Below are positions 1 through 64,000 of a DNA stretch of 64,000 nt, in pieces. The notes beneath the pieces were generated by a model. It was not told the DNA's origin, ran no database searches, and saw nothing but the letters and a program-made list of their open reading frames with translations. Every line of letters begins with the position of its first letter. Within the stretch, counting starts at the first letter, position 1. The stretch is from NCBI GenBank assembly GCA_035235625.1, contig CP141143.1, forward strand, positions 42,021,178-42,085,177, given 5' to 3'. The stretch is from Saururus chinensis (taxonomy: Eukaryota > Streptophyta > Magnoliopsida > Piperales > Saururaceae). Position numbers and translations under genes: made by a program.

Positions 1-805
1 ATTTTTTATGTCAATCATTTGGACTTTGCTTGAGACCATATAGGGACTTTATAAGTTTACAAACTTTGTGTTTTTGTCCCTTTATTACAAAATCTTTAGG
101 TTGCTCCATGTATATTTCCTCATCCAACTCACCATTGAGAAAAGTTATTTTTACATCCATTTGATGAATCTTAAAATTAGGAATAGAGACTAAGGTTATT
201 AATATCCTTATGGTAGATATTCTAACTATCGGGGCATATGTAACAAAGTAACCAATACATTCATTTTGGGTAAAATCCTCTACTTCTAATCTAGCCTTAA
301 ATTTATCAATGGTTCCATCAATCCATTTGCATTTAATTATTTTTTAGTCAAGGGGTTAATCAACAAGTTTCTAAGTCTTATTACTCATTATGGAATTCAT
401 CTCTTCATTTATAGCCTCTTTTCAAAATCCTACATCTTTAGATTTCATAGTGTCTTTAAATATAAGAGGATCCGAGTTAATTGATAAGATAAATTTTGTT
501 TCTTAAAAAGTATTTTATCTTGTCCCTTAAATCAAGTAGATCACAAAATCTAAACCAAAAGTCTTTTATGTCATTATTATTTTACTTTTTCTATGTTCTA
601 CTTGATCATTTGTCTACTCTATTTCTCTAGTGCAAATAGGTTCTTCATCTATTAAAATTTCCTTTGATGATTCACTTTTAGCACTTGAGTCCACAATTCT
701 TAAAATGATAGTGAATCTATTTTCATTAAAGATATCATCCCTTACTTCAAGAATAATGTTTGTTTCAATAGATTGGTTAATTACTTGTTTGAACTTTTGT
801 TCCAT
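1..805 (-). pseudogene. Ty1/copia reverse transcriptase remnant
   Basis: Read on the minus strand, the segment gives the conserved copia stretch that joins integrase to reverse transcriptase. About 430-360 reads KEAINEEMNSIMSNKTW. About 330-290 reads CKWIDGTIDKFKARLV. About 180-120 reads IHQMDVKITFLNGELDEEIY, and about 60-10 reads KVCKLIKSLYGLKQS. The integrase-proximal linker (614-805) is a separate open stretch. Several stops and frame changes separate the pieces, the catalytic YVDD part would lie beyond the left edge, and no LTR is visible. Seen: an ordered set of copia pol motifs in broken frames. Inferred: an old, inactive pol fragment continuing to the left of the window. Confidence 0.85.
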
Positions 806-1009
806 GGATTAGTTAGTGGTCGAAGATTTATTAAAAACAATTTCACAGCAAAGAGAACCTAAAATTGATAGCAAAATAACAAAAGAGAAAACCTAAAATG
901 TTCTTTATAAATAATTACGCAGGAAAGAGACCCTATTAAATTAAACAATTTGGCATCTTGGACTGAATCAAGCATTAATGGGCACTTGATAGTAGGCACT
1001 CAAATATGG

Positions 1010-1940
1010 AAAATTGAGAGGCATTTGGGATTTGGAGTATGGAATATCTCTTTCCAAACAAGCTAGCTCGTCGAGTAAAGGTGCCTTGACTCGACTCAAC
1101 TCAAATATGGCTCAACTCGAAGCAGCTCTGTTCGAACTCGAACATATTCGAGCTCAAGCTCGAGCATACCTTGGCTCAACTCAACTCAACTTGAATAAAA
1201 CTCAAACTCCGCTCGAACTCAACTCGAACTCAAATGAAAGTTACAAATAGATTTTATAATATACATAAAAACATTTAACCATGTGTAAATATGCACAATT
1301 ATCAATCCCAAAATATATATACAACAAATTTATATTTTAAATATTATAATATATATAATGCCTATATATTGGGTGTGTATATATGTATATAGAGAGAGAT
1401 TAATAAGTTAAAGTTTTAAAGACACATAATACATATCTGTTCACATGCGATATATGTTGAAACTTAGATGTATCATACATCTAAGTTATTATATTTTCAT
1501 ACATGCTCAATTAATAATGACATTTTAATATTATATATACTGGAGAGTTAGGAGCAACTAAGGCTCGAGTGCAGCCTAGTTTGAGTCTTTGAGCAAGTTT
1601 GTTATAAACACATATTAACTTTTATTTGTAACTTCATATAATTTGAAAATGATCAACCCATTCTATGTGATTGATTTGTTCATTAAATGTTAGTTTAAAA
1701 TTTTGAATTCAAAATAATGTTTATTTCTATATACAGATCAAGTTCAATTCGAGCTAGGCTTGCCATTGTAATATAATGAGTTCGACTTTGAGCTTGAGTT
1801 TTTGGTTCGAGTCAAGTTTGAGCTAGTAAGCTCGAGCTCGTATGAGCCTCGAGTCGAATTCGAGTCAAGTATTCCGACTTCAAGTTTGAGCTACATGAGG
1901 CAAAAACTCGATCCAGCTCTGCATGTTAGCACTCCTACTA
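1010..1940. repeat. Inverted pair of TCGAGCTCGA-rich arms
   Basis: Two stretches dense in short TCGAG/GAGCTCGA/ACTCAACTCGAACTC motifs lie at about 1060-1245 and 1740-1925. The first is mostly in the ACTCGAACTC sense and the second in the complementary GAGTTCGAG sense, so they form a degenerate inverted pair around about 500 bp of AT-rich DNA. This resembles a non-autonomous DNA transposon with internally repetitive ends. I could not fix a clean terminal repeat or target duplication, so family and ends are open. The small ORFs inside it (1014-1250, 1802-1984) are simple translations of the repeat. Confidence 0.4.
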
Positions 1941-2525
1941 ATGGGAAACTATGGACACAGACATACCCTTATCCATGTCCATAGAAATCTACATCCGTTA
2001 CCAATACCTAACCCTCCTATAAATATTAGTGTATTACAAAATACTAGAGGGAAAAAATAGAATTCAGTACCTATATAGCATGTTAGGACATTTCTAATAT
2101 GAAACATAGGTATTTGATATCTTATAAATATAAATCTAATACTTATGTAGCATGTAAGGACAGTCCTAACATGCTACGTAGGTACTAAACAGCTTAAAAA
2201 CATATATCCCTAATCTATGTAGCACGTGAGAACAGTCTTAACATACTACATAAGCACTAAACTACTTAGAAATATGAATCTAGTACCTATGTAGCATGTT
2301 ATAACAGTTTTAATATGTTACATAGTTACTAGACAATTCAAATTGAGATAAAATTTAGGCACTTAAGTATTTGTTCACATTTGTTTGTGTTCATTTGTCT
2401 ATGGATTTGGACAAAATATAATATAGATTAAGGCGGACACAAACAAACACAAATAAAGGGTATGTAAATGATGAACGGACATAGACAACCTTATATCTGT
2501 ATCTACACCCTTACTCATACGTGGG
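1935..2525. repeat. Possible non-autonomous element around the palindromes
   Basis: Flanking the palindrome array are loosely complementary ends: GGACACAGACATACCCTTAT near 1953 against AACGGACATAGACAACC near 2473. Inside them CATTTGTTTGTGTTCAT (about 2378) is complementary to ACACAAACAAACACAAAT (about 2436). The arrangement suggests a foldback or hAT-like MITE carrying the palindromes. No clear target duplication was found, so this is a weak structural call. Confidence 0.3.
2068..2330. repeat. Four tandem palindromes, ~72-bp period
   Basis: Four units begin near 2068, 2140, 2213 and 2284. Each is a near-perfect palindrome of about 45 bp built on CTATGTAGCATGTTAGGACA followed by its complement (TCCTAACATGCTACGTAGG in unit 2). 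The spacers are about 27 bp and also related to each other (AAATATAAATCTAATAC-like). Each unit could fold as a hairpin or cruciform. No gene overlaps it. Confidence 0.8.
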
Positions 2526-2931
2526 ATAAAAATTTTACATAGAAACACTTTCCAAGGTAACTTCCAAGCTTTTCATAGGCCTAGTCGAGTTCAGGGCTTA
2601 AGTACTTTAGTAAATCATCAATCAAGAGCCACTAAAAATTCATAAGCATGTTTAAATTGAGATGACCCAACCCTAAAATAACTTATTCGGAGTGGCCATC
2701 AAAGTTATTTTTAGAAAGCACGTGTAAAATTAGGTGTCGGTGATATGGTTCAACTCCCGACTACCTTGAAGGCTTTTCTACTTGGTGCTCCGTTATCAAT
2801 AAATCTGTTGTATAAACCTCAGTTTTGACTTTGATAATACTCATAGTAATTGTCATTAGTGAAGTTGCAGTACCGACAACAACATCTCTCGTGTCGAGTC
2901 AAATCTGACTTGCAAGTGTCTCGCCCTACCA

Positions 2932-3115
2932 GGGGGTTAGTCAATCAAGATTCTAAAGTACTGGATTCAAAATATGAGATTTTAAAATATAATCCAAATT
3001 CTTGGATTTTAACTGCCAAATTTCAAAATATTTGAATGCCCAAATCCTATATTATTAGAATCCTTGGATTTGATCCATCAGATTTCAAAATAATTAACTC
3101 CAAAAAAAATTATCT
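2932..3115. repeat. MITE-like AT-rich repeat with GGGGGTTAGTCAATC end
   Basis: A sharp change from mixed to AT-rich sequence starts at CAGGGGGTTAGTCAATC (about 2932) and is followed by GATTTTAAAATATAATCC and TTGGATTTTAA-type words. The complementary end word, TTGATTGACTAACCCCTG, occurs at about 21180, and AATTGACTAACCCCCTA at about 19955. Three copies of one small TIR element is a reasonable reading, but partner ends were not matched. Confidence 0.3.
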
Positions 3116-4482
3116 ATAATTTTTAAATATGACTAATCCATAATTTACTACAGTCATGAAGTCTTTAAATATTTTATTAACACATAAAATAAAAAAAACT
3201 TATATTACAAAATGAACTTCTCTAATAAAAAAATTGCATGCAATGATGCCCAAGCTAGATGGAACATTGTATTTAGAATATGTAAATCTTAATTTATTTC
3301 AGTCAATAATTGGCATGCCTACAATAGTTAAATTAGATGAAACAAAAATAGAAAGAATCAAGAGGGGCAAATAGTCAAACAATCATCACAATCAATTCTG
3401 AAGGAAAGACTGGATGAACTCATGAACAACATATATGAGATAAGTTGTCGTGGTCTTGCAAGTGTGGTAGGACAGAGGGGAAGGGAAAGTTAGCATTTAG
3501 CTGGTAGAAACACATGAAAATAACCAGTTAATTAAAGAAATATTTCCAATGGACAAAAACTATTATGATTCATTATTCTCATATGCAAGGAAACACAACC
3601 CACATAAGCAGTAATTACCATTTGGAAAAGAAAAGTAATTCAGCAACACTATTTTGCAATAGGAGTTGTTAATGCATATACTTTTATGAAACCAAAACTC
3701 AAAACTACAGTGCTTTTATCTCTTTCGCATGGGGTCATTACGTAGAGCATCCACCATCAGAACCTCCAGCCTCTACCAAATTTAGTAATTTATCTTCAAG
3801 CTACACGATTTACACTTTACAAGTACAAGCAACAAACTTATTTCCATTCAGCTCATACCTGCCCTCTATAGATAAATAGGTTCAAAGAGAAAGCTCACGC
3901 TTAGCCTCAGTTACCTATACAATAACCTTTTTTCCTATGAATCAAAGACGAAGGATATGCAGATTGATTTCCAGTTCTTCTTTTTGCAAGTAATGGCAGC
4001 TTTAATCAATAACCCAAACGCTAAAGCAATAGAATGAAGGAAGATAAATAATACAATGCATAACACAATTGATTTAAATAGATTTAAAACAGCACAAATC
4101 AGGTTAGGCATGCCAAATGAGTGATCAGTATACCAATATATGTTTCATGTTCACTGAAAAAGCCATCAACTTGATGGAAGCACAAGCCATTAGAGGCAGT
4201 ATATAATAAGAAAACATCATATGATCATGTATAAAACAGAGTTAAGATATCAACTACTCCCACATGATGAGTTAAATATACAGTTATTCACCAACTCCCC
4301 CTTCCCCACCCCCCAACACATACACACAGAGAAAAACAATCATGCAAACTTGGAAAGTGTTGGAATCCATAATTTTGTTACTACATGGAGACAAAAATTT
4401 TGTTAACTATGAGACTAGTATGAAGAAAAAAGGCAAACGCAACTAAGATGAGAAGCTTTCCCCTATGTTCCAACTTTTCACC
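3116..4482. other. Spacer or intron DNA without recognisable gene
   Basis: AT-rich sequence with only short chance ORFs on both strands. If the BRUTUS-like exon at 4683-4908 (minus strand) was once part of a complete gene, this would be its first intron and downstream exons. I looked on the minus strand for a second hemerythrin exon and did not see one. A short C-rich tract lies at 4290-4320. Confidence 0.6.
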
Positions 4483-4682
4483 TAATATGATGCAGCCATC
4501 TGGTCACTACTTTTGGCAGACTCGCCAGTTTTTATCAAAACAAGAATCATAAACCTCATTTCCAAAAAAAAACAGAAGTCTAGTGGAAACATAAGCAATA
4601 AAAACTCAATAATCTCCCAATTCCGACACCAAATGCCGGAAGCAATTTTGTTCAGAATTCTGGGCAAGGAAGTATCCAATAC

Positions 4683-4908
4683 CTTGTCCTCAGCATTACA
4701 ATGGTGCTGGTAGATTGTTCGCAAGAAGCAGTACCGCTCAAACAACGGATTGATATCTCTGTGGTTGTCTGTGAGGAAGGTAGTGACGGTGTAGTGAAGC
4801 CAATCGAGCTCAAACCTGATTGCTTTGTGGCAAAAAAGGAAAATCATGATTGGAGAATTCGCTAAGGACGCCATTATCGGGAGGACTCTGTGCTGAAGCC
4901 CGTTAATG
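4683..4908 (-). pseudogene. BRUTUS-like hemerythrin exon 1, 3' part (split by MULE-1)
   Basis: The minus strand encodes SPIMIFLFCHKAIRFELDWL, then INPLFERYCFLRTIYQHHCN and AEDK, the first helices of the hemerythrin (HHE) domain of plant BRUTUS/BTS-like iron-sensing E3 ligases. The histidines in FCHKA and YQHHCNAED are the expected metal ligands. Translation after residue 64 of the local ORF (4874 downward) stops resembling the family exactly at GAGGACAAG|GTATTG, a good splice donor at 4683. The first codons lie on the far side of MULE-1 (19028-19046). Joined in thought, they read MAMPLTGFSTESSR and then a stop, with the hemerythrin frame offset by one base. So besides the 14 kb insertion there is a frameshift, and no later exon is visible. 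Known: BTS proteins bind iron through tandem hemerythrin repeats and end in CHY/RING zinc fingers. Inferred: a truncated, dead copy. Confidence 0.8.
4900..4908. repeat. MULE-1 target-site duplication, left
   Basis: CCGTTAATG directly before the left terminal repeat. The same nine bases follow the right terminal repeat at 19028-19036. They lie in codons 4-6 of the BRUTUS-like exon. Confidence 0.95.
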
Positions 4909-4950
4909 GAAAAAATTTTAGAAATAGACTCAACAAATGTCGAAATTAGA
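4909..4950 (+). repeat. MULE-1 left terminal inverted repeat
   Basis: About 40 bp complementary to 18986-19027, sharing TTTTAGAAATAGACTCAACA and ATGTCG. The left end of MULE-2 (47964) carries the same block with ACTCCACAAATGTCCG. Confidence 0.93.
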
Positions 4951-4984
4951 TTGATACCATATGACCTAGTAGATGGAATAATAC

Positions 4985-6600
4985 GAAGTTAACTGATACA
5001 TCCTAACTATTGACTGGTAGATGGTAAGAGGATTATATTTTTTGAAGTACATTGCGAGTTCATTAGATTTGCAATAGTTATGTTTACATATGGGTGGATA
5101 AATAAGAATGTTATTAAGTTAATATGTCAACTTGATCTTCTGTGTTTGGTGCTTAGTTAGTATGCTTGTAATATATTTTAATAGATGGAAAGTAAGTAAA
5201 TGAATAATATGTGTTGTTGTTAGGGTAAGTAAGGAGAATAAACATAATTAGTTTTATTCATGCCTATGATGTGATTTAATATCTAGCGTGTAGGAGACCA
5301 TATAACCTAGTTTATATGGTTAAAACAAATGTAACTGATGAATCCTAACTGTTGACTGGTAGATGGTAGGAGGTTTTTCATTTTTCAAAGTACATTGTGT
5401 GGTCATTAGATTTGCTCATGATGGGTTTACAAGGTAGGTTTGAATGTTGTGATATGCTATATAACGAGTAGTATACCATATGACCTAGTAGATGGGATAA
5501 TACAAAGTTAACTAATACATCCTAACTGTTGACTGGCAGATGGTAAGAGGCTTATATTTTCCGAAGTACATTTGGGTGATCATTAGATTTGCGCAATTTG
5601 TGTTATACTATCATGAGTATGGTGTGATCTAATATTTATTGACGACAATACCGTATAACCTAGAATATATGGTTAGAAGATTGTTAACTGATTTCAATTA
5701 ATTGTTGACTGCTAGTTAACTGATTTCGACTAAATCTATCCCTTCACTTCACCGTAGTACACTTATATGTTCACCTCCCCGAGGCATGCAAGGGGCAGCA
5801 GAGGAGAAGCCAGGGCAGAGACCAAGTAGGTGGAGGCCAACATTGAGGTGCCAGATAGTTTCACAGTGTATAGAGTGATTATGCTAGATCAAAAGATGGG
5901 ATGTATTTGGAGAGGAAAATTCTACACATAACATAGTTTCTTCATTAGGCGTTGGTGGTTGCAGGTAGAAGTATAAAACCATAATTCCTATCGACTCGGA
6001 CAATGAAGATGTTAAACTTAAGGTGGGGAACATAAATATGGTATTACACCATATCTGTGTTTCCCACCTTACATTTAAGATATTCATTGTCTGAGTCGAT
6101 AGTAATTATGGTTTTATACTTCCTCTCGCCACTAGCAACGCCTAATGATTAAACTTTGTAATGTGCATGACTGATTGCTCTCCAAATCAACTACATTATC
6201 TGATATAGAATAATCACTCAATATAATCAACAAAAGAAAATGTATGAACATATTGTCATATACTGCCGACATCAAATCATATGCCTCACATGATAGAGTT
6301 AATGATATTTTGTAAGAATATATGTAATTAGTTTTATTCAGGATGATGCGACCATATGACCTAGAATATATATATCGTTAAACCAAAGTTAACTGATATG
6401 GGCTACCTGCTGACTGGTAGATGTTAGTAGGTTATTATTTGTTGAAATACATTGTGTATTCATTAGTTTTGAGCAAGATATGTTTACAAGGTAGGTTACA
6501 ATCATGTGATATGATATTAGTGAGGACGAGACCAGCAAACCTAGAGTGTAAGTTAACCGATACTGGCTAACGGATGACTGGTAGATGGTAGCTAGCTGAT
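4985..6600 (+). repeat. Left cluster of TAACTG-triplet motifs in MULE-1
   Basis: A motif of about 35 bp, GTTAACTGAT, 6-8 bases, then CTAACTGTTGACTGGTAG, often followed by ATGGTA(A/G)GAGG, recurs near 4988, 5331, 5507, 5690, 6367 and 6551, always in plus orientation. Each copy contains three TAACTG/TGACTG hexamers. The surrounding DNA (ATATGACCTAG..., AAGTACATT...GTTCATTAGATTTG) is also repeated, so the left arm looks built from decayed units of about 200-400 bp. The same motif recurs reversed at the other end of the element. Confidence 0.85.
5873..6219. repeat. Long inverted repeat (hairpin 1) in MULE-1
   Basis: Arms of about 170 bp fold around ATATGGT-ATTAC-ACCATAT (6036-6054). The left arm runs from GAGTGATTATGCTAGATCAA (5873), and the right arm ends AATCACTC (6219). 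Pairing is strong for the inner 130 bp and weaker outside. The arms look like a former coding exon: the left arm reads EVPDSFTVYRVIMLDQKMGC and then, in another frame, KYKTIIPIDSDNEDVK. A transcript would form a long double-stranded stem able to feed siRNA production. Confidence 0.85.
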
Positions 6601-6764
6601 ATATTACGAATTAAATTTTGGCTCATTAATTTTATTATTGATTTGAAGGGGCAGTGGAGGAAACACTAGAGCTGAATGATCAGGTCGTTGGACTTGGACG
6701 TTGAGGTGCCGGCAAGCTTCATAGTGGATAGAGTGATTATGCTAGATAAAAAAATGGGATGTAC

Positions 6765-7068
6765 TTGGAGAGCAATAATTCTACACATAACAAAGTTTCT
6801 TTGTTAGGCGGTGGTGGTGGCATGCAGAAGAAAGAAAGCTATAATTATCATAGACTCAAAGTCTGAAGATGATAAATCTAATGTGAGAAATGATATGTTA
6901 TACAATCATGAAATAACTCAGTGATAGTATAACATATCGGTTCTCACCTTAGACTTAGCATCTTCAAACTTTGAGTTTATGATAATTATAGGTGTGTACT
7001 TCTTTTTCTTGCCACCACCACCTCCTAATGATTAAACTTTGTAATGTGCATGACTGATTGCTCTCCAA
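6765..7068. repeat. Long inverted repeat (hairpin 2) in MULE-1
   Basis: A diverged second copy of hairpin 1. The arms pair from TGGAGAGCAAT (6765) to ATTGCTCTCCA (7068), with the loop AATCATGAAATAACTCAGTG between GATATGTTATAC and GTATAACATATC. The left arm reads EVPASFIVDRVIMLDKKMGC and AIIIIDSKSEDDK, parallel to hairpin 1. The right arm read on the minus strand gives GGGGGKKKKYTPIIIINS. Confidence 0.85.
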
Positions 7069-7469
7069 TTCAGTTACATGTAATCACATACCGCACATCA
7101 TAGACTTAATTATATTTTGTATCTTCAGCATCACTTGGTCACGGTGGATAATGTATACCCAAATGTATTTAATGGTTAGCAAATACAGTTTGGTTGATAT
7201 TGTACAAGCGAATGTTTCACAGGGTTAGAACTGCCATAATTTATTGATTATGGTGAGTGGATTGGTGGAAATATAAATAGTTTTTAATGCATTCATATAC
7301 AATTCCGTTGTTGTTTTAATGATGATGATAAATATTATTTAGAACAATATAAAAGGAAAAGCTACAGCTTCCCAAAGACGTCATTAAAAACACAGATAGA
7401 GTTAAATAAATTCAATATCGATGGTCAAAAATTTTATTTTTGTTGGTTGGGGCAATTACGAAAGCGTCA

Positions 7470-8000
7470 TGTTAATATGAGCCCAGGTTCACGTACACGC
7501 ACGTCTGGCCCGGCTCTATGGACAATCAAATATACATCTGGATTGGGTATAATACTCATATAACGGGTCTCATATAGCCTGGGCACATGCATATGTGCAT
7601 TAGCCCGGGCTCATATAAACGGTACCGAAAAGGAAAAAGTTTATATAAGAGCCCGGGCTCACACATGTCTACGTGAGCCCTGGCTGCACGGCCAATCTGA
7701 TGTACATCCAATGGCCCATATTACTCATAAAAATGGGTCTGATATAGCCTAGTCACATGCATGTGTGCATTAGCCAGGGCTCATATAAATGGTACTCTAA
7801 ACAAAAAATTTATAGGAGCCTGGAAATGCGTGCTTCTACTTGATCCTAGGCTCCACGGCCAATCGGATGTACATCCGATGGCCCGTAAAACATAGGGTCA
7901 TTTAAACCCTTGACTATTATGGGTCATCGGATCTAAATCGAACTAATTGCCCATACAGCCAGGGCTCACGTAGATGCGCGTGTGCACGGGCTCCTATAAA
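7470..8000. promoter_or_regulatory. Cluster of GAGCCCGGGCTC palindromes upstream of transposase
   Basis: About ten full or partial copies of the 12-bp palindrome GAGCCCGGGCTC lie near 7480, 7509, 7601, 7650, 7673, 7771, 7816, 7850, 7960 and 7986. They are interleaved with GCACATGCATGTGTGCATTA and with ATCGGATGTACATCCGAT (about 7860). The block ends in GGGCTCCTATAAACTTTTTC, a possible TATA box at about 7989, and precedes the transposase 5' region. MULE-2 has the same arrangement at 51675-52205. A promoter or transposase-binding role is inferred from position and palindromic structure only. Confidence 0.55.
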
Positions 8001-8763
8001 CTTTTTCCTTTATAATATATGCATTTTGCATCATATTTCCATGGTGTATCAAGAGAATCAATAATCATCGCCATGTTTGATAAGTCCACACGCGCGCTGC
8101 ATATAGTAGACATGGGCCATACCTCATCATAAATGTGAAAACCGTGAAAAACCCTGACGCACTTTCTTAACATCCATCCGAAGGTTTCTTCCTGGGCTAA
8201 CTGCTGAGGTATTCTCTTACGACTCCATATTCTCGTCTCCCTACTGGTAGATCAAATGACTTAGGTTGGCGGAAGGTGGATGTCGAATAGTAGTCTCTGC
8301 ATATGGACGCATGGAGGAAGACACAGATAGTCGAGTTTCTACCTAAAGGTGTCCCTACTGGAACAATGGTAATGTTGGATGTGGAGAATACGTTAATGTT
8401 TGTACTTTTGGATGAACTACTTCTTACCTTATATGCTCTGCAGATGAAACAACAACGGCAGCTAATTTTTTAGTGTGGAGATGGTGGGCGAAAGCTTTAA
8501 CTGATCCGGCTCAATTGATAACTGTTAGTGGCGTTTAACATAGGTAACTCGCGAGTACACAAAATCTTGTCTTGTGTATGTACTTATATGGGTCGGTGTG
8601 CCGCATGTACTACTGTAATACATGAAGTTATGTTTGAGGATAGGAATGAAATTGATGCCCGTACACACAAAGTTGTTTCAATTTTGCGACGGATATCATT
8701 AACTGATAAGTATCAACTGATAACTGCCAGAGCCTAACTGACATAACTATTGGGTGCATTCAG

Positions 8764-11700
8764 ATGGATATAGATGAGCAGCCTCTATTATGTGTGTGGG
8801 AGGGGAATGGGATGCAAGTCGATACAAGTATGATTGCTCCAATGCCAAGTCAGATCTCATATTTGTTAGAAGCTCATTGACGTATGAATCCTTGGTGCCC
8901 ATGGTTTACAAATTAATAGGATGTTGTAGCAGGGAATACTCTTTAAAGATGAGTTTTACATATCCTTTGGCAATTCCCCTAGACGTACCTCCAATGAAAA
9001 TATGTGATACTAAGACTCTTCAGTGTTTTCTGCGATATGCCAAGACCAGGCACAATGGTCTACCATTGATAATAACCAAAGTGCGACATGTACATGTGTT
9101 CCATGAATGTGAGCTGAATATTAATGTATCCGAATCAAAGATGAACGAGTCGATTATTTTCAATGATGCCAAAGAGCTTAGTAGACATGCAAATGAAGTG
9201 AAGCATACGGTGGAAGTGAAGGAAGTAGGAGTGAGGAATGCCATTGAAACCAATGATAATTTGACTAGTGCTGCTTCGGATATGGACATATTGTACATGA
9301 ACACAATGGATTTCAGTGACGACCAGGAAGTAGATGACTTACTCCATGAGGCCAGGGAGTTGGAAGCAAAGAAACGTCATCCTATTTACGTAAATTTGCA
9401 ATCCGATTTTGATGAAGAACTAGTAGATGTCCCCATTGCAAGGCTTGAAGTGGATACGGTGAACATCTCAAATGTTGAGGAGAATAATGCTAACTCAAAT
9501 GAGGGTAATGATGCCAGAGGAGCTAATGATGAAGTTCGTAGGCCAAACATGATGTATAACATAGACGAAGAAGATGTCATCTACAATGGACGGCAAGAGC
9601 ATCTTGAGGAAGACATTAAATGTGATAAATTTGAATTACATGATTATGATGAGGATGTCTACATTGTTGGAGGGGATGATGACATTTGGTATGGAAATGA
9701 TCAAAATGAGACTGCCGGTGGAAGAGGTCCGCCTCCAAACTCAAATAAAGTGACCAACATTGACATGGCTGAAAGAAAGTGGTAAGAAGTATATAATCAT
9801 TATTATTATCTGTTTTGTTTGCGAATTTATGCATGTGTAGTAACGGTTTAGCGGTTTTAAATGCAGTGACGATGAAGTACCAAGAAGAGCTAATGCAGTA
9901 ATGTCACTCATAAATGAGGGAGATGGTGGTGGGAGGGGGAAAGCACCACCAACAAGTAGCAATTTTGGGAAAACTTCGGCACCAGAACAACTTCAAAGGT
10001 CATTTCATGTGCTTACGTAGTTAGTTAACTGATTATGCCTAACTTATAACTGTTTGTCTCATTCTAATACCTATCTAAATATAATCGTTCAGCAGATTGG
10101 ATGCGAATGTGTGTGTGAACGAAGAGCACAACATGGATGTCGAGGTTGATTTATATGACTATGGCAAAGATCCGAATATTGTTCTACTTGGGCAAGAGTT
10201 TATGGATAAGGACTCTCTAAAGCTACATGTACATAAGTATGCTAAGCATAATAACTTTGAGTTCAAGATAAAATATTCAAATAAATCTTGATTCACAGTT
10301 GTGTGCAATGTGTCTAGAGGTCCATGGAGGTTACATGTTGTGATAACTAATGGGTGTAGTATCTTCAAAGTGAAAGATATGAACAATGTTCATACATGTG
10401 GGAAACCAATATTTGGAGGAGATCATAAACAAGCAAAAGTGGGTATTATTGTTGACTTAGTGGTGAAACGACTTAGGAAACGTGTTGCTTATACTCCCAA
10501 GGATATTCAAGTTGATGTCGATTTGGAATATTGAGTTAAGATGAATTATTCGAAGGCATATAGGTCAAAGGTTGCGGCGTTTAACAAGTTAAGAGGATCC
10601 TACGAGTCATCGTATGCCGAGTTGGCTACATACTTATATGAGTTGGAGAAGGCAAATCCGGGCACCTCAACTGCTATCTAGTACGACTCATCGGATCTGA
10701 CATTCGAGAGATGCTTTGTTTCCTTTGGAGCAGCCATGGAGAACTTCAAGAAGTACATGCGACGGGTTATATGTATAGATGACACATTCTTGAAAGGAAG
10801 GTACAAAGGGACTTTGTTCGTGATATCTACATTGGATAGTGAGAACCATATATACCCAATTGCTTGTGCTATCGGAGAAGGAGAGAATAATGATGCATGG
10901 GGATGGGTCCTTGCACATTTGTAAACCCGACTTGGTTACTTGGAGGGCCTAGTGATACTTTCTAATCAACATAGATCAATCAAATCACAAGTAGCTCAAA
11001 TGTTTCCATATGCCGCACATGGATATTGTGCATTTCACATATCTCAAAACATGTTTGCACATTTTAAAGACAGAGGTTTGAATAGTAACTTCTTCAAGGG
11101 GCTAAAGCATTTAGGCCGGAGACATATATAGAAGAAATGACCATCATTGAGGAGAAAAACCCTGAGGCCTATAAGTAGTTAACTGGAATTGATAAGTCAC
11201 GGTGGGTTAATGCTTACTTTCCATTGCCCAGGTATAATATAATTGGAATTGATAAGTCTTCAATGGAATGCTTAGTGAGCAATGACACTTCCCCATTGTC
11301 ATGATCATTAAGGCAATCCGTTTGAAGGCTCAAGAGATGTGGTTCAAGCGTGGATTAGAGGCACAACAATGGAAGGGATACTTGACTAAATATGCCAAAG
11401 CAAAGATTCAAAAGTGCAATGAAGCAGCTAGAGGGATGATTTGTTATGCCATAAGTGGCCATGAGGTCTTAACGAGGTCTAAAAGAGGGGATGATCAAGT
11501 TGACCTTATTGCAAAGACTTGTATATGTAGAAAGTTTCAACAAATGGAGTTGCCATGTGAACATGCGTTGGCAGCATGTGGCCACCGAAGACTAAATTAT
11601 GTTGACTATTGTTCCCTGTTTTACACAACGGAAACTTATAGGCAAATCTATAGCAAGGGAGTTTATCCGATACTTGAACATAAAAGATGGGAGACTCCTG

Positions 11701-12182
11701 AAGACATGAAGAGCCTTAAGTTGAGGCCTCCAAAAGATAAGGCACGACCAGGCTGGATAAAGAAGAAGAGAATTCTATCTCGAGGTGAAGAAAAATGGCA
11801 AGTACAATGTCGTATGTGCAAACAATATGGTCACTATCACAATACTTGTACCGCGGTAATTGGAGAGAACCCGGTAGGGGGGCATACTCCTCTTCCATCC
11901 ACAGCTACACCCGCTTCATCTCATGGCCAACCCCCATCACCAACTCATGCTAACCAAAAGTTGTCAACATTTACATAATTCCCACATGTAGTATACAAGG
12001 TGGGTGGTAAAGAAATCAGGAAGAAGCGTCATCCATGTCCAATCTAGTCGAAGATCAGCCATCTAACCCCAAAGGGGAAGAGAAAGAAGAAAATGAGACA
12101 AGTGGTTGAGCTCAATGCATGTACGCTTGAGGACAAATTGTGCAAGAAACCAATCGCAGTGGACAAAGTCGTACCATTGTAG
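8764..12182 (+). pseudogene. MULE-1 MURA-like transposase, broken
   Basis: Three exons can be read: 8764-9781, 9867-9998 and 10096-12182, with donors AAGTG|GTAAG and CAAAG|GTCAT and acceptors TGCAG and AGCAG. Exon 1 begins MDIDEQPLLCVW and has an acidic C-terminal half. Exon 3 carries a MuDR-type DNA-binding domain (LLGQEFMDKDSLKLHVHKYA), the MULE DDE core (ICIDDTFLKGRYKG and AAHGYCAFH), a SWIM finger (CICRKFQQMELPCEHALAA) and a C-terminal CCHC knuckle (CRMCKQYGHYHNTC). Compared with MULE-2 there is a 1-bp deletion near 8800, stops at 10289 (CGA to TGA), 10532, 10679 (CAG to TAG), 10922 and 11175 (TGG to TAG), a frameshift near 11100, and local scrambling at 11230-11255. The second catalytic Asp is Asn (ILSNQHRSI) here and in MULE-2. 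Known role of the family: excision and insertion at the TIRs. This copy cannot supply it. Confidence 0.92.
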
Positions 12183-12946
12183 TTTGCTTGATGGCATATT
12201 TTGGAAAAATCTTTATTTCTGATTGTAGCACAATATGTTGGCAATTCAACCATAAATTCCATGTGCTGAAACTTCATCTCTCAAAGTGTTTTTGTTCTCT
12301 AAATTATTATAAAGCAATACTTCAAGTACCAGTTTATAATAACAATCTCCTTATTTATCACCAGGCGAATTGGTTTAAGGGTTAGAAGCTGTAAAAAAAA
12401 ACCCAATCAAGTCATGCCTCCAGATTTGAGTTCCGTCCCAAAGGGATTTCATAGGCAAATCACCTGTTATTTGAACGCTAACGATTTTTAGCAATGACAC
12501 ATCTTTATCAGCTGAATGAAATTATAAATATATTGATTCTTATGAATGACAAATTCTTAATAGCTCAACGGACTTCATTACTGCACATGCACAATTTGGA
12601 CCAAATCTAACCAATCAGGAACAATATCTCATTCCTATCGTACCATCAAATACCACAATGACCCTTGTCCATTATCATCTACAATTTCGATGTGTTATCA
12701 GAACAACATCATACAAAGAATATTGATTTCTCATCAATCAACATCAGCCAAAAACTATTTGAAACCATCAAATTCTATTAGTCTTGTAACAACACAAATA
12801 ACTTCAAGATTCACCTTAAACATTAAACAAACTGATATGCCTCCATAAATTATTCATACAAACCATCAGTGAAACACAAACCGAATCACATAGTCAAGGA
12901 CAAACACTATCAAGTTAAGCCACATCTACTGTCAAGAAAATGGTTG
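12183..12946. other. Intergenic DNA between the convergent MULE genes
   Basis: AT-rich stretch between the transposase stop and the Ulp1 stop, presumably the 3' UTRs of both genes. MULE-2 keeps it at 61722-62450. No distinct structure seen. Confidence 0.6.
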
Positions 12947-15900
12947 TCATATGGAATTTTGCAGAATTTGGTATGCAACCCTATGTCTCATGATGCGCAT
13001 GTCCTCTCCGGTAAAGCTAAATTGGTACCCATGCAACAGGTACCACATATAAATGCATATGCAGACACCGCAATCATTGTTGTTGATTTGTTGTGGGTGT
13101 CCGGTTATCTCTCTCATCGGGAGGCGCAAGGTAGCAGCTGCTGCATATCCCAATTTCAACAAAACTATTGGAAAAACATGTATGAGAATCGCCAATTTCT
13201 TGTAGTACTGCTCTACCTCAACTCCAGAGTAATATGGGTCCATGATGTATAGGACATCCTTCCTCAAGTCTAGAAGAATGAGAGTCCAATGGTTACCATT
13301 TACATGAAGAGGGAAGTGGTGGACCTCATATTCCCGGAAGTCTTTTTCATTCACCTTCATCAACTTCAGCATATTGGATGGAACTTCGGCCATGTGTTTG
13401 CAACGGCAGCTCTAGAGACAGTTGCATCATTTTCCTTCATCGATGAGTAAATGTTGAGGAGGGTAGATGCATCCATCCTCATAAGCTCTTGTGGAATTAG
13501 AAACAGACGTCAGTCAAGTAGTTAGTAGTTGTCAGTTAAATATGATATTAAAAACAAATGAAGGCCTACCATAAAATGTACAAGATGGAAGGCTTGCTTA
13601 TTAGTTGGGTTCCCAAGGGCCTTCTTCCGCAATGCCAACACATACGCATCAATATGCTATATCATATGAATCGAACATCGAATGAGTATCGTATATAATA
13701 GGGATGAAAATTAGAATCACTATTATTGTGTACAACTCAAATTCGCACATACATTATCCCAAAGCCACCTATGCTACTGCATAATGGACCGTATAAACTC
13801 CGATGTCAGCTGGATTCCACCAATTGCCGGCCAACTGTTCAATTATGATTGCTCCAAATGTCAACACATATTTGTGGCAATGGAAAATGAAATTAATCGA
13901 TATGAAATGAAATGTGTATGTAACCGAGTACTATGCTATAACTCACTCAGATTTCCAACCCTTTTTAAGGCTCTTTCGAATGGTTTTTTCTTCTTCTGGT
14001 GTTAACTTATGTGGTTTAGGACATGCCAACTCCAACAAGGCTATCTCTAAGAGAGCAACAAGTCCACATATCTTGCTTCTGTGGACTTCTTGCCTTGCTG
14101 GATTGTCCCTTAGATTGGTAGGCAGTACCTAAATGTCCCCCTTCTTCAATTTGATCCAGTAAATGGTTCGCCAATTCAATGTTAGCCTGCCCATCTTCTT
14201 CTCCCTCGCATTGAACATCGTCGTCGTTTAAGGGCTCGCCAGCAATCTCATCCTCTTCCACATCACTTGGTCCCCTCACCAACCTCCTCTTACTTCTCCT
14301 TAGTGCCGTATAAGGGGTCCTTACATATTTGCTGGCAGTCCTCTTCCTACCATGGACATTGGGGGGCACAACCTCTTTGACTGTTGGGGCATCACTCCCA
14401 ATGTCAACCCCTGCCTCCCCAACCGCCACACCAGATGCACCATCAAATGGGAGAACTACATCTCTGTGACTATTTCCTTTGAAAAAATGCACTTATGAGT
14501 AAAAGTGCACATCATAATATAAAAGTATTAGGACAATGTGCGGCAATAACGAAAGAAATGTATAGCATTGAGGTATTCAAAACCACATCCTTCATATGAA
14601 TAAAATTGTGAGGTAACTAACCTGTGGACAAGAAGATTCATTGATGGGGTTTTCATGGGCTCCATCGTCAGTAACATAATCATATCCAGCATCCTTCCTG
14701 TCCTGGTCAATATTGTAAACCATACTATAATTATTGTCAAAATACAAGAATAATTAAACTTAACTCTAGTAAGAAGTCATGATATTTAATATACTGTAGC
14801 TAACATCAAATGGGTCTGATGGCCTCCCCTTCATGGACAACAAAGCTGAAACATCTTCGGACAATTTGTCTACCTTGGCCTCCAACCGGTCGAATGCATC
14901 CTGTTTTAGCTAAATGAGGTCAATTGTGCCAGCTAGCTTGACTAATGTGTCCTTTATCCAATCCAATTGGATATGCACATTTTTGTCTTTCTGGGGCATG
15001 GGGTTGTCTACTTCCATCTTGCCGCACCTTATCAACAAAAGAAACAACTGTTTCATGGCCTTGCCGAGTCTCCTCCTCCATATCCACTTCTACTTGTTCC
15101 TCTGCCCCTTTCAGGGCACCACCGATGGGGAGCTCAGATTTATCAAAAATTATCCGGTCCCCCTTAAGAAAATGCTTCAGCCCTATGGCTAATTGGACAA
15201 TCTCCTCATCAGACTCGGCTTGGGTCAACTCCAAGCGCCTGTGCACCAACACCTAAAAGACAAAATATGTTCATTATCAGTCATCATATATGTCGTTTGC
15301 AAATTATCAATCATTCTAAGTCGACAAATGACAATATATTACCTTCTTCTCGCCAAAAATGGCTTTGTCAATTGCATCATAACTGGGCTTCTTATAGTTA
15401 GCCCAATTCAGCAATCTAGGATAAACATCTTGTACTCTTCTCGCACATAAGTCCCCAAGCAGAGGAATCCTTTCCATTGCCCAAACCTGCATATTCAAAC
15501 CATGGACATAAATGTCATAATCGCATATGCAGCATAGTACATTAAAACCTCAATCAGAATACCCAAAAAATGTACCAACAGTGCCGGTACAAATCCATGC
15601 ACAATGTAAATGGTTTTAGTAAGGGCCTTCCTTGCTTCCTCCAAGCCATGGAGGGTGTTCCAATATGCAATGTTACCCCATGGATATGAATTGAACTCCT
15701 CCACATCATCAGCCAACAAAAAAAAACCGCCGGTCCACCTTATGCTCCCACCCTCTGCCCGCAATGAAAGAAGCCAACACTAGTATGCGGGCCAACTTCA
15801 CCGCGTCTTCATCACTTTTGCTTATGATGATCTTCTGGTATATTTGCTCCTTCGTAATGTGAAGCTTCTCCTTGCCGAACACCCTACAACGTAGGGAGTC

Positions 15901-16282
15901 CTTTCTCAAAACTTTTGGCACTGTTGGAAGGGATGGGAGCACATCAGCCATACGCAGACCGGTTACTTGGGCAAATTCGATCGGTAACAACTTCATCGAA
16001 TAGGTTTCCATCACTTGAAACCTATACTCTCCTTGATGCATTTTTATGATGTGGTGCAAAGCTTGAAGTGGGAACATGAACTTCTCTATGTCGAGCTGCA
16101 AGTATTTGCCAAAACATGATCTTTCAAATAGTGTTGCTTGTCTTTTATGCTTATTGAAATGCTCTTTGAGCCTCTGTATGTAAGCATATGTTGATTTGGG
16201 TTGAGGGTCACCCTCATGGGCTCTACCCTTATCACTTTCAACAAGCTTGAAGATCACTTCCACATTACTTGGTAGCTTCACC

Positions 16283-18410
16283 CTGCAATGTTTAACAATT
16301 CACTTAAATGGGCATTACTTGGTATCTTCAAGCTGAGCATGGGTCATAATTTGGCATGTAACCCACACGCACAACATACATATCAGAAAATATTTCAATG
16401 AACAACACCTATTTTGAATCACACAATCAAATTTTGTAGTATATCAAACACATGCACACTAAGCACCAAATACACAATATCAGTTTAACAATATAACTTA
16501 CATACGCTCTCCAAAAAATCCTTATCTACACTTATATAAACCTCACTTGATCAAATTAACTTACCTCACAATGTAATATTAGTACAAAAATAATTATCAA
16601 ATGTAATGCACTATCAGTTGACTATTTTATGAAAGTTATATCATAAGACATCAAGCCTAAAGCCGGCACAATGCACTTTGTACAGTAATAAAAGATGCCT
16701 ATAGACAACCAGTCAACCGTTAGGTCCTATCAGTTAACCTTGTTTTAAGCATGTGTACTTGCTTAAATGGTCTACCCTTGATTTTCCTCATATCACATAT
16801 CACAGAGAAGGGTAAAAAAGGGCCACTATGGAGCAAACAATTTACAAATGTAGCCTAAAGCTGTAGACAATGCAATTTGCACAGCAATAAAAGATGCCTA
16901 AAGACTACCAGTCAATAATTAGGCCCTATCAGTTAACATTGTTTTAAGCATGTGTACTTGCTTAAAGGGTCTACCCTTGATTTTCATCATATCACATATC
17001 ACAGAAAATGGTAAAAAAAGCCACTAGTTAGCAAACAATTTACAGATGCAGCCTAAAGCCGGCACAATGCACTTTGTACAACAATAAAAGATGCCTATAG
17101 ACTACCAGTCAATAGTTAGGCCCTATCAGTTAACCTTGTTTTAAACATGTGTACTTGCTTAAATGGTTTACCCTTGATTTTCCTCATATCATATATCACA
17201 GAGAAGGGTAAAAAAAGACCACTATGGAGCAAACAATTTACAGATGTAGCCAAAAGCTATAGACAATGCAATTTGCACAGCAATAAAAGATGCCTAAAGA
17301 CTACCAGTCAACAGTTAGGACCTATCTGTTAACCTTGTTTTAAGCACGTGTACTTGCTTAAATGGTCTACCCTGGATTTTCATCATATCACATATCACAG
17401 AGAATGGTAAAAAAAGGGTACTAGTGAGCAAACAATTTTCAGATGTAGCCTAAAGCCGGCACAATGCAATTTGCACAACAATAAAAGATGCCTAAAGACT
17501 ACCAGTCAACAGTTAGGCCCTATCAGTTAACCTTGTTTTAAGCATGTGCACTTGCATAAATGGTCTACCCTTGATTTTCATCATATCACATATCACAGAG
17601 AATGGTAAAAAAAGGCAACTGTTGAGCAAACAATTTTTAGATGTAGCCTAGCAACTACATTTCAACCCTTCCTTAATTTTGTCACTTTGTTTTACATTCC
17701 ATAAATGTCATCCATGTAAGCTAAGCCCCAAACACACATTATACAATCGAGAACATGAAAGACCCACACTCGTATGAATCTACACAAATATAGACTTAAA
17801 TATATCAAGTCTAAAGTCGGCACAATGTACATTGCACATCAATAGAAGATGCCTAAAGCCTACCAGTCAATAGCTAGGCCCTATCAGTTAACCTTGTTTT
17901 AAGCATGTGTCCTTTACTTAAATGGTCTACCCTTGACTAAGCACTAAACACACAATCTACGTTTGACAAGATCAATCTACCCATGTATATACTAGACTAT
18001 ATAGAGTTTATTGACCACACATTTATTTTCAAGACTAAACTATAATGTACCAGTCAACAGTTAGGCCATATCAGTTAAATTCGTCTATGGCATACAATAA
18101 TGCTTCTAACATAGCACGGGTCCAACTTAACTAATCCGCTATATTTTTCTTCCTCATCCTACATACAATATTTTTTTGCATTAGAGATTTCCGTTTTCAA
18201 AATTTATCATGAGATCACATACTTCAAATATTTAAATCAATTTTATCTTACGACATCACATACACTAATCATAGCAGTACATACGGCCAATTTACACACC
18301 TATTATGAATTTCATCACACAATCTCAATAAATTTCAAACCAAACTATATAATACAGCTAAACAAGATATTCGCTTCTTCAATTAACCATACATAGTTGT
18401 AGGATCTCAC
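16283..18410 (-). other. First intron of the MULE-1 Ulp1 gene
   Basis: Donor AAATGGCAAG|GTGAGATC at 18411/18410 and acceptor ACATTGCAG|GGTGAAG at 16283/16282. Joining them restores the codon AGG and an ATG for an exon that otherwise begins with GTG. The intron hosts the 198-bp array and reversed TAACTG motifs. DNA at 18420-18985, beyond exon 1, would be 5' UTR, promoter and subterminal sequence. Confidence 0.65.
16653..17660. repeat. 198-bp tandem array, alternating A/B units
   Basis: Five units start near 16653, 16851, 17050, 17248 and 17447, with partial copies at 17643 and 17808. Each holds ACAATGCA(C/A)TTTG(T/C)ACA, AATAAAAGATGCCTA, ACCAGTCAACAGTTAGGCCC, TATCAGTTAACCTTGTTTTA and ATCATATCACATATCACAGA. 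Units alternate between GCCGGCAC-type and GCTGTAGAC-type starts (A-B-A-B-A), implying growth by a dimer of about 396 bp. Each unit carries one copy of the TAACTG motif in reverse orientation. Confidence 0.9.
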
Positions 18411-18419
18411 CTTGCCATT

Positions 18420-18985
18420 TATGTCATCTTCTATTGATCAACGGATGGGGAGATTGGTCAGACGGCCAAGTGAAGATGCAGAATGTAGATAGGGCAAAAC
18501 ACCGAAATGCGGGATGCAGCCGGCTGGAAGAGAGGGATAGTGGGAATGGAGCTTAGCAAAATGTCTTCGGAGGGGGGAAAGGTGGCCACAATGTATGTCT
18601 CCGGTTGTCAAATGACTACCGCAGTGAGATTGCAGGAGTGGATAGCGAAGGATGGAACAAAATGGGAACTTTCTTTGCAATACCGGAGGAGCAAAAAATG
18701 TGGGACTAGATGACTGATAGCAGAGAAGAGGAAGGTGAAGGATGGGATATAAAAGGCTGGATGAGGGGTTGCAGGAAGGGAATGCGATTCTCTTAACGGT
18801 GGAGAGCAGTCGCGAGTGCCAGAGGGAAAACCGAAATCTGAATTTTGGGTTGCACCCGGTGAAGTAGGGCTGAGTCTATTCATTTTCATTGCCCTAAGGG
18901 TATTATCGGCAATTCAAGCGTGCATGTGGGAAAGTGGAACGTGATTAAGTCTAATTGTGCAAAATCAGAGTACCTGGCCTATTTT
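18420..18985. other. MULE-1 right subterminal region
   Basis: Mixed-composition DNA upstream of Ulp1 exon 1 (minus strand), presumably its promoter and leader. On the plus strand there is a TATAAAAGG word at about 18749 pointing out of the element; no gene follows it convincingly. Short ORFs here lack family signals. Confidence 0.5.
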
Positions 18986-19027
18986 TGTAATTCCGACATT
19001 TGTTGAGTCTATTTCTAAAAACTTTTC
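18986..19027 (-). repeat. MULE-1 right terminal inverted repeat
   Basis: Reverse complement of the left terminal repeat with a few mismatches. Read inward it continues into ACAAAAATAGG and a subterminal segment whose TTTTGCACAATTAGACTTA resembles the MULE-2 left subterminal TTTTGCAAAATTAGACTTA. The two elements therefore share more than the core TIR. Confidence 0.93.
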
Positions 19028-19036
19028 CCGTTAATG
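19028..19036. repeat. MULE-1 target-site duplication, right
   Basis: CCGTTAATG, identical to 4900-4908. Identity of both copies suggests the insertion is not very ancient. Confidence 0.95.
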
Positions 19037-19046
19037 GCATCGCCAT
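19028..19046 (-). pseudogene. BRUTUS-like exon 1, 5' part (start codon side)
   Basis: Reading down from 19046 on the minus strand gives ATG GCG ATG CCA TTA ACG G (MAMPLT), the N-terminal start expected for a BTS-like protein. It stops at the MULE-1 edge and resumes at 4908 after the duplicated CCGTTAATG. The DNA at 19047-19110 would then be the 5' UTR of the same gene. The match is short, but it falls exactly at the junction and continues the reading of the other half, which makes chance unlikely. Confidence 0.7.
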
Positions 19047-20129
19047 TCAGGAATCGAAAGAACTCACAAGAAACTCCTAGCCAACCATAATCAAACTCTA
19101 GAAGAACAAAGTTTGCAAAAAATCAAACCACCACTTCGTCAATTGATCTCTCAATTTCTCTCTCTCATCTTTTTCAATGGCAGCAGGAGCGACTGTGCGA
19201 GCCAAGGTTGGGGACTTTTTGGGGGAGGGGTCATTAGGCTGGGCGCAAGTGGAGAAGTGAGGCCAAGGCTGGGGCGGAGCACAAGGCCGAGGCGAGGCAG
19301 GGCTGAGCAAGAGGGCAAGACTTGGACAGAGAAGGTGGCGCTTGCCGAGGATGGCAACCCATCTGCCATCTCATCCACACAGCAGTGAGGAGACCAGAAA
19401 AACAAAGGAAAAATTAGAGAGAAGAGAGAGGGAGAGATGATGGCCAAGGCCAAGCTGGAGCAAGAGGAGGCCATTAGCAGAGTAGCTAATAGGGCATCAG
19501 GAGCAAAAGAGGGCGGAAGAGAGGGGGCTCGAGGTTGAGAGAAGATAAGAGGGAGAGGTTACCTAGAAGACGGGATGGCCCAAGCTCGCTTCTACCTGAG
19601 AGATGACGGCTTCCTTGAAGCTCCAGTTGACTGAGCCCAAACTATGATGCCATAATCTTTAGTTGCCTAGACAACAAGATATTTCACAACACCAAGGTGG
19701 TGTTGTGAAATGCTTGATTAGTGTTATAAGTGATGCCCCGAAATATATGACTCTTAAAATTCATTAATTTTTTACTACCTCTATATTTAGGATACATAAA
19801 TCTATTCCTTATCTGCTAACCCTGTATTTGTAATATCAAAATTTAAATCCTAATTTACTAACTCAAGATTATAAATATAACATAAAGAATCCAAAATAAC
19901 TAACACTCTATTTTAAAATTTAAGAATTTTATTTTTAAATCCAAATTGACTAACCCCCTATACGAGAACTTTTTAGTGAGCCATGGCAAACTGAGTCAGA
20001 AAGCCGATTTTGTCAGGCAAAAAAAAAAGCGAGACGTAAAGCCAATATAACCTTTGTTAATTCTAAAGTCACCTTGAAAGTTTAACATGTTTACCAGGAA
20101 AGAAGCCTCAATGGCTGGGAAGAGTTTTT
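19047..20129. other. Flank of MULE-1; GC-rich then AT-rich, no recognised gene
   Basis: 19047-19110 would be the BRUTUS-like leader. 19110-19560 is purine-rich and GC-rich (GGCCAAGGCTGGGGCGGAGC and similar), with overlapping ORFs on both strands that look compositional. 19700-20000 is AT-rich with a TTGACTAACCCCCTA word resembling the end of the repeat at 2932. I see no coding signal with a family match. Confidence 0.5.
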
Positions 20130-20790
20130 CTATACGTACCGATACTCTAATATTTTAATATTCTTCGATATGTACCAGCCGTATCAGGCATACAGTATCA
20201 ATATGGCCGATACGTATCTATACTCTAATATTTTTTTATTTTAAAAAATATTTTTTTTCAAATATTTTTTCCTTAAAAACAAAAAAATAATTTCAATTCA
20301 ACCTCTTCTAATGACTATATTTTTATTATATTAAAAATATTTTTTAAAAATTATATGAGATCAATATAAGTGGGTCTATATAGTTTACATAATTTTTTTT
20401 AAAATATAGAGCTCCACAATTATGCATTTACTTAAATATCTACCGTATGAGTTTCTCAATAATATTCATATGATTCATTAAATATCTTATTTGATTTTAA
20501 AATAAATTAATTTTAAAACACTTAATATGGGGTCGAGGGAAAATTAGTTTGTAGAGGACAGAGGGAGTAAAGTGTATGGTTCTAAAATGAAATAATTTTA
20601 GAGCACTCATATCGGTTTATACGACATTCTAAAATGAAGTATTATAATGATATATTATTAGTTATAATATTTTTTTTTATGTATCAAATAGTTTACGACC
20701 GTTTTGGCGCGTACCAAGCGTATCATCGGCCGTACCCGCATCCATGATCGTCGATACTATTATTCGTATCGATACTACCTTTTATGGCTT
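20130..20790. repeat. Dispersed repeat with TACGTACCGATAC / GTATCGATAC ends
   Basis: Left end TATACGTACCGATACTCTAA with CGATATGTACCAGCCGTATC and GGCCGATACGTATC. Right end GCGCGTACCAAGCGTATCAT, GGCCGTACCCGCATCC and ATTCGTATCGATACTACC. The two ends are complementary in word content around an AT-rich centre, as in a small non-autonomous DNA transposon. Exact ends and target duplication were not resolved. Confidence 0.4.
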
Positions 20791-21300
20791 GGAGGAGGCT
20801 GTCATTTTTATGCAGCGATTGGAGCTTGGCGGAGGCCACCATCCATGCCGGAGAAACCATCGTGGCCAGGTAACGTCTCCTCTCACCCTCCAACTACCGT
20901 TGTCTTCTATTCTCTGTTTTAATTTTTTTCCTCCGCATACCCTATTGCCTACTCTACTCATGGTCACCTCTCGCATTTTTTTAAATTATAAAATAATCAA
21001 AATTTAAAATTATAAATAAAAAATTTTTAGGAGTTAATTATTTTAAAATCAACATCTCAAATCTCAGGATTCTAGTAATACAAAATTTAGGTATCAAAAT
21101 ATTTTAAAATTTGATAGTTCAAATTCAAAAATTTAAATTATATTTTAAAATTTTATATTTTAAATTTAATATTTAAAATTTTGATTGACTAACCCCTGTA
21201 AGCTTCGCAAAGGAGAGGTTCGTCCACTGTACATATTAGCAACGTATTAACGTCAATATTATTTAGGCGTGGAGTGTCGCTTGAGCTTTCAGCGTCAGCT
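20791..21300. other. Upstream region of the Glu-rich gene
   Basis: Partly GC-rich (20800-20900), then AT-rich to 21195, where TTGATTGACTAACCCCTG marks a possible MITE end. The promoter of the gene at 22460 should lie near 21200-21330; I could not pick out a TATA box. Confidence 0.4.
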
Positions 21301-21458
21301 CAGTGTTTCCTTCACTGACTAAAAAGGAGAGATTATGGAGAGGTGGATGCAGTAACGCCTTGAATGTAAAGGGAAAGAGTAGCCACTTTTGTTCTATCTC
21401 TTTCCACCTGAGCCGATCGAAGCAGCTGCTCTGCAATCTCACGAATCTCTCAACACGG

Positions 21459-22438
21459 TAATTGCATTCCCCTCCTCAGTTATTCTCAATCTCTTCCATT
21501 TCTAGGAATCTGAAACTTTGAAACTTATCTCTCTTTTGTTTCTTCCCGTTATCTTGACTTCATTGTTTGTGATCTGAACATTATGTAAATATTTTCCTTT
21601 CTGCTTGTAAGAACTACTACTGTTTAATCACTCTTTCATGTCTTTACTTGTAGCTACCTAATTTGATACATAAGAACATTTGCACCTAAGTTAACCATTG
21701 AAAATCTTAAGAGAAGAGCAAGATCAGCTCTTTTGAGAGGCAGTTTGTGTTCTTTAAGTAGCGGGCTAGCTGCTGGACTCTCTATACTATGAGAAATCAG
21801 ATGAAACACAGTGTTGATCTTTGTGGAACTAGGTAAAAACCTATATTATGAGCTGTAGTGGTCTATTTAGGATTGCTCTCTTTCACGTAGTAATGGGTAA
21901 TGGGTACGGGTTATTGAGGCAGGTCTGTCGTCAAAAATTATCATTTATCTTAGCTGATTTTTTCCCTTCACCACTTTATTCCGGTCTACAGTGGCTTTGC
22001 TATCTACTGAAGATCTTTTGTCTGCCCTAACCACCAAGTTTCTTTCTCATAAAACATAATCTCAATCTTACTTCACCTGTTTCTCGTCTTACATTTGGTT
22101 GATTACAGAGCTTAAGGCTTTTTGTCACTTAAACTTTATTGCTGAAATTTCTCCACCTCTTATTTTCCATCAAGAACATGAGGATTTACTCTGAAGTGCT
22201 ATCTCATTGGTCAAGAAATCTAATTTAAGTGGAAACCTTAAGAGAAGGCAACTTTGCTTACCAGTTAAACTGACTTTTATGGAATTGACAATATACAATT
22301 GGCTGAGTACTAAATGTTGATAGTAATCCGTATCCTAGATCTCTTTCCATATGAATTGTATTAAATCACGTTGATATCATCTTCTTTATTGAGTTTCTCG
22401 GCTGACAAGTAACAAGTAGTACTATTTTTTTCTTTCAG
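21459..22438 (+). other. Probable 5'-UTR intron of the Glu-rich gene
   Basis: Donor CAACACG|GTAATTGC at 21459 follows a pyrimidine-rich leader, and acceptor TTTTTTTCTTTCAG|TCCAGC ends at 22438. The intervening 980 bp is T-rich and non-coding. The leader exon (about 21300-21458) contains no usable ATG: GAGATTATGGAGAGG runs to a stop within a few codons. Confidence 0.6.
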
Positions 22439-22459
22439 TCCAGCTTATTAACTGGAACA

Positions 22460-24577
22460 GTGTATCATCAATACTCAATTCGCAACCAAAGATCAAAAGG
22501 ACTAAACGTTAAGCATGTTTTTCACATAGCTTTGCTTTTGGCTTTCTCCATCCGGTTAATTTACCAGATGAAAAAGTTCTACCATAAGAAACACGATTAT
22601 GTAGTTGACACCGAAAGCAACCTCGGTGACAATTACCAAGGTTTAAAATTTGGGCGTAAAGAGAAGCTTGATGTTATCCAAATGGTCTCAGAGAACAGAA
22701 ATGTTGATGACATTGGTGAAAAGAAGGGCGATGGAGGTGGAGAGGACGAATTGAATGAGAATACTGTCGAAGAAGTTGGAGACAAAGGCTTTAATAAAAA
22801 CCAAGTAACAATTGGTGAAGAGCTTGAACATGAGCAGAACAGTGAGCAAGAACCACAGAGGAGTGAAAACAATTCTTCTGATACTGAAGCAACTGAGGAG
22901 GAGCAGGGGACTGGTAAAGACGAAGAAGAGGGAGGTGAAGGAGAAAATTCTCATACTCAAGTGACTAGTCCGGAAGAGTTAGAAAAGGAGCAAGAACTTG
23001 GCCAGGAAAAACAGGGTATGGAAGAAAACAAATCTGATGCTCCCATCACAGGTGGTGAAGAGGGTGAAAAGGAGATCGAGAATAAGCAAGAAGATTTCCA
23101 AAGCAATGAAGACAATTCTGATGTTCAAGTGGAAGGTCATGAAGAAGGTAAGAAGGTACTAGAAACGAAAGAGGAAGAACTCCATAGCACTGGAGAGACG
23201 GTGAATGAACATCAGCAGGAAGAACAAGTTCATGAAGAAGACGATTCTGATGCTCAAGAAAAAGGTCATGAAGAAGGTGTGAAACTGCTAGAAACTAAAG
23301 AAGAAGAGACCCAGAGCATTGGAGAGGTTGAGAAGGAGCAAGAACATCAGCAGGAAGAACAGGTTCATCAAGAAGACAATTTTGATACTAAAGGGAAAGG
23401 TCACGAAGAGGTTGATAAGGTTCTAGAAACTAAAGAGGAAGAAACCCAGAGCAGCCAGGAAGAAAATCTTGATTCTCAAATTAATGCTGATGAAAGAGAA
23501 CAAGAAGAAAAAGTTGATGTGCAGTCTAAGGATGAAGAAAAGGTTGATGTGCATACTAATGATAACTCTGACGGTGAAAAGGAGCTAGAAACAAAGCAGG
23601 AAGAGCCACAGAGCAAGGAGGAAGAACGTTCTGATAGTCACGTAAGAGAGACCGAGAAGGATCAAGTTCAGCAGGAAGATCCAAAAGCCTACGGAGATGA
23701 GAAATTTGATCTGCAAATTGAAAGTCAAGGAAAGGGTAGAGAGGAAACAGAATATAAGCAGGTAGAACCAAAGGGCAACCAAGACGAAAATTATGGTTCT
23801 GAGAATAGAGGTAGTGAAGTTGGTGAGGAGCATAGACTTGGAGAGGAAGAACATCAAAGTAACCAAGAAGAAAAGGTTGGTAAGGGTGAAGAGAGAAACA
23901 CTGATGGAGTTCGTGGTGGTCATGAAGCAGTTATAGATGACCAACTACAAGGTTTAAAAGAAGAGACAACATCAGAGAGCCAAGTTGAAGGTAGTGTTAA
24001 AAATATATCAGAGGAAAATTCTGAGTCTGAAACCATCAAGGTATCGAAAGTTGAGCTTTTAGCTAATGATGAGGCTCATCCAACTGAAACACAAGAAGGA
24101 GATATTACTAGTGGCGCTGAAGCCAAAAATGATGAACATGCTGAAAGTTCAAAGGATGATACAAGTTTCTCGGATGACGGGACTCCCAACAGAGAATCAA
24201 TTGAACCTCAAAAACAAGAGGATGCTTCTAGGACTATCACCAGAGGGAATGAAGACCTTGACCATGATTCTAACAATGACATGAATGTTAAAAGAGAATT
24301 GGGTGGGAACATTGTCATTCCAAATGAGGACGCAAATAAAGAAAATGAGCAAGGGCGTGGACTAGCTTCAAAGACTGCCGGCACAGTTGTTCCTTCCGAG
24401 GAACAGGGTTCCAGAGATCTGAAGATGCTTGCTCAAGACAAAAATGGAGATATGGAGACGGAAGGGGTTTCAACTCAGATAATTGTAAATGTTGGTGTTG
24501 CGTTCTTTTCTTCCTTTCCCAGTAAATCAAGATGTCTTCCTCCCCCCACCTCCCAATTCATTGAATTTTTTATTTAA
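22460..24577 (+). CDS. Glu-rich single-pass membrane protein, start codon GTG
   Basis: An open frame of 705 codons. The N-terminus, (M)YHQYSIRNQRSKGLNVKH, then a hydrophobic segment at residues 20-35 (VFHIALLLAFSIRLIY) followed by QMKK, matches a plant family of unknown function whose members start with a short basic head and one signal anchor. The rest is a very acidic, low-complexity tail. Units of about 45 residues around GHEEGKKVLETKEEE begin near residues 224, 268 and 313, with a weaker one near 370. Position 1 is GTG, exactly where relatives have their ATG by my alignment. The next in-frame ATG (QMKKF, codon 37) would drop the anchor. The exon is open upstream of GTG to the acceptor at 22438, with no alternative ATG. 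The last 28 residues (VGVAFFSSFPS onward) look like intron read-through. The protein probably faces the cytosol or ER lumen with its acidic tail; function unknown. The other-strand ORFs here are mirror effects of GAA/GAG codons. Confidence 0.75.
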   Translation: MYHQYSIRNQRSKGLNVKHVFHIALLLAFSIRLIYQMKKFYHKKHDYVVDTESNLGDNYQGLKFGRKEKLDVIQMVSENRNVDDIGEKKGDGGGEDELNENTVEEVGDKGFNKNQVTIGEELEHEQNSEQEPQRSENNSSDTEATEEEQGTGKDEEEGGEGENSHTQVTSPEELEKEQELGQEKQGMEENKSDAPITGGEEGEKEIENKQEDFQSNEDNSDVQVEGHEEGKKVLETKEEELHSTGETVNEHQQEEQVHEEDDSDAQEKGHEEGVKLLETKEEETQSIGEVEKEQEHQQEEQVHQEDNFDTKGKGHEEVDKVLETKEEETQSSQEENLDSQINADEREQEEKVDVQSKDEEKVDVHTNDNSDGEKELETKQEEPQSKEEERSDSHVRETEKDQVQQEDPKAYGDEKFDLQIESQGKGREETEYKQVEPKGNQDENYGSENRGSEVGEEHRLGEEEHQSNQEEKVGKGEERNTDGVRGGHEAVIDDQLQGLKEETTSESQVEGSVKNISEENSESETIKVSKVELLANDEAHPTETQEGDITSGAEAKNDEHAESSKDDTSFSDDGTPNRESIEPQKQEDASRTITRGNEDLDHDSNNDMNVKRELGGNIVIPNEDANKENEQGRGLASKTAGTVVPSEEQGSRDLKMLAQDKNGDMETEGVSTQIIVNVGVAFFSSFPSKSRCLPPPTSQFIEFFI

Positions 24578-24817
24578 TTGTAATTTAAAATAAGTGAAAA
24601 CTGTTTCGGTTATAAATAGCTTTTGTACTTAACTTTCTCAGGTTTGAGTGTATTTTGAGATGATTCTGCCGGGACTGTAATCACATTATGTAGGTGTTGA
24701 TTTCAGCTCCTCTTTGACTGTAATTTTACGAGGTTGTGAGCTATGGAAAACAAAATTAAACGGTGTGATCGATGCTACATGAGGGCAACTGATCGACCCC
24801 TCGTTCATAGACAAAAG

Positions 24818-25346
24818 ATTGTTAGGGCGATTGATCACGATTGACACCTAAAATGCCCATGTTGAAAATGAAATCGAGAGTAGGTAATCTATTAACATTT
24901 AGAGCGATCGATCGCTTGTAGGACTAGAAGCGGCCAATGTAAAGAACGGTTGATATGATAGATTTTAGAATACCTCGATTTAAACTCTTCCTTATTGACT
25001 AATTAGAGATGTTATTCCTTAAATAGATATATATGATTTTCTAAATAGATATATATGACTTTCTACATCCCTATGGGATATAGAAGATTTTTTTTCTTCC
25101 TTAGGATGTTGTTGGCTATTGAAAAGGCTTGAGAAGTTTGTAATCATCTTTTACTGTTTTCCTTGTTGAATAGTGGAAACTGTGTGATCCCTTGGACGTA
25201 GGCATCATTCTTGGACCATGTAAACCCTTGTGTAATCTATCTCTCTTTTGATTATATTTCTTGCTAGCCTTTGTTCCTCGTAAGGATCCAACCACTACTT
25301 AGATTTTAGACTAAATCCACTATAGTGGGTGTATAATCCACAACAA
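24818..25346 (+). repeat. Copia 5' LTR remnant
   Basis: The sequence ends GTATAATCCACAACA directly before a primer-binding-like site. A plausible start is TGTTAGGGCGATTGATCACG near 24820, but an earlier start is possible. It contains GAGCGATCGATCGCTTG (about 24902) and the LTR-like 3' part TTGTGTAATCTATCTCTC. No second LTR copy is seen in the window, so the start is uncertain. Confidence 0.5.
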
Positions 25347-25360
25347 TTGGTATCAAAGTG
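25347..25360 (+). other. Degenerate primer-binding site (tRNA-Met type)
   Basis: TTGGTATCAAAGTG directly after the LTR end resembles the initiator tRNA-Met site TGGTATCAGAGC used by plant copia elements. Confidence 0.6.
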
Positions 25361-25375
25361 AAGGTTGGGTGAACG

Positions 25376-25545
25376 AGACTATTAGTGACGCATAAAAAAT
25401 GTCGCTATAAGTGTTGCAAAAAGCGTCGTCGCTATTGCCTATTAGCGAGGAATAACGAAAAACATCGCTAGTAATGCCTAATAGCTATTAGTAGTTTTTA
25501 GCAACACTTCTTTTTGTGTCACTAATAGTACTTTTTATGGTAGTG
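25376..25545. repeat. Foldback MITE, CACTA-like, inside copia remnant
   Basis: ACTATTAGTGACGCATAAAA (about 25378) is complementary to TTTTTGTGTCACTAATAGT (about 25511), with further GCGTCGTCGCTATT words between. GCGACGC...ATTAGCGA motifs are typical of subterminal CACTA repeats. It sits between the primer site and gag of the copia remnant, so it inserted later. Confidence 0.5.
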
Positions 25546-26460
25546 GAAGGAATGTTTCGATATCCTCGCATTGATGTATATGAACCCTTCTTTGACCAGC
25601 AAGGTATGGCTGATGATGATGATGATGTTTTAACACATTTAAACCCCTTTCATGACTTGTTTAATCAATTAGAGGTTGTTAAAGTTAAATTTGACGAGGA
25701 TATTCAGTCAAAAGTATTATTAAAATCTTTACCTACTTATTGGAAATCCTTTAAGATGAATGTGTATAGTTCTCATTCTATTAGTAAATTTAAATTAAAT
25801 GATGTTTGTGGTTTGTTATTGGCCAAGGAAACCCAACGCAAAGGTCTCAATCCCTCGTCTGGGTTGACTTTAACCTTTAATTCTAGAGGTTGCCAAGGAC
25901 AAAAACAGTTTGGAGGGAAAGGAAAGTCTTGTCAAGGACGTTCTAAGTCTAAGGGAGGGAAGAATAATGACAAGTGTTAGAGTTGTAGCCAAACTGGTTA
26001 TGTTAAATATGATTGCAAGAATGCATCATGTGATAAAGGTAATAACAACAATAATAAGAATGCTCATGTTGTTAATGTTGTCGATGATGATGAATGCATG
26101 ATATTGTCTTGTGAAAGTAAATGTGAATCCTAGATAATTGGTAGTGTTGTATATTTTCATGCTACATCTAGAAGTGATTTGTTTGATAATTTTGTATGTA
26201 GTGATTTGGGCAAAGTCCATTTAGGCAATGACATGACTTATAAAATCATTGGTAAGAGTAATATTAGCTAAAAATAGGAAAATGATATAGTGTTCTTATT
26301 AAATGATGTTAGGCAAGTTCTCTTTCCAACCAAGAATATTATACACTTGATTAGTCTTGAGGGGAATATTTTTCATTTGATGAATTTCATATCACAGAAA
26401 AGGAAATTTGCACATTTTGAAGGTCAAGTGGCCACAACAAATGATCTCAAGTGAACACTA
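25516..26460 (+). pseudogene. Copia gag and start of protease, decayed
   Basis: The frame reads VLLKSLPTYWKSFKMNVYSS and VCGLLLAKETQRKG, the C-terminal half of a copia Gag (UBN2-type). A damaged zinc knuckle follows, C-stop-SCSQTGYVKYDC, in which the Trp/Tyr codon is TAG and the His is Tyr. Downstream text (WIIGSVV-like with a stop for W, then DNFVCSDLGKVHLGNDM and FPTKNIIHLISLEGN) corresponds to the protease/pre-integrase part. Stops near 25978, 26133 and 26270. No reverse transcriptase follows, so the element is truncated near 26460. Confidence 0.8.
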
Positions 26461-26464
26461 TTTG

Positions 26465-27140
26465 CGCCACATGTTATTTTTGTACCTTTGTAAATATTGT
26501 GATGAGAAATCTTATTGGAAAGATTATGATTGAATCAAGCATGTTGCTTTGTCCTTAAGACATAATTCGTCCTCCTTAACGGTGCTTAGGACTCTTGGGC
26601 GTTTGCCTCCAAATTTAAGACGATCAACCACTTACCGTAGGAGCACCTCCAACATAGTACATGCGGCGAACCACAATATGTATGCTCTCACAGAAATGGA
26701 AACAGACAGAAATCCAATGTAATTTTAGTGCATAAATCATTTTCAATGATTTTATAAGAAATCCCATTGAAGACACGCTTTCCCATTCAAACGGATGCGT
26801 CCATCCATTAACGAACGCATTCTTTAGTGAAAACAAACCAGACCCGTTTTGGTTAAATATAAACCAAACCAAATAAATAGAAAACCAAACCAAATGAATT
26901 TATCCCAAAAATATTATCTTGTTGACCCAACCCAACCCGACCCGGCCACACGTGCGAAGCGAACCGAGCAGGCCGGCCGGACTACGGCGGCAGCGCGCGC
27001 GTGTGGGTTAGCCTACCTAGGTGCATGGGTTCAACATGTCTCTTCCCCACAAAAGTGGGTTGGCCCAAGAGCCTAACTTGAAAGGCCAAACTTGTGCCTT
27101 ATAATAACAATATCACATTCTTTTAGGCGATGCAAGACTA
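26465..27140. other. Non-coding flank of solo LTR A
   Basis: Contains AACCAAACCAAA-type low complexity (26840-26900) and a GC-rich patch (26935-27010). The part before 27140 (TTAGGCGATGCAAGACTATTTAT) continues, across LTR A, into ACTCCTTCAACCAATTCACA at 35222. The two flanks were one piece before insertion. Confidence 0.5.
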
Positions 27141-29405
27141 TTTATTGTAAGGTCTCTGTTTTTTCTACTATTTTTCTGGTCATTTTCTGCGGGAAAATGT
27201 GACGCTTCAGCTATTCATATTTGAGCATTTACTCGTATTTATACCCATAGAGTCGGGTGTGGGGCTGAGTCGTAGGCCGTGGGCCTCGTTGCGCGCTTAC
27301 GACGTGAATTTTGGAGGTACAACGAGTAGACAGTAAGTTAACGCATGTTAGGGACATAAATGAAAAAAAATGTGTGAAAGGATCAGGCTCGGCCAAGCCC
27401 AATCCAGAAAATTCTGGACAGTGCATTCCTCCCCCCCCCCCCCCTTCTAACTTCATTTACCCAGCCACCACCGGCCGCCGGTGGGCTGCAGGATGCTGCC
27501 ACCGGCTCTGCCCCAGTTGTCCGACAGCAGGGGCCACCGTCCCAGCCCCCACGGCCTCTCCGCCCTCCACCCCATCTCTCCCCAATTAGACCCCCTCTCT
27601 CTCTGTTTTGAGTTTCAATTGCTACTGTCATAGGCTGGCAAGGGCCAACCGGCCGCCAGGAGCTTCACCCAGTCCGGCGATAGCGGGGGACCACCCCTCC
27701 CAGCCTCCTGGGCCTCCGCTCCGCCGCCCTGTCCTCATTTTCCGCCTCTACCCTATTTTTCCGCCGGTGCTCTATTTTGGTGAAACAAAGGCCTCCGATG
27801 GTGAGACATTGCTGACTGGACCTTCATCCGGCCCGCCTGGGTCCGGCAAAGGCAGTGGGCCACCCCCACCTGGACCAATTCCTCCTCCTTCCTCTTAGTT
27901 TCTCCTCTGCTCGGTCCGGACACCCTCTGTTTTCAGTTTGATTCGTTTTGTTTGTTTGAGACTGTTGGCGCCAAAAGTTGCTGCCTTCTACCGAAGATGT
28001 CTCTGCCCGACCAGTCGCGGTCTGGTGACCACAAGGTTAGCCCCCAGCCATCTCCACCACCCCATGGCCGCTTCGCCCTCGCTGGTTTCCCCGGTCAGTC
28101 CCTCATTTCCCCTATTTTTGTTGTGTCTGAGTTCACTGGCTACCACCGTTAGCCAGACTTCGGACTTGACCCACCACACCTTTGTTCACCGGCCTGGCAA
28201 CGATGGTGGATGTTTCAACCCAGCCCAGTTTAGCCTTTGTCCCATTTGTTTCGTTGCAACGAGATCCGACGCTCGCCGGTTGTTGTGCTCGTCCATAAAA
28301 ACCGAGCCTTTGCCTCACTATGTTTTGATTCCCCGATGAGTTGCCGAAAATTGTTGTCTGCCATTAGGCTCTGCCATGGACCAGCGATGACGACATGGCC
28401 ACTCCAGTCTAGACCTGTTCACCCTATTTGTCCCCGTTTTAGCCACCACCCGGCATGGGCCGCTTTCCCTTATGCCCATTTCCTAGTGTGTGCAGCGTGA
28501 ACCAGTCGCAGGAGGACCGTTCCACTACAGTTGTGGGCCATGTTGGGCGAGCCTTGTCATTTTGATGGCCCCACCTAGGCCAGTTTGAGCTCGTCTGACT
28601 CCAACTCCCCCTTGTGGGCCATAGCCCTAACTAGTTCCACTCCCCGACATTTCCGGTCATTGAACCATCTTGCCCATTTTACGCAGTCGGTATCGAACGG
28701 TCTTTGGCAAGATTCTGTATAACCTATCTTGACCGAACATGGATGAGTTCACTTACATAGGCCTTGTGTCACGCCCCGGCGATGCCCGACCCAAGCCGAA
28801 CCCGGTCCAGGGGCCGGTCAAACGCGCGGGGGCGACGAAGTAAACATTGAGAAAACGATCTAGCGGAAGACTTAATCCCTAACCACGGGCGATTAACAGC
28901 AACACGGAGTGCGCACAATCCTTTGAGCAAGAGTAAATAAAAAAGGGAAGAAAAGGTGTTGCTTATCACAAAGTAAACAACAATCTCAAACCCACAAGCT
29001 TAGTTTAAGTAAAGCCCACACCGGCTCAAAATAAGTCATAAGCATCACAGCTGCAGAATACGACATACATCCAAAACAAGAACCCTACACAAAGGTCCTA
29101 ACATAAAGCATGAAATAAACGCAGGTAAGTCACGCAACGATCTCCATCATCACACCCAAGCTACCTCTGACCTTTCCTCAAAAGGCACTCCTGTCCGTCT
29201 GCGTGTTGCACCACGCAGCCCCAAATCAAAACACAAAAGAGGGGTGAGTTTTAACACTCAGCAATGGTTTTAATATCATTGTCAACGTAGAAAATACGAT
29301 AGCTTAGAAATGAGATCGTTTCAGATCAAAGATTTACATGGTGCATCACTTTCTGATCACACATTCATATCACTTAACACTGCATCATAATGCATAATTC
29401 AACCT

Positions 29406-29675
29406 GCATGGATGTATCTCAAGCATACATATTCCCACATGCATTCACATCATAACCAATCCCGCATGGATGTATCTCTAACATACATATTCCACATGCA
29501 TAACATCAAAATTAACATGCATGGATGTATCTCTAACATACATATTCCACATGCATAACATCAACATCAACATGCATGGATGTATCTCTAACATACATAT
29601 TCCACATGCATAACATCAAAATCAGCATGCATGGATGTATCTCTAACATACATATTCCACATGCATAGCATCATC
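29406..29675 (+). repeat. ~55-bp tandem repeat in LTR D
   Basis: Five units begin near 29406, 29464, 29519, 29574 and 29628. Each starts GCATGGATGTATCTCTAACA and continues TACATATTCCACATGCATAA. The first unit is the most diverged. Confidence 0.9.
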
Positions 29676-30944
29676 ACAATCAACCTCCATCAAGGAGTAA
29701 TCACACATTAATGTCACACAGACGGGAGCATAGACAAGGCCACGAAGGCGTGTTATGGTCCAAAATTCTACACAAGAATTAAAGAAAGATCGGGGTTGTC
29801 AATCCCTAATACTGCTCGCCCTGGACGATCCTGGCCAAGGATGTCCCATTCTCACACAGAGAATCTAGAGCAGGGGTGTTCGCCCAGGGACATCTCCTGC
29901 GGAGGGAAGAGCCCGAGTTCTCACACAGAGAACCCTAGAACACGTGGTAGCGGGGTGCACACGGCATACCACACTGGATTCTCAGGGTCCAGATGTCACA
30001 CATAATAACATTCTCACATATCCGCAAGACAAGTACACAACTCGTCCCCACATCATTCCATTAAACAAGACTCAACCCGGGGAGTGCACTCGTTCCACAC
30101 AGGAACTTCAAATCGTTCCACACAGGAACTTCAAAATCAAAATATGTCCTTTCGGACCAACAACTTGCGATTAATCCACGACCGATCAATCCGGCACACA
30201 ATTCCATCACATTGCATCCAATCGGTCAAATTCGATTAATCATGATGAAGCCTCAATTGGAAATCCATTTTCATGATGCGTGCAGCATGGTACATGCGTG
30301 GGCAAAGCATACATGAATCCTAATCATGATAAGTGCTCTCACCAGCCCCTAATGCATCATTCATAATCACATTATTAAGCTTCAACATCATCATTTAACC
30401 CCACATGTGTGTGTGTATCTAGTAGAAGCATTTCACATAATGCATGCCAACATGCTTGAAATTAAACTCACTACCACACCACACATGTGAATTTCCATTT
30501 AAACATGAATTCCAGCGGAAATCATAGTAGAAGAATCGTTGAAATCATAGCTAGATTCAAAACTCAACCACAAAGGCTAAACACGTATAACATCGCTCAT
30601 TTCATCATTGAGTCATGGCATTCACCAACATCCACACACACCATTAACCACAATCTAACATGACAAATCAGTCCAACCATGATTATAATCCTACTGAAAA
30701 CATGCTTAACCAAAGGGAAACAACCGTTCATAATTTCAAGATAACGATTCCAACATTATGCCACAAAACATAAGTCATTCCACCATCTCTAAGCAAATAT
30801 CTCAACTCCATAAACTTAATAGCATGCATTTTCAGTAGCCTAACATAGCTTAAAACACTCCACATTTATATAAAATTGGCAAGTTAAAGAGGAATCATCA
30901 AAATATACATCATATGCACAACATATGATTTCCTGTGTAGCCGA

Positions 30945-31045
30945 TCGATCGCCCTTCAGGCCATTCGATCGGTTACACGCAAAATTTTGAAAATTTCAGT
31001 TCAGCCGATCGATCGCCCTGCAAGGCCGATCGATCGCCAACACTG
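30945..31045 (+). repeat. CCGATCGATCGCC motif cluster in LTR D
   Basis: GCCGATCGATCGCCCT occurs near 30951 and 31003 and GGCCGATCGATCGCC near 31024, with a partial form GGCCATTCGATCGG between. Similar GATCGATCGC words occur in the unrelated copia LTR at about 24902. Confidence 0.7.
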
Positions 31046-33849
31046 ACGAAACAGTCATCTTCTTCCTTTCGCAAAATCAAACCAAAACACCATAGAATAC
31101 ACTTCAAATCCACATCTAACACCCTAAACATCATCAAAAGTCCTCCTTGACTTCCAGAATATCAAACCAAACCATAATAATGCAAAACCCTAAGAAATCG
31201 GGATTAAATAATTCCATTTTCTAATCTTACCATTAACACACTAAATCAAGCATACCATTTCGAAATAAGCAAAAAAATGAAGAGTTTTACCATGGATAGA
31301 CAGAGATTTTGAAGACCCATTACCTCAGCACTTAATTAAGCTCGGATTGAAGAGTCACCCTTCTTGAAATCCTTGAAAACACAATGAGTTTGAATTAAAC
31401 TCTAATGGAAATCGATTTACTCAAGAAATCCCTAATTAAACCTTAGATCTAGGGCTTGTTGGTAGTAAAAATCGAATTTTGAATGTTAGGGTTTGTAGTA
31501 AAACACAAATCAGTAGCTTTTGATGGTCAAAAATGAATTGAATCAAGGGGAAAATGGTAGATTTGGAAGAAATTAAGAGAAAAGCCATGGATTAGTGCTT
31601 AATTAGAGCAAGCTTACCTTAATCGGCTTCTAATTCGGGCCTAAGTGGGGATTAGGCCAGCCCTCCTTCCTTAGCCTATTCCCAAAAATGGAAATGGCTC
31701 TGGTTTGCCCTTTTATAGTAAGGGTTGGGGTAGACATAGGTAAGTTTTGGGGTGTAAATATGAAAAGTAGGCCAAAAGTGGGTATTTTGCAAATTTAAGC
31801 ACAAATTAAGCCTAATAAAATTCTGAAAATTTTTGTGTGACCTTAAGTATATGTCTAGGTTGATTTGACATGAAAATAAAATTTTCGACGGTGGGGCCCA
31901 CAGGGGTCCCGCCAAAACCCTAATTTTTGGGAAAATAGTGAAAATTCCGAAAAATCTCAAAAATTCACATTTGATTAAAAACACTTAAAACCACTAATAT
32001 TGGAGTTAATTTTGGTTAAAACTATCAAAAACTCTATTTATTTACGAAATCACCGAATAAGATCAGAAAACACGTAAATCTCACGATAATCCATAATTAA
32101 ATAAAAATCAAAACCGGTTTAAAGATGAGGGTCCTTACACCTTGGCCAGTGACGGTCTCATGGCCTTTGCTCGACCCTAAACCTTCTCTCTACCCCTTCC
32201 GTGTGAGATGCATAGCCGCCCGTACCTCTTGTTTTGGTTGTGGGTGATCGGCAATGTTGCAGCTTCAATTGGCCACCATTAGGGCCTTAGCCCTGTCGGC
32301 CTTTTGTGGGCTTTGGGCCTACACCATCTGGCCATCTCCCCTTCCCCTTTGGCCGCGTGTGCATGTAGTTGCGCGTGCAAGTTAGGGTTAAGGTGCCGCT
32401 TTTGCATCGCCTGACCGTATGATGGCTACGCCATCGTCAAGATTTGTTCATTAGAGCTCCTCCACCTTTCCTTTGTCCTTGAGTGTCACCCCATGCACTC
32501 TACCCTTATGTGGGCCCTTGTAAATGAAGAATCAATGTTGTTGGGTGCTGACCGATTTTGACATCTTGTAACCGGTTGAGTATTTTTCAATCGCCAGTCA
32601 AATTTTAGTGTGTACGCCTAGACCTTCGGTCACACCTGCCACTCGTTGGCACGATCTTTCTCCCGGCCACCCCTAGTATGCCACCGTGGATTGCGGATTT
32701 TCCGCATTGACATGTATCACCCCTGTTTGGCCGCGAGTAGTCCCGGCACTTCCTAAAACCTTAGGACAGCAGCTCTCTCAACTTAACAATGGTTTTGACC
32801 GCCAACTCTGCCACCGTCGTATGCTCGCCATCAAATGTCATGATTACGAGGTAGGGGAGCTCTGAACTCATAATTTCATGATAGCATGCTTTGAATAAGT
32901 AGCAGCATGCTAGGATTATATGATTTCTTATTTTGGATATTAAATCATGGCCTGTTTGCATGATGTAAGATAATGAATTATGCCACGTTGGGATACATAT
33001 ATGTATGTGAGTTGTAAGCATGTTTTATGTATGCAAAATATGCATGCACTAGTGATGGCTAGTAAATATGTAAGTATGCTACGTCTGTGTTTTATGGACA
33101 TGCTAGTGATGGCTAGCGATTGTGAGTTAGTTACGTATGTGTGCTGTGTGTGGGAGAAGTTTGGGAAACAAACAATAAGAGATGACAGAGGGTTGGTACG
33201 AAGTTGGATGTAGATTTGGATGTGTAAGCATGTGACAAAAGACAGCGGACATAAGTTTGATAGGTGAGGTTTTGAGTGGATTGGTTTAGAGCGACGTCAG
33301 GGGTTCGGTATCTAAGTGGACTTAGGCTTGGAGCTTTATGGCGGTTTATTAGACAGTAAGAGCATGCATAATTGTATAAGCATAACGTATAGATTATGAA
33401 GTGAAAAGTAAGCATAATAAATGAGGTATTAAGTAAGAGGGTGATAACGGGGATCTACTGTGAGGAGCTCAGTTTGATGATGTATGTGTAAGATGTTTTG
33501 GCTATAAGGTGGATGGCGGAGACTGTATGATTATGTAAGCATTTGATGTACGGTGAGTTGATCATGACATGGACGGGTAAGAGAAGTTTGTTGCCCTAAC
33601 GAACTAGGGTTTCGATCGGGCTCAACTTCGGTTTGATTAGTTGAGGACTATGAGTTTGTGTGGCATAATTGTACCACATAATATACTTAATTCAAACTTG
33701 AATTATGAGAAAGCTAATAATAGCATTGTGAGTTTGAGACCTGAGGGTTCAACGGATTAAGTTCCGTGTTTGAGCTAGCCAATAATGAGTCAACTGAGCA
33801 TTTCTCATGTCTTGCCATGGTATTTATCCTGCGGGATGTCTTCTGTGTG

Positions 33850-34130
33850 CTGTATAGAGCACCAAATGTCTGATGCTCTGTTGAAAGCGATGCATGTTTT
33901 CAATTTAGTCTGTGTGTTGTATGTAGCCCAGACGTCTAATGCTCTATTGAGAGCAATGTATGTTTTCAATTTGATCTGTGTGTTATATTAAGCCTAAACG
34001 TTTGATGCTCTGTTGAGAGCATTGTATGATTCCTCCCAAGAGTAACATTGTATGATTCCTGCCCAAGAGTGACATTGTATGATTCCGCCCAAGAGGCACT
34101 GTATGATTTCTGCCCAAGAGTGGCACTGGC
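33850..34130 (+). repeat. TGATGCTCTGTTGAGAGC and CCCAAGAGTGGCAC repeats in LTR A
   Basis: Three units of about 60 bp (TGATGCTCTGTTGAAAGCGA near 33870, then near 33938 and 34002), each followed by TGTATG(T)TTTC and a CTGTGTGTTGTAT word, then four short ATTC(C)GCCCAAGAG units to 34120. The same module is present in LTR B at 43585-43880. Confidence 0.8.
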
Positions 34131-35218
34131 ACTATAAGACCCCTTATGTGTGGGTGTATATTTGCATGCTCAGGTAAGTAGTGTCATGGATCTACTCTTA
34201 CCTGTTTGATCCTGTGCCCCATAAGCATAGGTGTGCCTTGCCTTCGACAAAGTCCATGGCGTCTCCCTTGAGGTTAAGGTGATGCCCCAGTGACATTCTT
34301 TTCTTTTTTGACACTGGAGCTTATTAGTTGTAATGAGCTTCAGTGGTCGATAGTATGAGTACAATTGTAAGTGTATGTTTGAGTAAGACAGTAAGTGTAT
34401 GATTCTGAGAGGACTGTAAGTGTAAGATTGTACAAGTAAGGTTGTACAAGTATGTGTAAGGTATTGAGTATGTGTACGATGGTACGAGTAAGTTGTAAGA
34501 CCATGATTAAGGGTGTTTGTGTAAGTTTGCTTTCATTGGTGTGCTATGCATTATTATATACACATGTATATAATTATATTACATTGACTGCTTTATGTTT
34601 AAGTTGCATGAATGCATGTATATTATGAACTTATTGAGTTCACTATTTAGGATTCCCCTACTGGGTATTTTCCTATTGAGTATGAAAATACTCATTACCC
34701 TACTTTTTTAGCCCCGTTGTTCGGGAGGCTTTTGCAGGTTGTGTTGGAGAGCTCCTGAGGATGGATGCTCGTTTCTGTAAAGGATTGTTTATCCTTTGAT
34801 TTAGGTATAACCTTGACTCAATGTGAGTATCTTTTTATGCCACAATTTGATGTATTGGGTGAGATAAGATTTAAAGTGTATGTATTCTGGACTTTTAATT
34901 TGGATTAGACAGTGGGCTATTTATGGGACTTGTACTCAGGGATGCCTGGGAGTTATTTGTATATAAAAATTCATGAACCTGGTAATTTAGTCTTACGTTT
35001 GTTTTCGAGTAGCACCTAGGGATATTTGCTTTGGCCGTATGATATTTGATCGATTGATAAAAAATTTGGATGGAAAATTGATGTGTGATGTTTTAAATTA
35101 TAAACTGCTTTCATAGGTTTTGATTTCATCATTTTCTCTCCGATTTACAGTCGTTATGTTGCAACATAAAAAATTCGTGAATTTTAAGAAAATGTGATGA
35201 AAAATCTTGGGAGTTACA

Positions 35219-35419
35219 TTTACTCCTTCAACCAATTCACATGTGTGATTCTCATTTAACTCAAAGTGGGCTTGGGCTCTCTCTACCATATGGGCTTGAC
35301 CCACATAAATATTATGGGCTTAACCCATGTAAATAATATACCCACTTTAATGATATGGGCTTAACCCATTTAATATAATGCCCACTCCTAACACCACATT
35401 CACTAAAGTTGTTAGTGGT
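35219..35419. other. GGGCTTAACCC palindrome spacer
   Basis: Between LTR A and the duplicated segment, the word ATGGGCTT(G/A)ACCCA occurs three times about 30-50 bp apart. No gene. Confidence 0.6.
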
Positions 35420-38283
35420 ATAACTCTTCATAAGCAGTACATTTAGAGGGATACTACGTGTTGCCTAATTGATGTGTAACATGTCCATAACAACTCTTAA
35501 GTTGGAGCCTGAATTTCTTTTCTTCAGTTAGTCTCTCAAATGGGATCTCAATGCTCTAGCTAAAAGAAGTTACCCTTCAGAATTTGTCAATAGTGTTTTC
35601 CCCTTATGAAAATCTTTTAGAACATGGCTATATGTACCCCACTAAACTCCTCCATCCTCAAAATAGAGTAAAACATCTCCTATTTATTTTCTACTTAAGT
35701 ACATCAACATTCTTTCATTGATTTCTTCCTACTCCCTGATAAGTATGAAATATATATCTATTTTATATGTCTTTTTACCTTATTTGCTAGTATAGATTAG
35801 GTTAATTTAGAGTTAGTTATGGTTTATTTAGATTAAGATAGATATTAGTATTTTAGTTTAATTATTAATAATTTTGTAGTTATTAGTACTTTCGATATGT
35901 ATTTAAATCAAGTTGGAATTTTAGTGATATTCTACATGTCTAAAATATGATATTGTATATTTTGTAGGTAAAATGCGCTTATCAAGGTACTTGGACGATG
36001 TTTGAAATAATTCAAAATAGTCTTAACATACTTTAAAGTGATTTGGACAACTTTTCAGAGTTATAAACAAGTTAGAAATTAATATGAACATGAAGAAAAG
36101 CTTAATGAACAGAATATGGACTATCCAAAAAAACTGTCCAGATTGCATAAACAGTGTAGCCATTTGAACGGGATGTTTGAAGTATCAAACGGGATAACGT
36201 GATTTTGAAGAAAAACACAATATAGGTGTTCGAACGGGCATGCAGGGCGTTCGAAAAGGATAATGCGCAGTTTCCTAGTTTTAACCAATTTTCAATCCTT
36301 TTCATATTGGACTTCTTTCTCCGGCTCTTATGCCTATATAAAGACATATTTGGCTTGAAATTGGAGGATTCCAGTAGATTTTCTGAAGAGAAAAAAGAAG
36401 AAGAAGATGGAAGAAAACTCAAAGCTTTCAATAGAGATTCAAGTACTTTCTTCTACAATGGAAGGCTAGACTTTTCTTTTACTTAGGAGTTGATGAAGCT
36501 ATAGATAAGTTTCAGTTTCTTTTCTTTTTAATTTAGATCTCAATTGTGAATAATGATAATTGTATGATAAAAATTTCCTTTTTAATGGAAGAGCTTTTAA
36601 TGTTTATTCAAGTCTATGTTGATTTATTGTCTTGTAGATGATAGATTGATGTAGTTTTGATATTTTCATCAATTCTAATTTCTGTGATTTAGATGAGATG
36701 GTCATAGAATAGTTTTAATGTTCAAATAATTAATGACTTGGATGAGTTATACTAATATTAGACGGGTCATGCCTATAGCTAGTTTAGTGTAGATGATTCG
36801 TGCTATTGTCAAAGATAGTTCATGCCATGAATTTAATTAATGATTCTTTCTGAAGTAATTCTAGCTTATAGCTAAGAATACTTGTTCATATTCACACTAG
36901 ATTTAGATTAAAAGTTAAGGAATTGTTATGGTTCTATAGTGGATTCGATTTCCTAAGTAAATTCCATCATATTAATATCTTGTTTTTAAACTAGTTGATT
37001 CCTTTCTTTTGCTTAATTAAAGTTTAAGTTTGTTTTAGTTTTTAATCAATAAATTCTTCTTTAGATTTAGTAATAATTCATCCGTCCCTGAGGTTCAACA
37101 ACCTTTAAATACTCATCCTAGTACTATTACCTTGTACACTTGCAAAGGGTTTAATTATAAATGATCACTCCCTTAAGAATTGAACCTTAAAATATAAGCT
37201 GTTTTTCCAACTCCAGCAGCAATAACCTCCTCTTTACCCTCCTTTTTTTCTTTTTCGATATGGGCCAGCCAGGATTAGGCAATTTTGGCCACAACTAGCC
37301 GCTAGAGCCAGGCTAGGCCGGGACAAGTCTAGTCATGGCCATTGTGGTCAAGTTCGGCCAGCAGCCTTGCTACCGCCAAAGAGGGGGGGTTGTGGATGAG
37401 GAAGAGGGCTAAGGCTAGGTTGCCAATAACCATGCCAAAGAAGAAAGAGAGGGGAAAATGAGTTAAAGAGAAATTAAAATATATATTTAAATGTATGAAA
37501 TAAGTAAGCGATTTTAGTAGGTAGATTAGGTATAAATAGAAAATGGGAGACAAGAGGAAGTTAACCGGGTGGAAACAACTATGTTCTTATTTGTACGATC
37601 ACTATCTAGACTATTGAGAATCTGTCTTCATCAAAATAGGCTCACAAATAGATGGTAAAAGAAATCATAACTGAGTATTCTATTACAAGGAAACGACTCA
37701 TTACTCTGTAAAATTAAGCATCAAGCGTCGCGTGGTTGTTTTAATAATGCATAAAGATAGATACAAACAATGGTCCTTATAGTTAGGATACTCGTGCCCC
37801 TCAAACTTCAGAAGAGCAACATATTCTAATTCTCTCCGTTTTTTACAACTTTTACTAAATACTTTTTATATTCTCTACTGACAAGGATTGAAACTTGTAT
37901 GGGAGCCCTTGATACTTAAAATCAAAGATGTATATATTAATATATTATTACTCATTCTAATATGCGCCTACCACTCATGAGTAAAAGATTTATATAAATA
38001 ACTTATTCAAGACCCGTCAGTTAATACCAAAAACGCTGAACTTATGCTGTAACCATTTTGAATGAAAGACTTTGATGCGAATCGGACGGACTGACAGCAT
38101 CTGCTTCTACCTTTTTATATTTTTGTTTTTGGCGTTACATTTAAAGTGGTCCTATTAAAAAAATTTAAAAAATAACAATTGAACAAGGCTATAGTTAAGT
38201 AGAAACCATCTGCCTATATGTTGCAGCATCACGTGTGGTCCAGAGTACCTGAAAATTGAAGTATACGGTGTACAAAAATTCCG
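35420..38283 (+). repeat. Duplicated segment, copy 1 (LFS-like gene upstream region)
   Basis: From ATAACTCTTCATAAGCAGTA the sequence matches 45775-47214 nearly throughout, apart from the inserted solo LTR E (35737-37167). The match ends at CTGAAAATTGAAGTATA(C/G)GGTGTA, about 15 bp before the TATA box that serves the gene at 47297 in copy 2. Copy 1 has neither that TATA box nor the coding region. Confidence 0.92.
35737..37167 (+). mobile_element. Solo LTR E (1431 bp, TSD CTCCC)
   Basis: Starts TGATAAGTATGAAATATATA and ends AATTATAAATGATCA, with CTCCC at 35732-35736 and 37168-37172. Copy 2 of the duplicated segment has the uninterrupted site (TACTCCCCTAAGAATTG, about 46088). It contains an LTR-type promoter word GCCTATATAAAGACAT at about 36332. 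Length and style suit Athila/Tat-type Ty3 elements, but lineage is a guess. Confidence 0.93.
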
Positions 38284-38914
38284 TGGCCTGCATATTTCCT
38301 CAAAATCAAGTTCCAAACTTATCAACTCGAAACTTTGAAGGGCATTTATGCAACATAGGTGTAAACAGGCCATTCGACTTCAACAACGCATTGAATATTA
38401 GAATTCTACCAAATAAAAAGGAATAATAAAGGAATATTTGAATTTCGAAAGAACGATATGTCCAATTTTGAATGACATATCAGATTTCTGAACAATGATT
38501 TATCAGATTTTGAATTTACTATCGGATTTCGTTTATGAACGATTTATCAGATTTTGTTGAACGATCGAATTATTGAACTTTAAAAAAATGATATGTCTGA
38601 TTTTGAATGACATCATATTTCTGAAAAAAGATTTATTTGACTCTGAATTAAATATTAAATTTTGTACGATATGATTTATCTGATTTTAAATTATAATCGG
38701 ATTTTGTTTGCAATATTTCATGTGATTACGAATATTTCATCAAATTTTAAAGATTGGGTTCTATTTATATACGACTTATTTGATTATGATCTATTAAAGT
38801 CTATTAAATGAGTACTTATCCGATTAAATATCGGAGTTTGTTAGATATTTATATGTGTTTTGACAAGTATTTTGGGCAAATTGCGAGGACGCAATTCATT
38901 TAAGGGGGGCAGAA
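38284..38914 (+). other. Truncated retroelement 3' internal end with polypurine tract
   Basis: 38453-38585 and 38587-38720 are diverged tandem copies of a unit beginning CGATATGTCCAATTTTGAAT. The last 40 bp, GCGAGGACGCAATTCATTTA followed by AGGGGGGCAGAA, is the typical end of a Ty3-type internal region (post-chromodomain remnant and polypurine tract) directly before an LTR. No pol frame survives. The junction with the duplicated segment lies between 38284 and about 38450. Confidence 0.6.
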
Positions 38915-39499
38915 TGTAACACCCCGCTTTTCGATTACGTCTAACCAAGGGGGTTAGAGGAAATTAGTGGTTTTTTTATAATAAATTATAGATGGTCTTA
39001 ACCGTTGAAACCTCTGTATTTTAGTAGAGCTCGAAGAAACAAGCGTAACGAATCTAAGAACGGGCGAAACAGAGGTTGGGACCGGAAGTTACGACATTCG
39101 AGAATCCTAGAAAATAGGCGGGACCCACTTGGGAAGAGTATGGTTTATTGTTTTAAGTGGGTTTATATTGAAGGGCTCGTCGATACGAGTCCAACTGTAC
39201 CAAGAACGCGTGAATCCGATTTTGGGGTAGAAAGATGCGCGCATTTGTAGAAAAATAAGTATAAAAAATAATAATAAATAAATAAAAGAAGAAAAACCGG
39301 CACGCGACTGGCATACACGGCAGTGCGGGCCGGTGCGGCGCACGGACTGGATCGGTGTGAGTCGCACCCGCGGAACTGCGGGTGCCGCAATTCCGCCCGC
39401 GAGCGCGACCCGCGGGTTACGGCGGGCGCTGCTGCCCGAAACCAGCGGTGCTGCCAGTTTTGGTGGCGCGGCACAGCAGTTTCGACGAGGCTCAGGGGT

Positions 39500-39507
39500 T
39501 ATAAATA
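39500..39507 (+). promoter_or_regulatory. TATA box of LTR C
   Basis: TATAAATA within GGGGTTATAAATACCCCC, directly after a very GC-rich block (39296-39480), which is the likely LTR core promoter. ORFs in the GC-rich block are compositional. Confidence 0.65.
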
Positions 39508-39599
39508 CCCCCATTTCTCCTGTTTTGGAGTAGACCTTCTTCTACCCCGTTTTTGACCATTTTGAGGCCGATTAAGGCCGTTAAAAACCCGTTTCCTAC

Positions 39600-39905
39600 T
39601 AAGTCGAGTGTGCTCTAAGCGATGGAGGGGTCCTTTCTTCGAGTTGGAGTCTGTATAAGGAGGAAACGCCCCATGACAAGGAGAGAATCTACCCGTTGTC
39701 CTCGAGCACTGACCAAATTCAATTTCTCTGTTTCTGACCATCCTAACTCCGATTTAGTCGATTCAAGAGGCGCTATTGACTAAATCAAGTGTGTTCTACA
39801 TGATGAAGGGCTCCATTTTCCGAGTTGGCAACCATATCAAGAGGAAATGCTCTGAGACAAGGAGAGGCTCTGCCCGTTATCCTCGAGCACCGAACAAGAA
39901 AACGG
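39600..39905 (+). repeat. ~180-bp direct duplication in LTR C
   Basis: AAGTCGAGTGTGCTCTAAGC (39600) and AAATCAAGTGTGTTCTACAT (39782) start two diverged units. Both contain CGAGTTGG, ACAAGGAGAG, CCCGTT and CCTCGAGCAC. A third, weaker unit follows to about 40000. Confidence 0.75.
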
Positions 39906-42244
39906 GGCCCGGAGCAAGACGGGGTTCTGTCCAAAGTTGTCGGGCTACATCAAGAGAAGTAATCTAGAGTAAGGGAGGTTTTGTCCGCCGCTCATGAGTG
40001 CAAAAAATGAGAAGAGTCTCCGGTAAGAAGAATGTTCGTACGTAGTCTTTCAGTGCAAGACGAGGGATATATAAAAGCTAGAGGAAGCTCTGTCTACTAC
40101 CTCTGGATCTGAACGGGAGGACGCCCAGAAGGAACGAGTAACTCCAAATACCGATACCTTACGAGACATGATGGGAGTAAGTAGTTCTAATTTCCCGTTT
40201 TAATTATAGAACGACATGTGCTAGTTATGATGTGTGCTATGCTACGATCCATGTGCTTGCTATGCTTATATGCCGTGATGTGTTCTTTATATGCCATAAT
40301 GTACGCTTATATGCTATGACGTGTGTGGTCTCGCTCTAGGGTAGAGCGAGACATGTAATCTGTGTTTTTGGTCTCAGCTCAGTGATAGTGTAAGGTCCCT
40401 GATTTTTCTACGATTTTTTGGGATTTTCTTGCTATTTTTCCGGTCATTTTTGGCGAAAAAAATGTGACGCTTCAGTGTATTTATATTTATGTATACATAC
40501 CCTATATTTATACCCGTAGAGTCGGGTGTGGGGCTTAGTCGCAGGCCGCGGGCCTCGCTGCGCGCTTACGGCACAAATTTTGGAGGTACAACGCATAACC
40601 GGTAGGTGAACGTGTGTTAGGGACATAAATGTAAAAATTAAAAAGATTTTATATATAGAAATCCAAACATCTGATTCCAGGGAGTTCGACTTCCAGTAAG
40701 AATTTCACGTCCAGAGAGAAAGGAGAGAAACCTGAGCCTATTTCCGATCGCTTCGTTCTCCCTCCTCCGTCATTGGATTCTGGCGGTTCTTGTTAGGATC
40801 TGCTTTGCCTCACCGCCATGAGTTCGTAGGTACCGGCTATGACTGCCGCCATGGCCTCTTCGCTCCTCTACGAGGTACCGAACCTTTTTTCAGGTTTTTC
40901 TCTCCTTCAATCCCGTTTTTGAACTGTGGGTGTACAATTTTGACATTGTTTGCAGCTGCTCTCAACTAGACTTATGTTTAGTTGGCCGCTAGGAACTCAT
41001 AGGCACTGGCTAGAGCCGCCGCCATGCTTTGTTCGCTCCGTGGTGAGCTACCGGCACTTTGGTCGGGTTTTTATTCACATTCTCCATCTCACTGTCGGTG
41101 GCATTATTTTGACGCCGGTGGGTTTCCGGTTGTCGTCCGGCCACCGGTAGGACTCCGTCCAGCCTACCTTGACCCGGTGTCGGTAGGGGTTTGTCATTTC
41201 CGACCCCACCTCACCCTATTGCCTTGCTCTGCCCAATTAGACGCTTTGGGTGCATCTCGGGTCGTTGCTATCGGCGAGTTATGGGCCATTTGGCCATCGT
41301 GGGCTCTACCCCGGCTCGGCGACAATGAGGGTCAGCCCCACTTGGCCTAATTATATTACCACTCGGAATGGGCCACTTCCGTGCGAGATGCACAGCTGCC
41401 CACACCATGGGTATTGGTTGTGGGTGGTGATCGGCGATGTCGCTGCTTTTATTAGCCACAGCTAGGGCCTTGGCCCTGTTGGCTTTTGTGGGCCTTGGGT
41501 CGCCTCCTTTCAGCCCTCTCCCCCACCCCTTTGGGTCACGTGTGCATGTGGCCATGCGTGTACTTTTGGGTTTAGGCGCTGCATTCGCGCCGCCTAACCA
41601 TTGGTTGGCTTTGCCATCGAATGGAGTTGACATAGAGCCATCCTCCACCTCTCCTTTGTCCTCGAGCATTGCCCCACGCTCTCCGCCCTTATGTGGGCCC
41701 ATGTTGATGCAAAATCATCGCCACTGGGTGCTGTCCACGGCTGATTTCGATGTCTTGTGGCCGGCTGAGCACATCTTACCCACCAGCCTATCTTCAGTGA
41801 GTTCACCATCGACTTTTGGTCGCACCGCCACATATGTTGGCACGACTTTTCTCCCGGCCACCCTAGTGTGCCGCTGTGGATCGCGGGTTTTACCGCATTG
41901 ATTTCTAACACCCCGTTCAGCCGTGACTAGTTCCGGCGCTTCCTAAAATCCATGGGACAGCATCTCTCTCAACCAGGTAAAGGTTTTGACCGCCAACTCC
42001 GCCACCGACGCCACCACCGTTGTGTGCTTGCCATCAAACGTCATGATTACAAGGTAGGGGAGCTTTGAACTCATAATTTCATGATAGCATGCTTTGAATG
42101 AGTAGCAGCATACTAGGATTGTATGACTCCATGCTTTGGATGTTAAGTAACGATTCGATTGCATGATGTACATGTAAGCATGATTATATGGTATGTTGAA
42201 ATGCATATGACATGCATGTTGGTTGTAAGTATGTTGGATGCATA

Positions 42245-42810
42245 TGCATGTGCTAGTGATGGCTAGCGTGCATGTTTGAAGTATGTTGGATTATGCATGT
42301 GCTAGTGATGGCTAGCGTGCATGTTTGAAGTATGTTGGATTATGCATGTGCTAGTGATGGCTAGCGTGCATGTTTGAAGTATGTTGGATTATGCATGTGC
42401 TAGTGATGGCTAGCGTGCATGTTTGGAGTATGTTGGATTATGCATGTGCTAGTGATGGCTAGCGTGCATGTTTGGAGTATGTATGGATTATGTATGTGCT
42501 AGTGATGACTAGCGTGTTTGTTGGTAAGTTTCGTATGTTGATTGAGTATGTGCTAGTGATGGCTAGCGTGTATGTTGACGTATGTATGCATGTGCTAGTG
42601 ATGGCTAGCGTGTATGTTTGAAGTATGTTTGGATTATGCATATACTAGTGATGGCTAGCGTGCATGTTTGGAGTATGTATGGATTCTGCATGTGCTAGTG
42701 ATGGCTAGCGTGTATGTTTGACGTATGTATGCATGTGCTAGTGATGACTAGCGTGTATGTTTGATGTATGTATAAATGTGTATGTATGCACTAGTGATGG
42801 CTAGTGAGCA
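42245..42810 (+). repeat. 49-bp minisatellite in LTR B
   Basis: About twelve units of GTGCTAGTGATGGCTAGCG plus a variable ~30-bp partner (TGCATGTTTGAAGTATGTTG...). The first five, from 42250, are spaced exactly 49 bp and are almost identical. Later ones vary from 44 to 54 bp. LTR A holds only two such words (about 33045-33115). Confidence 0.93.
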
Positions 42811-43584
42811 TGTTTGTAAGTTACGTATGTATGACAGTATGTATATGTTATATATATTTGTGATAGACATACGTATGTATGATGACTATTTGACTATGCT
42901 ATGGATATGTGTAAGTGTATGTGGGCAGAGGTATGGGTGATGGACAGTAAGACGTGACAAAGGTTTTGTCTGGATTTGGATATGGATGTGTAAGCGTATG
43001 ACAGATGATAGAGGATATGAGTACGATGGGCAAGGATTTGAATGAATTATTTTGGATTAGAGCACATGTTGGGGGATTGTCAAACATTAAGAGTGTCCAT
43101 AATTGTACAAGCATAACGTACACATTATGAAGTAAAATGTAAGCATAAAAAGTAAGATATAAGTAAGAGGGCGACAACTGGGTTGGCTCTAAGGAGCTTC
43201 ATTTGATGATGTCAGTATAAGATGATTTGGCCATAAGGTGGATGGCGAAGTATGTAAAACTGTAAGGGTTTGATGTATGATGTGTTATGATCATGATGTG
43301 GATGGGTAAGTGAAGTCTGCTGCCTTGACGAACTGGGGTTTCGATCAGGTTCAGCTTCAGTTTGATCAGTCGAGGACTGTGAGTTTGTGTGCCATAATTG
43401 TACCGCATAATATACTTAATTCAAACTTGAATTATAAGCACAGTTAATGATAGCGTTGTAAGTTTGAGACCTGAGGGTTCAACGGATTGAGTTCCGTGTT
43501 GAGCTAGCCGATAATGAGTCGGCTAAGCATTTCTCATGTCTTGCCATGGTGTTTATCCTGCAGGATGTTGTTTGTGTGCTGTAT

Positions 43585-43970
43585 AGAGCACTGGACGTCT
43601 GATGCTCTATTGAGAGCGACATATATTTCCGATTTGGTCTGCGTGCTATATAAGCCCAAACGTTTGATGCTCTGTTGAGAGCGATGTATGTTTCCGACTT
43701 TGTCTGTGTGTTGTATAAAGCCTAGACGTCTGATGCTCTGTTGAGAGCGACGTATGTTTTCGATTTGGTCTGTGTGCTGTATAAGCCCAGACGTTTGATG
43801 CTCTGTTGAGAGCGTTGTATGATTCCACCCAAGAGTGGCACTGTATGTTTCTGCCCAAGAGTGGCACTAGCACTATAAGACCCATTATGGTGGGCGAATC
43901 TATGGCACTATAAGACCCATTATGGTGGGCGAATCTATGTCACTATAAGACCCATTATGTGTGGGTGTTT
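43585..43970 (+). repeat. TGATGCTCT(A/G)TTGAGAGCG and CACTATAAGACCCATTATG repeats in LTR B
   Basis: Four ~65-bp units with TGATGCTCTGTTGAGAGCG (about 43598, 43665, 43732, 43797). Then CACTATAAGACCCATTATGG three times (about 43871, 43911, 43932), each followed by TGGGCGAATCTATG or TGTGGGTG. Confidence 0.85.
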
Positions 43971-44174
43971 ATGTTTGCGCGCTCAGGTAAGTAGTATCAT
44001 GGATCTACTCTTACCTGTTTGATCCAGTGCCCCATGAGAATTGGTGTGCCTTACCTTCAGAAAAGTCCATGGCGTCTAGTCACTCCCCGGAGGTTAAGGT
44101 GTTGCCCCAGTGGCATTCTTTTCCATTTCGACGCTGGAGCTTATTAGTTGTAATGAGCTTCAGTGGTCGTTGAT

Positions 44175-44620
44175 ATGTGTACAATTATGAGTACGACTGT
44201 ATGAGTGTGAGCACGACTGTAAGCATATGAGTATGAGCACGACTGTAAGCGTATGAGTATGAGCATGACTGTAAGCGTATGAGTATGAGCACGACTGTAA
44301 GTGTATGAGTATGACTGTAAGAGTATGTGTATGAGTACGATTGTGAGAGTATGTTTCTGAGTAAGACAGTAAGTGTGATTTTGTGTAAGCTGTATGAGTA
44401 AGGTCGTACGAGTATGATTGTACGAGTAAGGTCGTACAAGTATGAGTATGTTGTACGAGTATGTGTACGGTGGTACGAGTAAGTGTGTATGACCCTGGAT
44501 AAGGGTGTTTGTGTAAGTTTAATTTGATGTTATGATTTTGGCATGATGGTGCCTTTGGTATGACTTTGGCACGATGGTGCCTTTGGTATGATGGTGCTTT
44601 TGGTATGTTTGTATGCGTAT
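44175..44620 (+). repeat. GTATGAGTATGAGCACGACTGTAAGC array and GGCACGATGGTGCCTTTGG repeats
   Basis: Short, imperfect tandem units of GTATGAG, TATGAGCACGACTGTAAGCG and TACGAGTAAGGTCGTA run to about 44490. 44535-44605 then repeats TTGGCA(T/C)GATGGTGCCTTTGG three times. Confidence 0.8.
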
Positions 44621-45774
44621 GAGCATGATATTGATATGCCTATCTGCTTCATGTTTGAGTTGCATGAACGCATGTATTTATGAACTTATTGAGTTCACCG
44701 TTTGGGATTTCCCCTACTCGGTATTTTCCTACTGAGTATAAAAATACTCATTACCCTACTTTTTAGCCCCGTTGTACGAGAGGTTTTGTAGGTTTGTGCG
44801 GAGAGCTCCTGGAGATAGATGCTCATTTCAGCGGTGGATTGATTCCTGTTAACTTAGGTATCTGCTTGACTCACTGTGAGTTTATTTGTGTCACGATCCG
44901 ATGTATTGGGTGAGACGAGACGTTAAGATGTTTATATTCTGGACTTTCGTTTGGATTAGACTGTGGACTGTTATGGGACTTGCACTCAGGGATGCCTGGG
45001 AGAGATTTGTATTTAAAGTCTATGATCATAGCAATTTATTCATACGTGTATTTTTTAGTAGTGCCTGATGATATTTGCTTTGGCCGTACGATGTTTGACC
45101 GTATGATGAAAATATTTATATAAAAAATGGATGTTTAGTGTTTTAAATTATAAACTATTTTATCAGGTTTCAATTTCGTCATTTTTCCTCCGATTTATAG
45201 ATGTTATATTGCAAAAAATTTTCGTGAATTTTAAGGAAAATGTATGAAAAATCTCAGGCGTTATAGATAGAGCGAGACATGTGTATGTGGTTATGATCCC
45301 GCTCAGTAGTACAACGAGATGTACGATTTCGTTGATTTATTAATTTCTGCTTTACTCCGATAGATTACGAGTTTCAGTATGATTTCGACTCAATTTTAGT
45401 ATATACATATTTTAACGTATATGAATTTGTGATGTGTGATGTATGTAGTAGCTAGTAGGCAGAACTACGTTCGGATCCAATTGTGTTGGAATAATATCCA
45501 ATACATACATAGGCAACCAACGACAAGGCAACGTTGGCCCGATTCAAATTAATTATAAATATATGCTTTATTCTGTTTTACACACGACAAACTATGAAGC
45601 TTCGTTGTGTGTATGTGTTCGTTACAACCTAAGTCTACGTACGAGGAAGCTTTGAAGCTCCGTAGTGCATAGACTAACGTTGTACCTCTCGCACATAGAT
45701 GATGATTCCCGGCTCAAGAAAAGAAAATTTTCTATTAGTGATTTTTTGGGCCCGGCTCCGGTCGGGTTGTTACA

Positions 45775-47214
45775 ATAACTCTTCATAAGCAGTACATTCA
45801 GAGGGATACTACGTGTTGCCTAATTGATGTGTAACATGTCCATAACAACTCTTAAGTTGGAGCCCGAATTTCTTTTCTTGGGTACTAGTCTCTCAAATGG
45901 GATCTCAATGCTCTAGCTAAAAGAAGTTACCCTTCAAAATTTGTCAATAGTGTTTTCCCCGTAAGAAAATCTTTTAGAACATGGCTATATGTACCCCACT
46001 GAACTCCTCCATCCTCAAAATAAAGTAAAAAATCTCCTATTTATTTTCTACTTAAGTGCATCAACATTCTTTCATTGATTTCCTCCTACTCCCCTAAGAA
46101 TTGAACCTTAAAAATTAACCTATTTTTCCAACTCCAGCAGCAATAACCTCCTCTTTACCCTCATTTTTTTCTTTTTTGTTATGGGCCAGCCAGGATTAGG
46201 CAATTTTGGCCACAACTATCCACTAGAGCCAGGCTAGGCCAGGACAAGTCTAGTCATGGCCACTACAGTCAAGTTCGGCCAACAACCTAGCTACCACCAA
46301 AGAGGGGGGGTTGTGGATGAGGAAGAAGGGGGCTAAGGCCAGGTTGCCAACAACCATGCCAAAGAAGAAAGAGAGGGGAAAATGAGTTAAAGAGAAATTA
46401 AAATATATATTTAAATGTACAAAATAGGTAAGAAATTTTAGTAGGTAGATTAGGTATAAATAGAAAATGGGAGACAAGAGGAAGTGAACCGGGTGGAAAC
46501 AACAACGTTCTTATTTGTATGATCACTATCTAGACTATTGAGAATCTGTCTTCATCAAAATGGACTCACAAATAGATGGTAAAAGAAATCATGACCGAGT
46601 TTTCTATTACAAGGAAACGACTCATTACTCTGTAAAATTAAGCATCAAGCGTCACGTGGTTGTTTTAATAATGCATAAAGGTAGAGATATAAACAATCGT
46701 GCTTACAATTAGGATACTCGTGCCCCTCAAACTTCAAAAGGGCAACATATTCTAATTCTCTCCATTTTTGACAGCTTTTACTAAATACTTTTTATATTCT
46801 CGACTGACAAGGAGCGAAGCTTGTATAGGAGCCCTTGATATTTAAAATCAAAGATGTATATATTAACATATTATTATTCATGCTAATATGCGCCTACCAT
46901 ATACACTCGATCTCACGAGTAAAAGATTTATATAAATAACTTATTCAAGACCCGTCAGCTAATACGAAAAACGCTTGACTTATGCTGTAACCATTTTGAA
47001 TGAAAGACTTTGATGCGAATCGGACGGACTGACATCATCTGCCGCTACCTTTTTATATTTTTCTTTCTGGCGTTACCTTTAAAGTGGTTCTACTAAAAAA
47101 TATTTAAAAATAACAATTGAACAAGGCTATAGTTAAGTAGTAACCATCTGCCTATATGTTGCAGCATCACGTGTGGTCCGAGTACCTGAAAATTGAAGTA
47201 TAGGGTGTAAAAAA
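45775..47214 (+). repeat. Duplicated segment, copy 2 (uninterrupted)
   Basis: Collinear with 35420-38283 minus solo LTR E. Its 3' end leads directly into the TATA box and coding region at 47230-47785, so it is the natural upstream region of that gene. Confidence 0.92.
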
Positions 47215-47229
47215 AGGAATAATAGAATC

Positions 47230-47237
47230 TATAAAAG
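47230..47237 (+). promoter_or_regulatory. TATA box of LFS-like gene
   Basis: TATAAAAG in GAATCTATAAAAGGGGCC. A start site about 30 bp downstream (near 47262) leaves almost no leader for the ATG at 47267 but a normal short one for the ATG at 47297. This favours the second ATG. Confidence 0.7.
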
Positions 47238-47296
47238 GGGCCAATCGTATCTGCTTTTGCACCCGTATGTCTCTAACCTTTGGGCCATTCACAGGC

Positions 47297-47785
47297 ATGG
47301 AGCCCGGGAGAGGCCAAGAGGCGGCCAATTCGGCAGGCAGAGCAAGCGCAAAAATCACTGGCTTCCCGGCGGATGAGGTCTGGCCGCTGGTAGCAGACTA
47401 CTGCAACGCCCACAGGTGGCTCCTGGGCGTGGACACATGCTACAAGGTAGAGGGCGACCCGGGCCGACCAGGCTGCGTCAGGTATTGCGGTCGGAAGGCG
47501 GCCAATGGACAAATAGAGGCCTGGGCCACCGAGAAGCTCACCGTCATCGACCCGGCCACGCGGACTCTGAGCTACAAGATTCTGGAAAACAACGCCGGAT
47601 TAGGGGGCTACGAGGCGACCTTCAAGGTGCTGCCCGATTCTGTGGGAGGCTGCATCATCGAGTGGTCATTCGTGACTGATCCGGTGGCCAGCGGGGGAAA
47701 CGATAGGCTTCTCTCGTACGTACAGCTGAGTGTGCAGACCATGGCAAAAAGGATGGAAGAAGCGCTGCAACCTGCTTCTGCTTGA
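47297..47785 (+). CDS. Lachrymatory-factor-synthase-like SRPBCC protein
   Basis: Single exon, intact. From ATG 47297 the protein has 162 residues, starting MEPGRGQEAANSAGRASAKI; an in-frame ATG at 47267 would add ten residues. The sequence shows the polyketide-cyclase/START-like (SRPBCC) fold of plant LFS-like and PYR/PYL-related proteins: FPADEVWPLVADYCNAHRWL, then VDTCYKVEG, GCVRYCGRK, EKLTVIDPATRTLSYKILEN, GCIIEWSFVTDP and a C-terminal helix LLSYVQLSVQTMAKRMEEAL. Length and order fit the family. Known members bind small hydrophobic ligands, and in onion one converts a sulfenic acid to the lachrymatory factor; most plant homologues have no assigned substrate, so an enzyme activity should not be assumed. 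GC-rich coding sequence in AT-rich flanks. A TATA box lies at 47230, and AATAAGAATC near 47904 may be the poly(A) signal. The upstream region is duplicated at 35420-38283. MULE-2 begins about 180 bp after the stop codon. Confidence 0.88.
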   Translation: MEPGRGQEAANSAGRASAKITGFPADEVWPLVADYCNAHRWLLGVDTCYKVEGDPGRPGCVRYCGRKAANGQIEAWATEKLTVIDPATRTLSYKILENNAGLGGYEATFKVLPDSVGGCIIEWSFVTDPVASGGNDRLLSYVQLSVQTMAKRMEEALQPASA

Positions 47786-47963
47786 AATTTACGTGTATTC
47801 AAAATAATGCGTGGATTGTGGCTTGGAGAGCTGTTTGATCCTCTATGTATCTTGTGGACTTGCTGATTTCTTTACTTCTCGTTCACAGAAATTGTAATCA
47901 TGAAATAAGAATCATTTGGACAACGTTTGCACATCTCAGAAATTCAGCGAGTCCGAAATCGAC
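47786..47963 (+). other. 3' UTR and target site of MULE-2
   Basis: Likely 3' UTR of the LFS-like gene. The last nine bases, GAAATCGAC (47955-47963), should be the MULE-2 target duplication; its partner lies outside the window. Confidence 0.6.
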
Positions 47964-48639
47964 GAAAAATTTTTAGAAATAGACTCCACAAATGTCCGAA
48001 ATACAAAATTAGGCAAGAAATTTTAATTTTGCAAAATTAGACTTAGGCACATGCGAAACTCCCACACGTACGGTGCAAAATGGCATATATGCCCTTTCTC
48101 GTAATTAACTCCCCTCTTCGATTCCACTTTTGGCTTCCAAGTGATTGCAGTCGTCTCTCGCCGGAGATCGCCAACCAGATCCGACTCTCCTAGCCCCATC
48201 TTTACCTCTGCAATCTCCTCCTCCACCTCTGTGCAGTCACAGCCACTGTCCCGCTACTTTAACTCTCCTCTTCCAGCCTACTGATAAAGGAATGCACACC
48301 TCGTCTACGTGATCCTCCTCTCTCATGCCCCCCCTCTCTCCCACTCCTCTGTCCTACCTCTACCCACGCTCACAGTCCCATCCTCGGGTAGATTTTCATT
48401 GTCTTTGCACCCTTGGTAAAGTTTTCATCCGTCGGCCCTCTGAAGCTTGGGCTTCATAATAGATTGGCTAGGTAAGATCCCTGATCCCTTATTTTTTGCA
48501 TAACCAAATAAATATTAAGGTAGTTTCAATGATTTTTGGCTCAGAATGGGTGCTATAATTTTCTTTGATATGATTGCTTCCACTCAGAAGTTTATCCATG
48601 AATTATTTACGATATTGGTTGAATGTTTGTACTAGCTGC

Positions 48640-49145
48640 GATTTCACAACAACTAATTTTCTCTATGTTCTGTCAAATAGATACTTATTATATGTTTGTC
48701 AACATTTGCTTTGCTTGTGTAAATTTTTTTATTTTCTCAAGTTCTGTTATCTTGAGTTTTAATATTTGTTTTGCTGGCCACGTTGGGTTCCTTTGCACTG
48801 TGATTTGTTTGGTCTTTGTCACTGTCACTATTGTTTCTTTTAGGTTCTCCTTTATATTTCTACAATTAATTATATAAACATGTATAAAATTGCATACAAT
48901 TCCTGCACAAATATATCCATTTAATTTTTTTCTGCATGATTTTCTCTATGTTTTGTTAAATAGATACTTTATGATATGCTTGCCCAGAAACATTTGCTTT
49001 GCTTGCTGTGTAATTGTTTTCATTTTCTCAAGTTCTATTTTCTTGAGTTTTCATATTTGTTTTGCTGGCTAGGTTGGGTTGTGGTAAGAGTTCCTCTGCA
49101 TTGTGATTTTTTTGGTCTTTGGCATGGTTGTTTCTTTTAGGTTAT
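48640..49145 (+). repeat. ~290-bp tandem duplication in MULE-2 left arm
   Basis: TTTTCTCTATGTTCTGTCAA (48656) and TTTTCTCTATGTTTTGTTAA (48939) start two diverged copies, each containing ATTTGCTTTGCTTG, ATTTTCTCAAGTTCT, TTGTTTTGCTGGC and GTTGGGTT. T-rich and non-coding. It has no counterpart in MULE-1. Confidence 0.8.
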
Positions 49146-49839
49146 GGAAAATTATCATGTATAATTTTCACTTCTGCGTGATATCACTACGACCTTTGCA
49201 ATTCTACTTTTTTGTATTGTAGCTCTGTTCATGTAATGATTCCATAATATTTAGTTGCAATCATTGATTATAATTTGCAATCAGTGTTTATAGTTGCCAA
49301 GTAGTTCATATTATGGTTGAGTTCATTATCTTGTTGGAGTTAATGCTTAATATATGTGTTGATGATTATGTCTCTGCTAAGGATTGCAAATGAGCCGTTG
49401 GTGGTTTTAATTTAAGTGGAAGACAAAATATTTTCTATATAGTGGATTTGGAGGGAGGTTGTGTACTAATATTCTCTTTGACAATAGGGAGAATTTTGTC
49501 CAATTGCTTCCTCTCCTAGCATATTTTTTGCATCGATTTTTGGATTATTTCTTCATTTCTTTTTGTGACAGGGAATAGATTTTTGTATTCATGTTTGGAA
49601 AAAATTCTTTAGATCTATATGGGTTGGTCACAGAAGTTGTTTTTTTTTTTGCTATTTGAGTGGGGCATATAACTTAATAAATGATAGAGAATAAACAACA
49701 CCATTTTATGAGCTTCTCATTAGTTTTTTGTATGTTGATCAATTCTTCTCATTTGCTTTCGACACACATAATTTCAGGGCACTCGCTTTGGAACTGCTCA
49801 GGCTTTATAGTTAATTCATTTACTCATGACTATGATGTG

Positions 49840-50790
49840 ATCTGATATCTAGCGAGTAGGAGACCATATAACCTAGTTTATATAGTTAAAACAAAGTTAA
49901 CTGATGTTGCCTGGTAGATGGTATGAGGTTTTTAATTTTTCAAAGTACATTGTGTGGTCATTAGATATGCTCAATATGGGTTTACAAGGAAGGTTTGAAT
50001 GCTTTGATATGCTATATAACGAGTAGTATACCATATGACCTAGTAGATAGAATAATACAAAGTTGACTGATACATCCTAATTGTTGACTGGTAGATGGTA
50101 AGAGGCTCATATTTTCCGAAGTACATTACGAGTTCATTAGATTTGTAATAGTTATGTTTACATATGGGTAGATAAATAAGAGTGTTATTAAGTAAATATG
50201 TCAACTTGATCTTTTGTGTTTGGTGCTTAGTTAGTATACTTGTAATATATTTTAATAGATGGAAAGTAAGTAAATGAATAGTATGTTTTGTTGTTAGGGT
50301 AAGTAAGGAAAATACACGTAATCAGTTTTATTCATGCCTATGATGTGATCTTATATCTAGCGTGTAGGAGACCATATAACCTAGTTTATATGGTTAAAAT
50401 AAAGTTAACTGATGAATCCTAACTGATGACTGGTAGATGGTAGGAGGTTTTTCATTTTTCAAAGTACATTGTGTGGTCATTAGATTTGCTCAAGATGGGT
50501 TTACAAGGTAGGTTTGAATGTTGTGATATGCTATATAACGAGTAGTATACCATATGACCTAGTAGATGGGATAATACAAAATTAACTAATACATCCTAAT
50601 TGTTGACTTGTAGATGGTAAGAGGCTTATATTTTCCGAAGTACATTTGGGTGATCATTAGATTTGCACAATTTGTGTTATACTATCATGAGTATGGTGTG
50701 ATCTAATATTTATTGACGACAATACCGTATAACCTAGAATATATGGTTAGAAGATTGTTAACTGATTTCAATTAATTGTTGACTGCTAGT
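49840..50790 (+). repeat. Left cluster of TAACTG motifs in MULE-2
   Basis: Copies of GTTAACTGAT...CTAACTG(T/A)TGACTGGTAGATGGTA occur near 49895 (shortened), 50060, 50402, 50580 and 50757, in the same orientation and order as 4985-5730 in MULE-1. Confidence 0.85.
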
Positions 50791-50979
50791 TAACTGATTT
50801 CGACTAAATCTATCCCTTCACTTCACCGTAGTACACTTATATGTTCACCTCCCCAAGGCATGCAAGGGGCAGCGGAGGAGAAGCCAAGGCAGAGACCAAG
50901 TAGGTGGAGGCCAACATTGAGGTGCCAGATAGTTTCACAGTGTATAGAGTGATTATGCTAGATCAAAAGATGGGATGTA

Positions 50980-51257
50980 TTTGGAGAGGAAAATTCTACA
51001 CATAACATAGTTTCTTCATTAGGCGTTGGTGGTTGCAGGTGGAAGTATAAAACCATAATTCCTATCGACTCGGACAATGAAGATGTTAAACTTTAGGTGG
51101 GGAACATAGATATGGTGTTACACCTTATCTATGTTTCCCATCTTACATTTAACATCTTCATCGTCTGAGTCGATAGTAATTATGGTTCTATACTTCCTCT
51201 TGCCACCAGCAATGCGTAATGATTCAACTTTGTAATGTGCATGACTGATTACTCTCC
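50980..51257. repeat. Long inverted repeat (hairpin) in MULE-2
   Basis: Counterpart of hairpin 1. The arms fold around TATGGTGTTACACCTTATC (about 51121). The right arm read on the minus strand gives GKRKYRTIITIDSDDEDVKC without a stop, the cleanest version of the peptide also seen in the MULE-1 hairpins. Confidence 0.85.
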
Positions 51258-51674
51258 AATCAAATTACATGTAATCACATGCCGCACATCATAGACTTAA
51301 TTATATTTTGTAGTTTCAGCCATCACTTGGTCACGGTGGATAATGTATACCCAAAAGTATTTAATGGTTAGCAAATGCCTTTGTATATAGTTTTGTTGAT
51401 AATGTACAAGCGAATGTTTCATAGGGTTAGAACTGCCATAATTTATTGATTATGGTGAGTGGATTGGTGGAAATATAAATAGTTTTTAATGCATTCATAT
51501 ACAATTCCGTTGTTGTTATAATGATGATGATAAATATTATTTAGAACAATATAAAATGAAAAGCTACAGCTTCCCATAGACGTCATTACAAACACAGATA
51601 GAGTTAAATAAATTCAATATTGATGGTCAGAAATGTTATTTTCGTTGGCTGGGACAATTACGAAAGGGTCATGT

Positions 51675-52205
51675 TAATATGAGCCCGGGTTCACGCACAG
51701 TCACGTCTGGCCCTGTGCTATGGGCAATAAAATATACATCTGGATGGGGTATAATATTCATATAACGGGCCTCATATAGCCCGGGCACACGCATGTGTGC
51801 GTTAGCCCGAGATCATACAAATGGTAACGAAAAGTAAATTTTAATAGGAGCCCGGCCTCTCGTGTGTCTACGTGAGCCCAGGATACACGGCCAATCCGAA
51901 GTACATCCACTGGCCCATATTCATCATAAAAACGGGTCTGATATAGCCCGTTGACATGCATTTGTGCATTAGCCCGGGCTCATATAAATAGTACTCTAAA
52001 CGAAAAATTAATAGGAGACCGGAAATGAGCGCTTCTACTTGATCCCGGGCTCCATGGTCAATCGGATGTACATCCGAATATCCGATGGCCCATAAAACAT
52101 AGGGTCATTTAAACCCTTAGACTATTATGGGTCATCGGATCTAAATCGATGTAATTGCCCATAGAGCTCGGTCTCACGTAGATACACGTGTGCACGGGCT
52201 CCTAT
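51675..52205. promoter_or_regulatory. GAGCCCGGGCTC palindrome cluster in MULE-2
   Basis: Same layout as 7470-8000, with AGCCCGGGCTCATATAAAT (about 51971), GAGCCCGG (about 51849) and ATCGGATGTACATCCGA (about 52062). Copies are somewhat more decayed. Confidence 0.55.
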
Positions 52206-55200
52206 AAATTTTTTCCTTAATAATATATGCATTTCGCATCATATTTCCATGGTGTATGAAGAGAATCAATAATCATCGCCACGTTTGATAAGTCCACACA
52301 CGTGCTGCATATAGTAGACATGGGCCATACCTCGTCATAAAGGCGCAAAACCGTGAAAATCCCCGACGCACTTTCTTCTTAACATGCCTCCGAAGGTTTC
52401 TTCCTGGGCTAACTGCTGAGGTATTTTCTTACGGTTCCATATTCTTGTCTCCCTAATGGCAGATTAGATGACTTAGGTTGGCGGAAGGTGGCTGTCGAAT
52501 AGCAGTCTCTGCATATGGATGCATGGAGGAAGACACAGATAGTCACGTTTCTACCTAAAGGTGTCCCTACCGGAACAGTGGTAATGTTGGATGTGGAGAA
52601 TATGTTAATGTTTGTACTTTTGGATGAACTACTTCTTACCTGATATGCTCTGCAGATGAAACAACAACGACAACTAATTTTTCGGTGTGGAGATGGTGGG
52701 CAAAAGCTTTAACTGATCCATCTCAACTGATAACTGTTAGTAGCGTTTAACATAGGTAACTCGCGGGTACACAAACTCTTGTCTTGTGTATGTACTTACA
52801 TGGGTCGGTGTGCCGCATGTACAGTTGTAATACATGAATTTAAGTTTGAGGTTAAGAATGAAATTGATGCCCGTTCAGAGAAAGTTGTTTCAAATTTGTG
52901 ACGGATATCATTGACTGATAAGTATCAATTGATAACTGCCAGAGCCTAACTGACCTAACTATATTGTGTATGCAGATGGATATAGATGAGCAGCCTCTGT
53001 TATGTGTGTGGGGTGCGGAGTGGGATGCAAGTCGACACAATTATGATTGCTCCAATGCCAAGTCAGATCTCATATTTGTTACAAGCTCATTGACATATGA
53101 TTCCTTGGTGCCTATGATTTACAAATTAATAGGATGTTGTAGCAGGGAATACTCTTTAAAGATGAGTTTTACATATCCTTTGGCAATCCCCATGGACGTA
53201 CCTGCAACGAAAATATGTGATACTAGGACTCTTCAGTGTTTTCTAAGATATGCCAAGACCAGGCACGATGGTCTACCATTGATAATAACCAAAGTGCGAC
53301 ATGTACATGCGTTCCACGAATGTGAGCCGAATATTGATGTATCAGAATCAAAGATGAACGAGTCGATTATTTTCAATGATGCCGAAGAGCTTAGTAGACA
53401 TGCAAATGAAGTGAAGTAGGAGTGAGGCCTGGCATTGAAACCAATGATAATTTGGCTAGTGCTGCTTCGGATATGGACATATTGTACATGAACACAATGG
53501 ATTTTAGTGACGACCAGGAAGTAGATGACTTACTACGTGAGGCCAGGGAGTTGGAGGCAAAGAAACCTCCTCCTGTTTACCTAAATTTGCAATCCGATTC
53601 TGATGAAGAACTAGTAGATGTCCCCATTGCAAGGCTTGAAGTGGATACAGTGAACATCTCCAATGATGAGGAGAATAATGCCAACTCAAATGGGGGTAAT
53701 GAAGCCGGAGGAGCAAATGATGAAATTAGTGGGCCAAACAAGATGTATAACATAGCCGAAGAAGATGTCATCTACAATGGATTGCAGGACCAGCTTGAGG
53801 AAGACATTAAATGCGATAAATTTGATTTGTATGATTATGATGAGGATGCCTACATTGTCGGAGTGGATGATGACATTTGGTATGGAAATGGTCAAAATGA
53901 GACTGCCACAGGGTCGGCCGGTGGAAGAGGGCCGCCTCCGAACTCAAATAAAGTGACCAACATTGACATGGCTGAAAGAAAGTGGTAAGAAGTATACAAT
54001 CATTATTATTATCTATTTTGTTTGCAAATTTATGTATGTGTAGTAACAGTTTACTGGTTTTAACTACAGTGACGATGAAGTACCAACAAGAGCTAATGCA
54101 GTAATGTCACTCATAAATAAAGGAGATGGTGGTGGGAGGGGGAAAGCACCACCATCAATTAGCAATTTTGGGAAAACTTTGGCACCAAACCAACTTCAAA
54201 GGTCATTTCATGTGCTTATGTAGTTAGTTAACTGATTATGCCTAACTTATAACTGTTTGTCTCATTCTAATAGCTATATAAATATAATCATTCAGCAGAT
54301 TGGATGCGAATGTGTGTGTGAACGAAGATCACAACATGGATGTGGAGGGTGATTTGTATGACTATGGCAAAGATCCGAATGTGCTTCTACTTGGGCAAGA
54401 GTTTATGGATAAGGACTCTCTGAAGCTACATGTACACAAGTATGCTATGCATAATAACTTCGAGTTCAAGGTAAAATATTCAAATAAATCTCGATTCACA
54501 GTTGTGTGCAATGTGTCGAGATGTCCATGGAGGTTACATGCTACGATAACTAATGGGTGTAGTATCTTCAAAGTGAAAGCTATGAACAATGTTCATACAT
54601 GTGGGAAACCAATATTTGGAGGAGATCATAAACAAGCAAAAGCGGGTATTATTGCTGATTCGGTAGTGAAATGACTTAGGAAACGTGTTGCTTATACTCC
54701 CAAGGATATTCAAGTTGATGTCGATTTGGAATATGGAGTTAAGATGAATTATTCGAAGGCATATAGGTCAAAGGTTGCGGCGTTTAACAAGTTAAGAGGA
54801 TCCTACGAGTCATTGTATGCTGAGTTGGCTACATACTTATATGAGTTGGAGAAGGCAAATCCGGGCACCTCAACTGCTATCCAGTACGACTCATCAGATC
54901 TGACATTCGAGCGATGTTTTGTTTCCTTTGGTTCAGCCATGGAAAACTTCAAGAGGTACATGCGACGTGTTATATGTATAGATAGCACATTCTTGAAAGG
55001 AAGGTACAAAGGGACTTTGTTCTTGATATCTACATTGGATAGTGAGAACCACATATACCCAATTGCTTGTGTTGTCGGAGAAGGAGAGAATAATGATGCA
55101 TGGGGATGGGTCCTTGCACATTTGGAAACCCGACTTGGTTACTTGGAGGGCCTAGTGATACTTTCTAATCAACATAGATCAATCAAATCACAAGTAGCTC

Positions 55201-55934
55201 AAATGTTTCCATATGCCGCACATGGATATTGTGCATTTCACATATCTCAAAACATGTTTGCACATTTCAAAGACAGAGGTTTGACCAGTAACTTCTTCAG
55301 GGCGGCTAAAGCATTTAGGCAGGAGACATATATGGAAAAAATGGCCATCATTGGGGAGAAAAACCCCGAGGCCTACAGTGGTTAACTGGAATTGATAAGT
55401 CACGCTGGGTTAATGCTTACTTTCCATCGCCCAGGTATAATATAGTCACATCCAACCCATGCGAAGTCTTCAATGGAATGCTTAGTGAGCAGCAATACTT
55501 CCCCATTGTCATGATCATTGAGGCAATCCGTTTGAAGGCTCAAGAGATGTGGTACAAGCGTGGATTGGAGGTTCAACAATGGAAGGGATACTTGACTAAA
55601 TATGCCGAAGCAAAGATTCAGAAGTGCAATGAAGCAGCTAGAGGGATGATTTGTTATCCCATAAGTGGCCATGAGGTCTTAACTAGATCTGAAAGAGGGG
55701 ATGATCAAGTTGACCTTATCGCAAAGACTTGTACATGTGGAAAGTTTCAACAAATGGAGTTGCCCTATGAACATGCGTTGGCAGCATGTGGCCACCAAAG
55801 ACTAAATTATGTTGACTATTGCTCCCCGTTCTACACAACAGAAACTTATAGGCAAATCTATAGCAAGGGAGTTGATCCAGTACTCCAATCTAAAAGCTGA
55901 GAGACTCCTGAAGATGTGAAGAGCCTTAAGTTGA

Positions 55935-56265
55935 TGTTGTGCCCGGCGTAGGTACAAGTGGTACGCAGGAGTTCTACGCAGAGAAAGGAAAAGAAGTTGG
56001 AAGAAAAGGAAAGGAGTTCTGGAATTACTTCAAACATGCAAAACAAAAGAGGAAGACAACCCCTTTATGGGGAGTCTCATTCTATACTGGGAGTCGCGCC
56101 CCACATTGGGAATTGTGCCACTATTGGGCCCGGTTCACCCGTGGTCCACTAGTGCGCCAGTTTTAAATAATCTAGAATACAATAATCAACTGCTAACTAG
56201 CCTAATGACATAATAAAAGTACTAAAATAAGGGAAATACTAAGTCTAGTGCACCCGTGCACAATA
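55935..56265 (-). repeat. 3' LTR of the gypsy element
   Basis: 331 bp. It carries a ~19-bp extra piece (TCATTCTATACTGGGAG, about 56077) that repeats the local GGGAGTC word, and its outermost TG (element sense) reads TA (56264-56265). Confidence 0.95.
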
Positions 56266-59200
56266 CTCCACCACGCTTCCGCACACGCCTTGTCCTCAAG
56301 GAGACTAACGAAGGATACCGGAGCAAAAAATCATCCTCAGACAACCACATAGCGTCCTCAAGTGACTGGCCCTGCCAAGAGACTAAAACCTCTGTGGTAA
56401 TCCGACCAGAACGGCGTACATGACGCTTGTCAAGTAGCGCTGCAGGAATGGGCTCAGACGAAGCGACAGGTCCTATCAAGGGAAGAGGTGGAGCATCCAT
56501 AGCCAAGGTAGGTCACCAATGCAACGACGCAGCCGGGAAACATGAAAAAGCGGATGGACCAACGAACCCGACGGTAGAGTGAGGCGATAATCAACCGAAC
56601 CAACTCTCTCTTCGATAACATAGGGCCCATGAAACCGTGGAGCAAGCTTAGAGTGCTCAGGCTGGAACAAGGAGAACTGACGCTGAGGAAGAACTGAAAC
56701 ATAAACCAAGTCCCCCATGGCAAACTCGCTCTCGATGTGATGGCTATCATAAATCTGCTTCATTCGGTTCTAAGCTGCAGACAGGTTCTCTTTAAGCTAA
56801 CGAAAAACCTCATCCCGAGACTGGAGCATGTAGTCGACTTCTACCACGAAAAACCGATGAGGCACATAGGACAGCACAGTAGGAGGTGGCCTGCCATATA
56901 AAATCTGGAAAGGAGTGAACCCGGCACGAGTGTGGTAGGCGGTGTTATAAGACCACTCTGCCCAAGGAAGAAACTGCAGCCAACGTTGGGGCTGAGCCAT
57001 AGTGAAACAACGCAAATACTGCTCCAAACAACGGTTCACGACCTCTGTCTGACCATCCGTTTGAGGGTGGTAGGTAGTGCTCATGTGGAGAGAAGTGCCC
57101 TGTAAAGTGAAAAACTCGTGCCAAAACTGAGAGATGAAAACCCGGTTGCGATCAGAGACAATCATGCGAGGCATACCATGTAACTTGGCCACTTCCCGAA
57201 CATAAAGTTTCGCCACCGACTTAGCTGTGTAGGGATGACCCAGAGCACAAAAATGGGCATATTTAGATAGCCGATCCACGACCACCATAATCACCGACTT
57301 GCCTTGAACCAACGGTAAGGCCTCAACAAAGTCCATGGAAACATCGTCCCAAACCTGATCTGGAATGGGCAAGGGATGAAGTAACCCGGCCGGTGAGGTA
57401 GTGGCGGGCTTGGCACGCTGACAGACATCACAAGCAGCCACAAAATCAGTCACTGCATGACGTATACCCTTCCACAAGAAGCTCTGACTGACCTGTTTAT
57501 AAGTGCGAAGAGCACCCTCATGACCCGCCAAAGGAGAGGCATGGAAGTGATCGATGAAACGCTGGCACAGGTCGGTAACCGCTGGCACCCAAAGACGGTC
57601 CTTCCAGAAGAGAAGGCCATCCTTCCATGCAAAGCCAGGGTGCGCTGCTGGGTTGGCCTGGAGGGCCGCAATCAGAGTGGAGGTTGGGCAATCATCCTTA
57701 TAAGCCTGCTGTAATTCATCAAGAAAAGGATAAACGGGACTGGAAATAGCCAAACACGAACCTGGGTTAGTGCGGCGAGATAGTGCATCAGCCACAGTGT
57801 TGTCTGATCCCCGCTTGTACACTACCTCATAGTCATAACCCAAGAGCTTACTAACCCACCGCTGCTATGCAGGTGTGGACACTCGCTGTTCGAGAAAATA
57901 CTTGAGCGGCTGATGGTCAGTGCGAATGAGGAACCGTCGGCCAAGTAAATAAGGGCGCCACTTGTCGACCGCAAGGACAATTGCGAGCATCTCTTTCTCA
58001 TAGATTGAGAGGGACATGGAATGAGCAGCCAAAGCCTTACTGAAGTAGGCAATGGGACGCTCCTCCTAAAGAAGTACCGCCCCTAGGCCAGCATCCGAAG
58101 CATCGGTCTCGACCACGAATGGCCGGCTGAAATCAGGGAGAATCAAAATAGGGGCGGTCGCCATAGCCTATTTCAACTCCTCAAAGGCGGCCTAGGCAGC
58201 GTCGGACCAACAAAAAGCACCTTTCTGTAACAGCTGAGTGAGCGGTCGAGCAATCTCGCCATAGTGGTGAATAAAGCGCCGATAATAGCCAATAAGGCCA
58301 AGGAAACCCCGCAGCGCCTGGGCGCAAGTAGGAGCCGGCCAGGACAGCATGGCGGTCACCTTAGAGTGGTCCGTAGCCACACCGTCAAGAGAGATGACAT
58401 GACCTAAGTATTCAACCTGTGAGCTACCAAACGAACACTTCGAGCATTTAAGAAACAACGAGTTAGCTTGCAGGATATCAAAGAAAGACCTGAGATGCTC
58501 CAAATGGTCGCCCCACAACTTGCTATAGACCAAAATATCATCGAAGAATACCAAGATGAAGCGGCGGAGGAAGGGCCTGAAGAGGTCATTCATAAGGCTC
58601 TGAAATGTAGAGGGCGTGTTCGTGAGGCCAAATGGAATAACCAAGAACTCAAAATGACCATCATGAGTACGGAAGGCGGTCTTGTGCACATCGGTGGACT
58701 GCATACGGATATGATGATAACCTGAACGAAGGTCAAGCTTACTGAATACGGTAGCACCAGCCAGCTCATCCAATAGTTCCTCCACCACCGGTATGGGATA
58801 TTTGTCCTTCACTGTAATTGCATTTAGCGCCTGATAATCCACACAGAAGCGCCAAGTACCATCTTTCTTACGGACCAGCAACACTGGGGAAGAAAAAGAG
58901 CTCGTGCTAGGCCGAATGATACCTGAAGAAAGCATGTCCACTACCAGGTGCTCGATCTCAGCCTTCTGAATGTATGGATAGCGATAGGGACGTACATTGG
59001 TGGGAGTAGCACTAGGCAGAATAGGAATAGAGTGGTCATGAGCCCTCATTGGAGGAAGCCCTGTTGGCTTAGCAAACAATGTGCCATACGCTATCAAAAG
59101 ATCAAGAAGGTCCTGCGGCAAGTCATCCTGTACCACTGCCACTGACGCCCGCTGTTGGAGGAGGAGTCCTTGTGCTGCGAACCTAAAGAAGGACCCCATT

Positions 59201-59708
59201 GCCTGAGCACAAAGAAGAGTACCGGGCTGAGAGCCTTGGAGACATACCCGCTGTCCATGCAATGCAAAATCCATCACCAGGTCCTTAAAGTTCCAAAGAA
59301 CGTCCCCAAGCTCCTGGAGCCATTGCACCCCCAACACCACGTCCGCCCCCTTCATCGGCAATAAGAAGAGGTCGGTCACGAAGGTGTGGCCCTGGATGGA
59401 GAGTGCGGCCTATGCACAGATGCCTGAACTGCGGAGGTGCTTGCCATCACCAATCAATACATCAAAGGGGGTCGAGTCAGACACAAAGCAACCTAGCCGC
59501 TGCGCCACCTTATCGTTAATGAAGTTGTGAGTCGATCCACTGTCAATCAGAATGGTGACCTATTGCTGCTTGAGATAACCCTGTACCCTCATTGTGCGCG
59601 GAGTGAAGGCCCCTGAAAAAGTATGTACAGAGATCTCTGGCAATGTGTCGGCAGGGTACAAAGAATCAGGCTCATTGGTTCCCCCGGACTCCTCATCGAT
59701 CTCCTCCA
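56222..59708 (-). pseudogene. Gypsy pol: protease, RT, RNase H, integrase, chromodomain
   Basis: Protease LIDSGSTHNFI near 59550. Reverse transcriptase at 59379-58192, with GTWRFCVDYQALNAITVKDK and active site VFFDDILVYS intact. RNase H at about 58190-57850, with [15 protein letters not shown] and RTDHQPLKYF. Integrase at 57843-56800: zinc-finger HFHASPLAGHEG and CDVCQRAK, catalytic MDFVEALP, VSDRNRVF and YHPQTDGQTEVVNR. The tail, 56763-56476, continues after a frameshift into a chromodomain-like end (PAALLDKRHVRRSG, EVLVSWQGQSLEDAMWL). Stops at 59560, 59410, 58192, 58168, 58066, 57865, 56797 and 56770 are all TAG where CAG (Gln) is expected. Domain order (integrase last) defines Ty3/gypsy. 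Confidence 0.93.
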
Positions 59709-60660
59709 CTAAGAGAGTTCCTTTGACGGACAATGGTGCCCCGGAATGAACTTCTCATCGCAGCGAAAATAGAGTCCTTTTGCACGACATTCCTCCATTT
59801 GGGCTGGAGTGAGACAACGGACAATCGGGCCGGCCGGAGGAGGAGCTTGGCCAACGTGGCCAGTCACCTGGCTGCTGGCTGGAACGGCAAGGGGAGAGGC
59901 GGACATAGTAGCCTGAGGAAAAGGTCCTAGCCTGCCTCCGTGCCCCTGTCGAGCCAACTTCTCCTCCTCAATACGTGCGTGGCGCACTACATCCCGCATG
60001 CTGGAACAGGGAAAATGGCGCATCTCCTCAGAAATCTCAGGCTTGAGTCCTCGCTTGAACGTACCCACCAGGGAGGCCACCGGCCAATCAGGGAGGCGAT
60101 TAGCCACCTTCATGAACTCTGTGTAGTAGGCGCGTATAGTGGATGTCTGGCACAGGGAGGACAGCATTTCATTGAAGTCTTGAAACTCATTGGGGCCGAA
60201 TTGGATGCATAATTCATCGGAGAAGGCGGCCCAAGTTGGGTAGCGCACCTCCTTCTCAAAGTTCTGATACCACACCGATGCATCCCCATCAAGGTGGAAG
60301 GCCGCTATGCGCAGCCGTTCAGCCTCCGACTGCATCCCCTGATAGGCGAAAAATTTCTCCGCCTTGTAGAGCCACTCTACAGGGTCGTCATCTCCGTTAC
60401 AACGTAGAAACTGTAGGCAGGCCAAACGAGGTTCCGCACCACCCCGAAGTGCTCCGCGGTGTCCTGGATACTCCTCCTAGTCATCCTCCATCTCCTGGTG
60501 CAGATTTCGGGGAGGCGGTACCATTGGGGCATTTTCTCGAACACCTGGTGCGCCTCACAAATCCCAGGCGTGGCGCCTCCCTTCCATGACATGATCGACA
60601 GTGCCAAAGAGTACACCATCTTGAGCAAAGCGCATCTCGCGGTCTGCAGGCGCTAAGAAG
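59709..60660 (-). pseudogene. Gypsy gag
   Basis: The main open part, 60425-59709, contains the Retrotrans_gag domain (DDDPVEWLYKAEKFFAYQG, FHLDGDASVWYQNFEKE, RAYYTEFMKVANRLPDWP) and a knuckle reading LYFRCDEKFIPGHHC, in which the first Cys is Tyr. Upstream codons to about 60660 are in frame but broken by TAG at 60477-60479 and TGA at 60555-60557. At the 3' end a frame change near 59712 separates it from the protease. Gag coats the RNA in the particle; this copy is inactive. Confidence 0.88.
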
Positions 60661-60930
60661 TCAGAGTGGAAGAGTTCGGGAGCCTGGGACGGCCCCCCCT
60701 TCTCCATGGGGGCTGCGGCCTGGACACCAGAGGGGGTGCGCGCTCAACCTGAATCTAGGCTACAGCCAATCCCAATGCATCGATCTTGGCCATGAGTTGC
60801 GCCATCGTGAACTCGCCGCCGGTCTCCGGTGCTGATTTGGGGCTGTTCGCAGAGACGAGAGTCGCTTTCTCGGGCTGACTCTCCGGGGCCGTGGCAGCTT
60901 GCATGCCTCGAGCCATGGCCGGGGATCGTA

Positions 60931-60946
60931 AAAGCTCCAATACCAA
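60931..60946 (-). other. Primer-binding site of the gypsy element
   Basis: Directly inside the 5' LTR the minus strand reads TTGGTATTGGAGCTTT, close to the tRNA-Met complement TGGTATCAGAGC. Confidence 0.75.
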
Positions 60947-61258
60947 TGTTGTGCCCGGCGTAGGCACAAGTGGTACGCAGGAGTTCTACGCAGAGAAAGG
61001 AAAAGAAGTTGGAAGAAAGGGAAAGGAGTTCTGGAATTACTTCAAACATGCAAAACAAAAGAGGAAGACGACCCCTTTATTGGGAGTCGCATCCCACATT
61101 GGGAATCATGCCACTAGTGGGCCCGGTTCACCCGTGGTCCACTAGTGCGCCAGTTTTAAATAATCTAAAATACAATAATCAACTGCTAACTAGCCTAATG
61201 ACATAATAAAAGTACTGAAATAAGGGAAATACTAAGTCTAGTGCACCCGTGCACAACA
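60947..61258 (-). repeat. 5' LTR of the gypsy element
   Basis: 312 bp, TGTTGTGCACGGG...GGGCACAACA in element orientation. It differs from the 3' LTR at about a dozen positions plus one indel of about 19 bp. Confidence 0.95.
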
Positions 61259-62450
61259 GTTGAGGCCTCCAAAGGATAAGGCACGACCGGGCCGGATAAA
61301 GAGGAAGAGAATTCTATCTCGAGGTGAAGAAAAAAGGAGAGTACAATGTCGTACGTGCAAACAATATGGTCACTATCACAATACTTGTACCGCAGTAATT
61401 GGAGAGAACCCGGTCGGGGGAAATACTCCTCATCCATCCATAGCTACACCCGCTTCATCTCATGGCTAGCCCCCATCACCACCTCATGCTAACCAAAAGT
61501 TGCCAACATCTAAACAATTCCCACATGTAGTAGACAAGTTGGGTGGTAAAGCAATCAGGAAGATGCATCATCCATGTCCAATCCAGTCGAAGATCAGCCA
61601 TCTAACCCCAAAGGGGAAGAGAAAGAAGAAAATGAGACAAGTGGCTGAGCTCAATGCATGTACGCTTGAGGATAAATTGCGCAAGAGACCAATCGCAGTG
61701 GACAAAGTCTCACCATTGTAGTTTGCTTGACGACATATTTTGGAAAACTTTTATTTCTGATTGTAGCACAATATGTTTGCAATTCAACCATAAATTCCAT
61801 GTGCTAAAACTTCATCTCTCAACGTGTTTTTTTGTCTAAATTAATATAAAGCAATACTTCAAGTACCAGTTTATAATACCAATCTCCTTATTTATCACCA
61901 GGCAAATTGGTTTAAGGGTTAGAAGCTATCAATCAAAACCCTATCAAGTCATGCATCCAGATTGGAGTTCTATCCCAAAGGGATTTCATAGGCAAATCCC
62001 CTGTTATCTGAACGAATACGATTTTTAGCAATGACATATCTTTATCGGCTGAACTAAATTATGAACATATTGATTCTTATGAATCACAAATTCTGAACTG
62101 CGCATCGGCCTTCATTCCTGCACATGCACAATTTGGACCAAATCTAACCAATCAAAACAACAATGTGTTATCATCTATAGTTAACCAATGTGTTATCAGA
62201 ACAACATCATACAAAGAATATTGATTTCTCATCAATCAACTTTAGCCAAAAACTATACGAAACCATCAAATTCTATTAGTATTGTAACAACACAAATAAC
62301 TTCAAGATTCACCTTAAACATTAATCAATTGTGGTTCTCCTCCATAAAGTATTCATACAAACCATCAGTGAAACACAAACCGAAGCACATAGTCAAGGAC
62401 AAGCACTATCAAGTTAATCCACATCTACTGTCAAGAAAATGGTCGTCATA

Positions 62451-64000
62451 TGGAATTTTGCAGAATTTGGTATGCAATCCTATGTCTCATGAAGCGAATG
62501 TCCTCTCCGGTAAAACTAAATTAGTACCCATGCGACAGGTACCACATATAAATGCATATGCAGACACCGTAATCATTGTTGTTGATTTGTTGTGGGTGTC
62601 CGGTTATCTCTCTCACCGGGAGGCGCAAGGTAGCAGCTGCTGCATATCCCAATTTTACCAAAACTATTGGCAAAACATGTCTGAGAATCGCCAATTTCTT
62701 GTAGTACTGCTCTACCTCAACGCCAGAGTAATATGGGTCCATGATGTATAGGACATCCTTCCTCAAGTCTAGAAGAATGAGAGTCCAATGGTTACTGTTT
62801 ACATGAAGAGGGAAGTGGTGGACCTCATATTCCCAAAAGTCTTTTTTATTCACCTTCATCAACTTCATCATATTGGGCGGAACTTCTGGCCATGCGTCTG
62901 CAACGGCGGCTCTGGAGACAGTTGCATCCTTTTCCTTCATCGATGCGTAAATGCTGAGGAGGGTAGATGCATCCATCCTCATAAGCTCCTGTGGAATTAG
63001 AAACAGACGTCAGTCAAGTAGTTAACAGTTGTCAGTTAAATGTGATATTAAAAACAAAAGAAGGCCTACCATAAAATGTACAAGATGGAAGGCTTGCTTA
63101 TTAGTTGGGTTCCCAAGGGCCTTCTTCCGCAATGCCAGTACATACGCATCAATATACTATATCAGATGAATCGAACATCGAATTAGTATAGTATATAGTA
63201 GGGATGAAAATCAGAATCACTATTATTGTGTACAACTAACATTCGCACATACATTATCCCAAAGCCACCTATGCTGCTGCATAATAGACCTTATAAACTC
63301 AGATGTCAACTAGATTCGTCCAATTGCCGGCCGGCTGTTCTATTATGATTGCTCCGAATGTCAACACATATTTATTTTTCCTTGAAAAATGAAATTAATT
63401 GATATTGAAATGAAATGTGTATGTAACCGAGTACTATGCTATAACTCACTCAGATTTCCAACCCTTTCTAAGGCTCTTTCGAAGGGTTTTTTCTTCTTCC
63501 AGTGTTAACTTATGTGGTTTAGGACATGCCAACTCCAGCAATGCTATCTTTGAGAGAGCAACGAGTCCACATATCTTGCTTGTGTGGACTTCTTGCCCTG
63601 CTGGATTTTGTCCCATCGATTGGTTGGCAGTACCTAAATGTCCCCCTACTTCAATTTGATCCAGTAATTGATTCGCCAATTCAATGTTAGCCTGCCCATC
63701 TTCTTCTCCCTCACATTGAACATCGTTGTCGTTTACGGGCTCGCCAGCAGTCTCAGCCTCTTCCACATCACTTGATCCCCTCACCAACCTCCTCTTGTTT
63801 CTCCTTGGCGCCGTGTAAGGGGTCCTTACATATTTGCTTGCAGTCCTCTTCCTCCCATGGACATCGGAGGGCACAACCTCTTTGACTCTTGGGGCATCAC
63901 TCCCAATGTCAACCCCTGCCTCCCCAACCGCCACACTAGATGCACCATCAAATGGGAGAACTACATCTGCGACTAGTTCCTTTGAAAATTTGCACGTGTG
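62451..64000 (-). pseudogene. MULE-2 DUF1985-Ulp1 gene, C-terminal part
   Basis: The Ulp1 domain lies at 62982-62521: VHHFPLHVNSNHWTLILLDL, IMDPYYSGVEVEQYYKK, PQQINNNDYGVCICIYMW. The catalytic Cys of NDCGV is Tyr here, and a TAA (CAA in MULE-1) at 62521 cuts the last helix (LSHGY-stop). The preceding exon at about 63934-63446 encodes the acidic/basic linker with GRKRTASKYVRTPY; the DUF1985 exons lie beyond the window. Both Ulp1 copies share the His (NHW), Asp and Gln positions. Convergent with the transposase, as in MULE-1. Confidence 0.85.

Follow-up and report, generated by a model that had tools for sequence, protein, structure and literature searches.

The closest described systems to the DNA considered here are the VANC proteins and the VANDAL elements. 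Hosaka et al. (2017, PMC5735166) depict VANC proteins with DUF1985 and show DUF287 in their Fig. 5; VANC21 binds a short motif, YAGTATTAY, whose copies share one orientation and form arrays in introns, intergenic regions, and terminal non-coding DNA. According to the same paper, VANC6 has the motifs AGTTGTCC and AGTTGTAC, and related VANDAL families carry other motifs. According to a review (PMC13317346), VANDALs also include VANC genes that carry Ulp1 (KIU) and bring about motif-specific hypomethylation.

The window, i.e. the whole 64-kb stretch analysed, contains the element MULE-1 and part of a second element, MULE-2, whose right half extends past the window (Table 1). The genome searched comprises 516 Mb in 11 contigs. 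MULE-1 is placed among the Mutator-like elements by its 9-bp target duplication, its homology to MULE-2, and the presence of PF10551 (E 2e-19) in a MULE-2 piece; PF03108 was also detected in the MULE-2 transposase pieces, and the SWIM domain was matched in both elements and exceeded its cut-off in MULE-1 only. The ATG at 8764 is probably the start of the transposase coding sequence, and the triad that separates the two transposase frames probably sits in an intron, as may the site adjoining the Ulp1 frame. The Peptidase_C48 and DUF1985 regions of MULE-1 are likely to belong to one gene.

Table 1. Positions in the window of MULE-1, its genes and triad sites, and the MULE-2 sites.
Feature	Position	Strand	Remark
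MULE-1, whole element	4909-19027		
Left target-site duplication, CCGTTAATG	4900-4908	none	Second copy at 19028-19036
Left terminal inverted repeat (TIR)	4909-4948	+	37/40 bases match the right TIR
Right terminal inverted repeat	18988-19027	-	
Left subterminal array, six triads (4990, 5332, 5509, 5685, 6390, 6554)	4988-6590	+	Repeat units, self-BLAST
Internal triad, 5' region of transposase gene	8498-8524	+	Following triad 202 bp further
Internal triad with an extra in-register hexamer at offset 35	8700-8740	+	Directly precedes ATG 8764
Transposase gene, stop-interrupted in MULE-1	8764-11978	+	SWIM PF04434 detected
Internal triad separating two transposase open frames	10026-10052	+	
Putative DUF1985-Ulp1 gene, broken in MULE-1, converging on transposase gene	12950-16299	-	
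Peptidase_C48 (Ulp1)	12950-13411	-	Domain match
DUF1985 region	15498-16299	-	Domain match
Internal site adjoining the Ulp1 frame, hexamers at 0, 7, 14, 22	13511-13538	-	
Right subterminal array, seven triads, immediately upstream of the DUF1985 frame	16654-18079	-	
All + triads of MULE-1	4990, 5332, 5509, 5685, 6390, 6554, 8498, 8700, 10026	+	
All - triads of MULE-1	13511, 16710, 16909, 17106, 17305, 17503, 17864, 18051	-	
MULE-2 left array, four triads	50062-50790	+	
MULE-2 internal triads	52708, 52910, 54227		

The repeated motif, a triad, is made up of three YRACTG hexamers that begin at offsets 0, 14, and 21, i.e. in a seven-base register. When up to three mismatches are allowed, CTAACTGTTGACTGG has 19 matches in the window as compared with 1.58 expected, and none of 100 shuffles reached 19. 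Thirteen of these are inside MULE-1, six on the + strand at 5003-6581 and seven on the - strand at 16709-18064, in agreement with the original prediction of plus copies on the left and reversed copies on the right. About 18 copies had been predicted in the element and 17 triads were counted: six left subterminal, three internal on +, one internal on -, and seven right subterminal. Degenerate copies had been placed at 8495, 8697, 10018, and 13503, and all four are present, the last one (13511) with its final hexamer shifted one base off register. The expected flip of orientation with element half was also found, since all nine triads through 10052 read + and all eight from 13511 read -; as anticipated, MULE-2 follows the same pattern, its left and internal sites falling within the window, and its sites run seven + and then seven - overall. 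The motif was said to avoid exons, and none of the 17 triads overlaps the 5199 bp taken as coding from open frames, although these are arrayed copies and not 17 independent placements. In the left array the period is about 177 bp where the units are regular, and five of the seven right-array triads fall in units of about 198 bp, where TRF reports a 199-bp array.

In the whole genome, the exact 15-mer occurs 476 times (229 on + and 247 on -), and the reversed control does not occur. The first 100 of the 476 places listed form 56 clusters; none of the 21 clusters with two or more sites is strand-mixed, and neighbouring clusters 4-25 kb apart read + then - in 10 of 12 cases, ++ once, and -+ once. 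Nine of these ten pairs are the copies E1-E9, which together with MULE-1 and MULE-2 make up an 11-copy set (209 kb including flanks); the nine were selected for exact 15-mers, a choice that biases some units towards conservation and the clusters towards +/- pairs. At a score of at least 15 of 18, the set contains 152 triads and its reversed sequences none. Same-strand YRACTG words are spaced by 7 (68 pairs), 14 (71), or 21 bases (85), as compared with at most six pairs for any other spacing up to 70 bases. Eight alternative offset pairs that are not multiples of seven gave 0-7 matches, and four that are multiples of seven gave 34-84, partly re-readings of the same sites. All + sites lie to the left of all - sites in 11 of 11 copies at the threshold of 15; at 14 of 18, two + matches break the pattern, namely E7_8986, an off-register match on the right of E7 among array sites that read -, and E6_794, located outside the left array. 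Of 209 aligned sites, some of them off-register readings, 131 have G at the second position of the third hexamer and 87 have exact TGACTG there. TAACTA and TAATTG are frequent variants, which would fit the decay of methylated CTG sites in silenced copies.

A genome search with the transposase piece, in which 150 of 3175 candidates were scored, gave 117 group A sequences (at least 62% identity) and 33 group B sequences (about 48-55%). Group B is a sister MULE family with a transposase about 52% identical; like group A, it encodes DUF1985 and Ulp1 domains. The motif differs between them: group A has YRACTG heptads, whereas group B has arrays of AACTR words (AACTA and AACTG) spaced 7 or 8 bases apart, in units of differing sequence. 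When the group B copies B1 and B2 were scanned for triads, B1 had none at 14 of 18 or above and B2 had two (14 and 16). In both copies the words of the left part read +, and those from the gap preceding the main transposase frame onward read -, with the exception of a weak three-word - cluster in the + part of B2 (2833-2877, spacings 36 and 4). A third copy shows the same arrangement as far as its first - cluster, beyond which its right part is missing. No overlap was seen between the word clusters listed for B1 and its Ulp1 and transposase frames. Both genes of group B are on the + strand, and the sites between the transposase frames read against the gene; therefore, polarity follows the element part and not the gene. 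The group B 22-mer AAAACTATAAAACTGGAAAACT occurs 174 times in the genome, as compared with zero for the control.

DUF1985 scored 38.3, 35.1, and 39.0 bits in group A pieces, three of the four scanned being at or above the Pfam cut-off of 35.1; the frameshifted piece of MULE-1 itself scored 19.1 bits, under this cut-off, and group B reached 43.5 bits. The DUF1985 genome search scored 150 of 957 candidates, which makes all linkage counts lower bounds, and a DUF1985 search in 14 control genomes found none. A scored DUF1985 match was present within 20 kb of at least 30 of the 117 scored group A transposases and at least 17 of the 33 in group B. It is downstream on the opposite strand in 29 of the 30 group A cases (the departing one is 18.9 kb away), and upstream on the same strand in 17 of 17 in group B. 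Among the first 100 of the 174 places listed, at least 22 of 45 group B 22-mer clusters have a scored DUF1985 match no more than 3 kb away; all 22 share its strand and lie 40-1170 bp upstream of it (chance 0.0017 per cluster). For group A, DUF1985 matches occur no farther than 20 kb from at least 13 of the 56 clusters in the first 100 of 476 places (chance 0.0116 per cluster). DUF287, which is gained and lost among VANC proteins, was not reported in the gene pieces scanned, which cover the genes piecewise and incompletely. A further family, C, has a near-palindromic CAACGTTG array, of which 7 of 35 clusters lie downstream of DUF1985 at distances of 4.6-8.6 kb (chance 0.007 per cluster); the elements of this family are undelimited and it was kept out of the main argument.

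Like VANC/VANDAL, the present families have a MULE-type element that encodes a DUF1985 protein, and a short, family-specific motif that is tandemly repeated in non-coding DNA, probably including introns. Sites also lie between the open frames of both genes, in what are probably introns, which matches the VANC21 signals in introns. The DUF1985 genes of groups B and C contain an acidic, repeat-rich frame, which recalls the variable, repeat-bearing regions of VANC. The ACT core resembles those of VANC21 (reversed RTAATACTR) and VANC6 (reversed GTACAACT), which is suggestive only; overlaps as short as this shared core are common by chance. Unlike VANC/VANDAL, the present family has the Ulp1 domain, a fixed-register triad, and a single polarity flip between halves. 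In the published descriptions, Kaonashi/KIU of Arabidopsis and the Ulp1-MULEs of melon, rice, and grapevine likewise have a VANC-like (DUF1985) and Ulp1 gene, and motif-directed hypomethylation is reported for KIU carriers, whereas anti-silencing is only putative for the present family. The Arabidopsis Ulp1-carrying MULEs are described there as non-TIR, unlike MULE-1. Specificity is reportedly set, according to a 2022 abstract by Sasaki, by motif sequence, density, and helical periodicity. Since MULE-1 has TIRs (Table 1) and VANDALs are non-TIR, the arrays match the VANC plan but cannot be classed as VANDAL, and the presence of TIRs counts against a VANC-type reading. The triad, the register change between families, and the orientation flip may, provisionally, be new.

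Overall, the array is probably a VANC-type target set that is recognized by the DUF1985-Ulp1 protein encoded on the element and thereby counters silencing. A binding array for a host factor or the transposase had been proposed originally; a protein-binding array is still the best reading, but the DUF1985-Ulp1 protein appears to be the likeliest binder rather than a host factor, with the transposase as a serious rival. The proposed mechanism can be described as follows. The DUF1985-Ulp1 protein would bind YRACTG words, and three words at 0, 14, and 21, the first and last separated by about two helical turns, would form one docking site. Many such sites, both subterminal and in the non-coding parts of the genes, would provide avidity and family specificity. 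The bound protein may then remove or exclude silencing marks on the non-coding DNA of the element, including that upstream of the DUF1985 gene, and the unmarked DNA would allow expression of both element genes. Tandem duplication would raise the number of sites, and joint drift of protein and motif would leave every family with a word and register of its own. The AlphaFold model of the DUF1985 region (nine sequences or pieces from this genome) had a pLDDT of 42.7 and no confident fold, which counts against this explanation.

The MULE transposase may instead bind the hexamers as subterminal repeats, the mirrored polarity helping to pair both ends; this we consider unlikely. Transposase-binding subterminal repeats are found in CACTA and hAT elements, as in the sites of TNPA of En/Spm and those of Ac, and the present motif is likewise short, many-copied, subterminal, and inverted between ends. 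Most sites are subterminal and inverted between the halves, the + then - order of neighbouring clusters (10 of 12 pairs from the first 100 of 476 places, nine of them E1-E9) agrees with such a role, and the transposase has PF03108, the MuDR family DNA-binding domain. However, sites between coding frames and in the middle of the element are present in both families and are not needed for end recognition, and sites are also found upstream of the accessory gene, unlike in En/Spm and Ac; the exact 22-mer sites of group B, among the first 100 of 174 places, cluster upstream of DUF1985. The identity between families A and B is 47% for DUF1985 and 50% for the DNA-binding part of the transposase. DUF1985 is thus hardly more diverged, and divergence does not single out the binder of the array.

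A doubtful variant is that the spacing is itself the code: the DUF1985 proteins of the families would share an ACT(R) core and tell self chiefly by polarity and by a register of 7, 8, or about 22 bases. Polarity would, on this rather improbable account, flip once per element and mark its two halves; the flip of group B falls inside the transposase gene though both genes share one strand.

It is improbable that the triads are functionless and descend from a single ancestral repeat that was multiplied by duplication and conversion. The left and right units are homologous over about 80 bp beyond the core, and therefore they are old copies of one repeat, with simple duplication of the repeat accounting for some of the copies; the 199-bp array agrees with this. 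The original prediction would have fallen if decay of one duplicated repeat were the sole cause. We picked repeat units by flank sequence alone, using long seeds, and compared the core with placements at least 27 bases away. Hexamer diversity was below every distant placement in three sets (0 of 61, 0 of 59, and 0 of 60 as low): 0.118 in 51 right units as compared with 0.208 upstream and 0.187 downstream, 0.124 in 63 right units as compared with 0.196 and 0.263, and 0.188 in 53 left units as compared with 0.265 and 0.369. The hexamers are thus conserved above the surrounding repeat, which decay alone does not explain. In the left units the spacer within the core (0.450) is 2.4 times as variable as the hexamers; in the right units it is as conserved as they are (0.096 and 0.122), which counts against the target-array reading. 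A loose-seed version was dropped, as its 245, 126, and 95 'units' were mostly chance matches; it missed the core twice, and once 25 of 64 placements were as conserved as the core.

The internal sites, a comparison independent of the choice of 15-mer, gave a weaker result. Four orthologous sites in 8-11 copies had a core diversity of 0.105-0.133 as compared with 0.101-0.172 in the flank, which is weak copy-to-copy conservation, and the site at 10024 showed none over its flank; with transitions excluded, 15 of 201, 3 of 122, 40 of 67, and 0 of 40 placements were as conserved as the cores. Internal sites thus decay nearly as quickly as their flanks, as functionless copies would, and this mild conservation counts against the target-array reading. 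Against functionless copies, the identical triad spacing recurs at internal sites that have little else in common with the subterminal units, polarity is kept in all 11 copies, and a second family has the same plan with other units.

Host transcription-factor sites that drive both element genes are the least probable reading: TAACTG and TTGACT match the R2R3-MYB (YAACKG) and W-box-like (TTGACT) cores and the arrays are upstream of both genes, but the MYB-type core of the original prediction and the W-box reading were both rejected, since neither the prevailing G in the third hexamer nor the AACTA of the sister family fits YAACKG, the word changes between families of one host though its factors are the same, and group B sites between the transposase frames read against the gene.

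The workings of VANC-type self-recognition are known from Arabidopsis; here, two families in another genome appear to follow the same plan with different words. The two families form natural pairs for studying the joint change of the DUF1985 protein and its putative motif, and the rigid register and the flip are open to direct testing with synthetic arrays.

In family C, a further DUF1985-associated family, the near-palindromic CAACGTTG words form an array that lies 4.6-8.6 kb downstream of a DUF1985 match. Thirteen of the 20 multi-site clusters of this array contain a single change of strand, from minus to plus, and the strand is constant in the remaining seven; a flip from plus to minus was found in none of the 20.

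Features of family C and of group B, a sister MULE family
Feature	Locus	Positions	Setting
Array of near-palindromic CAACGTTG words	L033 (family C)	9200-10000
Same	L034 (family C)	1-600
Acidic, repeat-rich open frame	L029 (group B copy B1)	123-770	Adjoins DUF1985 and Ulp1 frames
Same	L031 (third group B copy)	5343-5858	Same
Same	L033 (family C)	5922-6227	Same

The left part of MULE-1 contains an imperfect foldback of ~355 bp (window 5869-6223; self-complementarity 79%) and a second, diverged copy of it at ~6646-7079 (73%), and a GC-rich unit recurs at window 7475-8012 in diverged copies, both direct and inverted, at a spacing of ~170 bp. Inside MULE-2, open frames at window 56263-60946, which by eye appear to be of the gypsy retrotransposon type, are flanked on either side by direct repeats of ~310-330 bp with 91% identity. 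A large, diverged direct duplication relates window 32193-38278 to 41373-47215 (identity 74-96% by piece), and with it occurs a tandem array of 12 copies of a 49-bp unit (42227-42821).

The acidic frames of the group B and family C loci resemble the variable repeat regions reported in VANC proteins.
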